From Isoetes taiwanensis (lineage: Eukaryota > Streptophyta > Lycopodiopsida > Isoetales > Isoetaceae), in assembly GCA_021234155.1 (NCBI GenBank), contig JAJEKV010000038.1:10070092-10134091 (forward strand): a stretch of 64,000 nucleotides of DNA. Direction: 5' to 3'. A model generated the notes under the pieces. It searched no databases. It saw nothing but the letters and a program-made list of their open reading frames with translations, and had not been told where the DNA came from. How positions within the stretch are numbered: the stretch's first letter is position 1; every line of letters starts with the position of its first letter. This document shows positions 1 to 64,000 of this stretch, one piece after another. Both the position numbers and the translations under genes were made by a program.

Positions 1-449
1 CACAAGGACATTTGATGCTTGATTTGTTTGATACTTGGAACATGAACCATTCCAAATAAACATCCCAAAGTTTCCTGGAATATATGATGGCAATACATCC
101 CAAAGTTTCCTGGAATATACGATGGTAATACGTAGACCGTTATGCACTAGAGTAACAAAACTATTTGCTCACATAACAGACTAGAACATAAAACTATTTC
201 ATCGTCACATCAATTAGACCTCATCAATTAGACTGATACAACAACAAATGTAAGCCGCAAAACATAGTAAGCTTCCACAGAGAACTAACCACAGACATGA
301 ATATACTGCAAACATTGCAATTTAGATACCATGAAATTTTTCTAACCTTGGTAGATGCTATCTCGTCATTTTAATGGTTGAGACCTGCTTTTACTTCTAT
401 ATTTCTGCCATTGCCAATGCTTGCAGTTATGATCTTGAGCAAAATATAC
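1..449. other. Unassigned flanking DNA with a short tandem duplication
   Basis: AT-rich sequence without a convincing coding region. A 35-bp unit starting at 61 (CATCCCAAAGTTTCCTGGAA) is repeated at 96 with a few changes. It may be intron or 3' flank of the minus-strand exon at 450-553, but nothing in it identifies a gene. Confidence 0.5.
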
Positions 450-553
450 CTGCAATAGTAGTTTTCCTTACGTTTATCCTTTGCACTAAACACTTGTAGT
501 CCCTTTTCCGAGTCCATACTGATGTTGTAGCCGCTGCCATGATGTGTAAAGAT
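450..553 (-). CDS. Possible internal exon of an unidentified minus-strand gene
   Basis: On the minus strand a segment is bounded by a good acceptor (GATGGCAG before 553) and a good donor (GTATAT after 450). It has an open frame reading IFTHHGSGYNISMDSEKG and continuing to ENYYCR. The composition looks coding and there is no internal stop, but I do not recognise the family. It could belong to the same gene as the exon-like piece at 1216-1270. It may instead be a chance open segment; a transcript would settle it. Confidence 0.3.
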
Positions 554-978
554 CTGCCATCCACAATATCAAAAGTAAGAAACACATTACATGCGAGACA
601 CTTTAGAGAAAGAATGGAATAATACAAAAGTCCTGTCTCAATAATGCAACTAATGTTTCTTTCTCATCTTTTCTAGCCACCCAAACAAGAATAAAAGCAA
701 ATAGTTTGGCGTTCATATGCCTGCAATATGCACATGATGCTCTATTTTATTTAATTTCTAAGAATTGCTTACTAGAGTGCTCCTCGTCCTGGCAACCACC
801 AGTTTATATAATCCAATAGCAAAAGACAAGACCAGAGCCAGAATGCAAACATGCATCATGTTGTGCCACACTTTACTAACAAGATCATACAGCAAGCAAT
901 TAAAGATTAATCTGTCAAGATTTGAAGAAGCAGAAGAAGAGATCACATACAAGTCAAGAAAGCAACATCTTAATCTCA

Positions 979-1110
979 AGCTTCGGAACTGATTAACAGA
1001 GCTTTCGAATACCTAGCTTTCATGTCATTCGCCTTATGAGAAACTACTTTATGACACAAATCTTCCAATCCAGCAAGGTCACAAGATTCGAGTGAAGATT
1101 GAGCGATAGG
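979..1110 (-). CDS. Possible exon fragment, unidentified minus-strand gene
   Basis: The minus strand has an open frame containing ESCDLAGLEDLCHKVVSHKA and then ending in ARYSKALLISSEA. It lies between two better-bounded exon-like segments on the same strand. The composition is protein-like, but the splice borders are not clear. The identity is unknown, and the grouping with its neighbours rests only on shared strand and closeness. Confidence 0.2.
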
Positions 1111-1215
1111 CAACGGTGCACAGGGAAGAAAAGAAATGAAAAGAATGTAACACTCGATACCTGGCAAATAGCAGACATAGGAAAAAACAAAGCAAATACA
1201 GAAAATAAGGCTTAC

Positions 1216-1270
1216 CATGATGAAGTGTTTTACTCCACCACTCGACTGCCAAGAAGTACTTGGGAAACAT
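1216..1270 (-). CDS. Possible short exon of an unidentified minus-strand gene
   Basis: A 55-bp minus-strand segment has a textbook acceptor (pyrimidine-rich tract ending TTTTACAG) and donor (GTAAGC). It encodes MFPKYFLAVEWWSKTLHH in an open frame. The splice signals on both sides make it more credible than its length suggests. I do not recognise the protein. Confidence 0.3.
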
Positions 1271-1379
1271 CTGTAAAACCAAAATCAAGCGCAAATAATC
1301 AAGGAGTTCGCTTAAAATCACCCAAAGCTGGAGAATCACTTTCGGACAGAATGCAGGATCCCAGGTTTACCAGTTAGCA

Positions 1380-4073
1380 AGCTTCATTTCTGAATTAGCC
1401 TTGCAAAATGAAGGAGAAGTTTCGCGACAACAAATGGATGAGGAGAGCATGTCGCTCCAAGGCTGCATAAAAATGAGAGAAAGTGCTCCCGTTTTTTGCC
1501 GTATTAGGGTTTTAGGGCATTTCCACATTTCACAAAATCAAATAAAGGCATACCATACTCAGATTTTTTGAACCTAATATTTCTAGGGAAAATTGTAAAA
1601 ATGCCCTCACATTTCTGCGAAAATGCCCTTCTTCTTTTGAAAATTCTGAAAATGCCCTTGTTTCGGAGACAAGAACCGAACTTCCATGTACCAAATAAGA
1701 TCAACGATTCAGAAGTTGAAAACCGTTTTTGCACTCGTGTTTGTCGCATGATTGCAAATGCAGAAAATTGACATCTATTGAAATGACGAGAATCGAGATG
1801 AAATGGGGCTCTTCATCCACTATTTTGAGTCCATGAATTTTGCTCAAACTACTTGATTGAATTGATCGGCACTTGAATTTGTTCACCTCGGCAAAAAGAT
1901 TGTACTTCTTTATTTCGGACAATATACAAGTATATTGTTGTTTGATTTCTTTCAAACCCGAGTAAACTTTCACTTCTATGGTATATCCGCTTTTGTGTGT
2001 ATGTATTTGGGTCTCTCTTATAAGATTTAGATGCATTGCTTGTCAATTTTTCACTGCATGTTGGCTTTGGTGTTGCGAAGATAGAAAGAATCGATGAATG
2101 TTCTTTCTTTTTAGAACCGATGAATTTCAACACACTTGAAGAAATGGTGATCTGCAATGCCTTTTTTGCATTTTGTTTTGAGCATGGTGCCTTTCACGGA
2201 TATAAAACCCAGCTCTAGGAATTTGGAACTTCGCTATACATCAGTTGGGTCGAATGAGTTCTGGTGCTAGATGATTCTATGGCAATAGCCTCCAATTTGA
2301 TGTTAGGGGTACGCAAATTTACTTCGTTATGTTTTATTGTCCCAAAACAGGGGTATTTTTACAAATTTCATAAATATAGACCATTTCCACAGTTTTCAAT
2401 CAATACAAGGGCATTTTTACAAATTTTCCTATTTTATGTGGCTAGAGGGGTGATTAAAAGTCATACGATAATGAAAAACACACAGCAGAGCACTAGGATT
2501 CTTGATGAACAAGATAAAACTTGAAAAGATGGCAATCTCACCTATTAATGAAACGTGAGTGAAATGAGAGTTATATTCAAAGTCTAGTTGTATGCTATTA
2601 GGACATGCCCCTCCACCTTCATGCACCCCATTTTGCAGTTGAAAAAAGAAAAGCACGATGCAAGCTGCATTTGGGAGCATGATGCAAGCAAAGGCAGAGA
2701 TGATGAACACAATTCAATTCAATTCCTATTGCCTATATTTTGTTATAGAGATTTTTTGCAGATGACACTTTGCCAATGATGGTTTTCGTGAAATGTTCAT
2801 TAGGAGACCAATAAAATAGTCAATCTTTTGAATCTTCAACTAGGGAGCATAATCGAAATAAAAGCTCCCGTGAGACCCTAACATACAATTTGTATCATAG
2901 GATCCAATGATCAAGGTTGTTCAGCACCTCGTATAGAATATATGAATATACCAAAAAATATTTCTTCATGGTCCTTGATCGAATGTTGTAAAAATATGCA
3001 AATGTTCTTTAAACACCATCTGAAGTTTTGGACGGACATATGTTAGCTAATGAAAGACAAATAGCATTTCCCTTGAAAAGTTTTAAAGCTTTGAAAGATA
3101 AACTTTTTACAAATGGCATTTCACAACCTTAAGATTCCAAAGGAGCAGGAATAAATCATTTCACTTCGATGTTGGTCATAATAAAATTAGCCTCCAAAAC
3201 CACGTCAATTTTAGGATGGTTTTCAAACCATCAGTAATGAACCATCATTCTATGCACAAAACTATCTCATAAACCACATAAGCTTTCATAAACCATATAA
3301 CATTCATAACCATTATTGATAACTGTATCATAAACCACTATCACTTTTGACAAACCACTATGGAGGGTGGTTCTTTTCTATCAAATAAATTCATGCATAA
3401 AAAACCACGTACATCATGGTTTTTGGATGATCTAGTATTGGTTAAATATAGCAGTTCATTTTTGGGGGCCTTGTGGCCTTGAACTGCCTATTCTGGTGGC
3501 TTGACTTGGTTTGAACTGCCTCTAAATGGGAAGGATTGATCAACCAATGGGTTTTCCTCCATTGAATTATTATTTCCAGTCAGCACGTCTGTGCTGGAAG
3601 AAAGGCAGCTTTTTAAGAATGAGACATATGAATTAGAGTAGCTCAAACAGTTTGAGGATGTGGCCTCATTAATTAGAACACATCCTCAATATAATGAGTG
3701 ACAGGAGAAGGGCATTGTAGAGATTAAATTTAACATTATTCATGCTAAGAAGCGGATTAAAGAAGCTGAAAAATGAAATCCTTCCACAAGGAATGGTTTA
3801 GGCAAGGTCGTCCAGGAAGATGATGGGAAATTGAAGATGATGAGAAATTGGTACGACATAAAGACCAAGATGAAGAGGAAAATTTGCAACACGATGAAGG
3901 GGAGCAACATGATGGAGATTGCCAAGCTTATGTCTTGCAAAAGCCCAAGGGGATTGCTATAGGATTTTAAGCTAAGAAAGAAAGTCAACTCATGTTATTG
4001 TAGAACTAAATCTGGAACTTCAAAAGTCACTGACTCTTAGAATGTAAATGGAGTTCAGAAGTTAGGCACAGTG
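1380..4073. other. Unassigned DNA with no recognisable gene
   Basis: The interval is AT-rich. Several phrases resembling 'AAAATGCCC' recur around 1590-1660 and 2350-2430, the usual look of decayed non-coding repeat. A small perfect palindrome (GATGGTTT-TC-AAACCATC) lies near 3218-3235, followed by several AAACCAYATAA-like words to 3360. 3700-3970 has a purine-rich stretch with acidic and lysine-rich open segments broken by stops, perhaps a decayed coding fragment. No family can be named. Confidence 0.4.
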
Positions 4074-4413
4074 CCAGGATCTCCTAAGTCTCACTCCTTG
4101 GTTTAGAAGATAAGTGCAGCATCAATGCAGCAATGCAAATTAGAGTTGATCAAATGCGGCGAACAATCTTTTTGTGCATTATTTGTTCTGAGATTGTACA
4201 AAATCAAAGAAGATTGCTGAAATACAAGGAATGGTTTTTGTTTCTACATATTTGGCTACATGTTCTAGAAGTAAGATCTTAGGATATTGACAATTTATGA
4301 ATGGGTGCATTGCAACATACCCGCATGTGTCAACTTTGAAAATCCAAGCTCCAGGTTTGTAATGATGATGATCAGGGGCCTCCTAGGCTACTATAAATTG
4401 GAGGTGATCCCAT
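4074..4413 (+). repeat. 340-bp dispersed repeat, copy 1
   Basis: This stretch is matched by 48961-49300 in the same orientation with only scattered changes and small indels. Both begin at CTAAGTCTCACTCCTTGG and end at GGAGGTGATCCCA. Copy 1 ends 42 bp before the proposed 5' end of Helitron D, and copy 2 begins 47 bp after its 3' end. Before the insertion the two copies would have lain about 90 bp apart as a tandem pair. The unit has no recognisable coding content. Confidence 0.85.
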
Positions 4414-4489
4414 ATTATGATAATGTGGCAACTTTAATACTGCTACATACACTAATCCTATATTATAAGATTATTGTGTATGTCTGTTG

Positions 4490-4680
4490 AACCTCGCCCT
4501 AGATTGGGCGGCTGAGATTATATCACGCCACGTGGCATTATCTCGCCCTTCGTATTGTGGTGTGGTTGCCTTCTCCCCGTCGAACGGCCGCCATAGCCAT
4601 CCTCTATGCTAAGTCCTCTGCTTGAAGTCGCTATTAGGCTACAACTCGAGATAGTTTTCTTAGTTTAGGGTATTGTTTGT
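4490..4680 (+). promoter_or_regulatory. Promoter/5' UTR-like start of Helitron D
   Basis: Just inside the Helitron 5' end lies sequence of plant 5' leader style, with GCGGCTGAGATTATATCACG and a CCACGTGG G-box-like word. Comparable 'CGGCTGAGAT' or 'CACGTGGCATCATCTCG' words occur just inside the 5' ends of Helitrons A (about 24600) and B (about 48030, minus). This suggests a shared captured leader or a shared Helitron 5' region. No TATA box or start site can be fixed. Confidence 0.3.
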
Positions 4681-5145
4681 GTGGAGCAGCCTGCCTCCTC
4701 TTTGTCGGAAAAAATATGGTTGGGGCATTTTGAGCTCCCAGCTATGGTGGATTTCGGCAGTGATGGTGGAACAGTGGACCCATTAGGTGTAGGCACAGGA
4801 TCTGCAGCTTCCTTTGATGCTGAACGTCAGTTGTTAAAGCAGAGAAGGACGTGCCGAAAGCTCGATCTTGCACAATAGCAGCTATGGCATATGACTGCAA
4901 AGGATTCTGCAGTGTCGACATGGATTCTTGTCCCAAAAATTTTTAAGAGTTGCAGGGCGGCCAAAGGAAGGACGCCATAACCGGAGTTATCTTGCCCTCT
5001 TTGCAGAGTTGGCATGATTTTGACAAATATGCTATCCTTCGGTATTCAGGAGATGCATCTCGGTTTGAAAATAGATTTTGTGCCTCTTGGTAGCCGTGAG
5101 AAGAAGAACTTGATAGTCTTAGTAATCTCAACATTTATCCGTTGA
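4681..5145 (+). pseudogene. Decayed coding fragment, unidentified
   Basis: An open segment beginning MEQPASSLSEKIWLGHFELP runs to about 4878. The same strand then carries further protein-like stretches (for example VSTWILVPKIFKSCRAAKG and LGLKIDFVPLGSREKKNLIV) broken by stops and frame changes up to 5145. It is oriented like Helitron D and lies just inside its 5' end, so it is probably a captured gene piece. I cannot name the donor gene. Confidence 0.35.
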
Positions 5146-6365
5146 AAACAAATCATGATTATTGACTTGAATTTGTGTGAGAGGATCTATGGTAGTCAAG
5201 TGAAATGCGATAATAATGGTCAATATACGTGATTTTTTTTGTGTGATGTCAATGTGCATTAAGATCACCGCTACCCGCCGATTACCCGATGAGATTGTTT
5301 CGAAGCCAAGGACAATAATAAATATTTTTTATGCAAACTTTGGGACGAGCTACCGGCAGGATCCTGTTTGAAATTGAAGTTTGTTCAAGATTGTTACTAT
5401 GGGGTTAAAAAAATTGAAAGTGGGCGTAATTGGGTCTGGACAATGGCAACATGCATGGATGGAAGCATATGGGAAAACCTTTCAACAACATGGTGGATAG
5501 GCAAGGGAAATAGGGATTTTCTCGAAGGTAACACTTATTGCTGCTTTATAAGGGTCATTTGCTTTTTTATGGTGGCACCGCTGAGTCGGTGCTCCTAGCC
5601 ATGGGCGTTGGTTTTCATTCAAAGCAGTTGAAGCAGAGGGGCACAAAGGGGTCAAGAACAGAAAAAATTGTGGAGAGAGGGCGACGTAAAGCTTGGGTTT
5701 CTTTTTAACAGATTTTCCTATCCTTACCTCGGAATCCAGCACTGTGGAAGGCGGCTTTGTAGATTGTTGGGATTATAATATGCGTTCATCAAGTCTTCAC
5801 AGAACAGAAGGATATTGTAAAGAACCATGATGTCATGTTATCAGGTTCGCCGGCCCTCTTGGCTTTGTTTCTTTTGTTTTATTTAGTTGGTTTTAAACTT
5901 TGAGAAACAATAATAATTTTTGTTTTTGCTTGCTTTTTGTACAGAGCAAAGGAACATCTACCTAATACTCTTCGCCAAGTTTTAATCTATAACGTAAGGA
6001 TCATAAGATATGTCATTATATGTATTGCCTCTGGAGTGTGAGTTAAGCACAGTTAAATTTCTATCCTTTAGAGGCATGTCTTAATTCATGCTCATGAATT
6101 GTAAATGTGCATATTTCAAACATGGCGTATTGTGTTTTAATGTTGTATCTTTGCATGGCTAGCTAGATGAGATTTTTCCACAGACATCTTAACTTTCAAA
6201 GTGAATAAATCCTGCTGGATGAGGTGTTGCAGAGCTCTTTGCCTTTGTATATTCTTCTTTCATTTTTCCCTTCAAGGGCTTTATTTGAACTGTAGGAAGC
6301 GATGGAACTGAAGATATTAACTGTTAACACTTTTAACTGTAAGAACATGCCTCCTGTTCCACGAT
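5146..6365 (+). other. Helitron D interior without a recognisable gene
   Basis: The interval holds mixed sequence with short plus-strand open segments (5368-5598, and another frame around 5600-5705 rich in Lys and Arg) that I cannot assign. AT-rich intron-like DNA follows from 5870 to 6360. Nothing supports an intact gene. Confidence 0.4.
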
Positions 6366-6653
6366 TTTTTGCTCAAACAAGACGTCCATGTATCATGTCT
6401 CTCAATTCTATCAGTTGAGTACCCTGCGGATAAAGTATCTTGCTATATATCTGATGATGGTGCATATCCATGCCCACATTTTAAGGGCTTTCTTAAATAT
6501 GAAGAATGTTTTGATAGGCAGAGGAAATATGAAGAATTTAAAGTAGGAGTAAATGGCCAAGGCTATTAAAGTGCCAGAGAAGGATTGGAAAATGGCCGAT
6601 GGGACACTATCCTGAAATACGTCCAGGTTTCAACCATCATAAGCAGGCTGGTG

Positions 6654-6727
6654 CTATGATTGCTCTGGTAAAACAAATAAATTGCTACTAAGTATGATTG
6701 CTCTGGTAAAACAAATAAATTGCTATG
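6654..6727 (+). repeat. 37-bp tandem duplication at the edge of the LINE insertion
   Basis: TATGATTGCTCTGGTAAAAC and the bases after it occur at 6654 and again at 6691, each continuing through ACAAATAAATTGCTA. The first copy carries the end of the CesA reading frame (ALV). The word CTACTAAG follows the first copy and recurs just after the LINE tail at 6970, so part of this arrangement may come from target-site duplication. Confidence 0.7.
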
Positions 6728-6975
6728 ATGTGAGACTGTGCCTGTTGCCAGTTACAGGTTATTGAAGATGAAAGCCATACTCTTCTGAGTTGCCCTGCTT
6801 TTGAGATAGTCCGGAATCATTTTTTGACCTTAGCATTCCATTCCACGCTTCCACAACTTCTCAGAGCACCATCTGTGCATGACTTGGCATTATACATACT
6901 TGAGGTTCTACGTCTCCATGACCTATTGGTCTCCTTAGACGTTAAAAAAACTATTCTATTCTATTCTATTCTACT
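6728..6975 (+). mobile_element. 5'-truncated LINE 3' end with (TTCTA)n tail
   Basis: A plus-strand frame reads C-x2-C then VIEDESHTLLSCPAFEIVRN, the zinc-finger-like C-terminal motif of plant LINE ORF2. It continues to the end of the ORF and then into ATTCTATTCTATTCTATTCTA at 6954-6973. Two other LINE copies here, at 53569 and 55441 on the minus strand, end in the same pentamer tail and share GGTCTCC-rich 3' UTR words. Only the last 250 bp are present. The insertion split the CesA fragment. Confidence 0.7.
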
Positions 6976-7065
6976 AAGTTGCCTAACATGTTTAATCCAT
7001 TCGGAGTACTCTCAAATGCAGCTTATATGTTGAATCTAGATTGTGACCATTATGTGCTTTCTGAT

Positions 7066-7650
7066 GTGATTCGACAGTGGTCACCAATGTTTGTTATATT
7101 TGTTTGTTGTATTACACATTTGTTGCCCCAGTGGTGGTTGCATCTGTTGAAAAGTATACAATGACTTTTAAATGTTTTCAGCGACAATAACTAAAACTCC
7201 TAATGAATAGTCGGATTTGAGAATTTGAGGATCCAAGTTTTACCCGAGTCACATGCGGATAAAATTTGAGTTCGGTCTATAAATGTTGTGATAAATGCAA
7301 CATTGCCAACTTAACACAATTTGAAACATAATAGTAAAATACATTTGAAACACAATTTTAAATACATAATATTCGTCTTACATATCATGTGCAACAACAA
7401 ATATATGTTAAAATTTGCCAGGAAATATGTAGCATAATAACAGGGGGTTTTTTTTGGGTTTTTTATACGCTTTTCATTAAGGTTTTCCTATGATTTGGAT
7501 GATGTATTCACGTGCATGTACTAAACAGTATTTCTAGAGTGCACCCCGTTTTTAGCCATTGATTTTAAAGAAGAGGGGAAATCGTGTGGTTATGGGTGTT
7601 TTAGTGTTTGCATGTTTTTTTTTGTGAATGATATATTAGGTTTTCAATAA
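7066..7650. other. Unassigned Helitron D interior
   Basis: AT-rich DNA follows the CesA fragment. It contains homopolymer T runs near 7447-7465 and 7615 and no convincing open frame. Confidence 0.4.
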
Positions 7651-7800
7651 TTCCACGATTAGATTAGGGTTCCGGATTTGCTAGCAGGCAACATGCCAGA
7701 AACAGGCGATCCATAAGCAAAGGATTCCATACAAAGGATTCCACGATTAGGTTAGGGTTCCGGATTTGCTAGCAGGCAGCAGGCCAGAAACAGGCGAGGT
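7651..7800 (+). repeat. 88-bp tandem duplication
   Basis: TTCCACGATTAGATTAGGGT at 7651 is repeated at 7739 with one base changed. Both copies continue through CCGGATTTGCTAGCAGGCA and CCAGAAACAGGCGA. The duplication lies 50 bp outside the gypsy 5' LTR and is not part of the LTR. Confidence 0.85.
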
Positions 7801-7853
7801 CCATGCCATATTCTACCACTGCCCAACCTTTCACGTGCGGCTTTGATATCCAA

Positions 7854-9499
7854 TGTGACGTTCAGCCACGGTATCGCCCCGGGGCGTATACTATATTTGC
7901 TCGTCATCAGGCGTATTACTCACCACCGGGCGCGTATGCCGCCAGCGTGTAGCCAGGTGGGTAGCCCTAGGGGGCAACTTGCCAGAAATATGTGCAACTA
8001 TTAATGTCCACATTTTCCAATGTACACATTAATGTGGGCACACATTTCCATGTGGACACTTCATCCCAAGTGGGCCACACCCATAGGTGCCATTAATGTG
8101 CACATTCTCCAATGTACACATTAATGTGGGCACACATTTCCATGTGGGCACATTTGGCCACCTAGCCCTTAAAGGCAAGTGGGCCCAATTCCAATTATCC
8201 CACATGCCAGGGGGATGGTGGAAACCCTAGCCAACCCCCTTGTCTATATAGGGTAGGGAAACCCTAACTAGCCCATTTTAGATTCTGGGCTTTAGAATGC
8301 TCTGTTTTAGGCGCCTCAAACCGGCCAGCCGCCTCGAATCACTGGAGAATTGCACCATTAGTTTCCCTTGATTCGGCGTTTGGCCGGGATGGTCGAGCTC
8401 AGTCGGGGAGGAGCCCCTCAAGGATCAGGTATTTGGCCAATTAGATGGTCTAAACCCCTATTTTAGTCATAAAATCAAGTGGGTTTAGCCTCTTAGATTG
8501 GCCATAGCAGCTCTCTAGATCTCTAGATGCGATTCTAACTAAAGAACCTAGCGCTATGTTGTAGAATAGATCTAGTTCTTTAGTTCTCTGTGAAAAATAT
8601 ATGGATGATGTATCTCTATGAACTCCTTGTATTGGGAAGGGGGTAGAGACCTAAAAGCTTTGTAGATGATGCTCCTAGAGTAGCCTCTGCAGCACACTGT
8701 AGATTCGGCACATTGCACAAGAGCCACAGGGATGTGGGTGAAGGGGCGGGCTGAGAAGGAGGTTCATGTCCCGACTCTTGAACGATCCCTGGGGTGTGTA
8801 AAGCCCTGGGGATCATTGTGACTAGGTCTAATGGCTTGCCCTTGCATGTGGGCAAGGCATGGGCTCGGCTGCCGTGGAAGTGGTGTTCACTTTCCAGTGG
8901 GTTCCAATAAATCTGCAAAGGGCCCTCTAGTCACCTTGAGTCGATGTAGATCTCTGGAGGAGTGATCCCTACCTGCCCCATCGGGAAACCGAGGATGAGC
9001 CCGGGAATAGCCCTTTGGCTATCGTCCGTGAACTCTGATCTGTGTCGACACTTTTCAGCCCACTCGCAAAGTGTTGGGAGGGCGGATGGAGTGGACAACC
9101 CTAAGCCATGTTCATATGCCGCCCAAATCCATTGCCATGAATTTCATGCGCAATGAACTCACGGAGACCTGCCGGTGATCACCCTTTGAGTCCAGGAGCC
9201 TTGGGTAGGATTCCCTATGTGATGTCTTTGATCTTTGTCGATGCACGGAGATGAGGAGGACCATCCTTCGTGGATGGTCATATGATGTTGATGTATGTGC
9301 TCTTGACATGTATGTTTACGCTTCCGCTGACTAGGTAGGCCCCTGAGGGAGGCGGGGTGCAATGACCCTTCACTCTTCCCACCGGCACCCGCTACGGTGC
9401 GGTGTCATGTGAAGACCTGTATTAGCATGTCGGGTATGGGGGATGAACTCTGTTTATTATCACGGTGGGTGCAGGTATAATGATAGAAGGCGTCCGCGG
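7854..9499 (+). repeat. 5' LTR of the gypsy element
   Basis: The LTR is matched along its length by 38837-40506. It contains a duplicated block of about 80 bp (TCCAATGTACACATTAATGTG near 8023 and again near 8108, also duplicated in the 3' LTR). A TATA box, TCTATATA, lies at 8243-8250 and probably drives the element. The 3' boundary is approximate because the last 20 bp have diverged. The start is fixed by TG and by the target duplication. Confidence 0.9.
8243..8250 (+). promoter_or_regulatory. TATA box of the gypsy 5' LTR
   Basis: TCTATATA sits in the LTR upstream of ACCCTAACTAGCCCATTTTA. The same box and context recur in the 3' LTR near 39222. Position and conservation in both LTRs support a core promoter. 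Confidence 0.55.
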
Positions 9500-9502
9500 T
9501 GA

Positions 9503-9517
9503 ATTATCGAGCTATGT
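9503..9517 (+). other. Degraded primer-binding site, tRNA-iMet type
   Basis: Immediately after the 5' LTR the sequence ATTATCGAGCTATG resembles the common plant site TGGTATCAGAGC-TATG with one base lost in CAGAGC. Its place next to the LTR end supports the reading. The match is imperfect. Confidence 0.45.
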
Positions 9518-9699
9518 TCTTGGAGACCAAGAGCAAAGCAACGGCCATGTTCCCAAATAGCACTAACTTGATAGGATCCTTAAACCTCGAAAAATGGGAA
9601 AAAAAATTTCTCGTTTTTGTAGTTATGCTAAGCTAGTAACAGTTAAAATGAATAAAAATGTAAAAAGACTAAAATTGGTGAGCCAACATCCAAAAAGAA

Positions 9700-11510
9700 G
9701 GGTGGTCTCCACGCCGCCAGGACCGAAAATGAGATTCTCAAAATGGTTTGTGCCAAACGCGGTGAGACATTCAAATTTTGACACCAAAAACTTGTAAATT
9801 ACGGTAAAATAACTTGATAATTCTAAATTTAAGCTAAGAATCAGTAGAATTAGCATGTTACATGTTAATTTAATAGTGGGTCCCACCATGTCTCACACGT
9901 CGCGCCAGGACCGAAAATGAGATTTTCAAAATCGGGCTAGGCGCAACGTGTGAGACCTTGCTTAATTAGGTGTTTTAGATGCTTTAGACAACCCAAAAGG
10001 TAGTTTAAAAGTTGACCTAAAATTTGACCCTATAAATAGACCTAGACCCCTCCCATTTTAAGTGTTCTTCCTTAGAACTGGCTGCGGGAGTGCCAAAGGC
10101 GATCTTCCGGGCCTTTTAGCTTCGATCGACAAACCGTAAAATGATGGGCGCATAAAAAGCATCCCGGGAAGCCTCATGGGAGCGGAATCCTCGGCGCTAG
10201 CTGCTTCAAGCATCTTCTGGAGAATCCTTCAAGAACGCTTTCAGGGAAGGCCGAATCTTCTTCGAGATAGGAGTAATCGGATCGAAAGCAACCGTGACAG
10301 AGCTCGTAGAGGACGACCGCCGGACATCATGCACCAAATCCTAGAGGAGATATCGATGGAGGAGGAGAGGACCAGGAGCAACGGGTGTGGGGCAGCTAAT
10401 AGCCCCAGAGCAACCCCGTGAGGACACCAACCCACGTGAGGAGGAGAGAGGAGCAAAGGACCAATCAACAGCCCCAGAGCAACCCCAGCCGAGATCCACC
10501 GCAGGAAGAGCAAGGAAGAGAGGAGCAAAGAACACGGAACTCACCCCTGATGATGAAGAGGTCGACCTTGCACGCCTCTCATCTACAAGTATGAAGCCAA
10601 AGAGCCACGGAGCCGAGGACTAAGAGCCTGAAGACTAACCCCACCCCGCCACCAGCCCAAGAAGAGGAAGGCCAAAGCCATAAAGGCGTGCAAAAGGAAG
10701 GTGGTGAAGGCCTGGAAGCTTGTAGGGCCCCGCCATCAACGAGCGGGCCAGGGAGAGGAGACCTCGCCTTACCACCGGCGATGACCGATGAAGACTACGC
10801 CGCACGTATGAGCCAGCCTGGCCCAAACCCCTGTCAGAGAGGAAGAAGCCCCGAAAGGTGCAAAGCACAGAACAGAGGGAGGTGGGACAGCATGGGCCCC
10901 ACCTTCCTCGAATGGGATAGGGTTAAAGCCCCCACCACCCCAACGGGATGCAGTGGGATAGACCCCGTCAAGGTCTATCTAAGAGAATTAGGAGCACAAC
11001 TATATGGAGAAGTGGGAGAGGCAATACCTACTTCGTGGAGCACGGTGAGGACAGCTTGAAGGGGGAGTACCCCAAGCAGCACCTTGAAGCCACCCCGTGC
11101 CCAAGCCCCCCGAAAGCACCGTGTAAGAAGTGGAGCAAGAAGAAGAAGTTGGAGGACAGAGCCCTCAAGGAAATCCGCCACTTCCGTAAGAGTTACGACT
11201 CTTAATCCCCGGGCGCCATTCCAACGCTTTGGTTCGTGAAGTCATGCAAGAATACAACACTGGACATACGCGAAAGTAACCGACGAATGTTGGCCGTCAG
11301 GTTTCAAGGAGGCAGCAGAGGCAAAAATAGTGCAGCATTTGAAGATTCAACTACCGCACAAAGGCACGCCAAAGAGGGTTACCCTCATGAGGCAGATATG
11401 TATCTTGCCGTGCACATCAAGGGAGAACGGCCTTTGAAACCGTTTTTGTAAATAATGAACATTTTTTGCTAATATAAAGAATTTTTGTGTAAATAAAGTG
11501 TCTTGGACCT
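9700..11510 (+). other. Extra unit 1 in the gypsy 5' interior: hairpins, TATA, ORF remnant, AT-rich 3' end
   Basis: Two copies of a motif of the form GTCTCACACG, spacer with AAAATGAGATT-TCAAAATC, CGTGTGAGAC lie near 9700-9768 and 9888-9957. CCTATAAATAGACC follows at 10030 as a TATA box, then GGCGATCTTCC at 10098. A plus-strand coding-looking stretch runs from 10176 (MGAESSALAASSIFWRILQE) to about 11200 in shifting frames; it is rich in Glu, Arg and Pro and ends with a basic Lys-rich tail. The unit ends in AT-rich sequence with AATAAA near 11494. I do not recognise the protein. A similar unit follows at 11580. Such DNA is not usual between primer site and gag. Confidence 0.5.
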
Positions 11511-11579
11511 TGTTTAAACAAGTTAAGATATCACCCCTAGCTTTTGTTTTAGTTAAATTGGAGCTTTGAGCAAAATTGA

Positions 11580-13770
11580 GACGATGTCTCACACGCCGCC
11601 TGTGACGCAAAAATGAGATTCTCAAAATCGGGGGGCAACGGGTGAGACCATGCTTAAAAAATGCCCAAAACAGATCCAAATCAACCAAATAAGGGGTCAA
11701 TTCCCTAACTCCCTTCGAGTTTAGTGGAATTCTGACCTTAGATCACTTAAATTGAGTAAGCCTAGCCCAATTGGGACCCATGTCTCACACGCTGGGCGGG
11801 ACAAAAATGAGATTCTCAAAATCGATTGGGCCTCAAGAACGTGTGAGACCTCGCACTCATTTCTCACCAAATGATCTCCAAGTTGTTGCCATAGGTTCAT
11901 TAGTTGTTCTTAGCATGCTCAAACCCTAGAAATAGTCTTCAAACTTACAATTGCATCCCTTAATAGATCGTAATCACCTGACCTCTAAAAATCTAGGTCA
12001 TCCAAAAAATTAGGGTTTCCCCCTTTTTTCTATAAATAAGTTCCCCATTTCTCAATTAGCACCCTGCAAATTTGCTCTCCACTGCTAGGGCGATCTTCCA
12101 GCTCCTTGAGGCTTCGCATCCCTGTTACATTCTTCTTTGCTAGATCAATGGCCACCGCCGACTTCGGGCGATGGTACAGCGCAAGGTCTATGTCGCCGAG
12201 GCGGATGTCAACGACATCTTCCAAGTCTTTGAGAAAGAAATTGACATCCAAGCTAATGCTTTAAATGCAACCCCAAATATAGGCGGTGCTAGCGAATTTC
12301 AAGTTAGGTAGGACCCCTCCTTGTTCAAGTCCCCCTTGCATAGGATACTTCGCTCCCGCCCATCCTTCATGACCTTGGGTGATGTTCCAACATCGCCAAG
12401 TACTTAACCAACAAACAGAGGTCGCTCGACTACATGGTCCCCGATAAAACCAATAGGACCAAGTATTTTCTTACAATCAGCCTCTAGCCATCTTCTTATC
12501 CCACCTCACCGTAAAAAATCGAATGGGGGCAATCTATTCCTCCTCGGATGGAGGTGGGACCCCATAGCAGCCTGAAGCGTAAGAAAGCAGATGCTTCGCA
12601 AAGATCGCCAGAACAAGAATCAGAGAGGACTAAGAGGAGTCTGATGACGAGGATACACTGAGCTCGACCAGACGTAAGAACGGCGCCTAAGCCGAAAGGC
12701 AGGAGTCGGTCAACTTCGAATGAGCCTTAGGGCATCGAAGTTGCTCCCCACATCGCTAGGCATCACAAGCCTAGCTCCTATCATCATCATCAACGAGAGG
12801 AGTATCTACCTCAACACATCCTAACCTTCCCAAATGCAGGGAGGGAGCCGATTGATGAACTGCTCCACCAATCGCGCAAGCAGACCGACATGGACGCACT
12901 TCATCATCCGGAGTCTCGAACTTCCCCGCCTCGGCCGAGAAGCCGACACCTACACAGAGAAGTTTACTCCTCCACATCCAAGGCCTGCCAGCAAGATCGT
13001 GCAAATGATGGACGAGCTGAGCCGCTAACGTGAGGAGGAGTCTCGGCCTCCAAGAACAGATGGGGATCCGTGGAAGACCACTTGCATCCTAATGCCCGTG
13101 CCTTCACACCACCCCTAAGAAGAGGAGAAGGAATCGACCTCAGGAGGGTCAGGGACCGCGACAATTGAAGACTACCGAGCTCACCGAGATAGAGGTCTAA
13201 TTTAATTGGCGCAGGCTTACATAGAGCCGAGGTCAAACAAGTGAGAAGTCGGGCGACAAACAACCCACGTCGCCAGTACTACTTGCCGCCGGGCCGGATG
13301 GGGAGAGTAGCTGTAATACACCGCAAAGTTCAATCCCAGGAGAGGAAGGGGTGTTCATGCCGACAGCACTCTAAGCTCGGTTAGGCATGTCGCGATAGCT
13401 TACAAATGCCCACTATGCAGTCCCCGGGTCAAGAGAGCAATGGCACTCGACCTTTCGACCGGGCCATACCCCATCGACGTCAGCGAGATTGATGTGATCA
13501 AGGCCCTTACATCCCAATCGTTGTGGTAGAAGACTTGGTGAGAGCCTCACAGGAGGCTCGCCGGCAAGCATCATCGAACTTGGGTCACTTCTAGGGACGG
13601 CCCAAGTTAAGAAGTTCCTTTGAAGACAACCCGCCTTACCTACCCACATTTCAAGACTAGTTAGACTCTTGATCCTGAGACTTTTTTTTGTACTAAAATA
13701 TTATATAATATATGAATATAATCTCTGTTGCATTTTAAATGTTTCGTTGATGTATTTTTGCCCCACAACT
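11580..13770 (+). other. Extra unit 2 in the gypsy 5' interior, similar layout to unit 1
   Basis: The same paired motif (GTCTCACACG, then AAAATGAGATTCTCAAAATC, then GTGAGACC) occurs at 11583-11650 and 11779-11853. A TATA box (TCTATAAATAAG) lies at 12030 and GGCGATCTTCC at 12089. A decayed coding stretch runs from about 12171 (an open frame with AEADVNDIFQVFEKEIDIQA) through 13650, with acidic and Pro/Arg-rich parts and many frame changes. AT-rich sequence at 13680-13760 closes the unit. I could not assign the protein. The shared architecture suggests an old duplication inside the element or two captured transcription units. Confidence 0.45.
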
Positions 13771-13834
13771 ATACCAACAAACATAAACAATGCAAGAGAA
13801 CAAAGGAAACTAACCATATAGCCATGAATCACTT

Positions 13835-15130
13835 GTGTATGCAGCTAGAGGCCTAAACGCAGGGGAACGACAACTGCGAGAACTTAGAGAAGAACATACC
13901 CCGCCTAGACCACCCCCGGCAAGGAACCTATTTGAAGATATAGAACCCATGACCCCAGAGGAGGAGATATCCCAGATGAGGACCCGGACCGAGCGCATAA
14001 AGGCCTTGGCCGTCCGCCAAAGCAAGCCGAGAGGGGTTCTGGTGGGCAACGCCAGCTGCCGCAAATCAGCTTCTGAGAGCGTGAAGGGACAAGAAGAGGA
14101 GCAAGAGAAGGAGATCCTTCAGTCCGGAATCTTCCGACTCAAGCTCAGACTCAGACTCAGACTCCGACTCCGAGGAAGAGGAAGAGCAGGCCCAGGACCG
14201 AACAGATGGAAGGCAAAGGAACACTGAAGAGGGAAGGCAGAGGAACACCCCAGATGGACGACAAAGAGACACCAGGGCCTCTGACTACCAGAAGAAGGTA
14301 GATTCCGCACTGGGCAATGTATGGAAGGCCCGGAATCGGAACGCTTCTGGGAGAACAAAGGTCGATTAGAAGCTTGAGGCATGGCTGGATGAAATGAGTG
14401 AGTACGGCAATGCTTATGGCATGAAAGATAAAGACAAAGGCAGAGTTGCAACAGCCAACTTGAAAGGAGCCGCACGGATTTGGTGGAAGGGTTATGCAAA
14501 GGCACATGGCTTAAGCAGGGATGCTTGTAAGTTCAGGAAGTTTGCTAAAGCCTTCGTGCCATTACGCCCCAAGGGAACATAAGTCCAAAGATGATGCAAA
14601 GAAATTTCTATAGGTCCAACAGGGAAACAAATCAGTCCAGAAATATACGAGGAATTCATGAGGCTAAGGTCAGAGGTGTAAAAGTTGGGAGAGAAGCATG
14701 CAGAGAAAGCTATATTGAGGGGCTGAATGAGGAGATCCATAAGCTTGTGAGAGCAATAAACCCTAGGACAAAGATCGGGTTTTTGAGTCCAAGGCTATAA
14801 GCTTGCGTGGGCCGGGACCTCAATGAAGGGCGTATAAATGCGATTTCCGTGGATAAAGGCAAGGCGACAGGAAGCTATAGCCCTAGGGCAGCACCCGTGT
14901 CCAAAGCTAGAGCCCCATATGGTAGCAAACCGTGGGAAACAAGCAGAAAAGAAGCGGTGTGTCCTTCAAGGACAAGAGGAGGGGTCAAACTACTCCAAAG
15001 CAAAGGCGATCCTTTTGCGCGATGCCCAAGGAAAAAGAGACAGAGTGCATAGAAAAGCAGCCTTTGCTTCAGTGCTTCCAGCCGTGCCATAGGACAAAGA
15101 ACCCGCCCCTACGCCATGAGTGCAAAGACT
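13835..15130 (+). pseudogene. gag: gag of the gypsy element, frameshifted
   Basis: The capsid-type core is visible at 14385-14520: WLDEMSEYGNAYGM, then ANLKGAARIWWKGYAKAHG, followed in other frames by AFV, HYAPREHKSK and a block with EEIHKLVRAINPRT at 14731-14770. This matches the retrotransposon gag domain of plant Ty3/gypsy elements, which forms the virus-like particle. The N-terminal part at 13835-14060 is Pro/Glu/Arg rich. The expected zinc knuckle near 15060 is not readable. At least four frameshifts break the protein. Confidence 0.75.
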
Positions 15131-15339
15131 AGCGGAGTTGGGAGATTGGGACATCCCGCCCCCGACGACGACGGCGAGGAAGGCCGCGACTACATTCGTG
15201 GTGAGTGCCATATCTTTGCATAACAGATACAGAGAGCAAGAGAGCCGATATAAAGTAATTTCCACGATAAAGAGGGAAGGCCAAGGCCAAGTCCTTCATA
15301 GTCTTGATAGACTCGTGAAGTAGCCATAACTTTGCATCC

Positions 15340-15626
15340 CCGTAATGGTTCAAATGTTGAAGTTGAAGCCGCTAAAGTCAAAGCCAAGACCCCTTGTCTT
15401 AGCAAGTGGTGCGATAAAGAAGGCGCATCTACGGGCAAGAGAATTAACTTCGACATCGACTCTGCCGTGGATTAATATCCGTGATGGGGCAGAAGTAATG
15501 GGCATTGGCAAGTACGACTTGATCATAGGAATGGAGTACCTTGGGCCAGCGAGGGGGGCCATTATCGACCGTGGAAAGCGGAAGGTGACCTTCCCAACCG
15601 ACGGCAAGATCATCGAAATCACGTAA
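15340..15626 (+). pseudogene. pol (PR): Aspartic protease region of the gypsy pol
   Basis: The open frame contains ASGAIKKAH, where family members have D-[ST]-G-A, and later YDLIIGMEYLGPARGAIIDR followed by KRKVTF. These are the flap and C-terminal signature of gypsy proteases, which cleave the gag-pol polyprotein. The catalytic aspartate position reads Ala in this frame, so the domain would be inactive as it stands. It lies between gag and RT as expected. Confidence 0.75.
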
Positions 15627-15639
15627 AGAAGTTGTTCCC

Positions 15640-16414
15640 ATCATGCGGTGGATGTCTTCTAAGAGGTCGTTCAAGTGCATCAAGAGCGAAAGGGTGGCAT
15701 ACATCTTCAAGCTTGAGATTAGTGAGCCGAATCGGAAGGAAGCAAAGAAGACAAGGTGCTCGCAAGTTGTCGGGCAAGTAGCGAAGCCGATCACCGAAAG
15801 TTCCATGATCTCTTTCCAGATGAGATCAAGCAGCTCCCTCCTTATAGGAGTCGAGCGCGAGATAGCACTCGAACCGGGAACAAAGCCATCAAGCAAGGCT
15901 CCATATAGAATGACAACGCAGAGTTGCTCGAGCTAAAGAAGCAGCTTGCGGATTTTTTGGACCTAGGTTTCATTAGACCTAGTGTTTCACCATTTGGGAG
16001 CCCATTCTCTTTGTTAAGAAGAAGGATGGCGCTTTTAAGGATGTGCATAGACTATAGGCGTTTTGAACAAGCACACCATTAAGAACAAGCACGCAGCCCC
16101 CGCATCGATGACTTGATGGATCAGCTCCAAGGTGCAAGGATCTTCCAAAATCGACTTAAGGTCGTTATCATCGATCGGGATAAAGGAAGAAGATATCCAT
16201 AAGACCGCCTTTAACGCCAGATGGGCACTATGAGTTCACGGTAATGCCTTTCGGCTTATCAAATGCCCCCGCAACGTTCATGAGGCTCATGAACGACATC
16301 TTCAGGGAGTTTTTAGACACCTTTGTGATTGTTTTCTTTGATGACATTTTGGTGTATAGCAGATCCCTTGAGGAGCACGCACAATACTTGAGAAGAGTGC
16401 TGGAGAAGTTGAAG
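15640..16414 (+). pseudogene. pol (RT): Reverse transcriptase of the gypsy element, 5' part
   Basis: Conserved RT blocks are readable in several frames: PPYRSREIALEPGT at about 15835, ELKKQLADFLDLGFIRPSVS near 15930, CIDYRR near 16050, and an intact final stretch from 16244 with [18 protein letters not shown] and the catalytic FFDDILVYS at about 16333. The frame stops being RT exactly at LEKLK (16414), where the CACTA element begins. It resumes at 35709 with RHQLYAKLSKCHF. Joining the two sides after removing one AAG copy restores the RT alignment. Frameshifts upstream show that the gene was already, or has since become, defective. Confidence 0.92.
16412..16414. repeat. Target-site duplication AAG, left copy
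   Basis: AAG directly precedes the CACTAC terminus and is repeated at 35706-35708 directly after the GTAGTG terminus. Three bases is the duplication length made by CACTA transposases. Confidence 0.9.
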
Positions 16415-16457
16415 CACTACAAGAGAATGATTGTTAGACGTCAAGAAAATCGTCAGA
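16415..16457 (+). repeat. Left terminal inverted repeat of the CACTA element
   Basis: CACTACAAGAGAATGA, then GTTAGACGTCAAGAAAATCG, aligns with the reverse complement of 35663-35705 with only a few differences over about 43 bp. CACTACAAGA is the classic family terminus. Confidence 0.93.
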
Positions 16458-16805
16458 TAGTCTTCACAAAATATGCAACTGTCTGTATCTTCTGGCTGAC
16501 GAATTGTCTGACGAAGTGTTCCGACGACGTTATCCGGGACGCGGTAAACGCCGATTATACGCCGATTTATTCGTCGCTTTTTTTCGACGATATAACGCCG
16601 GAAGAGCGCCACATTTTTTCGCGACCTTTTCGTCGATGAAGCGCCAACTACATCGTCAGCGTTTTCGTCATAGGTAACGTCAGGACTAGCGTCAAAATTA
16701 TCGTCAGCTATAGCGTCAGAATTACCGTCAGCTATTACGTCAGCAAAAACGTCAGAAGATACGTCAGCAAAACCGTCAGCCATAGTGTCAGCAAAAACGT
16801 CAGGA
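16415..16805 (+). promoter_or_regulatory. Left subterminal repeat array (CGTCA motif)
   Basis: More than a dozen CGTCA words, often CGTCAG, are packed here. The densest run lies between 16660 and 16805, spaced about 8-20 bp apart; a few inverse TGACG words occur around 16497-16515. In En/Spm such subterminal repeats bind the TNPA protein during transposition. The right end carries the mirror array. The binding role is inferred from family knowledge. Confidence 0.8.
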
Positions 16806-16994
16806 GCTTCATCTACAAAATCATCCTCATTTTCGTTTTGAAAGGAGCAATATTCTCACTTTTATTTGATCCTCTTGTCTGAATTTTTAACTCTAAATCC
16901 TATTCGATCTTAGCAGATTAGGGCTGCTTGAATTTAATGTGAATTTACAAGGAAATAAGAGTGTATAAAACAAGAACTCTTTTATTCAAAGGTA

Positions 16995-17030
<36 letters not shown>
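16806..17030. other. CACTA left interior and (GA)n microsatellite
   Basis: AT-rich sequence leads into an uninterrupted GA dinucleotide run at about 16999-17028. Read on the minus strand, this TC run directly follows the SINE body, so it probably derives from the SINE tail. Confidence 0.6.
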
Positions 17031-17031
<1 letters not shown>

Positions 17032-17212
17032 TATTTTTACGTCGTAGCACAAGCCAGCATCTTTTAGGACATACGACGCTCCCTCTTCAAGGAGCACCAC
17101 CCCCTACAAGGATACCAGGGGCCAAAGGTCCTAGGATGCCAAGATCCTAGTGAGGCTCGAACACGAGACCTCAATGTGCTAGACGAGTGGACTAACCACA
17201 CGACCAACACGA
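17031..17212 (-). mobile_element. tRNA-derived SINE (Au-like)
   Basis: On the minus strand the head reads TTGGTCGTGTGGTTAGTCCA, resembling an RNA polymerase III A box, and about 40 bp later TGTTCGAGCCTC, resembling a B box. A body of about 100 bp without coding potential follows, ending in the TC-rich tail. This layout matches plant Au-type SINEs. It could instead be a lone decayed tRNA-like sequence, but the spacing and tail favour a SINE. No clear target duplication was found. Confidence 0.6.
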
Positions 17213-17418
17213 CCAGAATGAACAGTTTTTACAATGCCAATAAGAAACTTCTTTGAATGTTTTAGGCAACTTCACTCAACTAATCAGCTCAAACTGTCGG
17301 TTATTGAACACTTCAAGTCTCTGCCTTACATCTTTTATGTCAGCTTTAAAGGAGCTGGCTTCTGAATCAATGAACTCAAAATGTCTTCAGAAAACAAAAA
17401 TGTCTGACAGAAACATAC
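17213..17418. other. CACTA interior, unassigned
   Basis: Sequence between the SINE and the pyruvate kinase exon. It may be intron or downstream genomic DNA carried along with the kinase fragment. No coding segment is recognised. Confidence 0.4.
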
Positions 17419-17742
17419 TTTCCATGTGCTGTCTCTCCTGAAAGCATTATTCCATCTGCACCTTCTCGGACTGCAATTGCAATATCTGATACTTCTGCCC
17501 GCGTAGGGATTGGGCGGTTAATCATGCTCTCCAGCATATTAGTTGCTACTATCACGGGCCTCCTCAAGCTTCTGCAGGATCTAACAATTTCTTCCTAGAA
17601 ATCAGAGCATGAAAACAAAAGTAAGATAAGAGGAGATAATCAACAGAAAAGGTAGAAGAAATGTTTTAGGGAACATTGATACCTGAAGTAAAGGAACCTC
17701 CTCAACTGGAAGCTCTGCACCAAGGTTCACAAATGTTAGTGG
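17419..17742 (-). pseudogene. PK (fragment): Captured fragment of plastid pyruvate kinase, two exons
   Basis: On the minus strand the exon ending at 17683 reads NLGAELPVEEVPLLQ and has a GTATC donor. After an intron of about 88 bp with acceptor TTTCTAG, the exon 17594-17419 reads [10 protein letters not shown], then [12 protein letters not shown] and [20 protein letters not shown], then LSGETAHGK before a GTATGT donor. This is the conserved active-site end of the pyruvate kinase barrel, plastid-isoform style. The enzyme makes pyruvate and ATP from phosphoenolpyruvate. Only about 75 of roughly 550 residues are present, with introns kept, so genomic DNA was captured rather than cDNA. The frame is intact within the fragment. 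Confidence 0.88.
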
Positions 17743-18548
17743 AATATTTGAAGGCCAGATTATAGATGTTAGTATTTTTTCAAATTTAGACTTCATGTGC
17801 TACTGGGCCAATCCACATAGGATATTTCAAGGTCAGATTTAAGGTGTTGCACCAAAGCCCAAATCAATCACAATTTCTCTACCATGGTTTTAGATTGCCA
17901 AGACGTTTACCATGTTTTGTGGCACTTACCAAATTGCCAAAGGTTACTCCACAATGCTGGTCATATTTCAGAGATAATTTATCTAGTGCCACAAGGTTTT
18001 TATGCTTTGCCACCCATATCCTTATAGTGTGTACACAACTTGCTCATGTTAGTGCTAGGCAATGCCAATATGACATTCAAACAACACTATAGGTCTAGTT
18101 TCGGATCAAGAGATAAAGGCCCAAAAGCAAACTGCATATTGTATGTACAAGTGCACAGTAATGTAATTCTGCCACCAACTTTGCCATTAGAGTGCCACAC
18201 TTTCAAATGGTCACCGTTCTATATTTATGCTAAATGATGGACACCAAATCAAAAACGTAGAAATGATGCAGACATTGTAACCATTAATTTGTAGAAAATG
18301 GAGCCTTAGCCTGGTATCATTACCATTAGTACAGGATAGTTCAGAGCCAACATGCACGTGTCAATCCAAACATCTAAGCAGAAGTTTACTCTGAAAGCAA
18401 CCACAAAATTAGTTGTTCAGCAAATGGTTTGCCCATGGCTCAACTATAAAATATTATTGTCTTTGAGTAATATGAACTGCGGTCACGGTTAACCATTGAA
18501 AATATCAAAATTGAGGATAATCACAAGTGTAGAGCCACTGGTAAAGCT
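17743..18548. other. CACTA interior between captured fragments
   Basis: No coding signature is seen. Several lines on the plus strand repeat the style GCCAAAGG/TGCCACA, typical of decayed non-coding DNA. The breakpoints between the pyruvate kinase and HSP101 pieces must lie here. Confidence 0.4.
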
Positions 18549-18823
18549 GACCTCTTGCAAGTATAGGTTTGAACAAATTTGCAGCATCCATGGATTCTTC
18601 TGTCCGACCTGAAAAACAAAGTTGTCCCATTATGACTTACAATCAGCTTCAGTAATAAGAACCAAACACATGCAATACCAGAAAGGGAAGGAAAGAGATC
18701 CTTACCTGCTCCAAGAACATTTCTGATCTCATCAATAAACAAAATAACCTTGCCTTCGGCATCCTCTACCTCTTTCAACACAGCCTTCAGCCGTTCCTCA
18801 AATTCACCCCTATACTTAGCTCA
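18549..18823 (-). pseudogene. HSP101/ClpB (fragment): Captured fragment of HSP101/ClpB disaggregase, two exons
   Basis: Minus-strand exon 18823-18706 reads [20 protein letters not shown], then [10 protein letters not shown] and NVLGAG, ending at a GTAAGG donor. After an intron the exon 18608-18549 reads [19 protein letters not shown]. Together these are the Walker B region and following helix of the first AAA+ domain of ClpB/HSP101, the ATP-driven protein disaggregase. The family reading FIDEIH is altered to FIDEIR. About 60 of roughly 900 residues are present, on the same strand as the pyruvate kinase piece and the TNP1-like gene. The fragment ends abruptly after ARGQL, marking a breakpoint. 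Confidence 0.88.
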
Positions 18824-19281
18824 TTCAAATCTATGTCTGCACAGGGAATTTGCCTCCAACTTTCCATAATATTGAAAGCACCATAATATTTTTAGGTAAA
18901 TACAATCAAGCAAATACAATCATACGTCTTTTGATGAATATTTCAGCTCACAATCATCTACAAAGAGATATTAAAACATTATCAAACACGGTACTTATGC
19001 TAAAGCCAAATACAACCTGGATTAATTGAAAGATCATGTTCCTTACATCCAAATTATAAAGCCTCAAAATACATTTCAGAGTTAAAAAGCATCCGTGAAG
19101 CTACAATGTACATCCAAAAAATTGATCAGAGTAAAAGTTGATCACTTTCACCGCACAAGCAAAATATAGTTGGGAACCTCGTTTCCTGCAGGCAGTTCCT
19201 TCTTGTTCTTAGGGTATGATAACTAGGAAAGAAAAGTTACAACAAAAGCTCAAATAAACATACTTACTTGATTCTAAATTC
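18824..19281. other. Spacer 3' of the TNP1-like gene
   Basis: AT-rich DNA without open frames, between the HSP101 piece and the end of the minus-strand accessory gene. It probably includes that gene's 3' UTR. Confidence 0.4.
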
Positions 19282-21448
19282 TCATTTGCCTCTTTGAAGA
19301 GACTTATACTGCGCAATATTTTTGGCAACAGTAGCCTCAACAAAGTCCGGACTTAAGTTTCTACCAATGCCTTTGCCCTTCTTGTTTTTCTTGCTTTTCT
19401 TGCCTTTCTTTCTTGTTATGCCCTCTTTTTCCAGTGCTGCTGACCCCTCCTCTTCCACCATTTCTTTTGCCCAAGTAGGAGTCATATTCGCTTCCCCATT
19501 TCCAGCTTCATCATGCCCAACAAGATGTTCATCTGCTGCCTCCCTCTCGTCTACTCTATAATCAATATGGTCTTCAATTTCCATGTCCAGATTGCCTTCC
19601 CCATGCTCAAGACCACCTTTTTCCAAGCCATCAAACCCATCTTGCTCGTGATTAACATGCTCTTCATAAGGCGGAGGATAAAGATCCTCTTCATGACATT
19701 GGAGGTCATCTCCTATGTCTTAAAGGCGATCTTGATCTTCAGGCAGCTCTATATTTTTCATCTCCTCCTAAAATAAAATACAAAATTCAATTTCTGGCCA
19801 ATAAGGGTGTATATATGGAATTCTAAAATAATAATCTGGAAAAGCCACTTTGCTGTACTTAATCAGAATGGAGATAGGCAGACATGGAGCTTATAGAAAA
19901 AGACCAGCAGAACTAGAATTTAGGCTTACAAAATATACACAACTAATCTTTGCACTAGAATTCAGTCAGACAAGTAAACACCAAAGAAGCTACCTTCCTC
20001 TGCCTTTTCCGCTGCTTGTTCTTCTTTTCCCCCTTCTTGCCTATGTGATCTGCGCTCTTAAACTATAAAGCACAGAAGCCACGTGTTAGATTGAACACAT
20101 CTAATAATTTATCTACAAGGCCAAAATCAAATTAAACTTACGTTTCCTGGAACTCTCCCTTCAGCAATCAATGATTCTCTATACAACTTATATGTCCCTT
20201 TAGCTTCTATTTTCTTTAAGGTGGTTGCAGACGGGTAGCTGCCCCAATCTCGATACTACAAATGACACAAAATCAGAATTTATTGGTTAAAAAGGAGTTG
20301 GCATTACACAATTCTTACATAGTCTGCACGCGCTCCAGCAATACCACGTCTGCCCCACCTTTGCCTTTTTTCTCGTCGGGCAGCGGCTGCTTTTTTCTGC
20401 TGTGTATGGTCTGCCTTGCGACTTTCTTGGAATCTTGTCCAGACATCGGGCGTAATATATAGCGGGGCTGATTGTGCTTTGCTTCTAGTCAAATAGTCCC
20501 TATCAAATAACAAGAAAACAGCTAAATACACAATTTTAAAACAAGGTAACGATTAATTCAAATAGGTTACTTACTTCCAATGGTTGTACATGCGACTAGC
20601 CTCGTATAGAATGTCCCTTCCCATCACCCCTGGGCCAAACTTAGTGTCCATATGATCCACTATCTGTTTCTTAACGTCTGCTGATATTTGTTTCCAGCCC
20701 AAGTCAATATCTCGACAGAAGAATTTAACCGCATGGCCAAGGGCTTTACTCCACAATTGGCCATTCTCGTCCATGTGAACGCCACTTCCTCGGACCATTG
20801 TGACCTATAATAGGTCACAAAAAACAAAATAGAAATCAGAAACATAAAATAGCATAGAACCATATAGAAATAAAAAATATAAAACAAAGTTAGCAATCAT
20901 ACGTTGCGCTTCCTAGAAAGTCTTCTGAATGTCACGTCCTCGTCTTCCAAATTGTTTGGATCATCATCCTCCTCCAGCTCCTCGCTTTCTTTGATCTCGT
21001 GGTCTTCATCATCCGGGGCATTTACAGACTTTTGGCTGCAAAAGAAAACAAGTTAGTCCATCTACCAACAATTCTAATGCCAAAATAAAGGTTTCATATA
21101 CTAAACCTCGATCTTCCTGTGCTCTTAGAAGAGCTCGAACCATTTTTTTGACTCTTGGACGTCTGCTTGAGCTGTTTATCTAGCAAAGATTTGAACTTAA
21201 ACAATTCCCCTTGTGACATCTCGGCAAGCATATTCTTCAAGTCCATCGTTGTGCTATCCTCATTAGTGCTGCCTTTCCCTCGTACGCTAGCTCCGTTCTT
21301 AGACTTATTCTTTGGGGCCACTAAAGAGCATAACGAAGCAAATCATATAAGAGTACTCAACAAAGCAAATGAGGCAAGTGGAAGCAAATGAAATTATGCT
21401 GTAATACAAAGCAAACGAGGCAAGTGGAAAAATCTTACTTCTCTGCAT
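19282..21448 (-). CDS. CACTA accessory protein, TNP1/Transposase_24-like, eight exons, one in-frame stop
   Basis: The minus-strand model joins 21448-21439, 21320-21107, 21035-20903, 20804-20575, 20499-20319, 20255-20142, 20062-19994 and 19767-19282. Every junction has GT-AG signals and keeps frame. The start is a 10-base exon, ATGCAGAGAA, that splices to give MQRMAPKNKSK. Residues about 1-75 are basic and Ser-rich, followed by an acidic stretch. A core contains DLGWKQISADVKKQIVDHMD, ITPDVWTRFQESRKADHTQQ and a basic patch. These are the W..F...R....E style of plant Ptta/En/Spm accessory transposases, which bind subterminal repeats in the nucleus. Codon 333 is TAA (19722-19720), then the frame stays open for about 145 further codons with an acidic part and a Lys-rich nuclear-signal-like run (GKKSKKNKKGKG). 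The product is either truncated or needs read-through. Confidence 0.7.
19720..19722 (-). other. In-frame stop codon in the last exon of the TNP1-like gene
   Basis: The exon opens EEMKNIELPEDQDRL and then TAA. The same frame continues DIGDDLQCHEEDLYPPPYEE and stays open to TGA at 19284-19282. Conservation of a long acidic then basic tail beyond the stop suggests a recent nonsense change. Confidence 0.75.
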
Positions 21449-22950
21449 AATAGTGATCCAAAGCTACTGATATATGCAACAACTCCTGAAAAACAACAAT
21501 GAGGTGAGAAACAGTCCCTTTACGGATGTAAACCAAATACCAAGGCAAGCCAACACTGCAATAAATGTATTTAAATGTAAACTAAAGGAGCAAGCAAAAG
21601 CAAATGAAATTATGCTGTAATAATGATTTTTCTATTCCTTGATAGAGTAATATAATTTGGAGTGATAGATTCCCCATAAATTAGTGCACAAGCATAGAAG
21701 AGCCTCAGACAAATGGACATGTAAACAGAGAAGCAAAACAGCTATTGAATGGTGAAGTGTCACGTAGAATACATAAATAAAATGCATAAGAGTGCACACT
21801 GCTTTTTTTTATCGTGTGAGGTAGTGTGAACAGCCCATATTGCTGTAAAAATATCCATATTCACTTGATAACACCAGCAAAGATGTACAACAAAGAGTAG
21901 TATAATGCAGACTGCTAGCCCTACCGAGAAGCTATGAGCAAGTTTGGCAGTGTGCAGATCATAAAATCATAGAAAAAAAGACAACTTAGAACATCTAAAT
22001 TATCAAGTCTGTTCATTTATTCAGCATTATTATATGTAGTATTGTGGATAAGTGTGCATAAGCGTGCATACTGATAAAGGGTATCACAGGGTCAAAAAAT
22101 AATAAGTGTAGTAGCATACCAGACGCTCCAGTCAAAATATCTTTTTCTTTTATTTTATGGTGTGACGCAGAATGTGTAGAAATGCAAAAAACAAACAGCA
22201 TCCTACAAGAGCTACGCTGATGTAGCAGCATCTTGCAAGAGCTACGCTGATGTAGCAGATGTAGGCCATTATCCTTTCAGCATATTGTTCTAAAGAAAAT
22301 GTAGAAATGCATAGATGTGCATAATGCTAGAGGAAAATAGAGTTACCGAGTATAAACCAAGAAATTAGTACACCCAGAGGAGAATGGGCAAATTACAAAG
22401 TGGATTAAGAAGAAGAGGGAAGCGTATGAATTCATGGCCCTTGATTCAGGCTAAAAAAAGCTGACAGATATTTTAACAGACCTCCATTGTAAATAGCTAG
22501 CATTCATACGAAAAGGAGCCTGATTTTTAGTGCTCGTTCATGAATTTACAAAGCGCCCACAGCAGTAGCGATCACGCACCTCAATCACGAAGTTTGACGA
22601 TCGAACTTTGCAGCAGTAGCGATCTTGCACCTCGGGTCTTTGCTTTCCGGCACTGGCGGCAAATGCTAAACCCGCCAACGCGTCCTAAATCCTTGTTAAC
22701 TTTTACCTTGCCATTTCCCTTAGAATATTTTCCCATGGTTTTTTTTCCGGACGTTTTTTCCTTAAACAAATTTTCTTAACACTTTTCTAAGAAATAGAAG
22801 GTGTACCTGACGAATTCCCTGACGAATCTGCTGACGCACAATCGTCAGATAATATGAGACTAAATTATTCCTTTAGTTTTTTGGGCACTCAGGTTTAGGG
22901 TTTCTGCTATTGATTTTTCGTCGTCTAAGCTGCTGTAAAAACAAACAGTG
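21449..22950. promoter_or_regulatory. Divergent intergenic region between the TNP1-like and SET/Tnp2 genes, with an internal TGACG cluster
   Basis: The 1.5 kb between two divergent starts holds no coding segment. Repeated words (GCTACGCTGATGTAGCAG at about 22212 and 22239) and short GC-rich stretches lie at 22540-22690. At 22805-22848 three TGACG words followed by one CGTCAG reproduce the motif of the subterminal arrays. This lies about 100-150 bp upstream of the SET start codon, where a promoter would be. Control by the accessory protein is inferred; no TATA box is clear. Confidence 0.5.
22805..22848 (+). promoter_or_regulatory. Internal cluster of the CACTA subterminal motif
   Basis: CCTGACGAATTCCCTGACG is followed by two more copies, the last inverted (CGTCAG). 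The motif is otherwise dense only at the two ends of the element. It may be an operator-like site for the accessory protein, or a leftover end of a nested deletion derivative. Confidence 0.6.
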
Positions 22951-24356
22951 ATGAGTGACTCCAGTGATGGATCATCGTCCACTCAGTCTTCAATGCCGTC
23001 AATGGATGACTTCCCACCAATAGAAAGGTTTTAGCCCTCTCTCTATCTCTCTTTTCTGCCTTACATTTGGTATTTACATAAATAAAATTCATGATTGCTC
23101 TCAGCAATAGAGCTTCTTCATCGTCTCGCTCAAGCGGAAGGAAGGTAGCAAAACCTTGGCTTCGAAATGATCCATTGGAGCGGCTTGCAAAGCAATATGG
23201 CAATTGTTGGTGTAAAAAATGCAAAGGTAATAACAGAAGAATGTACAGAATAAGACAAGAACACAAGAGGAAGTATGGTTTGATGAGCAATGCTCCACCT
23301 CCATGTGAACCTGAGTTGAAAGCACGTCAAGAAGCAAATGAGGTAAGAAATGTGCATCTTGAAATTTTAATTTATTTGTTTTATAGCAAACTATCTAATC
23401 TACATCTACATGACTTGTTGTAGTATTTGGATATGCTTGACAAAAACCTTGGACCTGAAAAAAACCTTGGACTTGCCAATGCAATAGATAGTCCTACTTC
23501 ATCCTCGTCGACATCATCTGGCCCATTCCCCTTTATTTTTGAAGGTTCAAGTTCTAGTTCTAGTTCAGGGAATACTCAAGAAGTTAAGAGAGGACGCACA
23601 AGGGGAAGTACAATGGCTACAATAGTTAAGAGTCAATTTAAGAAAAGCTCGCATGAACTTATTCATCATTGTGAAACTGAAAAAGATATGGTTGATCAAC
23701 TCCCTCATCATCTCAAAGCCTCCATTATCCCCTTTGTTCGAGCATCCTTAGGTTGCTGGGAAGGGGAACTACCTCCAATGTTGGTAGAGTTTATGTATTG
23801 GGGACATAAGTACATGATAGCTCCTTCTCTAAAAATGCCACAAGCTGGAAGGGGGTTGTACATAATGGAGCATGTGAATGTACCATCTGGACACTCAGTT
23901 GTCTTGATGGTATACGGTGGTCCCATATACCCTTGGGGAATATGGCATAAACTTACTTCATTTATGCCTAGTATGTCTACTTATGCTATGACTTTGAATG
24001 CGGCATCTTGGAGTGAGCAAAGAGATCGCGGAGAAGATACTTCACGGGGCGCACTTGTATATATTGACGGTCGACCAAGTCTTCACGGCAATATTGCTGC
24101 ACTTATAAACAGCTCTCGCGGTCGCCCTGAATTAACAAATGCTGAGTTCGAAGAGACTACGGAACATGATCCACGATACATGAGTGAATATGTTGGACCA
24201 TACGTGAGGGTTTGTGCCATAAAAAGCCTTCATCCTGGGGATGAGCTATTTGTGAATTATCCCTTCAAAAGAGACGTTCCTAGGCGGGTACGACGCCAAA
24301 AAAATGGTGAACCTATTGTTGTACCCTATGGTAGGAAACGCCACATTAATGGGTAG
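22951..24356 (+). CDS. SET-domain protein encoded inside the CACTA element
   Basis: Three exons, 22951-23027, 23105-23342 and 23424-24356, join in frame with GT-AG introns of 77 and 81 bp to give 415 residues. Exons 1-2 encode a Ser-rich start (MSDSSDGSSSTQSS) and a cysteine cluster, CWCKKCKG, followed by R/H residues and YGLM, like the N-terminal zinc-type module of Tnp2 proteins. Exon 3 holds a Ser-rich linker and a SET fold at about residues 245-387: GRGLYIMEHVNVPSG, then YIDGRPSLHGNIAALINSS, then GDELFVNY with the expected catalytic Tyr. The usual NHSC box reads NSSR, so SAM-binding or catalytic detail may differ. SET proteins methylate lysines, often on histones; methylation here is unproven. 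The frame is intact. The gene lies between the TNP1-like and Tnp2 genes. Confidence 0.8.
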
Positions 24357-24512
24357 CCATGAAATGTTGGGCTCCAATCATTGTTAAATGATGACAAGAG
24401 CTATGAGTTTTTCTATATCATTGAGAGCTATGTATTTTTCTATATCATTGAGAATGATGAATGTTTGACAATACAATATAACATTGGAAATGATGATATT
24501 GTTTGGTATCTA
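24357..24512 (+). other. 3' flank of the SET gene up to the Helitron A insertion
   Basis: AT-rich, with TATATCATTGAGA repeated near 24415 and 24442. The phrase AATATAACATTGG at about 24476 also occurs just after Helitron A at 30780, so closely similar sequence lies on both sides of the insertion. Confidence 0.5.
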
Positions 24513-24589
24513 TCTATATATTCTATATATTCTATATATAATATAATAATGGCGTTTTATGATAGTTTGTGCGCAATCCTGCCCGTTAG

Positions 24590-25010
24590 ATTAAATCGAC
24601 GGCTGAGATGCTTTTAAAAGTGTTCTTAGTGCAGTTATTGGATTGTGGCCTGCACCCTTCCGGCTGGGTCGCAGATGAATCAGATACGCTGCACGCATCC
24701 GATTCGACCCTAGGTTTTGCATCGAATTCTTGTGGTGTTTTTTATACTGGTTATTGGTTTTATCACGATTGTCTGATTTCAGGACATCATAAGGATCTCC
24801 TTTGGACGAGCTATTTTCTAGCTTTGCCAGTCCATACAAACCAGGTTCATATATTTTGTCGTACTGTGCAATTGTCATTTTTCGTAAATTTATTTCTCAA
24901 ATACAGATCGTGTGGTGTTTCAGGCCTGGCTCTACCGGAATCACGTGTCGTTTCCAGCATTGGACAAGTAAACGGACTTTTATTTCTTCTTTCCTAAGGA
25001 TAAATTTTCA
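24590..25010 (+). other. Leader-like 5' region of Helitron A
   Basis: GCCCGTTAGATTAAATCGAC followed by GGCTGAGATGC is typical of plant promoter and leader sequence, and similar words lie inside the 5' ends of Helitrons B and D. A short open piece, AWLYRNHVSFPALDK at about 24925-24970, may be a small captured exon. I cannot name it. Confidence 0.3.
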
Positions 25011-25022
25011 TCAAATAAAAGG

Positions 25023-25318
25023 GTGGAAGCACTCAAGAAACTCAGACGTCTTTTATCCGGCAATCTTGTTCCACCTGTGGATGTCATGATTCAGGCTGGT
25101 GTGATATCCTTGTTGGTGAAATATCTTTCATTTGGCTCTTCTGAGGAGCAGGTACTTGTTCCGTTTGAGCTTTTATCTGATTTATCGTTGCTAAGCTTAT
25201 GTCTAACAGCTTCTAGAAACTGCTTGGTGCATTATGAACATAGCATCAGGAAATACAAAGGAGACTCAGTCCGTTTTAACAGCTGTTACAGTACCTCTTC
25301 TTATTGCACATGTTGAAG
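25023..25318 (+). pseudogene. IMPA9 (fragment): Captured importin alpha-9-like fragment (armadillo repeats)
   Basis: Segment 25023-25151 reads VEALKKLRRLLSGNL, then VDVMIQAGVISLLVKYLSFG and SSEEQ, ending at a GTACTT donor. Segment 25217-25318 reads ETAWCIMNIASGNTKETQ and VPLLIAHVE after a TTCTAG acceptor. These are neighbouring armadillo repeats of the divergent plant importin alpha-9 type, a nuclear import receptor. The intron is kept and about 75 residues survive, with no stop inside the exons. The sequence runs on directly into NIN-like coding DNA, so a fused transcript is possible. Confidence 0.8.
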
Positions 25319-25365
25319 GTTTGGCTTCTACAGCTTGTCATGAAAGATAGCCCAGGTTATTTACA

Positions 25366-27372
25366 AAATATGCACCTTGTCATGTATCTGATGGAAAGAT
25401 TTATGGTTTTCGTCAAGCATGTGAAGAGCACAGTTTGGAAACTGGGCAAGGTATTGTTGGAAAGGCTTTTTTTTATCAAACCAGCCTTTTTTTGTAAATG
25501 ATACGAGATGTTACAGTAAAAGAGAATACCCCCTTGGACATTATGCAAGGCTTGCAATCAGGCTGAGGAGCATATACACTGGCAATGAAAATTATGTCCT
25601 AGAGTTTTTTTTAACCTACTTGGACTAATTTAAATTCACAACATTTGCTCTTGAATGCACTCTCTCTCGCCATGCAACAGCATGTAAAAGCTTGAGAACG
25701 GTGGCGAAAGGAGAACTCATGGACGAGTCAAAAGTTTTGAGCGCAAGTTATCATTCAACCAGAATGTCTGATGAAGCCTTGAAATGGGCAGAACTGAATG
25801 TGTTTCATGTATCTCCTGGCGTGCTGAATCAAGAACATGCAATGTCACATGACGAGTCCTCATCTAGCCCAGTCAGATCAATCCACTCGAAATCTTGAAA
25901 TGGAGCAAGAAAGCCAACAAGATCGGATACAGTTGCGGCATTCAGAATCCTTCTCTACAGGCGTGGATAATAGTATCAGCTCAGATTACATTAAAGAAAA
26001 AGGACAGAGAAGAAAAGAAATACTGCTGAGAAGACTATCGGATTGGGTGTGCTTCAAAAGTATTTTGCTGGAAGTCTGAAAAATGCAGCAAGGAGCATCG
26101 GTGATATGTTACTTAAGCTTGCAAAAATTTTGAATTTCTTCTTTACCATTTTAGATTAGCTTCTACAATCTTTAAAAATTGTTTTGTGAATGCTCAGTTT
26201 GACCATCTCACGTGTTGTTATTTCTGAGGGATGGTCTCAATTGGCTTTCCAGATAACTTGGTTGCATAGTAGTGATAATTTATTAAACTCATAAGTTCAC
26301 ATGTAGTGCAGTGCCTCAGAATGATAGATACATGTTCGGTCCAGGAGTTCTTAGTTTCTGAAATTCCATCGTGAACCTTGCACAAAATAGGAAAGGAGGT
26401 CAGCCTTATAGATATGGAAGCATTCAGACATCTAGAAGTATTGTTCTTCCTTTTTTCTATTAATGATAAGAAAAATTTTGTGCAAATTTTGTGCATTTAG
26501 ATTTCCCTTATAAATATCGCCTATTTGCAACTGCAGTGTGTCCTACAACTTTAAAAAGGATATGCCGGCAGCATGGAATTTCAAGGTGGCCATCTCGCAA
26601 AATCAACAAACTAAGCAGATCATTGCAAAAGCTTCACTGTTCAGGGCATTGACGGACAAGTGAGAGTTAATGTATTACCAGGGGATCTTGCATCTGCAGT
26701 AGCAGCAGCTGCATCTATGGCAAGACAAAATGCAGGAAATATTGGCAACCAGGGCAAGCTAGGTGTCTTTGCAAGAAACCAGGAAATCACGTTGTCTTCA
26801 ACGTCACATTTTGCAAGTGCAGTAAAAATTGAATTTACAAATAGTTTATCTGCTATTATTACGCCACCACTGGATATTGTTAGAAATGGTACAAACGGAA
26901 GTGCAAACGGAAGGCTCCAGGAAGGCCAATCTTTTATGACAAGCTCTTTATTGCACAACATGATACCCACACAAGAGCAGAGTCTTGCTATCTTACCAAA
27001 TCCAAATATCCAACCAAGTGTAAATCCTTCTTTAGATGGTACAAATGCTGAAAAGCATAATGCAAGTCATGGAAGACGTGTGTGTGGATCCGTTGCAGCA
27101 ATCACTGCATTAAAATTCATACCTGAGGAGCGCTCTAACATCATTAGTAATTTGGAATGCAAATATGAGCCTGACAAAGCAGCAAGTTCACCTGATGGAT
27201 TATCAAGGACTAATCATCCAAACTCCTCTGCAGATTGTGGAAGAAGTTTACTCAAGAGAAAATGTCTCTAGATGATTTATCATCTATCACAGTGAATGCA
27301 ACCTTTCGTTCTGATACCATTCGGTTCAAACTCCCCTATAGCAGCGGTTTCGAGAAAGTGCAAGAAGTATTG
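25366..27372 (+). pseudogene. NLP (fragment): Captured NIN-like (NLP) transcription factor fragments: GAF-like, RWP-RK and PB1 parts
   Basis: At 25366-25617 the frames give KYAPCHVSDGKIYGFRQACE, GQGIVGKAF, REYPLGHYAR and AIRLRSIYTG, the N-terminal conserved region of plant NLPs. At 25998-26092 comes [20 protein letters not shown], and after an intron at 26537-26632 [20 protein letters not shown], a full RWP-RK DNA-binding signature. At about 27270-27372 SITVNATFRSDTIRFKLPYS begins a PB1 domain. NLPs drive nitrate-responsive transcription. Order and introns match a real gene, but stops, deletions (a piece between HYAR and AIRL is missing) and frame changes make it a pseudogene. It lies in the orientation of Helitron A. 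Confidence 0.88.
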
Positions 27373-27438
27373 CATATTAGATTTCTATATTTTCTGAGTG
27401 TTGCAAGATCTAAAAAAAGGAAATGGGTTTTCTATTAA

Positions 27439-28435
27439 AGAATTTTAAAGAAAACAGAAAAGTCTCTTAAAAGAGTATAGAAGAAGCTTGTTGATCATGA
27501 GAGGCCAAATGCAGGGATAGAATGTTTTGCAACATGAATGATACCTCTAATAAAGTATATCTGTAGGTCAAAGTATTTGTTCTTTTAAATGGCAAATTTC
27601 TCCAAGCACATCTGCTGTCTAGGTGTTACTAAACATAGTATATATGCTAGGTGAATTGTTCCAAAAAGGGGCGGCCCAGGACAAAATGGATCTTCTACTA
27701 TCATGCTAGCTTAAGTACACACATAATGGAGCTAATGCTGGAACTTCTGTAATCAAGCTCAGTCAGTGAAAAAAGACCTTACTGATTATGCTTCTGGTGC
27801 ATTCTATATGCAAAACAAAGTACACCACATGTTGCCGACCAATGTGCATGGGCATTATGGAATATTGCTGGAGAGGATGGATAATTAAGAGACCTCCTTA
27901 TTGGTAAGTTTGCTCTTTGTTACTCTTATCTCCCTTGCTCCCGAGAATGGTTCGCTGCAATGAAGGCCAGCTTGAGAACTTAGTGACCACTGACCAATGC
28001 TTAGAAGATCTGCCATTTTATGTAAGCTTTAGTCTTTAGGGGGCACTTCCTTTTAATACCTTAGAACTGTCTTTAAACTATGCAGGAAGCAGCTTAATCT
28101 TTAGCACAAAGCAGACAAATCTATTGATCATCTTCAGCATCTTAAGGTATTCATGGCTGGCCTTTACATTTGAAATTTCTGGCAGAAGAGAGATTTACTG
28201 CTTTGAGTTGCAGTGCTACTTATGCTTGAGTGACCCTGAATCTGCCAGCATGAGTGATCCTAAGAAGCTCCATGAGTGATCCTAAGAAGCTCTGATACTC
28301 AAGAGTTTTAAATGAATGCATGTTTAGCTAAGATTCTGCTTGAGCATCTGGGAATAGGATTTGCAAGGCTTTAGAATTATGAGCATGTTGTTTGCCTCCA
28401 TAAATGGAGTGGGAATTTGACTCTGATGGCTACAT
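27439..28435 (+). other. Helitron A interior, probably intronic or decayed captured DNA
   Basis: AT-rich plus-strand sequence with short open pieces and no recognised motif. A direct repeat, ATGAGTGATCCTAAGAAGCT, occurs at 28249 and 28271. Confidence 0.4.
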
Positions 28436-28438
28436 ATT

Positions 28439-28608
28439 AAGCTCAAGTGAAGAAGTGTTATGTGGATATTCTTGACAAGAACATTCAGTTCCGTCAGAAT
28501 ATTTGTGAGCATGAGGTAGCCAATATGCATGATGCACAACATTGGCAAACATATGGAGTTACTGAAGTGGAGCTGCAAGCAAGGACATATGTAATTACAA
28601 GAATTTAA
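28439..28608 (+). pseudogene. Coding-looking fragment, unidentified
   Basis: A continuous frame reads VKKCYVDILDKNIQF, then CEHEVANMHDAQHWQTYGVT and ELQARTYVITRI before a stop. Its amino-acid composition and length suggest a genuine exon captured by Helitron A from a third gene. I do not recognise the family. Confidence 0.4.
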
Positions 28609-30745
28609 TGGGAAATGCTGGCAATAGTAATAATAAGGAGATACTCTTTGCTTTTAGCAAGGCTTAATATCATGTATGTTTTAGCAAATTGCTGTTTAAA
28701 TTACATTATCCACTGCTCTAAGCAGCTAAAGACAATCTGCACCTCCTATATGTTTGTGGTAAAGGTAAAGCATAGTTAACGACTCTAAATGATCAAAAGA
28801 AGTAATAATTTCAATATTTGTTTTGCTTGTGCTTTAATGAGAAGATAATTTGAGGGAGTGATTGCATTGAATTTATTATACTGTTTTGAAGATGGAAAGC
28901 ATCCTGAATTAATTACAGGCATGGCTATTGAGTACATGGAACCACAGTTCCTAGGAAAATTTCCACACTTTTAGTTGCTTTTTGAAACCGACAATTGCCA
29001 TAATGTTTGTATTGTTATCATGCAACTGACTTTTTAATCCATTGTTCTTTATCTAGCATAAGGCTAAGAAGGTGAAGTGAGTGACCGGTGATAAAACTGT
29101 TTAACTTATATACCTTCTGGCCCTAGATTTATTACCATTATCATGTTAACAAATTCTTGATTGGATGCAGGTATAAACATCTCTCTTCTTATTGCTCTTC
29201 ATTGCCTTTATATTGGATGAAAGAATGATGGACATGAACAATACTCCAAGTGTTTTTTGATGATTTTGCCAAAGGATTCAGCAAGCTCTTTTATGGAATG
29301 GATCTACATAACTGATTGGGGATGTTGTGAAACTCGTCTTTGAATACAAATTATATCTGAAGTCTGGCATACATTTTCCATGGTAAAGAATATGTTGTTG
29401 AACATTTGCCTGTTATGTTACTGAATCAATCTCCTAAGAGGTACAACTTTGGCTATTTTCCAAAGAGTAAGTCCTTAAATATAGTATTGGACTAGGTTGG
29501 CAAATTCATAATATTTTGTTTTTTAAGGCAAAAAAAGCCATATGTAATTTATATTCGACAAAGAAAAGGTATTTTTGACTTATTTTGGAAGCTGAAAACA
29601 TTCGTTATCATATGCGTTTGAATTACTTTGTACTCATCTAAAAACAGATCTTGATATATATGTGACCATGGTTGTCCGTTTGTATTCTTCAGTTGGTTTA
29701 CATTTAAAGTAACCTTAGAGTTTGCTATATTTTCTGTGACTCCAGCTATAGTAAGATAGAATACAAGTGCAAAAGCATAAGCATTCTGTTCCAGCAGCTT
29801 GAAATATGAATTGGAATCTAAGCCAAAGTGTCTATGCTTCTGTTAGAGGATATTTAATTCTTAAGGTTCCAGAAGTACATGCAGGCCCATTTGGCATAGC
29901 ATTAGGCCCCAAAATTACATTAGTATTTCAAAGGCATCTAGGTTGGTTCTAGGTTTCACGAATCCAACTTATGCATTCATGCCAGAGAACTTATTGCACT
30001 CTAATATCACTTTGGTTGAGAAAGGTAATAGATCAATCCTCGAATATAATGACTGGCTTTAACTGTCCTTTATTTATTTTCAGTAATATATTAATTTTTG
30101 TCATGGCATTAAGATAATCATGAATTAAATTAGGGCTATGTAGTACTTAAAAGGCAATTTATGAAAGCAGGTCTATACAATTATAGTGGGCCACCCAAAA
30201 ATTGTTAACAGTGTAACCTTAATCATCAATCTTTTGTGCTAAGAAATGTGAAACCTATATAGAGGATGTAAAAGGCCAATTATTTATTTTCAATAACTAT
30301 AAGAAATAGAAGTTGCTCGATAAGTTTACAAGTTTTTCAGCTTTGCCTGCAATAGCGGGTTTTGTCTTCTATAGTTTTTATAACATACATATGAACATAA
30401 AAGAACATACTAGGTTTTCAACTTTAACAACATAGAAAGAAAATTCTTGCTTTTGCTAACAATGCATATTGGTATCATGTTCTAATACTTTATCGCGGTC
30501 TAGAATAAATACTAACCCCAACATTTGTCATTAACTTGGCTTCATGGTATCCTATGGATCTAAGTCTTGGCCAAGTCCTTTGAATGAACAATCGTGGAAA
30601 AAAAAAGGGGGAAAAACAAAAAATGTGTCTTCTAAACCCCATTAAGATGAGCCTTTTAAATTCAATGTTGCTATGAACACAAGAAACCTCGTAGCCCGAC
30701 TTTCTTTGCCCATCATCAATGTATAATGGCATATTTCCAACAAAA
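28609..30745. other. Helitron A 3' half, no recognisable gene
   Basis: AT-rich DNA with frequent stops in all frames, ending at the 3' hairpin. It contains no repeated structure beyond short T and A runs. Confidence 0.45.
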
Positions 30746-30773
30746 GCCCAGCAACGCTGGGCACTTTTTCTAG
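30746..30773 (+). other. Helitron A 3' terminus: hairpin plus CTAG
   Basis: A perfect 7-bp stem, GCCCAGC-AAC-GCTGGGC, is followed by ACTTTTTCTAG. The 11-nt distance from stem to end is the same at 44277-44304 (inverse) and 48886-48913. Confidence 0.85.
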
Positions 30774-30900
30774 TTGTAATATAACATTGGTAATAATAAT
30801 GAATGTTTGATGTTCTAAGGTTTGACATTTATGCCTGATAATAATAAGGATGTTTAAACATTCATTAACTTTCCTTTATTTTAACTCATTTACAAACAAA

Positions 30901-33900
30901 ATGTGTTATTTGCAGTCATCGGATGATGATGTCTCGTCTACTCAAAGTGACTTCCATGCAGAGAGTGGTTTGATGGAAGTTATTCAAAATTACTTCCCAA
31001 CCACTAATGATATAAATGCCAACGATGAAGAAGGAGAACCAATCACACTTCTTGAGAGAGAGGCTAAGAAACCACTATATCCAAATGCAAAAATATCACG
31101 CCTTGCTGCGTGCATTCTCATTCTCAACTTGCAACACAAATCAAGGTGGAGTAACAATAGTGTGGATGAACTTCTTGGGTGGGTGATTTGAGATTCAAAC
31201 TAATACAAGCTCCTATTCAATTTTGTTATTTATTTTTCTTCCTTGCTTGCTATATTTTAACTTTGTTTGATAGTTTGCTAGGTGAATATATACTTCCAAG
31301 CGATCATTGTCTCCCAAAATCACGAAGAGATGTAAAACAACTTTTGCAAGAACTAGGTTTAGAATACAATTGTATTCATGCATGCATAAATGATTGCATA
31401 TTATTTCGCAATGAATATAGTGACATGAGTAGATGTCCTAAGTGCAATGAATCACGATATGACGAAAAAGCAAAGTCCAAAGTGCCGAAGAAAGTTTTGC
31501 GGCACATGCCAATTATTCCTCGATTACAAGTTATGTTTAAATGTCCTTCCCTAGCATCATTCATGGACTTCCATGCAAAACACCGAAGCAACGATGGAAT
31601 TTTGAGATACCCAACCGATGGTGAGGCTTTGAAACATATAGAAGACACGTGGCCACATTTTAAGGATGAACCAAGGAATGCTCGCCTTGCATTGGGCATG
31701 GATGGAATATGTCCATTTGGCACGATGTCGTCTACACATAGTGTGTGGCCTATTGTTGTTATAAACTATAACATACCACCTTGGATGGCAACTAAGGTAG
31801 GCCATTTAATGTTAACGCTCATAGTTCCAGGTACATACCTTTACATAGCCTTGCCATGTATTATGTAGGTTGTGGCTTCTTAATTTAATGCATTGACATT
31901 TTGTAGGCAAATACCAAGTCAAGAATATGAATGTATATTTAGAACCACTTGTGGAGGAATTGGATATTTTATGGAAAGGCATACACATGTATGACATTTC
32001 GAGGCAACCACACAATTTTACATTCCATGGAATACTATGCTTCACAATTCATGACTATCCTGGATTTAAAGTTGCATCCGGTATGATGCTCGCATTTATT
32101 ATATGTTTTGTACGAGTTTTCCACTACAAGATTAACAATTTGAAGAATATTCTTTTGCAGGATTGCAAACTAGCGGATCATGTGGATGTCCATCATGTGG
32201 CCAAAACTTAACATCTTATAGATCGCCACACTTGTCAAAGATGATATACATTGGCCATCAAAAGTATCTACCCATAGGTCATCAGCTCCGTCATGGTGAT
32301 ATTTCTGATGTGCCCATGAGAAGAACTCCACATGATTGGTTGAAGACATGGAATGATCATGACCCAAACGAGGGTAAACATCCACCCGGCATGAAGATGT
32401 TATCTATATTTTACAAATTGGAATATTGGTCTAAGTTAAAGATTGCACATCTCTTAGATCCTATGCACATTTTCAAAAATGTGAGCCATTCACTTTGGCG
32501 ACATCTTACTGGAGAATGGGAGACTCTAAAAGCTAGGAATGATCTAAAGGATAAGGGCATCAAAAGTGAATTGTGGCCAATTGAAGAAGAGGGTAGAGCT
32601 CCTCGCTTTCTTCGAGGTCCTTGGGTGTTGAAGAAGGATGAACTCAAGCAAGTAAAATGCGCTATCAAAACCTTGCGCACTCCAACTGGTTATGGATCTT
32701 CCCTTAGAAGGGCATTTACGAAAGATGGAGATCTCACAGGCTTAAAGTCACATGATTGGCACAAGTTTCTACAGGTATATACATAATATACAAATTGAAG
32801 AAACATGACAAATGTCCTAAGTCCATTACTAATTTCCTTTTATCTTCAAACTTATAACCCTATATGTTGGTGACATATAATTTGGCCGCCTTATAACAGC
32901 ATATTCTTCCATGTGCCTTGGAGAATTGCCTCACACCACGCATTCGGAAGGTTATTTATAGACTTGCAAGCTTCTCTAGGTGGATCTCTTCTAAGCAAAT
33001 TGTAGCTGCTGATATTCCCGCTATGGAAATAGAGATTGTAGAGATATTATGTGAACTAGAAGATCTATTTCCCACCAGTTTATTTGATCTTCAGGTATAA
33101 TGTAGCTATTCTAAATAAATTTCGTGTACCAAACGCAACTAACAAATGTGATTATTAGGTACATTTGTTGGTGCATCTGCCGCAAGAAATATTGCTTGTG
33201 GGTCCAAACCCTTCAAGATGGATGTTCTTTTTAGAGAGATATATGAAGGTATTAAAAGGCTTTGTGCGCCAGATGGCAAGGCCCGAGGGATGTATGGCAG
33301 AAGGACATCTTATTGAAGAGACATTATTCTTCTTGACAGACGCCACTAAGTCAATAGATCCAAATGCACCAAAGATTTGGAAGAAAGAGATTCCTGATTG
33401 GTTAGAAGGCGAAGTCTTGCAAGGTCTAGGTAAACAACGGAGGTTAAGCGATGAAATGTTTGAAGGTATCAATAAATTTGTTGTGAACAATACAGATAGT
33501 CTTAGTAGGTGGGTGGAGTTGTATAAAATTGACAAGGCAGAAAGAGATAGCAATAGGAAAGCGTATGCTGCAAAGAACCGTCGAGGACATCATAGGAGAG
33601 TCATACAATACCCTCGAGAACTAATGCCTCTACCTGATTCTCCACCCCATTGGTGGTTATCGCAAAAGCTTAGAGAAGCTGAAAAAAATGGAGAAAAAAT
33701 TCAAGAAGATGACCTCAACATTGCATTTGGTTCTGAAAAATCGGCAAGTTCCTATTTCTTGTTGTCATCAATATATATTTTGCATTTGTTAACCATCTCA
33801 TGTCACTTTTATTTTACCAATCTGCAGGCTAGGTTCCATAATTCAATGTGGGCATATGGTGCACACTTACGAATTGATGACATTGACAAAGCTCGCGTCA

Positions 33901-34637
33901 CTTTTGATTCTGGAATCATTGCCTCGTTTAATCAAAAGAGTCAAGCAAGCATTAGAGATGATAATCCTATTGATGGAGAACTTGAATATGTTGGAGTTAT
34001 TACCGATATTATTGATGTGGATTTCCGATCATTTCGACAGACTATACTGAAGGCAAAGTGGTTCAAACCTTTATATCGTGGACGAAATCAAACAATGCGA
34101 CCACATCCTTCAGGTTTCTTTGAAGTTGACTCCACACATGTTTTAGTAGACAGAAGCGAGCCATATGTGTATCCTCATCAAGTTCAACAAGTTTTCTTTC
34201 ATGTCAACCCTCAAAACAATGCGTGGTGGATTGTAATTCCCACGGAACCAACGTCACGTCGATATATATGCAATACGACTATTGTGGATGAAGGGCGTGA
34301 GGAGCAAGAAGAAGAGGTAGAATATGAGCAAGTAATGGAATTTGTGGAGCCAAGAAACATAGCAGAACATGAGACTCAAGAAGGAACGAGCAATCAAGGA
34401 TTAGAAGTGTCGATGCATTTTGATGAAGATTCTATTGAGGAGGGAGTTGAAGAGGGAACAAACAATCAAGAAATGAGATCACCAATGCATTCCGATGAAG
34501 ATTATATTGAGGAGGAGGAAGATATTGAGCTCCAAACTCCAAATATACGACGAAGGCTACTCTTACAACTAGATGATGATGAATGGGATGACATTGAGCA
34601 TGATTTTGTGGACGAGGGTTTGATGCCTAGCGAATAA
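30901..34637 (+). CDS. TNP2: Tnp2-type transposase of the CACTA element, seven visible exons
   Basis: Exons 30916-31178, 31274-31830, 31907-32080, 32161-32774, 32900-33094, 33159-33743 and 33828-34637 join in frame to about 1065 residues. An in-frame ATG at 30901 could start a short form, but CAG just before 30916 is a good acceptor, so upstream exons are likely. Tnp2 signatures include LGLEYNCIHACINDCILFRN, CPKCNESRY, NIPPWM, a C-x2-C pair (CGCPSCG) and LLDPMHIFKNV. Later blocks correspond to the DUF4218- and DUF4216-type regions, for example LPQEILLVGPNPSRWMFFLE and YGAHLRIDD. The protein cuts and rejoins element ends in the nucleus. The C-terminal 100 residues are very acidic. The sixth intron uses a GC donor. 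No stops are seen. Confidence 0.92.
33744..33827 (+). other. TNP2: GC-AG intron of 84 bp in TNP2, in frame if retained
   Basis: The donor reads TCG|GCAAGT and the acceptor is AATCTGCAG before GCTAGGTTCC. Removal joins EKS to ARFHNSMW. The intron length is a multiple of three and has no stop, so retention would add 28 hydrophobic residues. The choice of donor rests on consensus and on the expected protein. Confidence 0.6.
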
Positions 34638-35349
34638 GAAACAAACTTTCATCTTATATTGAATGCATTTTGATGATTTGAAAATACTAATGTATTCCCC
34701 ATATATATACGTTCATACTTTGATTAAAATAGTATATGCTTTCTTTTCTTTTGTTAAACTTTTGTGCCTTTATATCTTAGGAGCTTGAACTTTTATTTGC
34801 TTGATTGGATATGTATGTGATCGTCGAGATATTAGTAAATTGCCAATTTACAAGAATTTCAAAATTACTACCCTAGCATCCGGCTACAATAGTTATTGTG
34901 TATTTATTAAAGGCACTGACTAAGTATATTTGGTTGGTTTGAAGGATGTAAAGTTTATGAAATGATTCGAATATTAAGTTTACAATAGGAATATAGAATG
35001 TGTAGCCTTAAGTTTAAGCGTCCCATAAGCGCATAAGTATGGGATGTACAAATACGAGGCCCATGAGATGCGTTCAAACACGAGGCCCATGACAACAACC
35101 CAATGCTAATGATATGAATAAAGGAAAACTTAAAGATAGCATTCTTACATACATAGAAGATGGTTTACCTACAATGCTCTAGCTAGGGTTGGAAATTTAT
35201 AGTTTTTTGCACCAAATGAGATAATCAAAGTTAGATAAATAGTACACCATTAGATATATCAAGGAGAGAGCTTTCCAACGCATCAAATTTCATAAAAAAC
35301 GGGCTGTTAGATCGAAAGTTATGATAAAAATTGTATTTATGAAAAAATC
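34638..35349. other. 3' flank of TNP2 inside the CACTA element
   Basis: AT-rich non-coding sequence, probably including the transposase 3' UTR. A pair of phrases, ACGAGGCCCATGA, recurs near 35056 and 35080. Confidence 0.45.
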
Positions 35350-35662
35350 AGTGTTTTGACGAAATTGCTGACGTTTTTTCTGACGAAATTACTGACGAAT
35401 GTCATGACGAAATGTCTGACGATAACTCTGACGCATGTATTGACGAAAAAATTTGACGATTAATCTGTCGTTTTTCCTGACGGTTAAGCTGACGAACATC
35501 TTCTGACGATATTCTTGACGTGATGTCTGACGCACGTTTTGACGTTATATACGACGTTTATCCTGACGATAATTCTGACGCAAGTTCGTGAGATAAAGCG
35601 TCAGAGTATTTTACGTCAGGTTACTCGTCAGTATACACGTCATGACAAGTTTTTTTATACAG
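35350..35662 (-). promoter_or_regulatory. Right subterminal repeat array (TGACG motif)
   Basis: About fifteen or more TGACG words, mostly CTGACG, lie between 35357 and 35600, with a few inverse CGTCAG words near the end. This is the mirror image of the left array, as expected for a CACTA element whose accessory protein binds both ends. Confidence 0.8.
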
Positions 35663-35705
35663 TCTGACGATTTTTCTGACGCCTAACCCTCATTCTCTTG
35701 TAGTG
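35663..35705 (-). repeat. Right terminal inverted repeat of the CACTA element
   Basis: The reverse complement reads CACTACAAGAGAATGAGGGT and then TAGGCGTCAGAAAAATCG, matching the left end with a few changes. It is followed by the duplicate AAG at 35706-35708. Confidence 0.93.
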
Positions 35706-35708
35706 AAG

Positions 35709-36420
35709 AGGCACCAGTTGTACGCCAAGTTGTCGAAGTGCCACTTCGCAACAGAGAAGGTGGAGTATCTAGGTCATGTGATCTCAGCAGAAGGCATCTC
35801 GACGGATCCTGCAAAGATTGAAGCCGTCATTCATTGGGTCGGCCGAAGAATGTGCATGAAGTCAAGTTTTCGGCCTAGCGGTACTCACGTGAAGTTCGTG
35901 GAAGAACTTTGTCAAGATAGCGGCCCCGCTAACGTGACTTGACGAGGGCGGAGAAAGTGAAAGATTGGGCAGAGCATTGGCACAAGAAAGCCCGCTGTGG
36001 TTTGAATTGTTGAAGGAAGCTTTAACAACCGCCCCAGCCTTTAACCCCGCCGCATCCGGAGAAAGACAAGTCAGAGCGGACGGACGCGAAAAGATAGCTA
36101 CTGTGGGCGGTGCTCATGCAAGAAGAGCGTGTGGTAGCGTATGATTCCGTGGAAGATGAACGACACTAAACGCCGCTACCCAACGCACGATCAGGAATTG
36201 CTTGCAAGGTTGTCGTGGCATTAAGAATTTGGAGGCACTATCTTTTTGGGAAGGAAGTTCGGTTGGATACGCACCACCGTGAGCCTCCAATATGTATTCA
36301 CGCAACCACACCTCAACCCGAGGCGTAGAAGGTGGATGGAGTTCCTTGAAGAGTACGACTTTGATATAGTCTACAAGCCGGGAAGCTCAATGTGGTAACG
36401 GATGCGCTTTCAAGGCATCC
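35709..36420 (+). pseudogene. pol (RT-RH): Gypsy RT 3' part and RNase H, resumed after the CACTA
   Basis: The frame resumes with RHQLYAKLSKCHFATEKVEY and LGHVISAEGISTDPAKIEA, the RT thumb. RNase H blocks follow in shifted frames, including RRYPTHDQELLA at about 36172 and WMEFLEEYDFDIVYKPG then NVVTDALSRHPP at 36337-36425. RNase H removes the RNA strand during reverse transcription. Several frameshifts lie between the blocks, so no active protein is possible. Confidence 0.9.
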
Positions 36421-36659
36421 CCCGACAACTAGAGTGCATTGCAATGCAATTTCGACGATCTCCAACGACTTTGGTAAGAAGATTGAAGAGTCCTTGCCAA
36501 CGGATGTGGATTTCAAGGAAGTATGGGAAAGTCTCTCTAGGGAGGCTAGAACGGATAAGGAGCGGGAAGCCTTTTAAACATTTTAAGAAGGAAGGCAACC
36601 CTGTTATACCATAAGAACAAGTTGTCAGCGCATCAATCATCGGTGTAAGGAAATTGATC

Positions 36660-37330
36660 CTCCACGACCACGCAACAGCCCAATAGCTGGCCATGCGCGG
36701 ATTCATGAAAACATATTTCAAAGCACGCAGCAGCCTATTATTGGTGAGAATGAAGAAGCGTGGCTCGCTACATCAAGGAATGCCGCCTATGTCGCCAGAT
36801 AAAAGCCGAGCAACTTCAATTCTGTGGGCATTGGAGCCATTAGCGGTGCCAAACGCTAAGTGGGAGGTAATCAAAGATGGATTTCATCACGGGACTCCCA
36901 AGAAAAAGAAGAGGGAAGGATGCCTTGATGGTAGTGGTCGACAAGTTGTCTAAGATGGCACATTTTGTGCCTTGCGTGACCACGAGACTATGGATACAAA
37001 CAAAGCTCTTCACCAAAGAGATCTTCGGGCTTCATGGCATGCCAAGGGAGATCATATCCGATGGGGATCCGAAGTTCATGAGCCTTTTGGCAAGACCTCT
37101 TTGGCGACAATCCGTGACGGCTATCCATGAGCACGGGCGTATCATCCAGACGGATGGCCGACGGAGCGGACCAACAGATTTTAGAGGACATGCTACTAAA
37201 CTATGTCCGAATAAGCAAAGTATGTGGGAAGAATTTATTCACTTGGTGGAGTTTGCATACAATAGCACCAAGCGTGAATCATCCCAAATGTCGCCGCGTT
37301 TATGATCAATTCACGGCTATCGATGCCTAA
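36660..37330 (+). pseudogene. pol (INT): Gypsy integrase, frameshifted
   Basis: An H/C-type start is weak (CRLCRQIKAEQLQ near 36783). The catalytic core is clear from 36873: KMDFITGLPRKRRGKDALMV, VVDKLSKMAHFVP, and FGLHGMPREIISDGDPKFMS with the second aspartate. Then comes LVEFAYNSTK near 37243. Integrase inserts the cDNA into the genome. Frame changes near 37100 remove the region of the catalytic glutamate from the same frame. Confidence 0.88.
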
Positions 37331-37985
37331 CCCCGCACACTTGGCACAACCCCCGCGGTCAAAAGTGGAAGTTTCAAGCCAGATGTTGGCCGATATGCGC
37401 AGCCTTGTGGAAGAAGTTCGAGGATATCCGCTAGCGTAAAGAAGTCGTCGCCGAAGAGCATCGCCGACAAGCATCGAACAAAGAAGAGAGTTCAAAGTTG
37501 GAGATGATGTTTGGCTCAAGATCAAGGTGAAGCAGTGGCTTCGAGGATCGGGAATTGCAAGAAGTCGGGCTCCAAGGTGGGCCGGACCTTTCGAATAGTC
37601 AAGAGAGTAGGTAATCAATCCTACAAGCTAGACTTGCCAAAGACACCTAAAGATTCATAAGGTCTTCCACGTGAGTTTGTTGAAGAAGCATACTCCAAAT
37701 CCGCATCGAAGTCTTGGACACTCCAACGTTGTTGGAAATGACGGAGGAGCAACCGGAAATAGTTCCGTAATTGATTCTTGATAAAGCTTTCAAGAAAACG
37801 AGGAGATCAGAATTCCTCCAAAGATTTGGTCAAGTGGAAACACTTGCCGCTGGAAGACGCTTGACATGGGTACTTAAGAAAGATTTAGTAAAGCAAGCAC
37901 CCACGCTTTATGGAGCAATGGGACGGCAAGGTCATCTCCCGAAGAAATCGCTCGTGCATGTCGATTTGTGTAGGTTAATTCTTGT
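37331..37985 (+). pseudogene. pol (C-term): Gypsy pol C-terminus with chromodomain-like segment
   Basis: Blocks typical of the integrase C-terminal region appear in order: QMLADMRSLVEEVR near 37380, GPFRIVKRVGNQSYKLDLPK near 37581, and, in another frame, SKDLVKWKHLPLEDA near 37815. The last matches the VKW.....A.WE core of retroelement chromodomains. Chromodomains can steer insertion to marked chromatin. Stops and frameshifts are frequent. Confidence 0.75.
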
Positions 37986-38822
37986 GTAGTTAAGATTAAT
38001 CCACGATGCAACCTATGCTTAGTATGGGGTCGCATGTTGTTACCGATGATGGGACCACTACGGTGATCTCTAGGGCGGGTGTAATGTCAATGTAGGCATG
38101 ACCGCGTTTCGCTTGGGCAAGTGGAAGGTAGGTTAGAAAGTCTACTGTCCCCACGGAAGCAGGCGACCTCGAGAAAGGAGGTCATTGAGGAATGCACCGA
38201 TAGGAAAAGCACCTCTAGCCCCATATATGCTTTGATAGGAGGAATCAGCCTTCACGCCCATATACGGAAGGACCTATCCTCCACGCCGGGCAACTAGGGT
38301 GTAGGCATGAGCGCATATAGGCATATAGGCAGTTGTCTCCACGCCATAATGGAAGATTCACCCCTCTTCCCACGGAGATTAGCCATGCATCCATGTAGAT
38401 AGGTGGGGGTGGTCACCATATAACCAAAATTTTATTAATAATTAAATGGTACTAACGTAGTGTCGACTGCGGTGCCAATAGAGCGCCGGAGGGAGGGCAA
38501 GGAGGTCGAAGATGAAGACTTGCAACACAAATTTTGTTGGAATGTGTTGCAAGGAATGAAGAGTACCTCGGACGCTAATTTTAAAATCGATAAACTTAAT
38601 TGTCATGTTAAGTGAATTTTTGAGTAACCCGCTTTTAATGATGTTATGAATTGATAAGTTATTTCATAATATAATGGTGTGATAATGTCCCAAAAAATAT
38701 TACCTTAAGGTAATCTTAATAAATGTGTAAATCCTATAGTAGTTATCGTTATGTAATGGGTTGATTGCGTGTTAGGATGATCCCAAGGTGGAGACCCACG
38801 ATGCCGGGACAAAGATCATTTC
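37986..38822 (+). other. Gypsy 3' untranslated region
   Basis: Non-coding DNA between pol and the polypurine tract. GTGTAGGCATGA-like words recur (38091 and 38311) together with CTCCACGCC words. An AT-rich stretch lies at 38580-38760. No open frame of note. Confidence 0.55.
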
Positions 38823-38836
38823 AAAGGTGGGGAGAA
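38823..38836 (+). other. Polypurine tract of the gypsy element
   Basis: AAAGGTGGGGAGAA lies directly before the TG that opens the 3' LTR, the standard plus-strand primer position. Confidence 0.8.
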
Positions 38837-40506
38837 TGTGACGTTCAAAGACGATATCGCCCCGGGACGTATACTATATCGCCGCCACGCAGCATTACCG
38901 CCACCCCCGACGGACGTAACGCCAGCCAGTAGCCAGTGGGTAGCCCTAGGGGGTAACTTGCCGTAAATATGTGCAACTATTAATGTGCATATTTTCCAAT
39001 GTACACATTAATGTGGGCACATTTCCATGTGGACACTTCATCCCAAGTGGGCCACACCCATAGGTGCCATTAATGTGCACATTCTCCAATGTACACATTA
39101 ATGTGGGCACACATTTCCATGTGGGCACATTTGGCCACCTAGCCCTTAAAGGCAAGTGGGGCCCAACCCAATTATCCCACATGCCAAAAGGGGATAATTG
39201 GAAACCCTAGCCAACCCCTTGTCTATATAGGGTAGGAAACCCTAACTAGCCCATTTTCATTCTAGGGCTTTAGAACTCTGTTTTTGGCCGCCTCAACAAA
39301 TTAAACCGCCCCGCACTGGCCTCGAGAATTGCACCATTAGTTTCCCTTGATTCGAAGCAAGCCAGCCAGGATGGTCGAGCTCAGGTCAGGAGGAGCCCCT
39401 CAAGGATCAGGTATTTGGCCAATTAGATAGTCTAAACCCTATTTTAGTCATAAAATCGGTAGGTTTAGCCTCTTAGATTGGCCATAGCAGCTCTCTAGAT
39501 CTCTAGATAGCAGATTCTAACTAAAGAACCTAACTCTATGTTGTAGAATAGATCTAGTTCTTTAGTTCTCTGTGAAGTATATGGATGATGTATCTCTATG
39601 AACTCCTTGTATTGGGAAGGGGGTAGAGACCTAAAGCTTTGTAGATGATGCTCCTAGAGTAGCCTCTCTAGCACACTATAGATTTGGCCACAGGTGCACA
39701 AGAGCCACAAGGGATGTGGGTGAAGGGGCCGACCGGGCCGAGAAGGAGGTTCATGTCGACTCTTGAACCATCCCTCCTCGGGTGTGTAAAGCCCACCGGG
39801 ATCATTGTGACTAGGTCTAATGGCTTGCCACCTGTGTGGGCAAGGCATGGGCTCGGGACACTGGTGGAAGTGGTGTTCACTTTCCGGTGGGTTGGTCCAA
39901 TCTGGGCAAGGGCCCTCTAGTCACCTTTTGAGTCAAAGATGTAGATCTCTCGGAGGAGTGATCCCTACCGCCCCATCGGGCGGGAGGATGAGCCCGGGAG
40001 TAGCCCTTTGGCTATCGCCCCGGCTGGCCTCTGGGCCGTGTCCCCGACACTTTTCAGCCCACTCTCGCAAAGTGTGCAATGTGAGGGGCGGATGGAGTGG
40101 ACAACCCTAAGCCATGTTCATATGCCGCCCAAATCCATTGCCATGAATTAAATCGCCGCGAATGAATTGAGACCCAAGCCGCCACCACCCCTTTGAGTCC
40201 GAGCCTTGGGTAGGATTCCCTATGTGATGTGCTGATCTTTGTCGATGCAGATATGTGGAGGACCATCCTTCATTGATGGTCATATGATGTTGATGTATGT
40301 GCTACCGACATGTATGTTTACGCTCCGCAGCCTAGGTAGGCCCCGAGGGGAGGCGCGGTAATGACCCCTTCACTTCTCCCCCACCGGCACCGGCCACGGT
40401 TCGCGGTCATGTGAAGGGCCCTCAGATAGCATGGAGCTGGTATGGGGATGAACTTCCTGGTTTGTATACGGTGGGTGCACCGTGATAAACAGTAGGGGAC
40501 GCCACA
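38837..40506 (+). repeat. 3' LTR of the gypsy element
   Basis: Matches 7854-9499 along its length, including the internal duplicated block and TATA region. It ends CCACA, followed by the target duplicate TCCAA at 40507-40511. Many small indels separate it from the 5' LTR, so the insertion is not young. Confidence 0.92.
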
Positions 40507-40511
40507 TCCAA

Positions 40512-42020
40512 CCTTATGCCCTCTTCTATTTACATAAAAAAAATGAGTCACGCGGAAGATTTTGTGGATTCTAAGCATGGGATTTTGTGGGTCAGAGGTG
40601 GATGCCCTAAGCCTTCTTCATGGTTGTGTTGGTCAGGCAAATCCGGACAGTTTGCTTGGTTGGTAGGTGGCTTCCTTTATCTCCGAGAGAAAGCCGGTAC
40701 AAATCAGGCACGTGTATTGTTTTAAAATGCGTTTTTCTTTTGTTTGAATGCATCTAGCTATACGTTTATGCAGTGATGATGTCGCTTTTGCCCCCTGTTC
40801 ATTTCTTTGCGTACGCCGCAGTGTTCTTGAATAGAATTGTATCCGGTGTTGCTCCCCATAGCAGATGCCGCCAGGTTTGCTTTAACTTTGCTTCTATTGC
40901 ATCTCAAAGTCCTTCCAACTGTTTAACGCACAAACCAAACAATTACTTCCTTCTTAGAAATGCTATGTGTATGAGAATTGCATTCGGATATTCAATCTTA
41001 TAATACTTAACTCGGGGCTTATTTGTAGTGCACAATCACGAAAGCGATGTCCCGTGTTTTTTTAAGTGCTACGGTGGTTATGACAGGACTTGTTTGGAGG
41101 TCCATCAAGCCAAAAGAGTTTGCCGTGGAGCATGTTGTTGCCTTTGTGCATGTGTAAAGACCATGTGTTCTTTGCATGACATTGTGTGGCAAAGTGTGTC
41201 AGCCTTGACTAAGATAGAATGCTTCAGATTGGAAGCAAATCTTCCATCTTATGCTAAACAGGAATTGTCTTGGTACGTGAAAGTATAATATACCACTACC
41301 TCGAATATGGTAAAGATGCCTCTTTATTTTGATGCCCCTTGATCTTTTAGAATAAGCTGAGTCCTCATAAAAATTCTTGGGCCATGGTATATACTCATTG
41401 AAGCAAAGATGATTGGATTCTCCACAACCTTCAAGACCCATGATAACTCAGCTTTGGTGCATCTCTTCTAACTGCTATACAAGTATAGAAAGGGGGTGCT
41501 AGATTATGATTACCCTATAATTTTCTGAAATCCTTGCAGCCAATCTATCAGGCCAAGCCCGGATTTTTCCATTCTTAGATTCCTGATTTTCACACAAACA
41601 TATAGAGTCTTTATATTGAATTGACTAAAGCTAGTAGGTTTATTTCATTTGCTTTGTTAAATTCTCAAATCCATTTCATCCAAATCAATGGTTGACTATT
41701 GTTTTCTATTTGTGCGGTTAGCAAGAGCTTGAAGTCACCATTTAAGGACAAAAGCATTATTATTGGGGAGGAGATATTTCTCACTGAGAAAACCCATCAC
41801 TCAATAATGTCACTTTGTGTCAAGCTTGTGAACAGATGGTTTTCAAGTGTGTATTTTCAAATTGGACCTAATTTAATTCTTACATTTGGGCCTCATAAAG
41901 TTGCTCTTTCATTTTCATTTGAAGTTGCTCCTTCTTTTTGGTTCTTCATAATTCAAGATGGCTTCTGTTTGTAGACAATACAAACAATGGTACGTGTTTG
42001 TTTCCATTGTTAGAATATGG
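40512..42020 (+). other. Helitron D core right of the gypsy element, unassigned
   Basis: Resumes the sequence broken at 7853. Short plus-strand open pieces occur (40516-40725, 41028-41288 with many Cys, 41699-41974) but show no family signature. They may be decayed captured exons. Confidence 0.4.
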
Positions 42021-42100
42021 TGGCCTCATGTCATCAAGTAGATTGCCTTTCTTCATAAATCTATATTTTTATTCTTCAGATTATTGGAAACATATGAATG
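42021..42100 (+). repeat. 80-bp direct repeat, left copy, flanking a foldback element
   Basis: TGGCCTCATGTCATCAAGTA through CATATGAATG is repeated base for base at 42923-43002. The identity starts and stops exactly at the borders of the AT-rich foldback sequence between the two copies. Confidence 0.95.
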
Positions 42101-42922
42101 ATGACATATTCAACAAAACTTAGACTTATTCAGATTTAATAGATAACACTTCAAGGACTCCATTATAAGAATATATATATTATTTAATTCTTCTTGATTA
42201 TTATAATTTTAATGAGTTTTGATTATAAAAGTTTATTTTTAAGTTAAGACCGTAATGGTTATAAAATTCTAAATTACTTTTCAGACTAATTTTCACTTGA
42301 ATTTATTTAGAATTAGACATTTCAAGAATATAAAATTTTAATTTTTAGTGATTTAATAAATTTAAAATTTGGCAATCCTGAAAATTTGCAAATGAAATCC
42401 GATGGTCCGATAAGTGATTGACATAACATTATTATAAAAATTTCTGAATTTACAAACTTTTATATTTTTGAAAACACGTTTAAGAAAGTTTTGAGATCAA
42501 AATCAATTAAATTGTAAAGTTAATATTTTAATAATAATTATTGAATAATTTATTATTAATGAAACAAAATATATTGAAACTTAATCAATAATAAATTATT
42601 CAATGTATTTATAGATAAACATAATCATTTAATTAACTCTAAATCTAAAACTTTCTTTACCTATTTTAAAAAAAAAATAACATTTCAATTATATAGCATT
42701 TATTTTAGATAATTCTAAATAAATCAAAGTGAAAATTAATTTAGAAAGCAATTTTATACTTTGGTAACCTTTATACTTTTGATCTAAAGATAAACAAAAC
42801 AAATGATTAAAATCAATAAGAGTTAAAAATATTGTTGATTTTAATATGACATCCTTGAAGTGTATATCTATTAGATTTGAATAAGTCTAAATTTTGTTAA
42901 ATATGCCATAATGGTGGCATGA
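42101..42922. mobile_element. 822-bp AT-rich foldback element
   Basis: The left end (GACATATTCAACAAAACTTA, then GACTTATTCA) is the imperfect inverse of the right end (TGAATAAGTC, then TAAATTTTGTTAAATATGCC). Inverted similarity continues inward to a central palindrome around 42550-42600 (TTGAATAATTTATTATTAAT against its inverse). No protein is encoded. It resembles a long foldback MITE of unknown superfamily. Its flanks are an exact 80-bp duplication instead of a normal short target duplication. Confidence 0.75.
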
Positions 42923-43002
42923 TGGCCTCATGTCATCAAGTAGATTGCCTTTCTTCATAAATCTATATTTTTATTCTTCAGATTATTGGAAACATATGAA
43001 TG
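42923..43002 (+). repeat. 80-bp direct repeat, right copy
   Basis: Identical to 42021-42100. Lack of any difference means that the duplication is recent or that the copies are being homogenised. Confidence 0.95.
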
Positions 43003-43163
43003 GTAGCATGAACGCTGCATTGCATTTAACATGATTCTTGTGTTGCAATATTGAGGTTATTTCTTCTACTGACATTAGGCATGCATATTTGTTTAATGGT
43101 CCTTGGAGTAACCCAGGTTTGATATTGGAGGCCTTCAGCCCTTACATAACCATTATGTATCCT

Positions 43164-43475
43164 AATAATTGCTATATGATTTGTTTTGTCATACTATTAT
43201 TATGATCATCATAGTTAAATATGTGTTATGATTGTTTTTTACCAAGCTTCTTAATAATTAAGTCTACATGCATATATGCCATCCTTAGTGCCCGAAGGTC
43301 TTTATTAGGGCCCGAAGGGCCCAAATTTTTTTTTAATATAACAACCAACACATCACTATTATTAACATAATTAACACAAACCATTGCATCCAACACATTT
43401 AAATTAAAATCCCCCTGAAACCCCCTTTGGTTTGGGTGCATATTCACACGGGGGGTTACGTAGGGCAGCGAGAGC
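43164..43475 (+). repeat. Left arm of a 312-bp inverted repeat
   Basis: This arm is the near-perfect reverse complement of 43657-43968; differences include one base near 43231 and a few in the A/T run near 43326. Read on the minus strand, the arm is open for 73 codons (MNMHPNQRGFQGDFNLNVLD and onward), because the same sequence is open in the other arm. Confidence 0.93.
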
Positions 43476-43656
43476 CCCTAAAAACTTATAATACATGTAC
43501 AAAATTAACACCATTAAGTACATTTCCTCAAATCTTATAGTATATTGCAAACTTTAATATACAGTGTATAAAAACTTGCACAGGCATACCCCACAAACGA
43601 GGATCACTATGTACGGTCCAGATCTTAGAATAAAGGGCAAATATGCCCATCCGATA
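43476..43656. other. Loop of the long inverted repeat
   Basis: 181 bp of AT-rich spacer between the two arms. No feature recognised. Confidence 0.8.
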
Positions 43657-43968
43657 GCTCTCGTTGCCCTACGTAACCCCCCGTGTGAATATGCACCCAA
43701 ACCAAAGGGGGTTTCAGGGGGATTTTAATTTAAATGTGTTGGATGCAATGGTTTGTGTTAATTATGTTAATAATAGTGATGTGTTGGTTGTTATATTAAA
43801 AAACATTTTGGGCCCTTCGGGCCCTAATAAAGACCTTCGGGCACTAAGGATGGCATATATGCATGTAGACTTAATTATTAAGAAGCTTGGTAAAAAACAA
43901 CCATAACACATATTTAACTATGATGATCATAATAATAGTATGACAAAACAAATCATATAGCAATTATT
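43657..43968 (-). repeat. Right arm of the 312-bp inverted repeat
   Basis: Reverse complement of 43164-43475 with very few changes. The plus strand carries the 80-codon open frame ending LIIKKLGKKQP. Transcription through both arms would make a hairpin RNA of about 312 bp. Confidence 0.93.
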
Positions 43969-44276
43969 ATACGCATTTCTTCTATAGGTAATCCTTTCTT
44001 TGTTTTTTTTTTTTTTTTTTTTTTTTGCAACTTACATATTTAAAAAGGTGTAACCAAGTCCAAATCTGTGCAGGAAAAATGCTGTTTTTCTGTGCAGCTG
44101 ATTGTTTGCAAAGATATACATGAGGTTGATTGTTTGCAAAGATATACATGAGGCTTCATCAGGACTCTTTCAACACTATTACCAGTTAAGAAATGGTTTA
44201 CACCTTCGATTTGATATAAGGAGGCTATCTGCTCTAGAAGTCCTCTATTTTCCACAATCTTCCAACATCTTATAAA
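43969..44276. other. Short spacer with poly(T) run and tandem 28-mer
   Basis: A run of more than 20 T lies at 44004-44026. GATTGTTTGCAAAGATATAC plus ATGAGG is repeated in tandem at about 44099 and 44127. The Helitron B target site is at the right edge. Confidence 0.6.
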
Positions 44277-44287
44277 CTAGTAACAAT

Positions 44288-44485
44288 GCCCAGCGTTGCT
44301 GGGCATAAGTTGGGAGCCTGAAAATGTTTTGGTCGAATGAGAAAATCGTCTAATAATAATCGAATTTTTGTATCCCACCCCAATGTTGTTGGGCATAAGT
44401 TGGGAGCCTGAAAATGTTTTGGCCGAATGAGAAAAACGTATAATAATAATCCAGTTTTGTATCCAACCCCATACTGGGGTTTAAG
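44288..44485 (-). repeat. 90-bp tandem repeat with serial hairpins at the Helitron B 3' end
   Basis: GGGCATAAGTTGGGAGCCTG starts at 44301 and again at 44391, and each copy ends in TAATAATAATC. Each unit is preceded by a small hairpin (GCCCAGC..GCTGGGC, CCCCAATG..TTGGG, CCCCATACTGGGG). A CT-rich run (CCCTCCCTCC) follows at 44510-44545. Confidence 0.8.
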
Positions 44486-47400
44486 AAATTGAGGGCGACT
44501 TAATATCCTCTCTCCCTCCCTCCTTCCCTCCCTCCCTCCCCTCATATTACCTAGATCCAAATCAATAAGCATAACATTGATTTGATGCTTGATGCTCTTT
44601 GAGATGCCTTCATTGATGTGTTTCTTTTCTTTTCCTTGCTTGATCGTCTAGGGATAGATATGTTGTCTTAAGTTGCATTGACACCTAGGAGATTATAAGA
44701 TGCATCGCCCTTACTTGATGCTCTAGAAATAGCTCATCTTAAAGTTGTAGATGTGGTGAAATGCATCTCCATTTATATAACTAAAAACAAAACATTTACA
44801 GCATGTGCACAATATTTGATATTAAATATTCTTTCATAAACCTTGAACGGATGCCTTGCACATTAACCTATAGGTATTTATTAACCTATAGGTATTATAA
44901 ATGGCTTGAATGCAGTATTGCACTGCGATGGATGGCTTGGTTAAAGAAGAAGTTGCATTACTGAAGATTTACTAATGATGATCTGGAATATTGTCGTAGT
45001 TGCAACATCTATATGTGATACGTATTGCTTCTCCTACATAATGCATGTTAATGATGCAACATTGAAGCTATAATTTTGTGCAATACCTTAAAACAACACT
45101 TTATGCTGCAGTATATTTAGGCAATGCTTTTGGGGCAAGTACTTTATCTGATGGTCCTATTCGCCAACGCTAAGATTGAAGAAGCACACTATGCATTTGA
45201 GTTGTTGTTCCGGGTTTTCTTTTATCTTCTTTAAGCCTGCTATTTTGTTTTTTTTCGTATTCACAGATTGTGAATTTATATATGGTACATGCCGATTGGG
45301 ACTGGAGTTCGTCACCTTGTGCCAACCATTTGTGTTACATGTGTTTAATAGGAGCTATTCCAACAATGGGCATTGGCCTTTAACAATTGTCTTGGATCTA
45401 CATTGTCAATACCTTGGGCACAATCATAATAGCCAAATTTGTAGAAAACTTTAAGTTAGCAAGGTCGGAATTCTAATGCAGATCATTACCCATGGGTATG
45501 TTGCTCAAGTGTTGGTGATGTACTTCATTACCCATGGGTATGTTGCTCAAGTGTTGGTGATGTACTGCTACAATATTGCAATGCCTTGCTATTCGTTGCA
45601 AGTCTTTTCCTATTGTTTACAGTGCAGCACCACAAATTGCAGGACCCCAAACATAGGGCGCAGATACCTATTCTATATATGCAAAATGCATGGATAACCT
45701 CCTTACATATGCAAAATAATGGCAGTATTGTAGGCATGCGTTGCGAATGACTGAAGGAGATTTTCAAGTGAAACAAAAAAAATAGAGATGATCTTTTTCC
45801 ATGTTGGTTTCTGAAGTCCAAAGCTTGAACATGTAGCTCGAAAATACACCTCTTTACAATCTGATATGACCTCAAGACAGAGTAAATAGTTTTATAATGC
45901 CATAGGCATTAACGGATTGTCTACATTCATTGAAGCAGACATAGATCCCTTCGTGCCTGTTTGCATGTTGTTTAAATTTGTTCAACTGCAATAACGCATC
46001 CTTGATACAACGATATCTGACCAAATTCCTGTTCAAGTGGCAGCTTACAAATCCAACTTCCAGCAATCACAGATAGGATAAAGCACAGTTTCCAGTACCA
46101 AGGATTTGTACAGTTCAAGATTGTTTTTGTGATTATACAAAATTTGAGATTTACCTTGGGAACCCCTGCATAAAATCACAAACTCTGTCCATACTTTGTC
46201 TAAAATGGTCCTCCGTCCATTAGTCTTTCTAACATTTCAAATACATGGCATGCTATGATAGTTTCAGAAATAAAAAGTCTGTCTAGAAAAATTCATTTAC
46301 CTGTGGGCATCATTGGCTTAATCAGTGAAGGTGATTCCAGAACATTTTTGTGCAAAGAATTGTAAATAAAGACATGGAGGTCCTTCAGCCAGAGTAGCGT
46401 CTCTGCCATTCAATTAAAGCCATACATATTAACCCAACTACGGTAAGTTCCAACATGCGATACAGAGAAGCAGCATCCTAAGTTGGCCCTAGTAAGCAGA
46501 TGCTATGAATCATTCGCGAAGACATCCATGCATTACATGAATGCAGACAAAGGATTAGTTTCACAGCACTAAGGATAGAGGGCCGCATTCTACATACATT
46601 TATGTCATGATACATGATTAGGTTAGAATGCAGCTTCAAAGAATCCGTGGAGAGGCTAGAATGCTTCAATGCTTTATCGTTTACAATAAGATTGGGGCCC
46701 TAATGTCTGATAATGCGTTAAGCCTATCCACGGACAAATGCACCGTGTCCACTGTTTCTGAAGCTGGATTAAATATTTATTTATGTTCTCATGTTGTAAT
46801 AAATAAGGGCAAAACCCTGTTGCCACAGAAAGCACTGCCCAGAGCACCAGTAAAGGTATATGATGAAATGACCCTTATCTTTGGCACCAGAAAAATGAAA
46901 TGAGTGAAGCCATTCTGTAAGCAATACCGAATCATCATAAAGCAAAATCTTACCTCACTGGCTCTGCTATGAAAATATACCAACATCAATTTAAACACCT
47001 TTCTTACCCCCTTTTGCAAAATCCACAGCGAATTAAGAAGCTTTCAAGCAGATAAAACCTGCAATTTGTGACCTTTTAGTGTTGGATGATCAAATGCAGG
47101 TTGATTTTGCAAAAGAACGTGGTCTAAAATGTCTTCCCCGGACTCTGCAATTAAATTCAAGGCAAAAGTTCTCAGATTTTTAGGAGCTTCTGATCAATCA
47201 AGCTCAGAATTTTGTAATTGGGTCAGAAATTACTTACCCAAATACTTTTGATAAAGGCCTTGTTCAATGTGCTGAGTCGTTTCTGCATTTCTAGCAGCTT
47301 AAACCGACGTCATGTAATAATGCTCCAAATACGATTATATCAGTACGAAATAATAACATAGAGATTCTTCAGCCAGAGATGAAAGAGCTTGGAGCTTCAT

Positions 47401-47584
47401 GCTTTAAAAGAGAAGCTTCTCTTCCTGCCATAGCCGTGGAGCTTCGCCGAAGATTAGCCAGCCTGCATGCCAGAATCCTCATTTGCAGAGTCATAAAAAG
47501 GGATTTTGAGAGATGAAGAGAGGTTTGGAGAGCTTCTCCTCCAGAATACCACCTTCAAGTGAAAAACAGGCAGGAAGTAATAGC
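44486..47584. other. Helitron B interior, unassigned
   Basis: Mixed AT-rich DNA with scattered short open frames on both strands and no family signature. A 42-bp perfect tandem duplication (ATTACCCATGGGTATGTTGC onward) lies at 45485-45568. Captured exons may be present but cannot be named. Confidence 0.4.
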
Positions 47585-47911
47585 TTAGGTATGTATATGT
47601 TTGAGAAAAAAGAGAGAAAATAGCCGCTTCCAAATGGCCGGAACCAGCATCAAGTGGCCCCCCAAGGCCAGAAGTTCAAACGGATCCAAGAAGGAAGTAA
47701 TTCCAAGATCTTGAAACCAATAATCCAAGAGACTTAAGAAAGTCTGCTCCTCCGGAATACCTACCTTCAAGCATCCTGCTGCAAGCATCCCACTGGAAGC
47801 CATAAATCCGATGGCCTCTTCTGCGTGCCTTAAATCGCCATCTTGTTTCTTCTGAATGCCGCCATAGCCGGAAGCGGCTCTGCTTCTTCTTTCTTTCCTA
47901 CGCTGTTGCAT
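47585..47911 (-). CDS. Hypothetical ORF near the 5' end of Helitron B
   Basis: A minus-strand frame of 108 codons begins MQQRRKERRSRAASGYGGIQ and ends KHIHT. Upstream on the same strand lies leader-like sequence with CCACGTGAGATT and AACCCTA words (48000-48080), so a transcript starting there is plausible. No domain is recognised, and the frame may be accidental. Confidence 0.3.
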   Translation of the reverse strand: MQQRRKERRSRAASGYGGIQKKQDGDLRHAEEAIGFMASSGMLAAGCLKVGIPEEQTFLSLLDYWFQDLGITSFLDPFELLALGGHLMLVPAIWKRLFSLFFLKHIHT

Positions 47912-48117
47912 CTATAGATACGTGCTTTCTTACTGGAGGAGGAGCTAGCAGCTCGAAGGTGCTACTGCCGCCCTAGCTCGAAGGTGCCCTCGCTAACCCT
48001 AGCCAAAAAAAAACCCTAGAATCTCACGTGGCATCATCTCGTCCATTGATTTCATCAAATCTGGGCCGTCGAAAGTTTTAGGGTTTTATGCACGACATAC
48101 ACTAAAACTTTAAAGGA

Positions 48118-48885
48118 TGTAAGGGAAGGGATCTTGCCTCTATTGTATTTGAGCTCAATTCAATTTCACTTTCTTGCATTTCCTATCTGGATTCAATATT
48201 TGATTTATAATTGCTTAGCACATGCAAGGTTTTCTACTCAAGCTATTTTGATTTGTTAGAATGCTTAGCAATCATTTTGTCTTTGGCATGGCTCAAACAT
48301 TGTCTCTAAATACATAGTTCTAAACATTTTGTTAATTCTTTGTAAAGATAAATAATTCTTAACATTTTGTTAACTCCTTTGTAGAGATAAATAATAGCTG
48401 CAAGCACTACCTAAAGAGTCTATGGCCCAACTTGATACATAATGTTATTCAATAATTGCCTTTTTGTGAATAACTGCCTTTTTGTGTGTATCTTATATCT
48501 GACTGGATATTTGAACCTTATCCTTGAAGGAATGTGGTCTCGGAAGTATGTTGAATCTGAACAGCTCTTCAAATTTCACATTCTGTGCACAAGATGGACA
48601 TTGTTTTTTGAGGTTTTCCATACGGTAAAAGATAACTTTGTTCTCTTCCTCATTATGTACCTAGAAAGTCCACTGTTCTTCATACGAGAAAAATCAAAAC
48701 ATGTAAACAATAATCAATAAATACTATAATCTACAAAGGCACTTACATCATTAGGCAATTGCATGTTTGTGGGTCTTTTGTCAAAGGAAAGTGTGAGAAA
48801 ATGATAAAATTGCAAAATTAATGTGGAAATTGCATGTCCAAGGTTTTAGCATTATAGGCTTCCAATATTTACAGAGGTCCATGAT
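48118..48885 (+). other. Helitron D 3' core
   Basis: Non-coding AT-rich DNA between Helitron B and the 3' hairpin of Helitron D. TTAACATTTTGTTAA-like words recur near 48330 and 48360. Confidence 0.45.
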
Positions 48886-48913
48886 GCCCAGCAACACTGG
48901 GCATCGTAACTAG
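48886..48913 (+). other. Helitron D 3' terminus: hairpin plus CTAG
   Basis: GCCCAGCAACACTGGGC, then ATCGTAACTAG, then host T. Same stem and spacing as in Helitrons A and B; one base in the loop-side stem differs. Confidence 0.85.
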
Positions 48914-48960
48914 TGTTTAGTTATAAGGTTTACTTCATGGTCGTCTCATATCCTCATGTT

Positions 48961-49300
48961 CCAATCCTAAGTCTCACTCCTTGGTTTAGAAGATAAGTGC
49001 ACCATCAATGCAGCAATGCAAATTAGAGTTGATCAAATGCGCTAACAATCTTTTTTGTGCATTGTTTGTTCCGGAGATTGTACAAAATCAAAGAAGTCTC
49101 CGCTAAAATACAAGGAATGGTTATTGTTTCTACATATTTGGCTGCATGGTTCTAGAAGTAAGATCTTAGGATATTGACAATTTATGAATGGGTGCATTGC
49201 AACATACCTGCATGTGTCAACTTTGAAAATCCCAGCTCCAGGTTTGTAATGATGATGATCAGGGACCTCCTAGGCTACTATAAATTGGAGGTGATCCCAC
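48961..49300 (+). repeat. 340-bp dispersed repeat, copy 2
   Basis: Same-orientation match to 4074-4413 with scattered substitutions and short indels. It lies just right of Helitron D. Confidence 0.85.
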
Positions 49301-52300
49301 TAGACTGCATCTCTTTAAGACCTTCTTGCTAAGGAACCAAGTATAGACTACAGACTGCTGGACTTATTATGATACCAAGGTATTCTCACCAGTGAAGACT
49401 TCCCTTTTTGTGTCCTTTATGTAAGCAAAGGGTTGAGAGTATTGAGCATTCTAGAATGGGGCTTGCATGAAAATGACAAAAACCTCAGCTAGGCTTCTCA
49501 TTCATCCCAACAGATTTTCTACAATGGTGGATAGTGGGTAGCCACACACATGCGAACTACCCACAAGGAAAAATAAAGAAAATTTCCAATTATACAACTT
49601 GGATCCCGTGAAATACAATGCTAATAGATGTTTGGTTTATGTATTAGAAAGCTTATCAGGGATTAAAAACTCCGCCCCAAGGGGGTTCACCTAATGGTCA
49701 CGTATGGACCAAGAGCATGAACGTTTAGGGTTTTTGCTCTAGTTCCATCGCTTTTCACGGCCGAGCCCATACTGGTCGAAAAGCCCATACTTCCAGCTTT
49801 GAATGTGAAGGGAGCAAGGGCGGGAAGGAGAGATCCGTAGGTGGTCAATTTGGGCAGTTCATGTTTTTGCTGATGTTGAATCGAAGAATAATGTAGTTCA
49901 TGCAGCGAGTTTTGGCACTCACATGCGTCTCATATTTCTCTTGGCTATGGTATGTTTTCGTTGTTTGTGTTGTCATGCTCGGTCATATGCAAAGTGGCCA
50001 TGAAAGCGTAAAGCGGCATTGATGCAACGCCTAGAAAGAGTGAGTTTCACTCTGATTGCTTCTAATACATTATCTCTCGCTTCTAATACATTATCTCCTC
50101 CGTGTATGGGTTGTGATCACTTTTGTTATTTGATTAAAGGAACTAACATTCTTTAATTTTAACTGGGATAATGCGAGAATGAAATATGCAAAGAAAAAAC
50201 GATATCTAAGAAATCGAAAGGTTTTACCAAACATATTATAACCGCACATGTTAAGTCTCTTAACTTAGGGGATAGGGCAGATAGGTAGGTTCCACTAGTG
50301 TAAATTATTTTAATTAGGCTTGTAAGCGATCGATAACGCTTTTGCGGGACAAAGTCGGGCAAAGGCATATCAAACTCAGAGGAGTTCTATATGAAGTTCA
50401 ATGCAATGAACAGAGCAAAAAGATGAAGTGACTAGAAGCTTTAGGTTCAAACTTTATGGAATCTTGATTGCTCGATCATGTCCTCATGTGTGGATTTTAA
50501 AGAATATGTAGCAAAATAACGGGGGTTTCTGGGGATTTGATATAGATATAATTCTTGAAACCATAGACCATATCCCTAAAACAATTCAATGGGTTATTAT
50601 AAAAAAAAAAAACATAGATAAAATAGTCACATTAGCTCACTAGTTAGATTGGTTAAAGTAGTCTTATTAGGACATTGAGTTATTTTAGTAGAGGTTCAAT
50701 CCTTCATTATTTCATATTCCAAAGCTTAAATGAAACCTTAGATAGAGTAACGATATACCATCAAAACCTTAGGCAAACTCATTGATTCGACATCTTAAAA
50801 TCATAGGCGTCCCCAATCATAATTGAGCATAATCGAAACGAGAGGTGTCCGAGGCTCCAACTGCTCTGATGGCCGTAGGATTGATGTGATCCGGACGATC
50901 GCGGGTGGTAGTCCAGGTGCACCTACATGGCTACCTGATCGAGAATCTACAAACCGCGGATAAACATCTAAAATTTGCGGATGCTCTACTTCCTCTTGCA
51001 AGACAGTAAACCTCTATTGTTTTTGCAGGTTGGATAAAGCCCTTGATGTCATTATGAACAAAATATTTGAAAATTATGAACGTTGGTGCAAATTTCTAAG
51101 CGGGAAGAGTAGTCTTGTGTATCTTCTACAAACTGTTTCAAAATGAGTTTCAAACTTTTTAAGTTTTGATACTTATATTCTTTTGTCATGTCTTCGGGTT
51201 TCGGAGCTTCACCATGTTGCTCCTGCAAAACGAAAGGTTCTTTATATGGGTTTGTACCTTCTCGATTTGGGGAGAGGTCGCAAACATTCGTTTCATGCTT
51301 AGGAATGCCTTTATATATATATATATCACAATGTAAGTTCTCGATTGTCCATTGCTTTAGTCAAAATCGGGGGCTTTGTAAAAGGAAGAAAAGAGCTTAG
51401 GGAAAGTAGCGTGAAGACACAAAGAAATGAATCTTGAATAACAGGCATAACCCATGCACAATTGAAGCTTTGCTAAGGGTCTTCATATTAAAGAAATTGA
51501 TGTGACCTTAAACGGGCTGCCTAAAGTTAGAGAGGCATTGATACCTTCCTCTTATGATGTAGTTGAATGTTTCAACTTGCTACGACGCCATAAATTTATC
51601 TTGTAATATCTTTTATTCATGATTATGTTTGGATTCAAAGTTATCACTGTGGCACTAGTCAGATCAGAGTCTCTATATCCTGAAAAAAAAATAGGTCAAG
51701 AAATTCTACTGTCTAACACCGGTATTCCAGTCTCCATGAGTATCTCTACAAGCATTTACCTTTTCTTGTGTTCAAGTAGAAGAATCTAACATGCATGATA
51801 TGCAAATACCATAATCTGCCTTCCCAAATCCTCAGCGAGGTTCATGAAGTTAGGTGCTGCATAGGTGCATATCAAACAATGACATGCCTGTGCTTTTATG
51901 CTATCTGTTAGTTCGATATTCAAATTGACTTTATTCATCTTTTCCAGCTTAATTCAAGAGTTCCTTCATTTCATAATATTATATTATGTTTCACAAATGA
52001 CCCATTGTTATTGGATCGTAACAATAATGTTTGAAACATCCCGATTTCATGTTAAATCACACGGTAGTCTCTTGCATATGTCGATATAAAATGGTGGCTT
52101 CTCGCATTTTGTTTATGGTTCTTTAATTTATTTCTAACTTATTCTCCCCCGTGAAAAAGCTTTGTTGTCATTGTAGGCATGGGACCTATTTTTTTGCCCT
52201 CAAATATTTTCGTTTTATATATCGTCCAAGTGCAATAAATATACTACAACAACTAGAGCGGTCACACTCAATCAGTTCATCATGAACCGAAGGATGAATC

Positions 52301-53520
52301 AGAGGTGTCGAGAAGGCTGCTCCAATTTCTATACATGTTGTTGATAATGGATCTGTACATGAACCTTTGTCGCATGGTTCAATAAGCTTTCCAACAGATT
52401 CTCATCCTCCCAGCCCTTCAAGAGCAGCGCATATCTCCTATTCCAGGAACAAGAAGCAATAGTCCAATATGACCTGTATAATTCATTATGGAGATCTTGA
52501 TCCGGCTAAAATTTGGGAAAAGTTTCCTCTCTCTGACTACTAGGTTCGTGTTCTTGTATATGGTTACGCATCGTCGATGTTGGCAGAGGAATCTTCATCA
52601 GCTTTCAAAAGAGAAAACCATTAAAACTTTTTGAGTTGCACCGAATAGCTTTATATGATCTTGCCTTCTTTTACATGAGCAAGCTTGTATTTTACATTGA
52701 AGTCATCATTGAATTAAAGAGTCTCTTTTTTTACTTCCCATGTTGGTGAAGTTATACGGCGAAGTGGATCCTTATTCTTTACAGAAACAAACAGATTGCC
52801 ATTTTTAAGGGGGCGAATTACCTTTTTGTGAAGTTAGGAAATTATGCATGTACATAATGGGCAGTAGCCAACAAATTTAATTCCATGTGGTGCAAACATT
52901 TTTATGTCCTTTTGTTTTTGTTGTATTAAGAAAGGAAGAATAATGTTAATTTTGGGAACTTGAAATAAGAGACAAAGGAACAAGAAAAAAAAGATGAAAG
53001 AATGACGATGTGACTGATTCATTCTAGTGGTAAGCAAAGCCGGTAGTAGGGTCTTGTTCTTCTTTAGATGCCTTTAGCATTTTGTGAGGTCAAGATATTT
53101 GTTAGCTTGATGTAGCATTTTTGTGGTAATCTTTTTTGGGCGAGGTTTGGAAATTATATTTCACACCTCTTTTAGATGTATGCAACCAAAAGAATAATGG
53201 AGAAACATTTCCAGAGATTGGCAGAAGGCAATGTCAAAGAAATGTTTTGGGGCACTTGGTGCAAATGAAAGAATTGCCAAGTGTTCTTAATTGCTGATAA
53301 GACTGGCAGGCTTTCCCTGCCTTCATTATCAAGCATATGGTCCATGCAAGCATATGGTACAAAGTCGGAAATGGATTATATAATTTGGCACAATCAATCG
53401 TAAATCTACGGATAGGGGCTATACTGTATGTTAGTTCGAAAAACCGTATGGTATGGGTTTTTCTACTCCAAAAAGCCGTGACAAGGGTTTTTCTATGACC
53501 CCTCGATCGCACATGCCATC
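49301..53520. other. Unassigned flanking DNA
   Basis: No intact gene is recognised. Protein-like remnants with stops occur at 50780-51005 (both strands open for about 60 codons) and at 52260-52640 (HEPLSHGSISFPTDSHPPSP, then IIHYGDLDPAKIWEKFPLSD), probably a decayed exon on the plus strand. GCTTCTAATACATTATCTC is tandemly repeated near 50060-50097. The rest is AT-rich. Confidence 0.4.
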
Positions 53521-53568
53521 TGTCCATATATAGAGGTGCACCCCCCGGGCTCCGCCCTTTCGGGTTTT

Positions 53569-53700
53569 CAAGAATAGAATAGAATAGAATATGATTTTAT
53601 CGTCCACGGAGACCAACTAGCCTATGGGACCCAAGTACAAAGAGAGAGCAGCAGGCGTATTAAGGAAAAACCATAGTAATAAGCCTTTGGCAAGGGGCTT
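53569..53700 (-). mobile_element. Strongly 5'-truncated LINE copy with (TTCTA)n tail
   Basis: From AGAATAGAATAGAATAGAAT (53571 on) through GATTTTATCGTCC to CCTATGGGACCCAAGTACAA and AGAGAGAGCA, the sequence matches the 3' end of the large LINE at 55441. It then loses about 35 bp by an internal deletion. Only 130 bp of the 3' UTR remain. Confidence 0.75.
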
Positions 53701-53789
53701 GGACAAACATAAGGCTGAGAATTCGCCCCAAAAAACCCACGAATGGAGAAGTCGAAGCTGCTGCCGCTTGCTAACCTGTACCTGCACAT

Positions 53790-53915
53790 CACCAACACTA
53801 GAACAAATGTAACAAAACAAACCTCCCAAAGTGGAGGGGCTGATCACGCGTGCCACGCGACAACAAAACAAAAACCTCTTCAAATAGAGGGGTTGGTCAC
53901 GCATGCCAGACAACA
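53790..53915. repeat. Two-copy tandem repeat of about 65 bp
   Basis: AACAAAACAAACCTCCCAAA through GATCACGCGTGCCACGCGAC is followed by a diverged second copy with TTGGTCACGCATGCCAGACA. No function is apparent. Confidence 0.6.
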
Positions 53916-54229
53916 AATACATTAAACAATTAAGGGGGTGGGTTTCAAAGAATAGAGAATAAGATAATGGCGAGAGAGAGAAGAGAAAGCGCCGATGAGA
54001 CGTTGATAAAGAACTTCGCCTAATATAGCGATCTCCCAACCAGAGAAGGCATGCAATGCATGCATGCATACGAGACATGCATGCTCGCCCCCTCTAGAAT
54101 CTCGATCAGGGCTCGAATCGATGGAATTGTTTTTTTCCTTGCGTGAGCAACTTTGAATATGGCCTTGGTTGTTAATCCTATTTGGCACATCTTGATGTAG
54201 CCAACAAGTTCTGCTAGCTATCCATCCTG

Positions 54230-54601
54230 ATGCATGGCACAAATGGCAGAAATGAGCTTTTCATCTTGTGTGTGCCTGGCTTTTATGGTCGATCTAGAAG
54301 AGAAAGAAACTATTTATCTTTAAGTGTATATATACTGCAGATGAAATTATTCTTCAAGTGGACCGGGAATAAAATTGCCGTGGCTTATAATTGTTCTTCT
54401 CTTGATCAAGAGAAGAAAGTACTGATTTGGTATACTTACCTTCAAATTCATTCTTATGCATAGACAGGTGGTTTTGCTCAGTTGGATCAGTTTGTCGGCT
54501 GGGGTTATAATCCTCTTTTTGAAATTTATGTTGTTATACTTTTGATTGATAAATAAAGATTGTCATCCTTCCAAAAAAAAAAAAAAAAAAAAAAAAAAAA
54601 C
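54230..54601 (+). mobile_element. Possible retrocopy 3' end with poly(A)
   Basis: A plus-strand stretch with an open piece ends in an AATAAA signal near 54553, followed about 20 bp later by an uninterrupted run of about 29 A. This is the 3' end layout of an L1-type LINE or a processed transcript. The body is too short and unfamiliar to name. Confidence 0.45.
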
Positions 54602-55440
54602 TTTAGAGATGGTAATGCGCATTGGCCTAAATAGTGGCAAGAATAACCCTATAACAAGGTGTTGTGCATGAGAGGGTTGCCCTCGGTTTCTTGAGGTTGA
54701 GGTGGCCTAAATCTAAATGTGAAGTCATGTTTTCATAATCTATATTTAAATTAAAGTAGACCCCTACCATGTTCTTACAATCAGTTTGTAGTTCCCCTAC
54801 ATTCATGTACAAGCCCATCCACAAGTGCCCCTCGATCAAATTGTGTATGTAGCCGAAAGTAGTTGAGTGTTCTCGTGGATAGAATTTTGAATTTATGCCT
54901 CGCGTGGCATCATGATCCCATTTTTGGTCAACAACTGGATTAACCATATTAGATAAGTTTGTGCTCCCACCCGTAAGTCAGCTCTGCATCACGAAACTTC
55001 CAGGCAAGGAAAAACAACTCGCCATAACTCATTTTGTAGCCGAAACTTTACATTTTATAGGATCCCATCAACAAAACCAAATAACTTTGTGATGGCTTTG
55101 TAATAATTTATTATTAATATTTGCTAAAGTATGGTGAAAAATAGAAATGATAGTATTCATCTCTCAATGGCTTCTTAACTTGGATGTTTCTCGTGATGAT
55201 AAGCTAAAAACGCCATGCGGTGGATTAAATCACAAAAGCTATGCCCGAGGCAGTTCATGATACCACTAAACATTAACATCCACACGAAGCCATGCTCAAA
55301 GCCTTCTTTTTCAAATTCTTGCTAAAAAGACGAAAGTAAACATGCATTATTTCTAGTACGGATAATGTGATTAGATTAATAATGTAGACTCTAGTATTTT
55401 GAGAAGTTAATCTTTAGGACTTTTAAGTGTTATGCGAGAG
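54602..55440. other. Unassigned DNA between retroelement remnants
   Basis: No coding or repeat signature beyond a minus-strand open piece of about 100 codons (54627-54947) that I cannot assign. Confidence 0.4.
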
Positions 55441-56399
55441 AATAGAATAGAATAGAATAGAATATGATTTTATCAGCCCACCGGATACCAACCGGCCTAT
55501 GGGACCCAAGTACAAAGAGAGAGCAAAGAGGGATATTACTACCGGGGATTAAAACCCCTCAGAAGGGTTTTCGGGAAAACCTTAGTAGCAATAAGGATCT
55601 TTCACATAATCGCGATTATATACATAATCACAAGTACAATACCGAGGTTAATGCCGGACCGAGGGGGCATAAGCGAAGTCCAAGGTATCCATTACCTCCG
55701 GAGGCACGCATCCCAACAAGTTTGAAGGAGAGGCCGTGGCTCGATGAGCTCATGCAAGGCCCGATGGGGGCACAAGTAACCCAGCATACCGAGCCGGGTA
55801 TGCTCAGACACGGACAGCCCGGAGGGCGTGGACTTTCATCCTCAATGGCCTCGCTGACAAAGATTGACGGACTCCGCCCCTCACGCTGCCCCTAATCCAT
55901 CTCCCCGCCTCAATCGCGGAGGTGGTGTGCACTCAATGTAATGGAAGTAATCACCCCGCACTTTTTCATGGGTAGATGGGTGCGGTGTAGTGGTGTGGGC
56001 CCCTCGTGAGCATGGGATTAACTGCTGTCAATAATTTGCCACCTTGACATGTGACAGGCCTCGCATCCCAAAGCTTGGCCATGAAGCAAGCATCCAATCG
56101 CTTCAAGACGGTAGCGTTCCTTGGTTATGCTTTGGTCCACATCCGGTGCCTCGCACATTCCATAGCGAGAACCAGCGGGCTTGCTTGTCTTTCCAAGAGG
56201 GCTTTGAGTCGCTTGGGCCCATCGCCACCGCCTACAAAGCAAGGTTGGGCAGTAGGGCTTCATCCATAGCCACCACCTTCCGGAAGTAAATAATGTGACG
56301 CTCCAAATAGCGACCCTCGCAGAATGGAAGGAAGCTTGTCTCCCGGAGCAAGATCGATCGATATGGGGACCGTGGATTTCACTCCAAAGGCCGGGCCAA

Positions 56400-57560
56400 G
56401 AAGGCCTTCGTACCTACTCTAGATCGCTCCAAGTGGTGAGGGATATCATCGCCCCTACATACGCGCCCCATAGAGGAGGACCGGTTCAACCAAGGCCCTC
56501 GAACAAGTGTGCCTGGTGACCCCATGCATCTGACTTTGTGGATTTGTTGTTTTGCATTGCATATAGGGCTTTCCAAACAAGCAAAGGACCTCGCAGAATC
56601 TCGGGATGGATGCATCCCAAAGGTGTGGTAGTAGAAAACTCAATGCCCAAATACTTATAAGATCGAGCCACCTCCACTACCCCGCCTCGTAAGTGAATGA
56701 GGGAAGGCGTGGTTGTCGGGATGATGGGACCCAAAGAAGACCCTTGTCTTGGCCAAGTTAACTCCGGAAAGTGTCCAAAGCATCCGTGTGGCGCTGCATG
56801 TCCTTCCGGGTATATGCGAAGGTGTCAACATAATCAAGATATATGAGTTGCTGGGATTATGTGGTGTATCAATCTACGCCCCCCGTGCTCGGCTAGCCAT
56901 TCTTCTAGCCGGGTCAATGTACAAGCCTAAGAGCTGCAGGATAGAGGGCAGCTCGGGCACCCCAATGCTATTAACAACGGGCTCCCGACAAGCAGGAGAC
57001 GACCGGAGCAAGCCTCAGATAGAATCAGATATAGCATTCTCGCAAGTCCATGTGGGTCCCTAGTCGCCTCCAATCTATCCCACAACTTATCCCAGGCATC
57101 GCGGTCAAAAGCCTTTGCGAAATCCGTGATTCAAGGCCGATTCCCGCTATCCTCTATGAGTGTTCGCAGAGTGAAGATATGGTCAATAGTAGAATGCCGG
57201 GCGTGAAGCCCGCCGCTGGAGAGAGCCCGCTTCTCCATCCTCCCCAAAGTGTCAATCGCCGCCAAGAATCCCGCAAGCAACTTGGCAAAGACAGAACTGA
57301 CCATAATGGTAACGATAGTTGGTCGTATTTTGTGGGGGTCCCCGCTTTGTATATGGGCACAACTCTTTTGGTAGTCCAAAGGCGGGGGAAGCCTTCTTGC
57401 AATGCCCCGTTGAAGAGTGCCGCCGGAGAAGCACCATTGGGGCCCCGCCCACTTGAGAAGCCTTCCTCGCCGCATACCATCCAATCGGATGCCTTCCCGA
57501 TTAGCTGAGGCGTTGCAGGCCCATTATGACATCCCCATCAAGAATGACCCGATAGGCCTG
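56400..57560 (-). pseudogene. ORF2 (RT): LINE reverse transcriptase domain, frameshifted
   Basis: Minus-strand frames give a P-I-Y-K-A-G-D-P-H-K block near 57350, then TIMVSSVFAKLLAG, HSTIDHIFTLRTLIEDS near 57160, and YVDTFAYTRKDMQRH near 56820, where the FADD motif is altered to LDYVD. These are followed by KTRVFFGS and SYKYLGIEFS near 56660. These are the LINE RT blocks in order. Confidence 0.82.
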
Positions 57561-58219
57561 CAGGAGGTACCGGTGCCCGGCTTCCCATTGGGTCATACGG
57601 GGCCGCAAGTATCTCACTCATTGTTCCCGGGGTATTATTTCCGCGGGTCTTGTGGGCTTACTCAAGACCTTTCTCCGTAAGGCCTAGGGTGGCGGTCTAG
57701 AAGACCAAACATCATTCCGGTGCTACGCAAGGTACACAGCTTTCTTGGTCTTGAGGAAGGGGAGTGTATGTGCCGGCCTTACTCAAGGGAGAATGGTGGG
57801 GTCAAAGACTTGGCGGAGCCATCGTTTCAGCTCCCCGACATTCGCCATCGAACCCAGTTGATTGTGAGGGAAGGTGATTGCAGCCCCACGTGGATCGCCG
57901 AGCCCTCTCCCAAAGCATCTATCCCCTACCCTCGGCGCGAGCCGGTTCACCGGGCCGTCACTTTGTTGAAGTGTGGGGAGTTGCAGCGGACTCCCGGTGA
58001 CTCATGCTCAAGCATCCTCGTGATAGACGCCGCGCATGATCATAGTCCGGCCTTAGCGAAGGTGGTACATGGGATGTTGGGGCAATGGGTGCTTTCGGTT
58101 GGCACGCCAATCTATCTGCAAGAAGGGGTGATGGTGGAGTCTACTTCCTCGTTCGCCACCTATCCCGACATCAAGCGAGTGATCAAGTGTAGGCATTGCT
58201 GGTCTCGCTAGCACGTAAT

Positions 58220-58960
58220 CCACCACTGTGGTGCCGCCCACAGTTCTCCCCGTCTACAAGTGAAGGGCCGGAGGGCCTGCCCAGCATTTACTGTAAAATG
58301 ACCCATTGCAAATGACCGGGTCAAAGAACAAAGAAATGCCGGGCATACCGCGGTCACCCGGGCTGTCATCGATGCCCTTGGCCAAACCATCTCTGGGGGG
58401 TCCATTTGCAAACACATCCTCGCCTAGAGGTGCTAATTTTGGGATCCGCTCTATCCCCTCGCGGCGCGGCGATTGAAGTCTCCAAGCAACATGACCTTGC
58501 CCAATTGTTCAGACTGGCCAGATGTCATCATATAGATCGACATAGGGCTCCCCGCCTCGCCCACATCCGCGCGCGGTGGTGGTAAAAGTTGCTCGGCGAT
58601 GTGGGAAGTAGCAAGCCGCCATAAAGAGAGGGGCCGCCATCACGCTCGCACTCGCACTCCACATGTATTCAAGTAGCCCTGCCCCGCCTTTGCACGTGGA
58701 GATCGACGGGCCAAGGTTGCCCGTAGTAACACGCAATTCCTCCGCGGTCCTCGCTTCCCCCTGCACTCATTGAAGACGGAGTAGCCTGGTATCCCCGCAA
58801 ATCGTAGCCTCGTGACGGCAAAGATGTTCCCATGTTTCCATGAGGAAGATAAGGTCCATGTCCATGGCTTAATTTTAATTGAGACTGCCCCCCTTCCGCC
58901 ATAGAAAGCCACCGACAATTCCGTGGATACCACGCCGAGGCACGATCCCTATTTAGTGGC
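58220..58960 (-). pseudogene. ORF2 (EN): LINE endonuclease domain, frameshifted
   Basis: In shifting minus-strand frames one reads GIPGYSVFNECRGKRG, then LFMAACYFPHRRATF, then VMLLGDFN near 58500 and GGTTVVDYVLA near 58230. The GDFN and DYVL blocks are the catalytic and C-terminal signatures of the apurinic-type endonuclease that nicks target DNA for LINE insertion. Confidence 0.75.
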
Positions 58961-59950
58961 ATGCACGCCACTTCAGTCCGGCGGTAGTGGTGGTCCCGGG
59001 GATTTTAACATGTGGATGCTCTGTAGCGTGGGCCCCTCGAGGGGACTCCCAGGGGAATGAGCGCATCCGTGATCCCCGCTTGGAATCACCGCGATCCTTC
59101 CGGACCAGCCCCGGCCCCTCTCCATGTTCCGGCGGCCCTCGACTTTTTGGCTCCACGCCTTGGGTCTCTTGCGGTCAGCCGGGTCAAGTCTCGGTCAACG
59201 CATGTAGCCGCCCCTTCAACTTCCTACCGCCACGACGGGATGGCCACCCGCCCGCACGCTCTCAACCGCGGAAGATGACCACCGGGGCGACCGTGGCCCC
59301 GAACCCATGGCGATTTTGCCTTTCCAATGGTCACGGGCCGGGAACATCATCCGGTCCAAGATCCGTCCGAGCCTGAAGTGAGATGTTCTCCCGACTCCTC
59401 CGCCGCCCTACCACTACCACATGGCCTCCTGGCGTCTGTTCCGGAGTTGGGGGCCGCACTGTGTTGGTTGAGGTGGGTGAGGCATACAAGTCGGGTACCG
59501 CGGTGGTGGCGGCGGCGTGATCCGATGTGTCCGCAAGCATGTGTTCCGTGTTGACGTCCGTAGGTTGGTGGGTTAGCGGGGTTGGTATGTTCTTTCTTTG
59601 GGTTTCCATTCTCCAGAGTCCGGAGTCGGCTCTGCCGGGGCGTTGTCATGTCTTGCCATCTCCCGCTGCAATGGCGAGAGTTGCTCATGTGCCACCGGCA
59701 TGGAGGCCCTTGCCTTGTTGGGCAATCTGGCCACCTAGCCCGGCTCACCGTGAGCTCCCATCTCGTGCTAAATCCTTACTCCAAGAGCTCGGTCGCCGCC
59801 GGCTAGCTTCCGTGGCAGCACGAATCCTTGTCTCACAGTGGCGGCCTCGCGCCAACCCTCCCGGGAGAGCGGCTCAGCTCGTAAATGATGGCCTTAGCCT
59901 CCTCAACCCTACTGGATCACGAGGCGTGGTTACGAGTGTCTCTGCTCTAC

Positions 59951-60427
59951 CCGGTTCTGTAAAGCTTGACAAAAATTGGCAAGGAACAAACCCTTCATAG
60001 AAAACTTACTATAAGAGGTATAGTTACAAATACTTCTTTGGAAGAATTCATAGCTCAGATATTAATTCTCAAAGATGGTTGATGATGATACTTGTGCACT
60101 TGTTGAGGACCATCTTTGAGCCATTGGTGAATATCGGGATTTTCTATAGTCAAAAACTTTATGATCCTTGCTTGCCCGAAATTGATATACCTCTTTTGGT
60201 GGCTTTACTACTTGACTAGCTACAAAGATTGCTACAAACTACCAAGTTGCTTACTTTCTCTTGGACATGTGCAGCATAAATGTTAGATAATAGCACAAAT
60301 AATGCAGAATTATTATATATTCTAGAACATGCATGATGGCTTGAGATCCAAATGGATGCCACACTAGCCAAGAAAGGCTATCCAAGCCGCATGGGGCTTG
60401 TGGGGAAGGTTACCAATCCAAACTTCG
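59951..60427. other. Unassigned spacer
   Basis: AT-rich DNA right of the LINE. ATGATGGCTTGAG and neighbouring words look like decayed coding DNA, but nothing is recognised. Confidence 0.4.
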
Positions 60428-60660
60428 CTATATCAAGCCGTTGTGCTTTCGCCCAAGGAGGTCAACCATTGAATTGCAATGCTCTAGAGTTACTGAAGTT
60501 ACATAGTCACCACTTATAAAGTTGTGCCAACCTTCATCTATTGATCCAACATGATTGCAGGCAAAAAAACACAGAGAACCAACATAATCAAGAGATTCCT
60601 TCTGTATACATTTGATTGATAATTTGAAGTACTTCACCGCTTTTATATTGACCATAAATT
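60428..60660 (-). pseudogene. PPR protein fragment
   Basis: A minus-strand frame contains VKYFKLSIKCIQKES, then ACNHVGSIDEGWHNF and LEHCNSMVDLLGR. The EH..SMVDLLGR phrase is a hallmark of plant pentatricopeptide-repeat proteins of the PLS/DYW class, which act on organellar RNA. Only about two repeats survive, and several usual residues are changed, so it is probably a pseudogene piece. Confidence 0.6.
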
Positions 60661-61502
60661 GTAATCTTAGATATCCAAGTGACAATGTCTTAATGTAATA
60701 CCCTATTGAATACTAACGTTGCCTCATCCAAACTTCCACACTGCATGCATATTGATTATAGCGGTTTGGACCAAAATACATGTCTCAGAAACGAGAATTT
60801 TAAGACTCGCTATGCAACCATCTACCTACACATGAGGTCGCTTGTTTAGAACATCCATCAAGAAGGATGGTGAAAAGTTGATCCGATGTGATTCTTTGAA
60901 GCAACATCACTTAAAAGACTAATAGCTGTTTTTTAGTTGACCATCACTTAACAAGTCCCGATGTCCGAACCAAGACATGTTTGCCTCAAGAAGTATCCAA
61001 TTTGTTGAACATCATGTTAATAATCAACCGATCCACCTATTTAAGTGTACTGACTACAATACTTTGTTTAAAAGACTCATCCAACAATCTTCTTATGCGC
61101 AATGATTAATTCTCCAGGTCGCAGACTAGAAACACTTTCTCTTTGTAAGGATTTTTTTATGTACAAGATCGAAAATGGGTGTATTTGAAGTGCGAAGAAG
61201 GAGATTGACAAAGTGCTAAGCACACCAGCACTAACTCATCTACAAAAGACAGATTTACAAAGCATTACATTTAGAGGGAATTGAGAAGGTGTTGATATTA
61301 CTACATAGACGAGATAAGCAACAAACAATATACATGTCTACATCTTGTGTGTTCCAGTCAAGTATACAGATCTTTGGGTTCAACCTTAATGCAAAGCATG
61401 ACAGGGTTAAGAAGTTAAATTAAGTCATTCGTAGAATTGGAGGTAAGTAGTAGTCAAAGTACAAGTGGCAAAGGAAAGAAGCTGCCCCCGTTTATGACTT
61501 AC
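60661..61502. other. Unassigned DNA, possibly intron of the ferroportin-like gene
   Basis: Lies downstream of the exon 61503-61699 on its strand. No further ferroportin exon is recognised; the next exon should continue after ERDW. Confidence 0.4.
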
Positions 61503-61699
61503 CAATCTCGTTCAACTTGAATACTACCAGCTAGTCCAGCAAGGGCCCCAGAAGCACCAAATACATTAATCATGATGATAAGCACAACAACTATCTTATT
61601 ACCACCAGGCAAGGAATCCGAATGTCCAAGCAATCCCATAACTGCTAAATTTGCAATGAACATAGATGCATTCTGAATGACCAATGAAAGCCGCATTAC
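61503..61699 (-). CDS. Ferroportin-like (SLC40/IREG) transporter, internal exon
   Basis: A 197-bp minus-strand exon starts after TTTCTTACAG and ends before GTAAGTC. It reads VMRLSLVIQNASMFIANLAV, then GGNKIVVVLIIMINVFGASG and ALAGLAGSIQVERDW, covering two membrane helices. The IQN..M, INVFGA.G.L..LAG and ERDW positions match plant ferroportins, which export iron or other metals across plasma, vacuolar or plastid membranes. The open frame and clean splice sites suggest that this is part of a real host gene running leftwards, with the remaining exons outside or in unrecognised DNA. Confidence 0.72.
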
Positions 61700-61775
61700 C
61701 TGTAAGAAATAGCTAATGACCCATTGAGAGATGCTGGACTTTCATATCAAAATGCTTAGGATGTTATGTATGCAC

Positions 61776-61855
61776 CTTAAGGGCTGCAGTTTTTCCTACC
61801 CAATCTCCCACGAAAATCCCAAATACAGTAAGTGAAGTTGTTTCCCTAAACTACT
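61776..61855 (-). CDS. Ferroportin-like transporter, upstream exon
   Basis: On the minus strand, TTSLTVFGIFVGDWVGKTAA followed by LK ends at a GTGCATA donor and joins in frame to the exon at 61699 (VMRLSLVIQ). FVGDWVGK corresponds to the VG.WVD/ER loop of ferroportins. The acceptor at about 61855 is less certain. The intron between the two exons is 76 bp. Confidence 0.65.
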
Positions 61856-63052
61856 GGGCTTTCTTCAGAGACTCAAAAAAACATCTTATTGAGCTTATCT
61901 CTTCATTGAAACGTTGGCCCTCAAGAAAGAGCCTTGCTCGTGATTCAAAGATAAAAACATCAAGAACGATCGATTTTGGTGGTGCCGATTGTACCGATTT
62001 TATAAACTACGCCAAAGAATCACTATGCCACCAATAGTTTACAGGCGAGCACCAGTTTGAAGCAGTTTCTAGCATAATCTAGGCATATTCTAGCATATGC
62101 TCAGAATATGCCGAAAACCCGCATGAACGAGGGTTTGCCCCCTAGGGGCAACCCAAAAATGACCATCTAGACAGTGTTCCAAAGGCTTGGGATCAGAATT
62201 TGCAAGCACCATGCAGTATTTTTCTTGCACAAAACAATGACCATGATTACAATGCTCTTTTTGACATCTTTATAAACACTGAGGGAAGATTCAGCCATAC
62301 CAAGTGCGAGAAGAGAGTACCTACCATTGCCATGTGATGTACCTTTCTTAGCTTTATGGCAAAATATTGAAAAGGCCAAAAAACCTATCTCTTGTAAAAG
62401 AATAGCATGGGGCATTGTAGTTTTCACTTCTAGGATATAAGTGAGAAGCTCTCCTAAGTACTAGCATTAATCTCAGACCCCCATCCCCCATCCCTCAGGC
62501 CCCCCTCCTCCAATACTTTAGAACCATACAAGAAAACAAGCTCTACCAAAGCCCAAAGCGAGTAGGCTTTCCGTAACCAATCATGAATCTCTGCGTGAAA
62601 ACAATTGTTTTGCATTGCATAGAGTGTAGCTAGCTACAACTTCAGCTTCTTGGCTATTATAATGCAAAGTTAAAACAATATGTCGAGAAGATTGAACTAC
62701 TAAGCCTTGGTGTTTTGGAGATTAACATACAGACCTGTGTTATCACAAAAAATGTGTAGAGCATGTAAATGTTGTTGTATACTAGCAGATGTATGTGCTG
62801 TAAACCATCATTCAATTAAATTGGGATTATGTCTTAATTTTGGGATAAATTTTATATTGCACTTTTTTAGTAACTTTGTTAAATTCACTTTTTTAGTAAC
62901 TTTGTTGCCCTTAGACTAGAATAGACGTTAACATATAATCACACACGGGAATATAAATTCACACCTTAACTTCAAATTACAAAATCATATATCATGAAAC
63001 TCAAGTAGTACACAACTTTTATTAAAAGTGATTGATACATAGTAACTGTTTA
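61856..63052. other. Unassigned DNA right of the ferroportin-like exons
   Basis: AT-rich. A minus-strand open piece lies at 62167-62427, and CACTTTTTTAGTAACTTTGT is tandemly repeated near 62860-62907. Upstream ferroportin exons were not recognised here. Confidence 0.4.
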
Positions 63053-63256
63053 TCATTTTTCCACCAACATCCCCAAGGATATGAGAACCTTATTCCTTAC
63101 ATCCTGAGGTATTGTAACTCTCGCTGTTTTACTAGGAATAGTTTTTGGAGTCCATGAGTACAATACGGTTTCAATGTCTAGCCAAAGATCAGGATCACTA
63201 GGATTTCTCCTCCACCTCTTTGTCCAACAATCAATATCTTTCTTTATCGGTGACAT
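63053..63256 (-). CDS. Hypothetical fragment, minus strand
   Basis: A 67-codon frame contains CWTKRWRRNPSDPDLWLDIE, then SKTARVTIPQDVRNKVLISL. It has protein-like composition and no stops, but no family is recognised. Sequence to its right (63260-63970) has further broken minus-strand open pieces and could be the same decayed element or gene. Confidence 0.35.
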   Translation of the reverse strand: MSPIKKDIDCWTKRWRRNPSDPDLWLDIETVLYSWTPKTIPSKTARVTIPQDVRNKVLISLGMLVEK

Positions 63257-64000
63257 TACTCAACCGGATGTAATTTGGACACCACCATTCCACGCAAGAC
63301 CTTATTGAAGTTAACATCACCTTCTTCTTTGCAAATATCCGAGATAGTCCATCCCAACCATTAATTGGATAGGTCTCTAGATCTCTTTGGTTTTACTACT
63401 ACAAATTGGTGGCACTCCACGCCAAAGAGAAGGTTCATAACAATCCATGCCTAGATATTTTGGCCTATCCTTCTTAGGACCAACATAGTGTTTATCGATT
63501 GAGGAGGAGCATATGCCTTCACAATGCTACTAATGGTACCATCATCTTAATCAACACCAAATAATGTTTTCTACTTACTTTTAGGGAACCACCCTTCCAA
63601 AGAAATTGCTCGAGGATGTGTCTACCTCATCCAACAAGTTGATCACCTTCTTCCAATAATCTATCAATGCACGATTAGTCTCATCTCAATTAGTTTGCCA
63701 ATGCTTGATGTAGTCATTGATGCCATCCTTAGTCAAGCCCAATTGCTTGACTTCTTCCGCTTGGTTTTAGAGCTTTTGGTTGACCAGAGGTATCATAGGC
63801 TTGCCATTTGCATCCCTCGGCCAAATTTCTGCCCCACCTCTCCACTTCTCCTCTCAAGGTCTCATTTTCCATTGCATGATTGGAATCCCTTCTCTCACCC
63901 AAAAGTGAATTGAAGAGGTCTAGAATGACCTTCCATGTCGAGCATAACCATCCACAAAAACTCTTCCAATCAGGCACTTCTTCTATGATAGATCCTATAG
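63257..64000. other. Unassigned window end
   Basis: Open pieces on both strands (63695-63913 plus, 63729-63977 minus) with no recognised motif. Probably decayed repeat or gene DNA continuing beyond the window. Confidence 0.35.

Follow-up and report, generated by a model that had tools for sequence, protein, structure and literature searches.

We identify an intact gene for a SET-like protein inside a complete CACTA transposon of Isoetes taiwanensis, and in diverged copies elsewhere in the genome the gene recurs directly upstream of the Tnp2 transposase. Purifying selection almost certainly acts on the SET gene, at a strength similar to that seen for Tnp2. As an explanation of the data as a whole, we consider it reasonably probable that the SET gene is a long-standing component of a CACTA lineage, with an N-terminus shared among its products and a role in chromatin.

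A SET gene within complete CACTA ends

The element is complete within the window (the whole stretch of 64,000 nucleotides that was analysed), where it runs from 16415 to 35705 (19,291 bp). Its terminal inverted repeats are identical at 16/16 positions: CACTACAAGAGAATGA begins at 16415 (16415-16430, plus strand) and its exact reverse complement ends at 35705 (35690-35705, minus strand). A 3-bp target site duplication, AAG, stands on either side at 16412-16414 and 35706-35708, and CGTCAG-type repeats occupy both subterminal regions, in arrays at 16438-16805 and 35354-35680. The terminal repeats, the 3-bp duplication and a Tnp2-type transposase place the element among the CACTA transposons; the transposase is Tnp2 (PF02992) and not of the Harbinger type. 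The insertion site is a reverse-transcriptase frame (PF00078, E 3.1e-16 over 16184-16411), which we judge by eye to be of the gypsy type and to resume to the right of the element. Copies of a roughly 1-kb repeat, 74-76% identical, flank the element at 8404-9350 and 39388-40349, and the repeat recurs near L036, one of the related loci described below.

The SET gene consists of three exons on the plus strand: exon 1 with the start ATG (22951-23027), exon 2 (23105-23342), which contains the motif CWCKKCKGNNRRMYRIRQEH at 23205-23264, and exon 3 (23424-24356), which encodes a linker and the SET-like domain and ends in a stop codon at 24354-24356. Joined across GT-AG introns, they give 415 codons with zero internal stops. 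A sequence-only reading of the window had described just such a three-exon frame of 415 residues, lying between an accessory and a transposase gene inside the terminal repeats, and the exons at 22951-24356 and the mapped element at 16415-35705 bear out both the structure and the placement. All of the SET-fold motifs quoted in that reading are found in the sequence, with INSS at 24105-24116 and GDELFVNY at 24237-24260 of exon 3. The 310 open codons of exon 3 compare with a maximum of 169 in 1000 Markov-1 sequences of the same composition, and the longest open frame in any of six frames was 194 codons in 30 Markov-1 sequences modelled on the whole element.

The Tnp2 gene occupies 30916-34637 on the plus strand, its first exon following the acceptor cag/TCATCGG at 30916. 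Transposase_21 matches lie in open frames at 31170-31865 and 32136-32783, and matches to DUF4218 and DUF4216 fall within 33159-34637; the profile scores are E 8.7e-29 and 7.7e-8 for PF02992, E 1.4e-17 for DUF4218 and E 8.4e-5 for DUF4216, the last below its cut-off. Near the left end, on the strand opposite to the SET gene, several short open exons form an accessory gene region (19282-21342, minus strand) that may be a TNP1-like partner. The pieces of this region that were scanned gave no Pfam family and no match to any of the genome loci L001-L028. The element further holds a pyruvate kinase barrel piece (17382-17594, minus strand; PF00224, E 2e-23), an AAA-type piece (18542-18820, minus strand; E 0.0019, below cut-off), an ARM-type piece (25002-25313, plus strand; E 0.0069, below cut-off) and a frame at about 26540-26620 (plus strand) that by eye we take to resemble an RWP-RK (NIN-like) piece.

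Homologues, SET assignment and the NSS motif

A search of the genome with PF00856 gave at least 72 matches when 150 of 521 candidates were scored, and the window copy was not among the matches listed. We read 38 of the 72 listed matches: eight loci (L001-L008), 20 stretches covering 10 kb each and a further 10 covering 2 kb each. An open frame of around 275 codons was the main criterion for choosing a stretch, and the resulting counts are lower bounds. Homologues of the window SET gene occur in 23 of the 38 regions (16 of the 20 stretches of 10 kb, seven of the 10 of 2 kb and none of L001-L008), the first 16 having tblastn identities of 30-42% to the window copy over the aligned parts. Subfamily A comprises the window copy and L036, which share 80% identity over 195 residues; subfamily B takes in 13 of the 16 loci with 10-kb context; subfamily C includes L019-L021 together with L029-L031 and L035; and L033 represents a further, separate SET subfamily. 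The exon-3 frame is open over 274 codons or more in 10 of the 16 and broken or cut in six, and the 5' part differs at L011. L002-L005 (G000 C1038, C1019, C1072 and C1100) are mutually similar, long single-frame SET genes of 781-975 open codons with NHSC, and have the appearance of a host SET family with few introns. The window protein as a single query gave no homologues in other organisms, and the plasmid collection gave no match; profile queries outside this genome, each limited to scoring the roughly 7,990 candidates with the most words in common, matched P0001-P0004, of which P0003 is a EukProt entry.

Run against PF00856, a check that the sequence-only reading had proposed, the window protein scores 21.8 bits (E 2.7e-4), and a SET call from this copy alone is weak because the score falls under the curated cut-off of 22.4 bits. 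Its relatives do better: of eight tested, seven score 24.4-32.6 bits (L019 32.6, L036 29.6), P0003 falling below the cut-off at 20.3, and each of the 11 sequences in alignment A1 hits the profile at E 0.1 or better (best 1.1e-7). From these profile matches, we regard the assignment to SET as good at the family level, with the window copy just under the threshold. AF2 models from two alignments were poor (pLDDT 43 and 44). A sequence search of the PDB returned no match for the window protein and nothing relevant for L019, and a profile search of the PDB returned nothing significant, its best E of 0.026 belonging to a bacterial effector SET domain (8sr6, 5czy), followed by MLL SET domains.

The GxG motif, GN and the C-terminal Tyr motif are all present, both in an alignment with SET genes of the genome and among the invariant columns. 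The NHS box reads NSS in all 23 homologous loci, whereas NHS was found in all eight other SET loci of the same genome, L001-L008, six of which had been picked by a pattern demanding NH and the other two read separately. The earlier description of an NHSC box altered to NSSR thus holds for the NSS itself but not as a local alteration, since the 23 loci share it; decay of the window copy is ruled out on the same evidence, and NSS is therefore ancestral. Because the canonical NHS(C) box is absent, we do not file the family as a canonical catalytic SET enzyme.

Linkage to Tnp2 and selection on the SET gene

In 14 of the 16 loci that have 10-kb context, the SET gene is followed on its own strand by the Tnp2 exons, in the same order. 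Because the regions were selected by SET matches, the sampling did not impose this linkage; for the same reason, it covers SET-carrying copies only and is a partial run of the refuting check named in the sequence-only reading, other family copies lacking the gene at this place. Tnp2 was not found with SET at L010, L018 or L036 within the stretch read at each, and at L014 Tnp2 matches PF02992 at E 2.7e-56. A CACTA-type left end, beginning CACTACAAGGGAT or CACTACTAGAGAATG, stands upstream of SET in 11 of the 16 loci, with differing flanks and, at L015, altered first bases. No right end was found at L017 or L020 after 4.5 kb more sequence, and both ends are demonstrated in the window element only. 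The neighbours of L020 are, by eye, copia-like pol frames.

At L018, counted in SET orientation, homology to the other copies stops at about 5185, just past the splice acceptor and within a few bases of the beginning of the first Tnp2 exon. L036 (660-1244, minus strand; taken together with L039 and L040) becomes homologous to the window precisely at an AG (cag/GAACTACC); the sequence upstream is a different one, no Tnp2 occurs in the 12.2 kb read, and the frame is open and strongly conserved. L036 is possibly a differently spliced or exapted gene.

A comparison of dN/dS among copies, also proposed in the sequence-only reading, points to constraint. Omega for the SET gene is 0.124 between the window and L036 (bootstrap 0.07-0.20; 195 codons), with differences per codon position of 26/16/73; 0.23 between L017 and L023 (bootstrap 0.14-0.37); and 0.17 between L019 and L030 (0.09-0.29), a single stop in L030 being skipped. 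More diverged pairs give 0.12-0.25 and closer pairs 0.25-0.35, the latter with wide intervals, some of which reach 1. For the Tnp2 core, omega is 0.20-0.68 in seven B pairs, where the SET exon gives 0.25-0.53, and 0.21-0.34 in two C pairs; individual Tnp2 values include 0.33 for L014-L017 and 0.20 for L014-L023. Omega between subfamilies was left unused because dS is saturated.

Identities of the two genes run in parallel: for B-C, window-B and window-C they are 47, 36 and 42% in SET and 53, 46 and 48% in Tnp2. The simplest reading of this parallel is that SET was acquired before the subfamilies separated and was then passed on with Tnp2. A one-off host capture is rejected on the Tnp2 linkage (14/16) together with omega. 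Of the earlier idea that the element carries its own chromatin modifier, what the linkage and omega support is a selected component of a CACTA lineage; modification of chromatin by its product, an action against silencing and a chemistry altered by NSS are proposals.

The N-terminal exon, possible roles and known systems

The three-exon layout is also read in L017, L023 and L019, and exon 3 starts in phase 0. Exon 2 encodes CxCxxC...H. Exons 1-2 of subfamily C match PF13963 (Transpos_assoc) at E 9.4e-5 and 22.9 bits, below the cut-off of 27.7, and those of subfamily B at E 0.068; the N-terminus of the window SET protein alone gave zero Pfam matches. PF13963 is usually the N-terminus of Tnp2. 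The form C.C..C..H is not rare, with five stop-free matches in six frames across the whole window, yet exon 2 is its sole match upstream of Tnp2 in six frames in both L017 and L020, and its only stop-free match in the window element up to 30916. By pattern search, the first Tnp2 exon begins at an AG in phase 0 in eight of 13 B and all three C copies, and an in-frame stop stands just upstream of it in all four copies displayed.

We propose that exon 2, with its Transpos_assoc-like zinc motif, would be spliced in phase 0 to the SET exon, yielding a Transpos_assoc-SET protein, or alternatively past the SET exon to the Tnp2 exons, yielding the transposase. Since exon 2 and the SET exon are only about 80-90 bp apart, the second product would need exon skipping, a point against the proposal. 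The common N-terminus, or its zinc motif, would direct the SET protein to DNA and repeats of the element itself. Acting there on histones (or a bound partner) by methylation, binding or shielding, it might allow copies of the element to stay expressible or transposable. We give splicing of exons 1-2 to either SET or Tnp2 a little less than an even chance. A chromatin role for the SET protein we would place at about the same level. The complete scheme, in which one DNA-binding exon serves two splice products, a transposase and a self-targeted NSS-type SET protein that rewrites chromatin on the element's own copies, is unlikely to hold in every part.

The evidence for exon sharing must be set against another arrangement, in which SET and Tnp2 are separately started genes or form a SET-Tnp2 fusion through a donor inside the SET exon. 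The window has an in-frame ATG five codons before the start of its Tnp2 exon, with no intervening stop, and in subfamily B the sixth codon of that exon is itself an ATG; Tnp2 could therefore start independently, and the window ATG makes shared-exon splicing less likely. A sequence CGG/GTACGA near the end of the window SET exon could serve the fusion. Over its opening 41 codons the Tnp2 exon gives an omega of about 1.4 in three pairs with L023 (11-12 nonsynonymous and 2 synonymous differences), which does not support constraint there. Subfamily C, however, has no ATG at the start of its first Tnp2 exon and, by eye, no in-phase donor near its SET stop, and the Transpos_assoc-like motif is confined to exon 2. 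We consider this arrangement a serious contender that stays somewhat short of probable.

Other alternatives concern what the SET protein does. It might have a SET fold but no methyltransferase activity and, bound to histone tails, to SAM or to the transposase, serve as a TNPA-like cofactor with an architectural or regulatory part; the His of NHS is Ser in every homologous locus, a motif fixed without drift that makes catalysis uncertain, and En/Spm is described as employing a second DNA-binding protein, TNPA (PMC2613891). The retention of GxG, GN, the Asn of NHS and the Tyr of GDELF..Y instead argues that the SAM site and the active site are conserved, which leaves a non-enzymatic protein quite possible at a chance well below even. 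The SET gene might also be a host gene fragment captured in Pack-CACTA style, a passenger with no role in the element: gene capture by CACTA elements is known (PMC13317346), and this element does carry other host-like pieces, from pyruvate kinase, AAA-like and ARM-like sequence. Yet the gene is intact, precedes Tnp2 in diverged copies and is constrained by omega, and we hold a passenger to be very improbable. It is also conceivable that the protein would lay a repressive mark that restrains the element, rather than acting against silencing. Self-restraint is known for transposons in general; the histone mark cannot be read from sequence, however, so nothing favours either direction, and we rate a silencing helper as improbable.

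Returning to a selected SET component with a chromatin role, plant transposons are silenced via histone and DNA marks, and to our knowledge few of them encode anything that acts on such marks. Our data suggest that this element may carry its own tool for handling the chromatin that silences it. With a selected SET protein in a CACTA lineage, the arms-race idea can be put to a direct test, and exon 2, if shared with the transposase, would offer an element a simple route to targeting its own copies with an effector.

SETMAR likewise joins SET and a transposase in one locus, but there a host gene of primates has been fused to a transposase of the mariner type, and the locus is not a mobile component. 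VANC, which is not a SET protein, is encoded by the VANDAL elements. It is described as a plant DNA transposon protein that acts on its own silencing (PMC13317346); VANDALs are MULEs, unlike the CACTA element here, for which anti-silencing would be a proposal. TET/JBP genes are reported from EnSpm and other transposons of fungi (PMC12730594), and they too place a mark-editing enzyme on CACTA-type and other elements, but the enzyme is a dioxygenase acting on 5mC, in fungi, and not a SET protein. En/Spm (tnpA/tnpD) and soybean Tgmt* are described as obtaining two proteins through alternative splicing of a single gene (PMC2613891), which is comparable to the splicing proposed here and speaks for it. 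They have CACTA ends and a Tnp2 transposase in common with our element, where a second product by splicing is only inferred; their second protein is a DNA binder, with no SET domain mentioned in the part of that source available to us. Kojima and Jurka (2014, cited in PMC12730594) reported SET genes themselves from Phytophthora, in transposons of the HarbingerS and MuDR kinds. These are likewise DNA transposons with an acquired SET gene but, going by the citing description, they belong to other transposase superfamilies and other hosts, whereas the transposase here is Tnp2 (PF02992). The literature searched, with few subscription papers and no Repbase Reports, held no CACTA element with a SET gene, and the whole word SET is absent from the accessible part of a 2026 review of plant gene capture (PMC13317346). 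With SET already described in the Phytophthora elements and none found in CACTA, it is the SET-carrying CACTA element that appears to be new; new beyond the sequence-only reading are the shared three-exon layout, the Transpos_assoc-like exon 2 in the relatives and the possibility that Tnp2 uses that exon as well.
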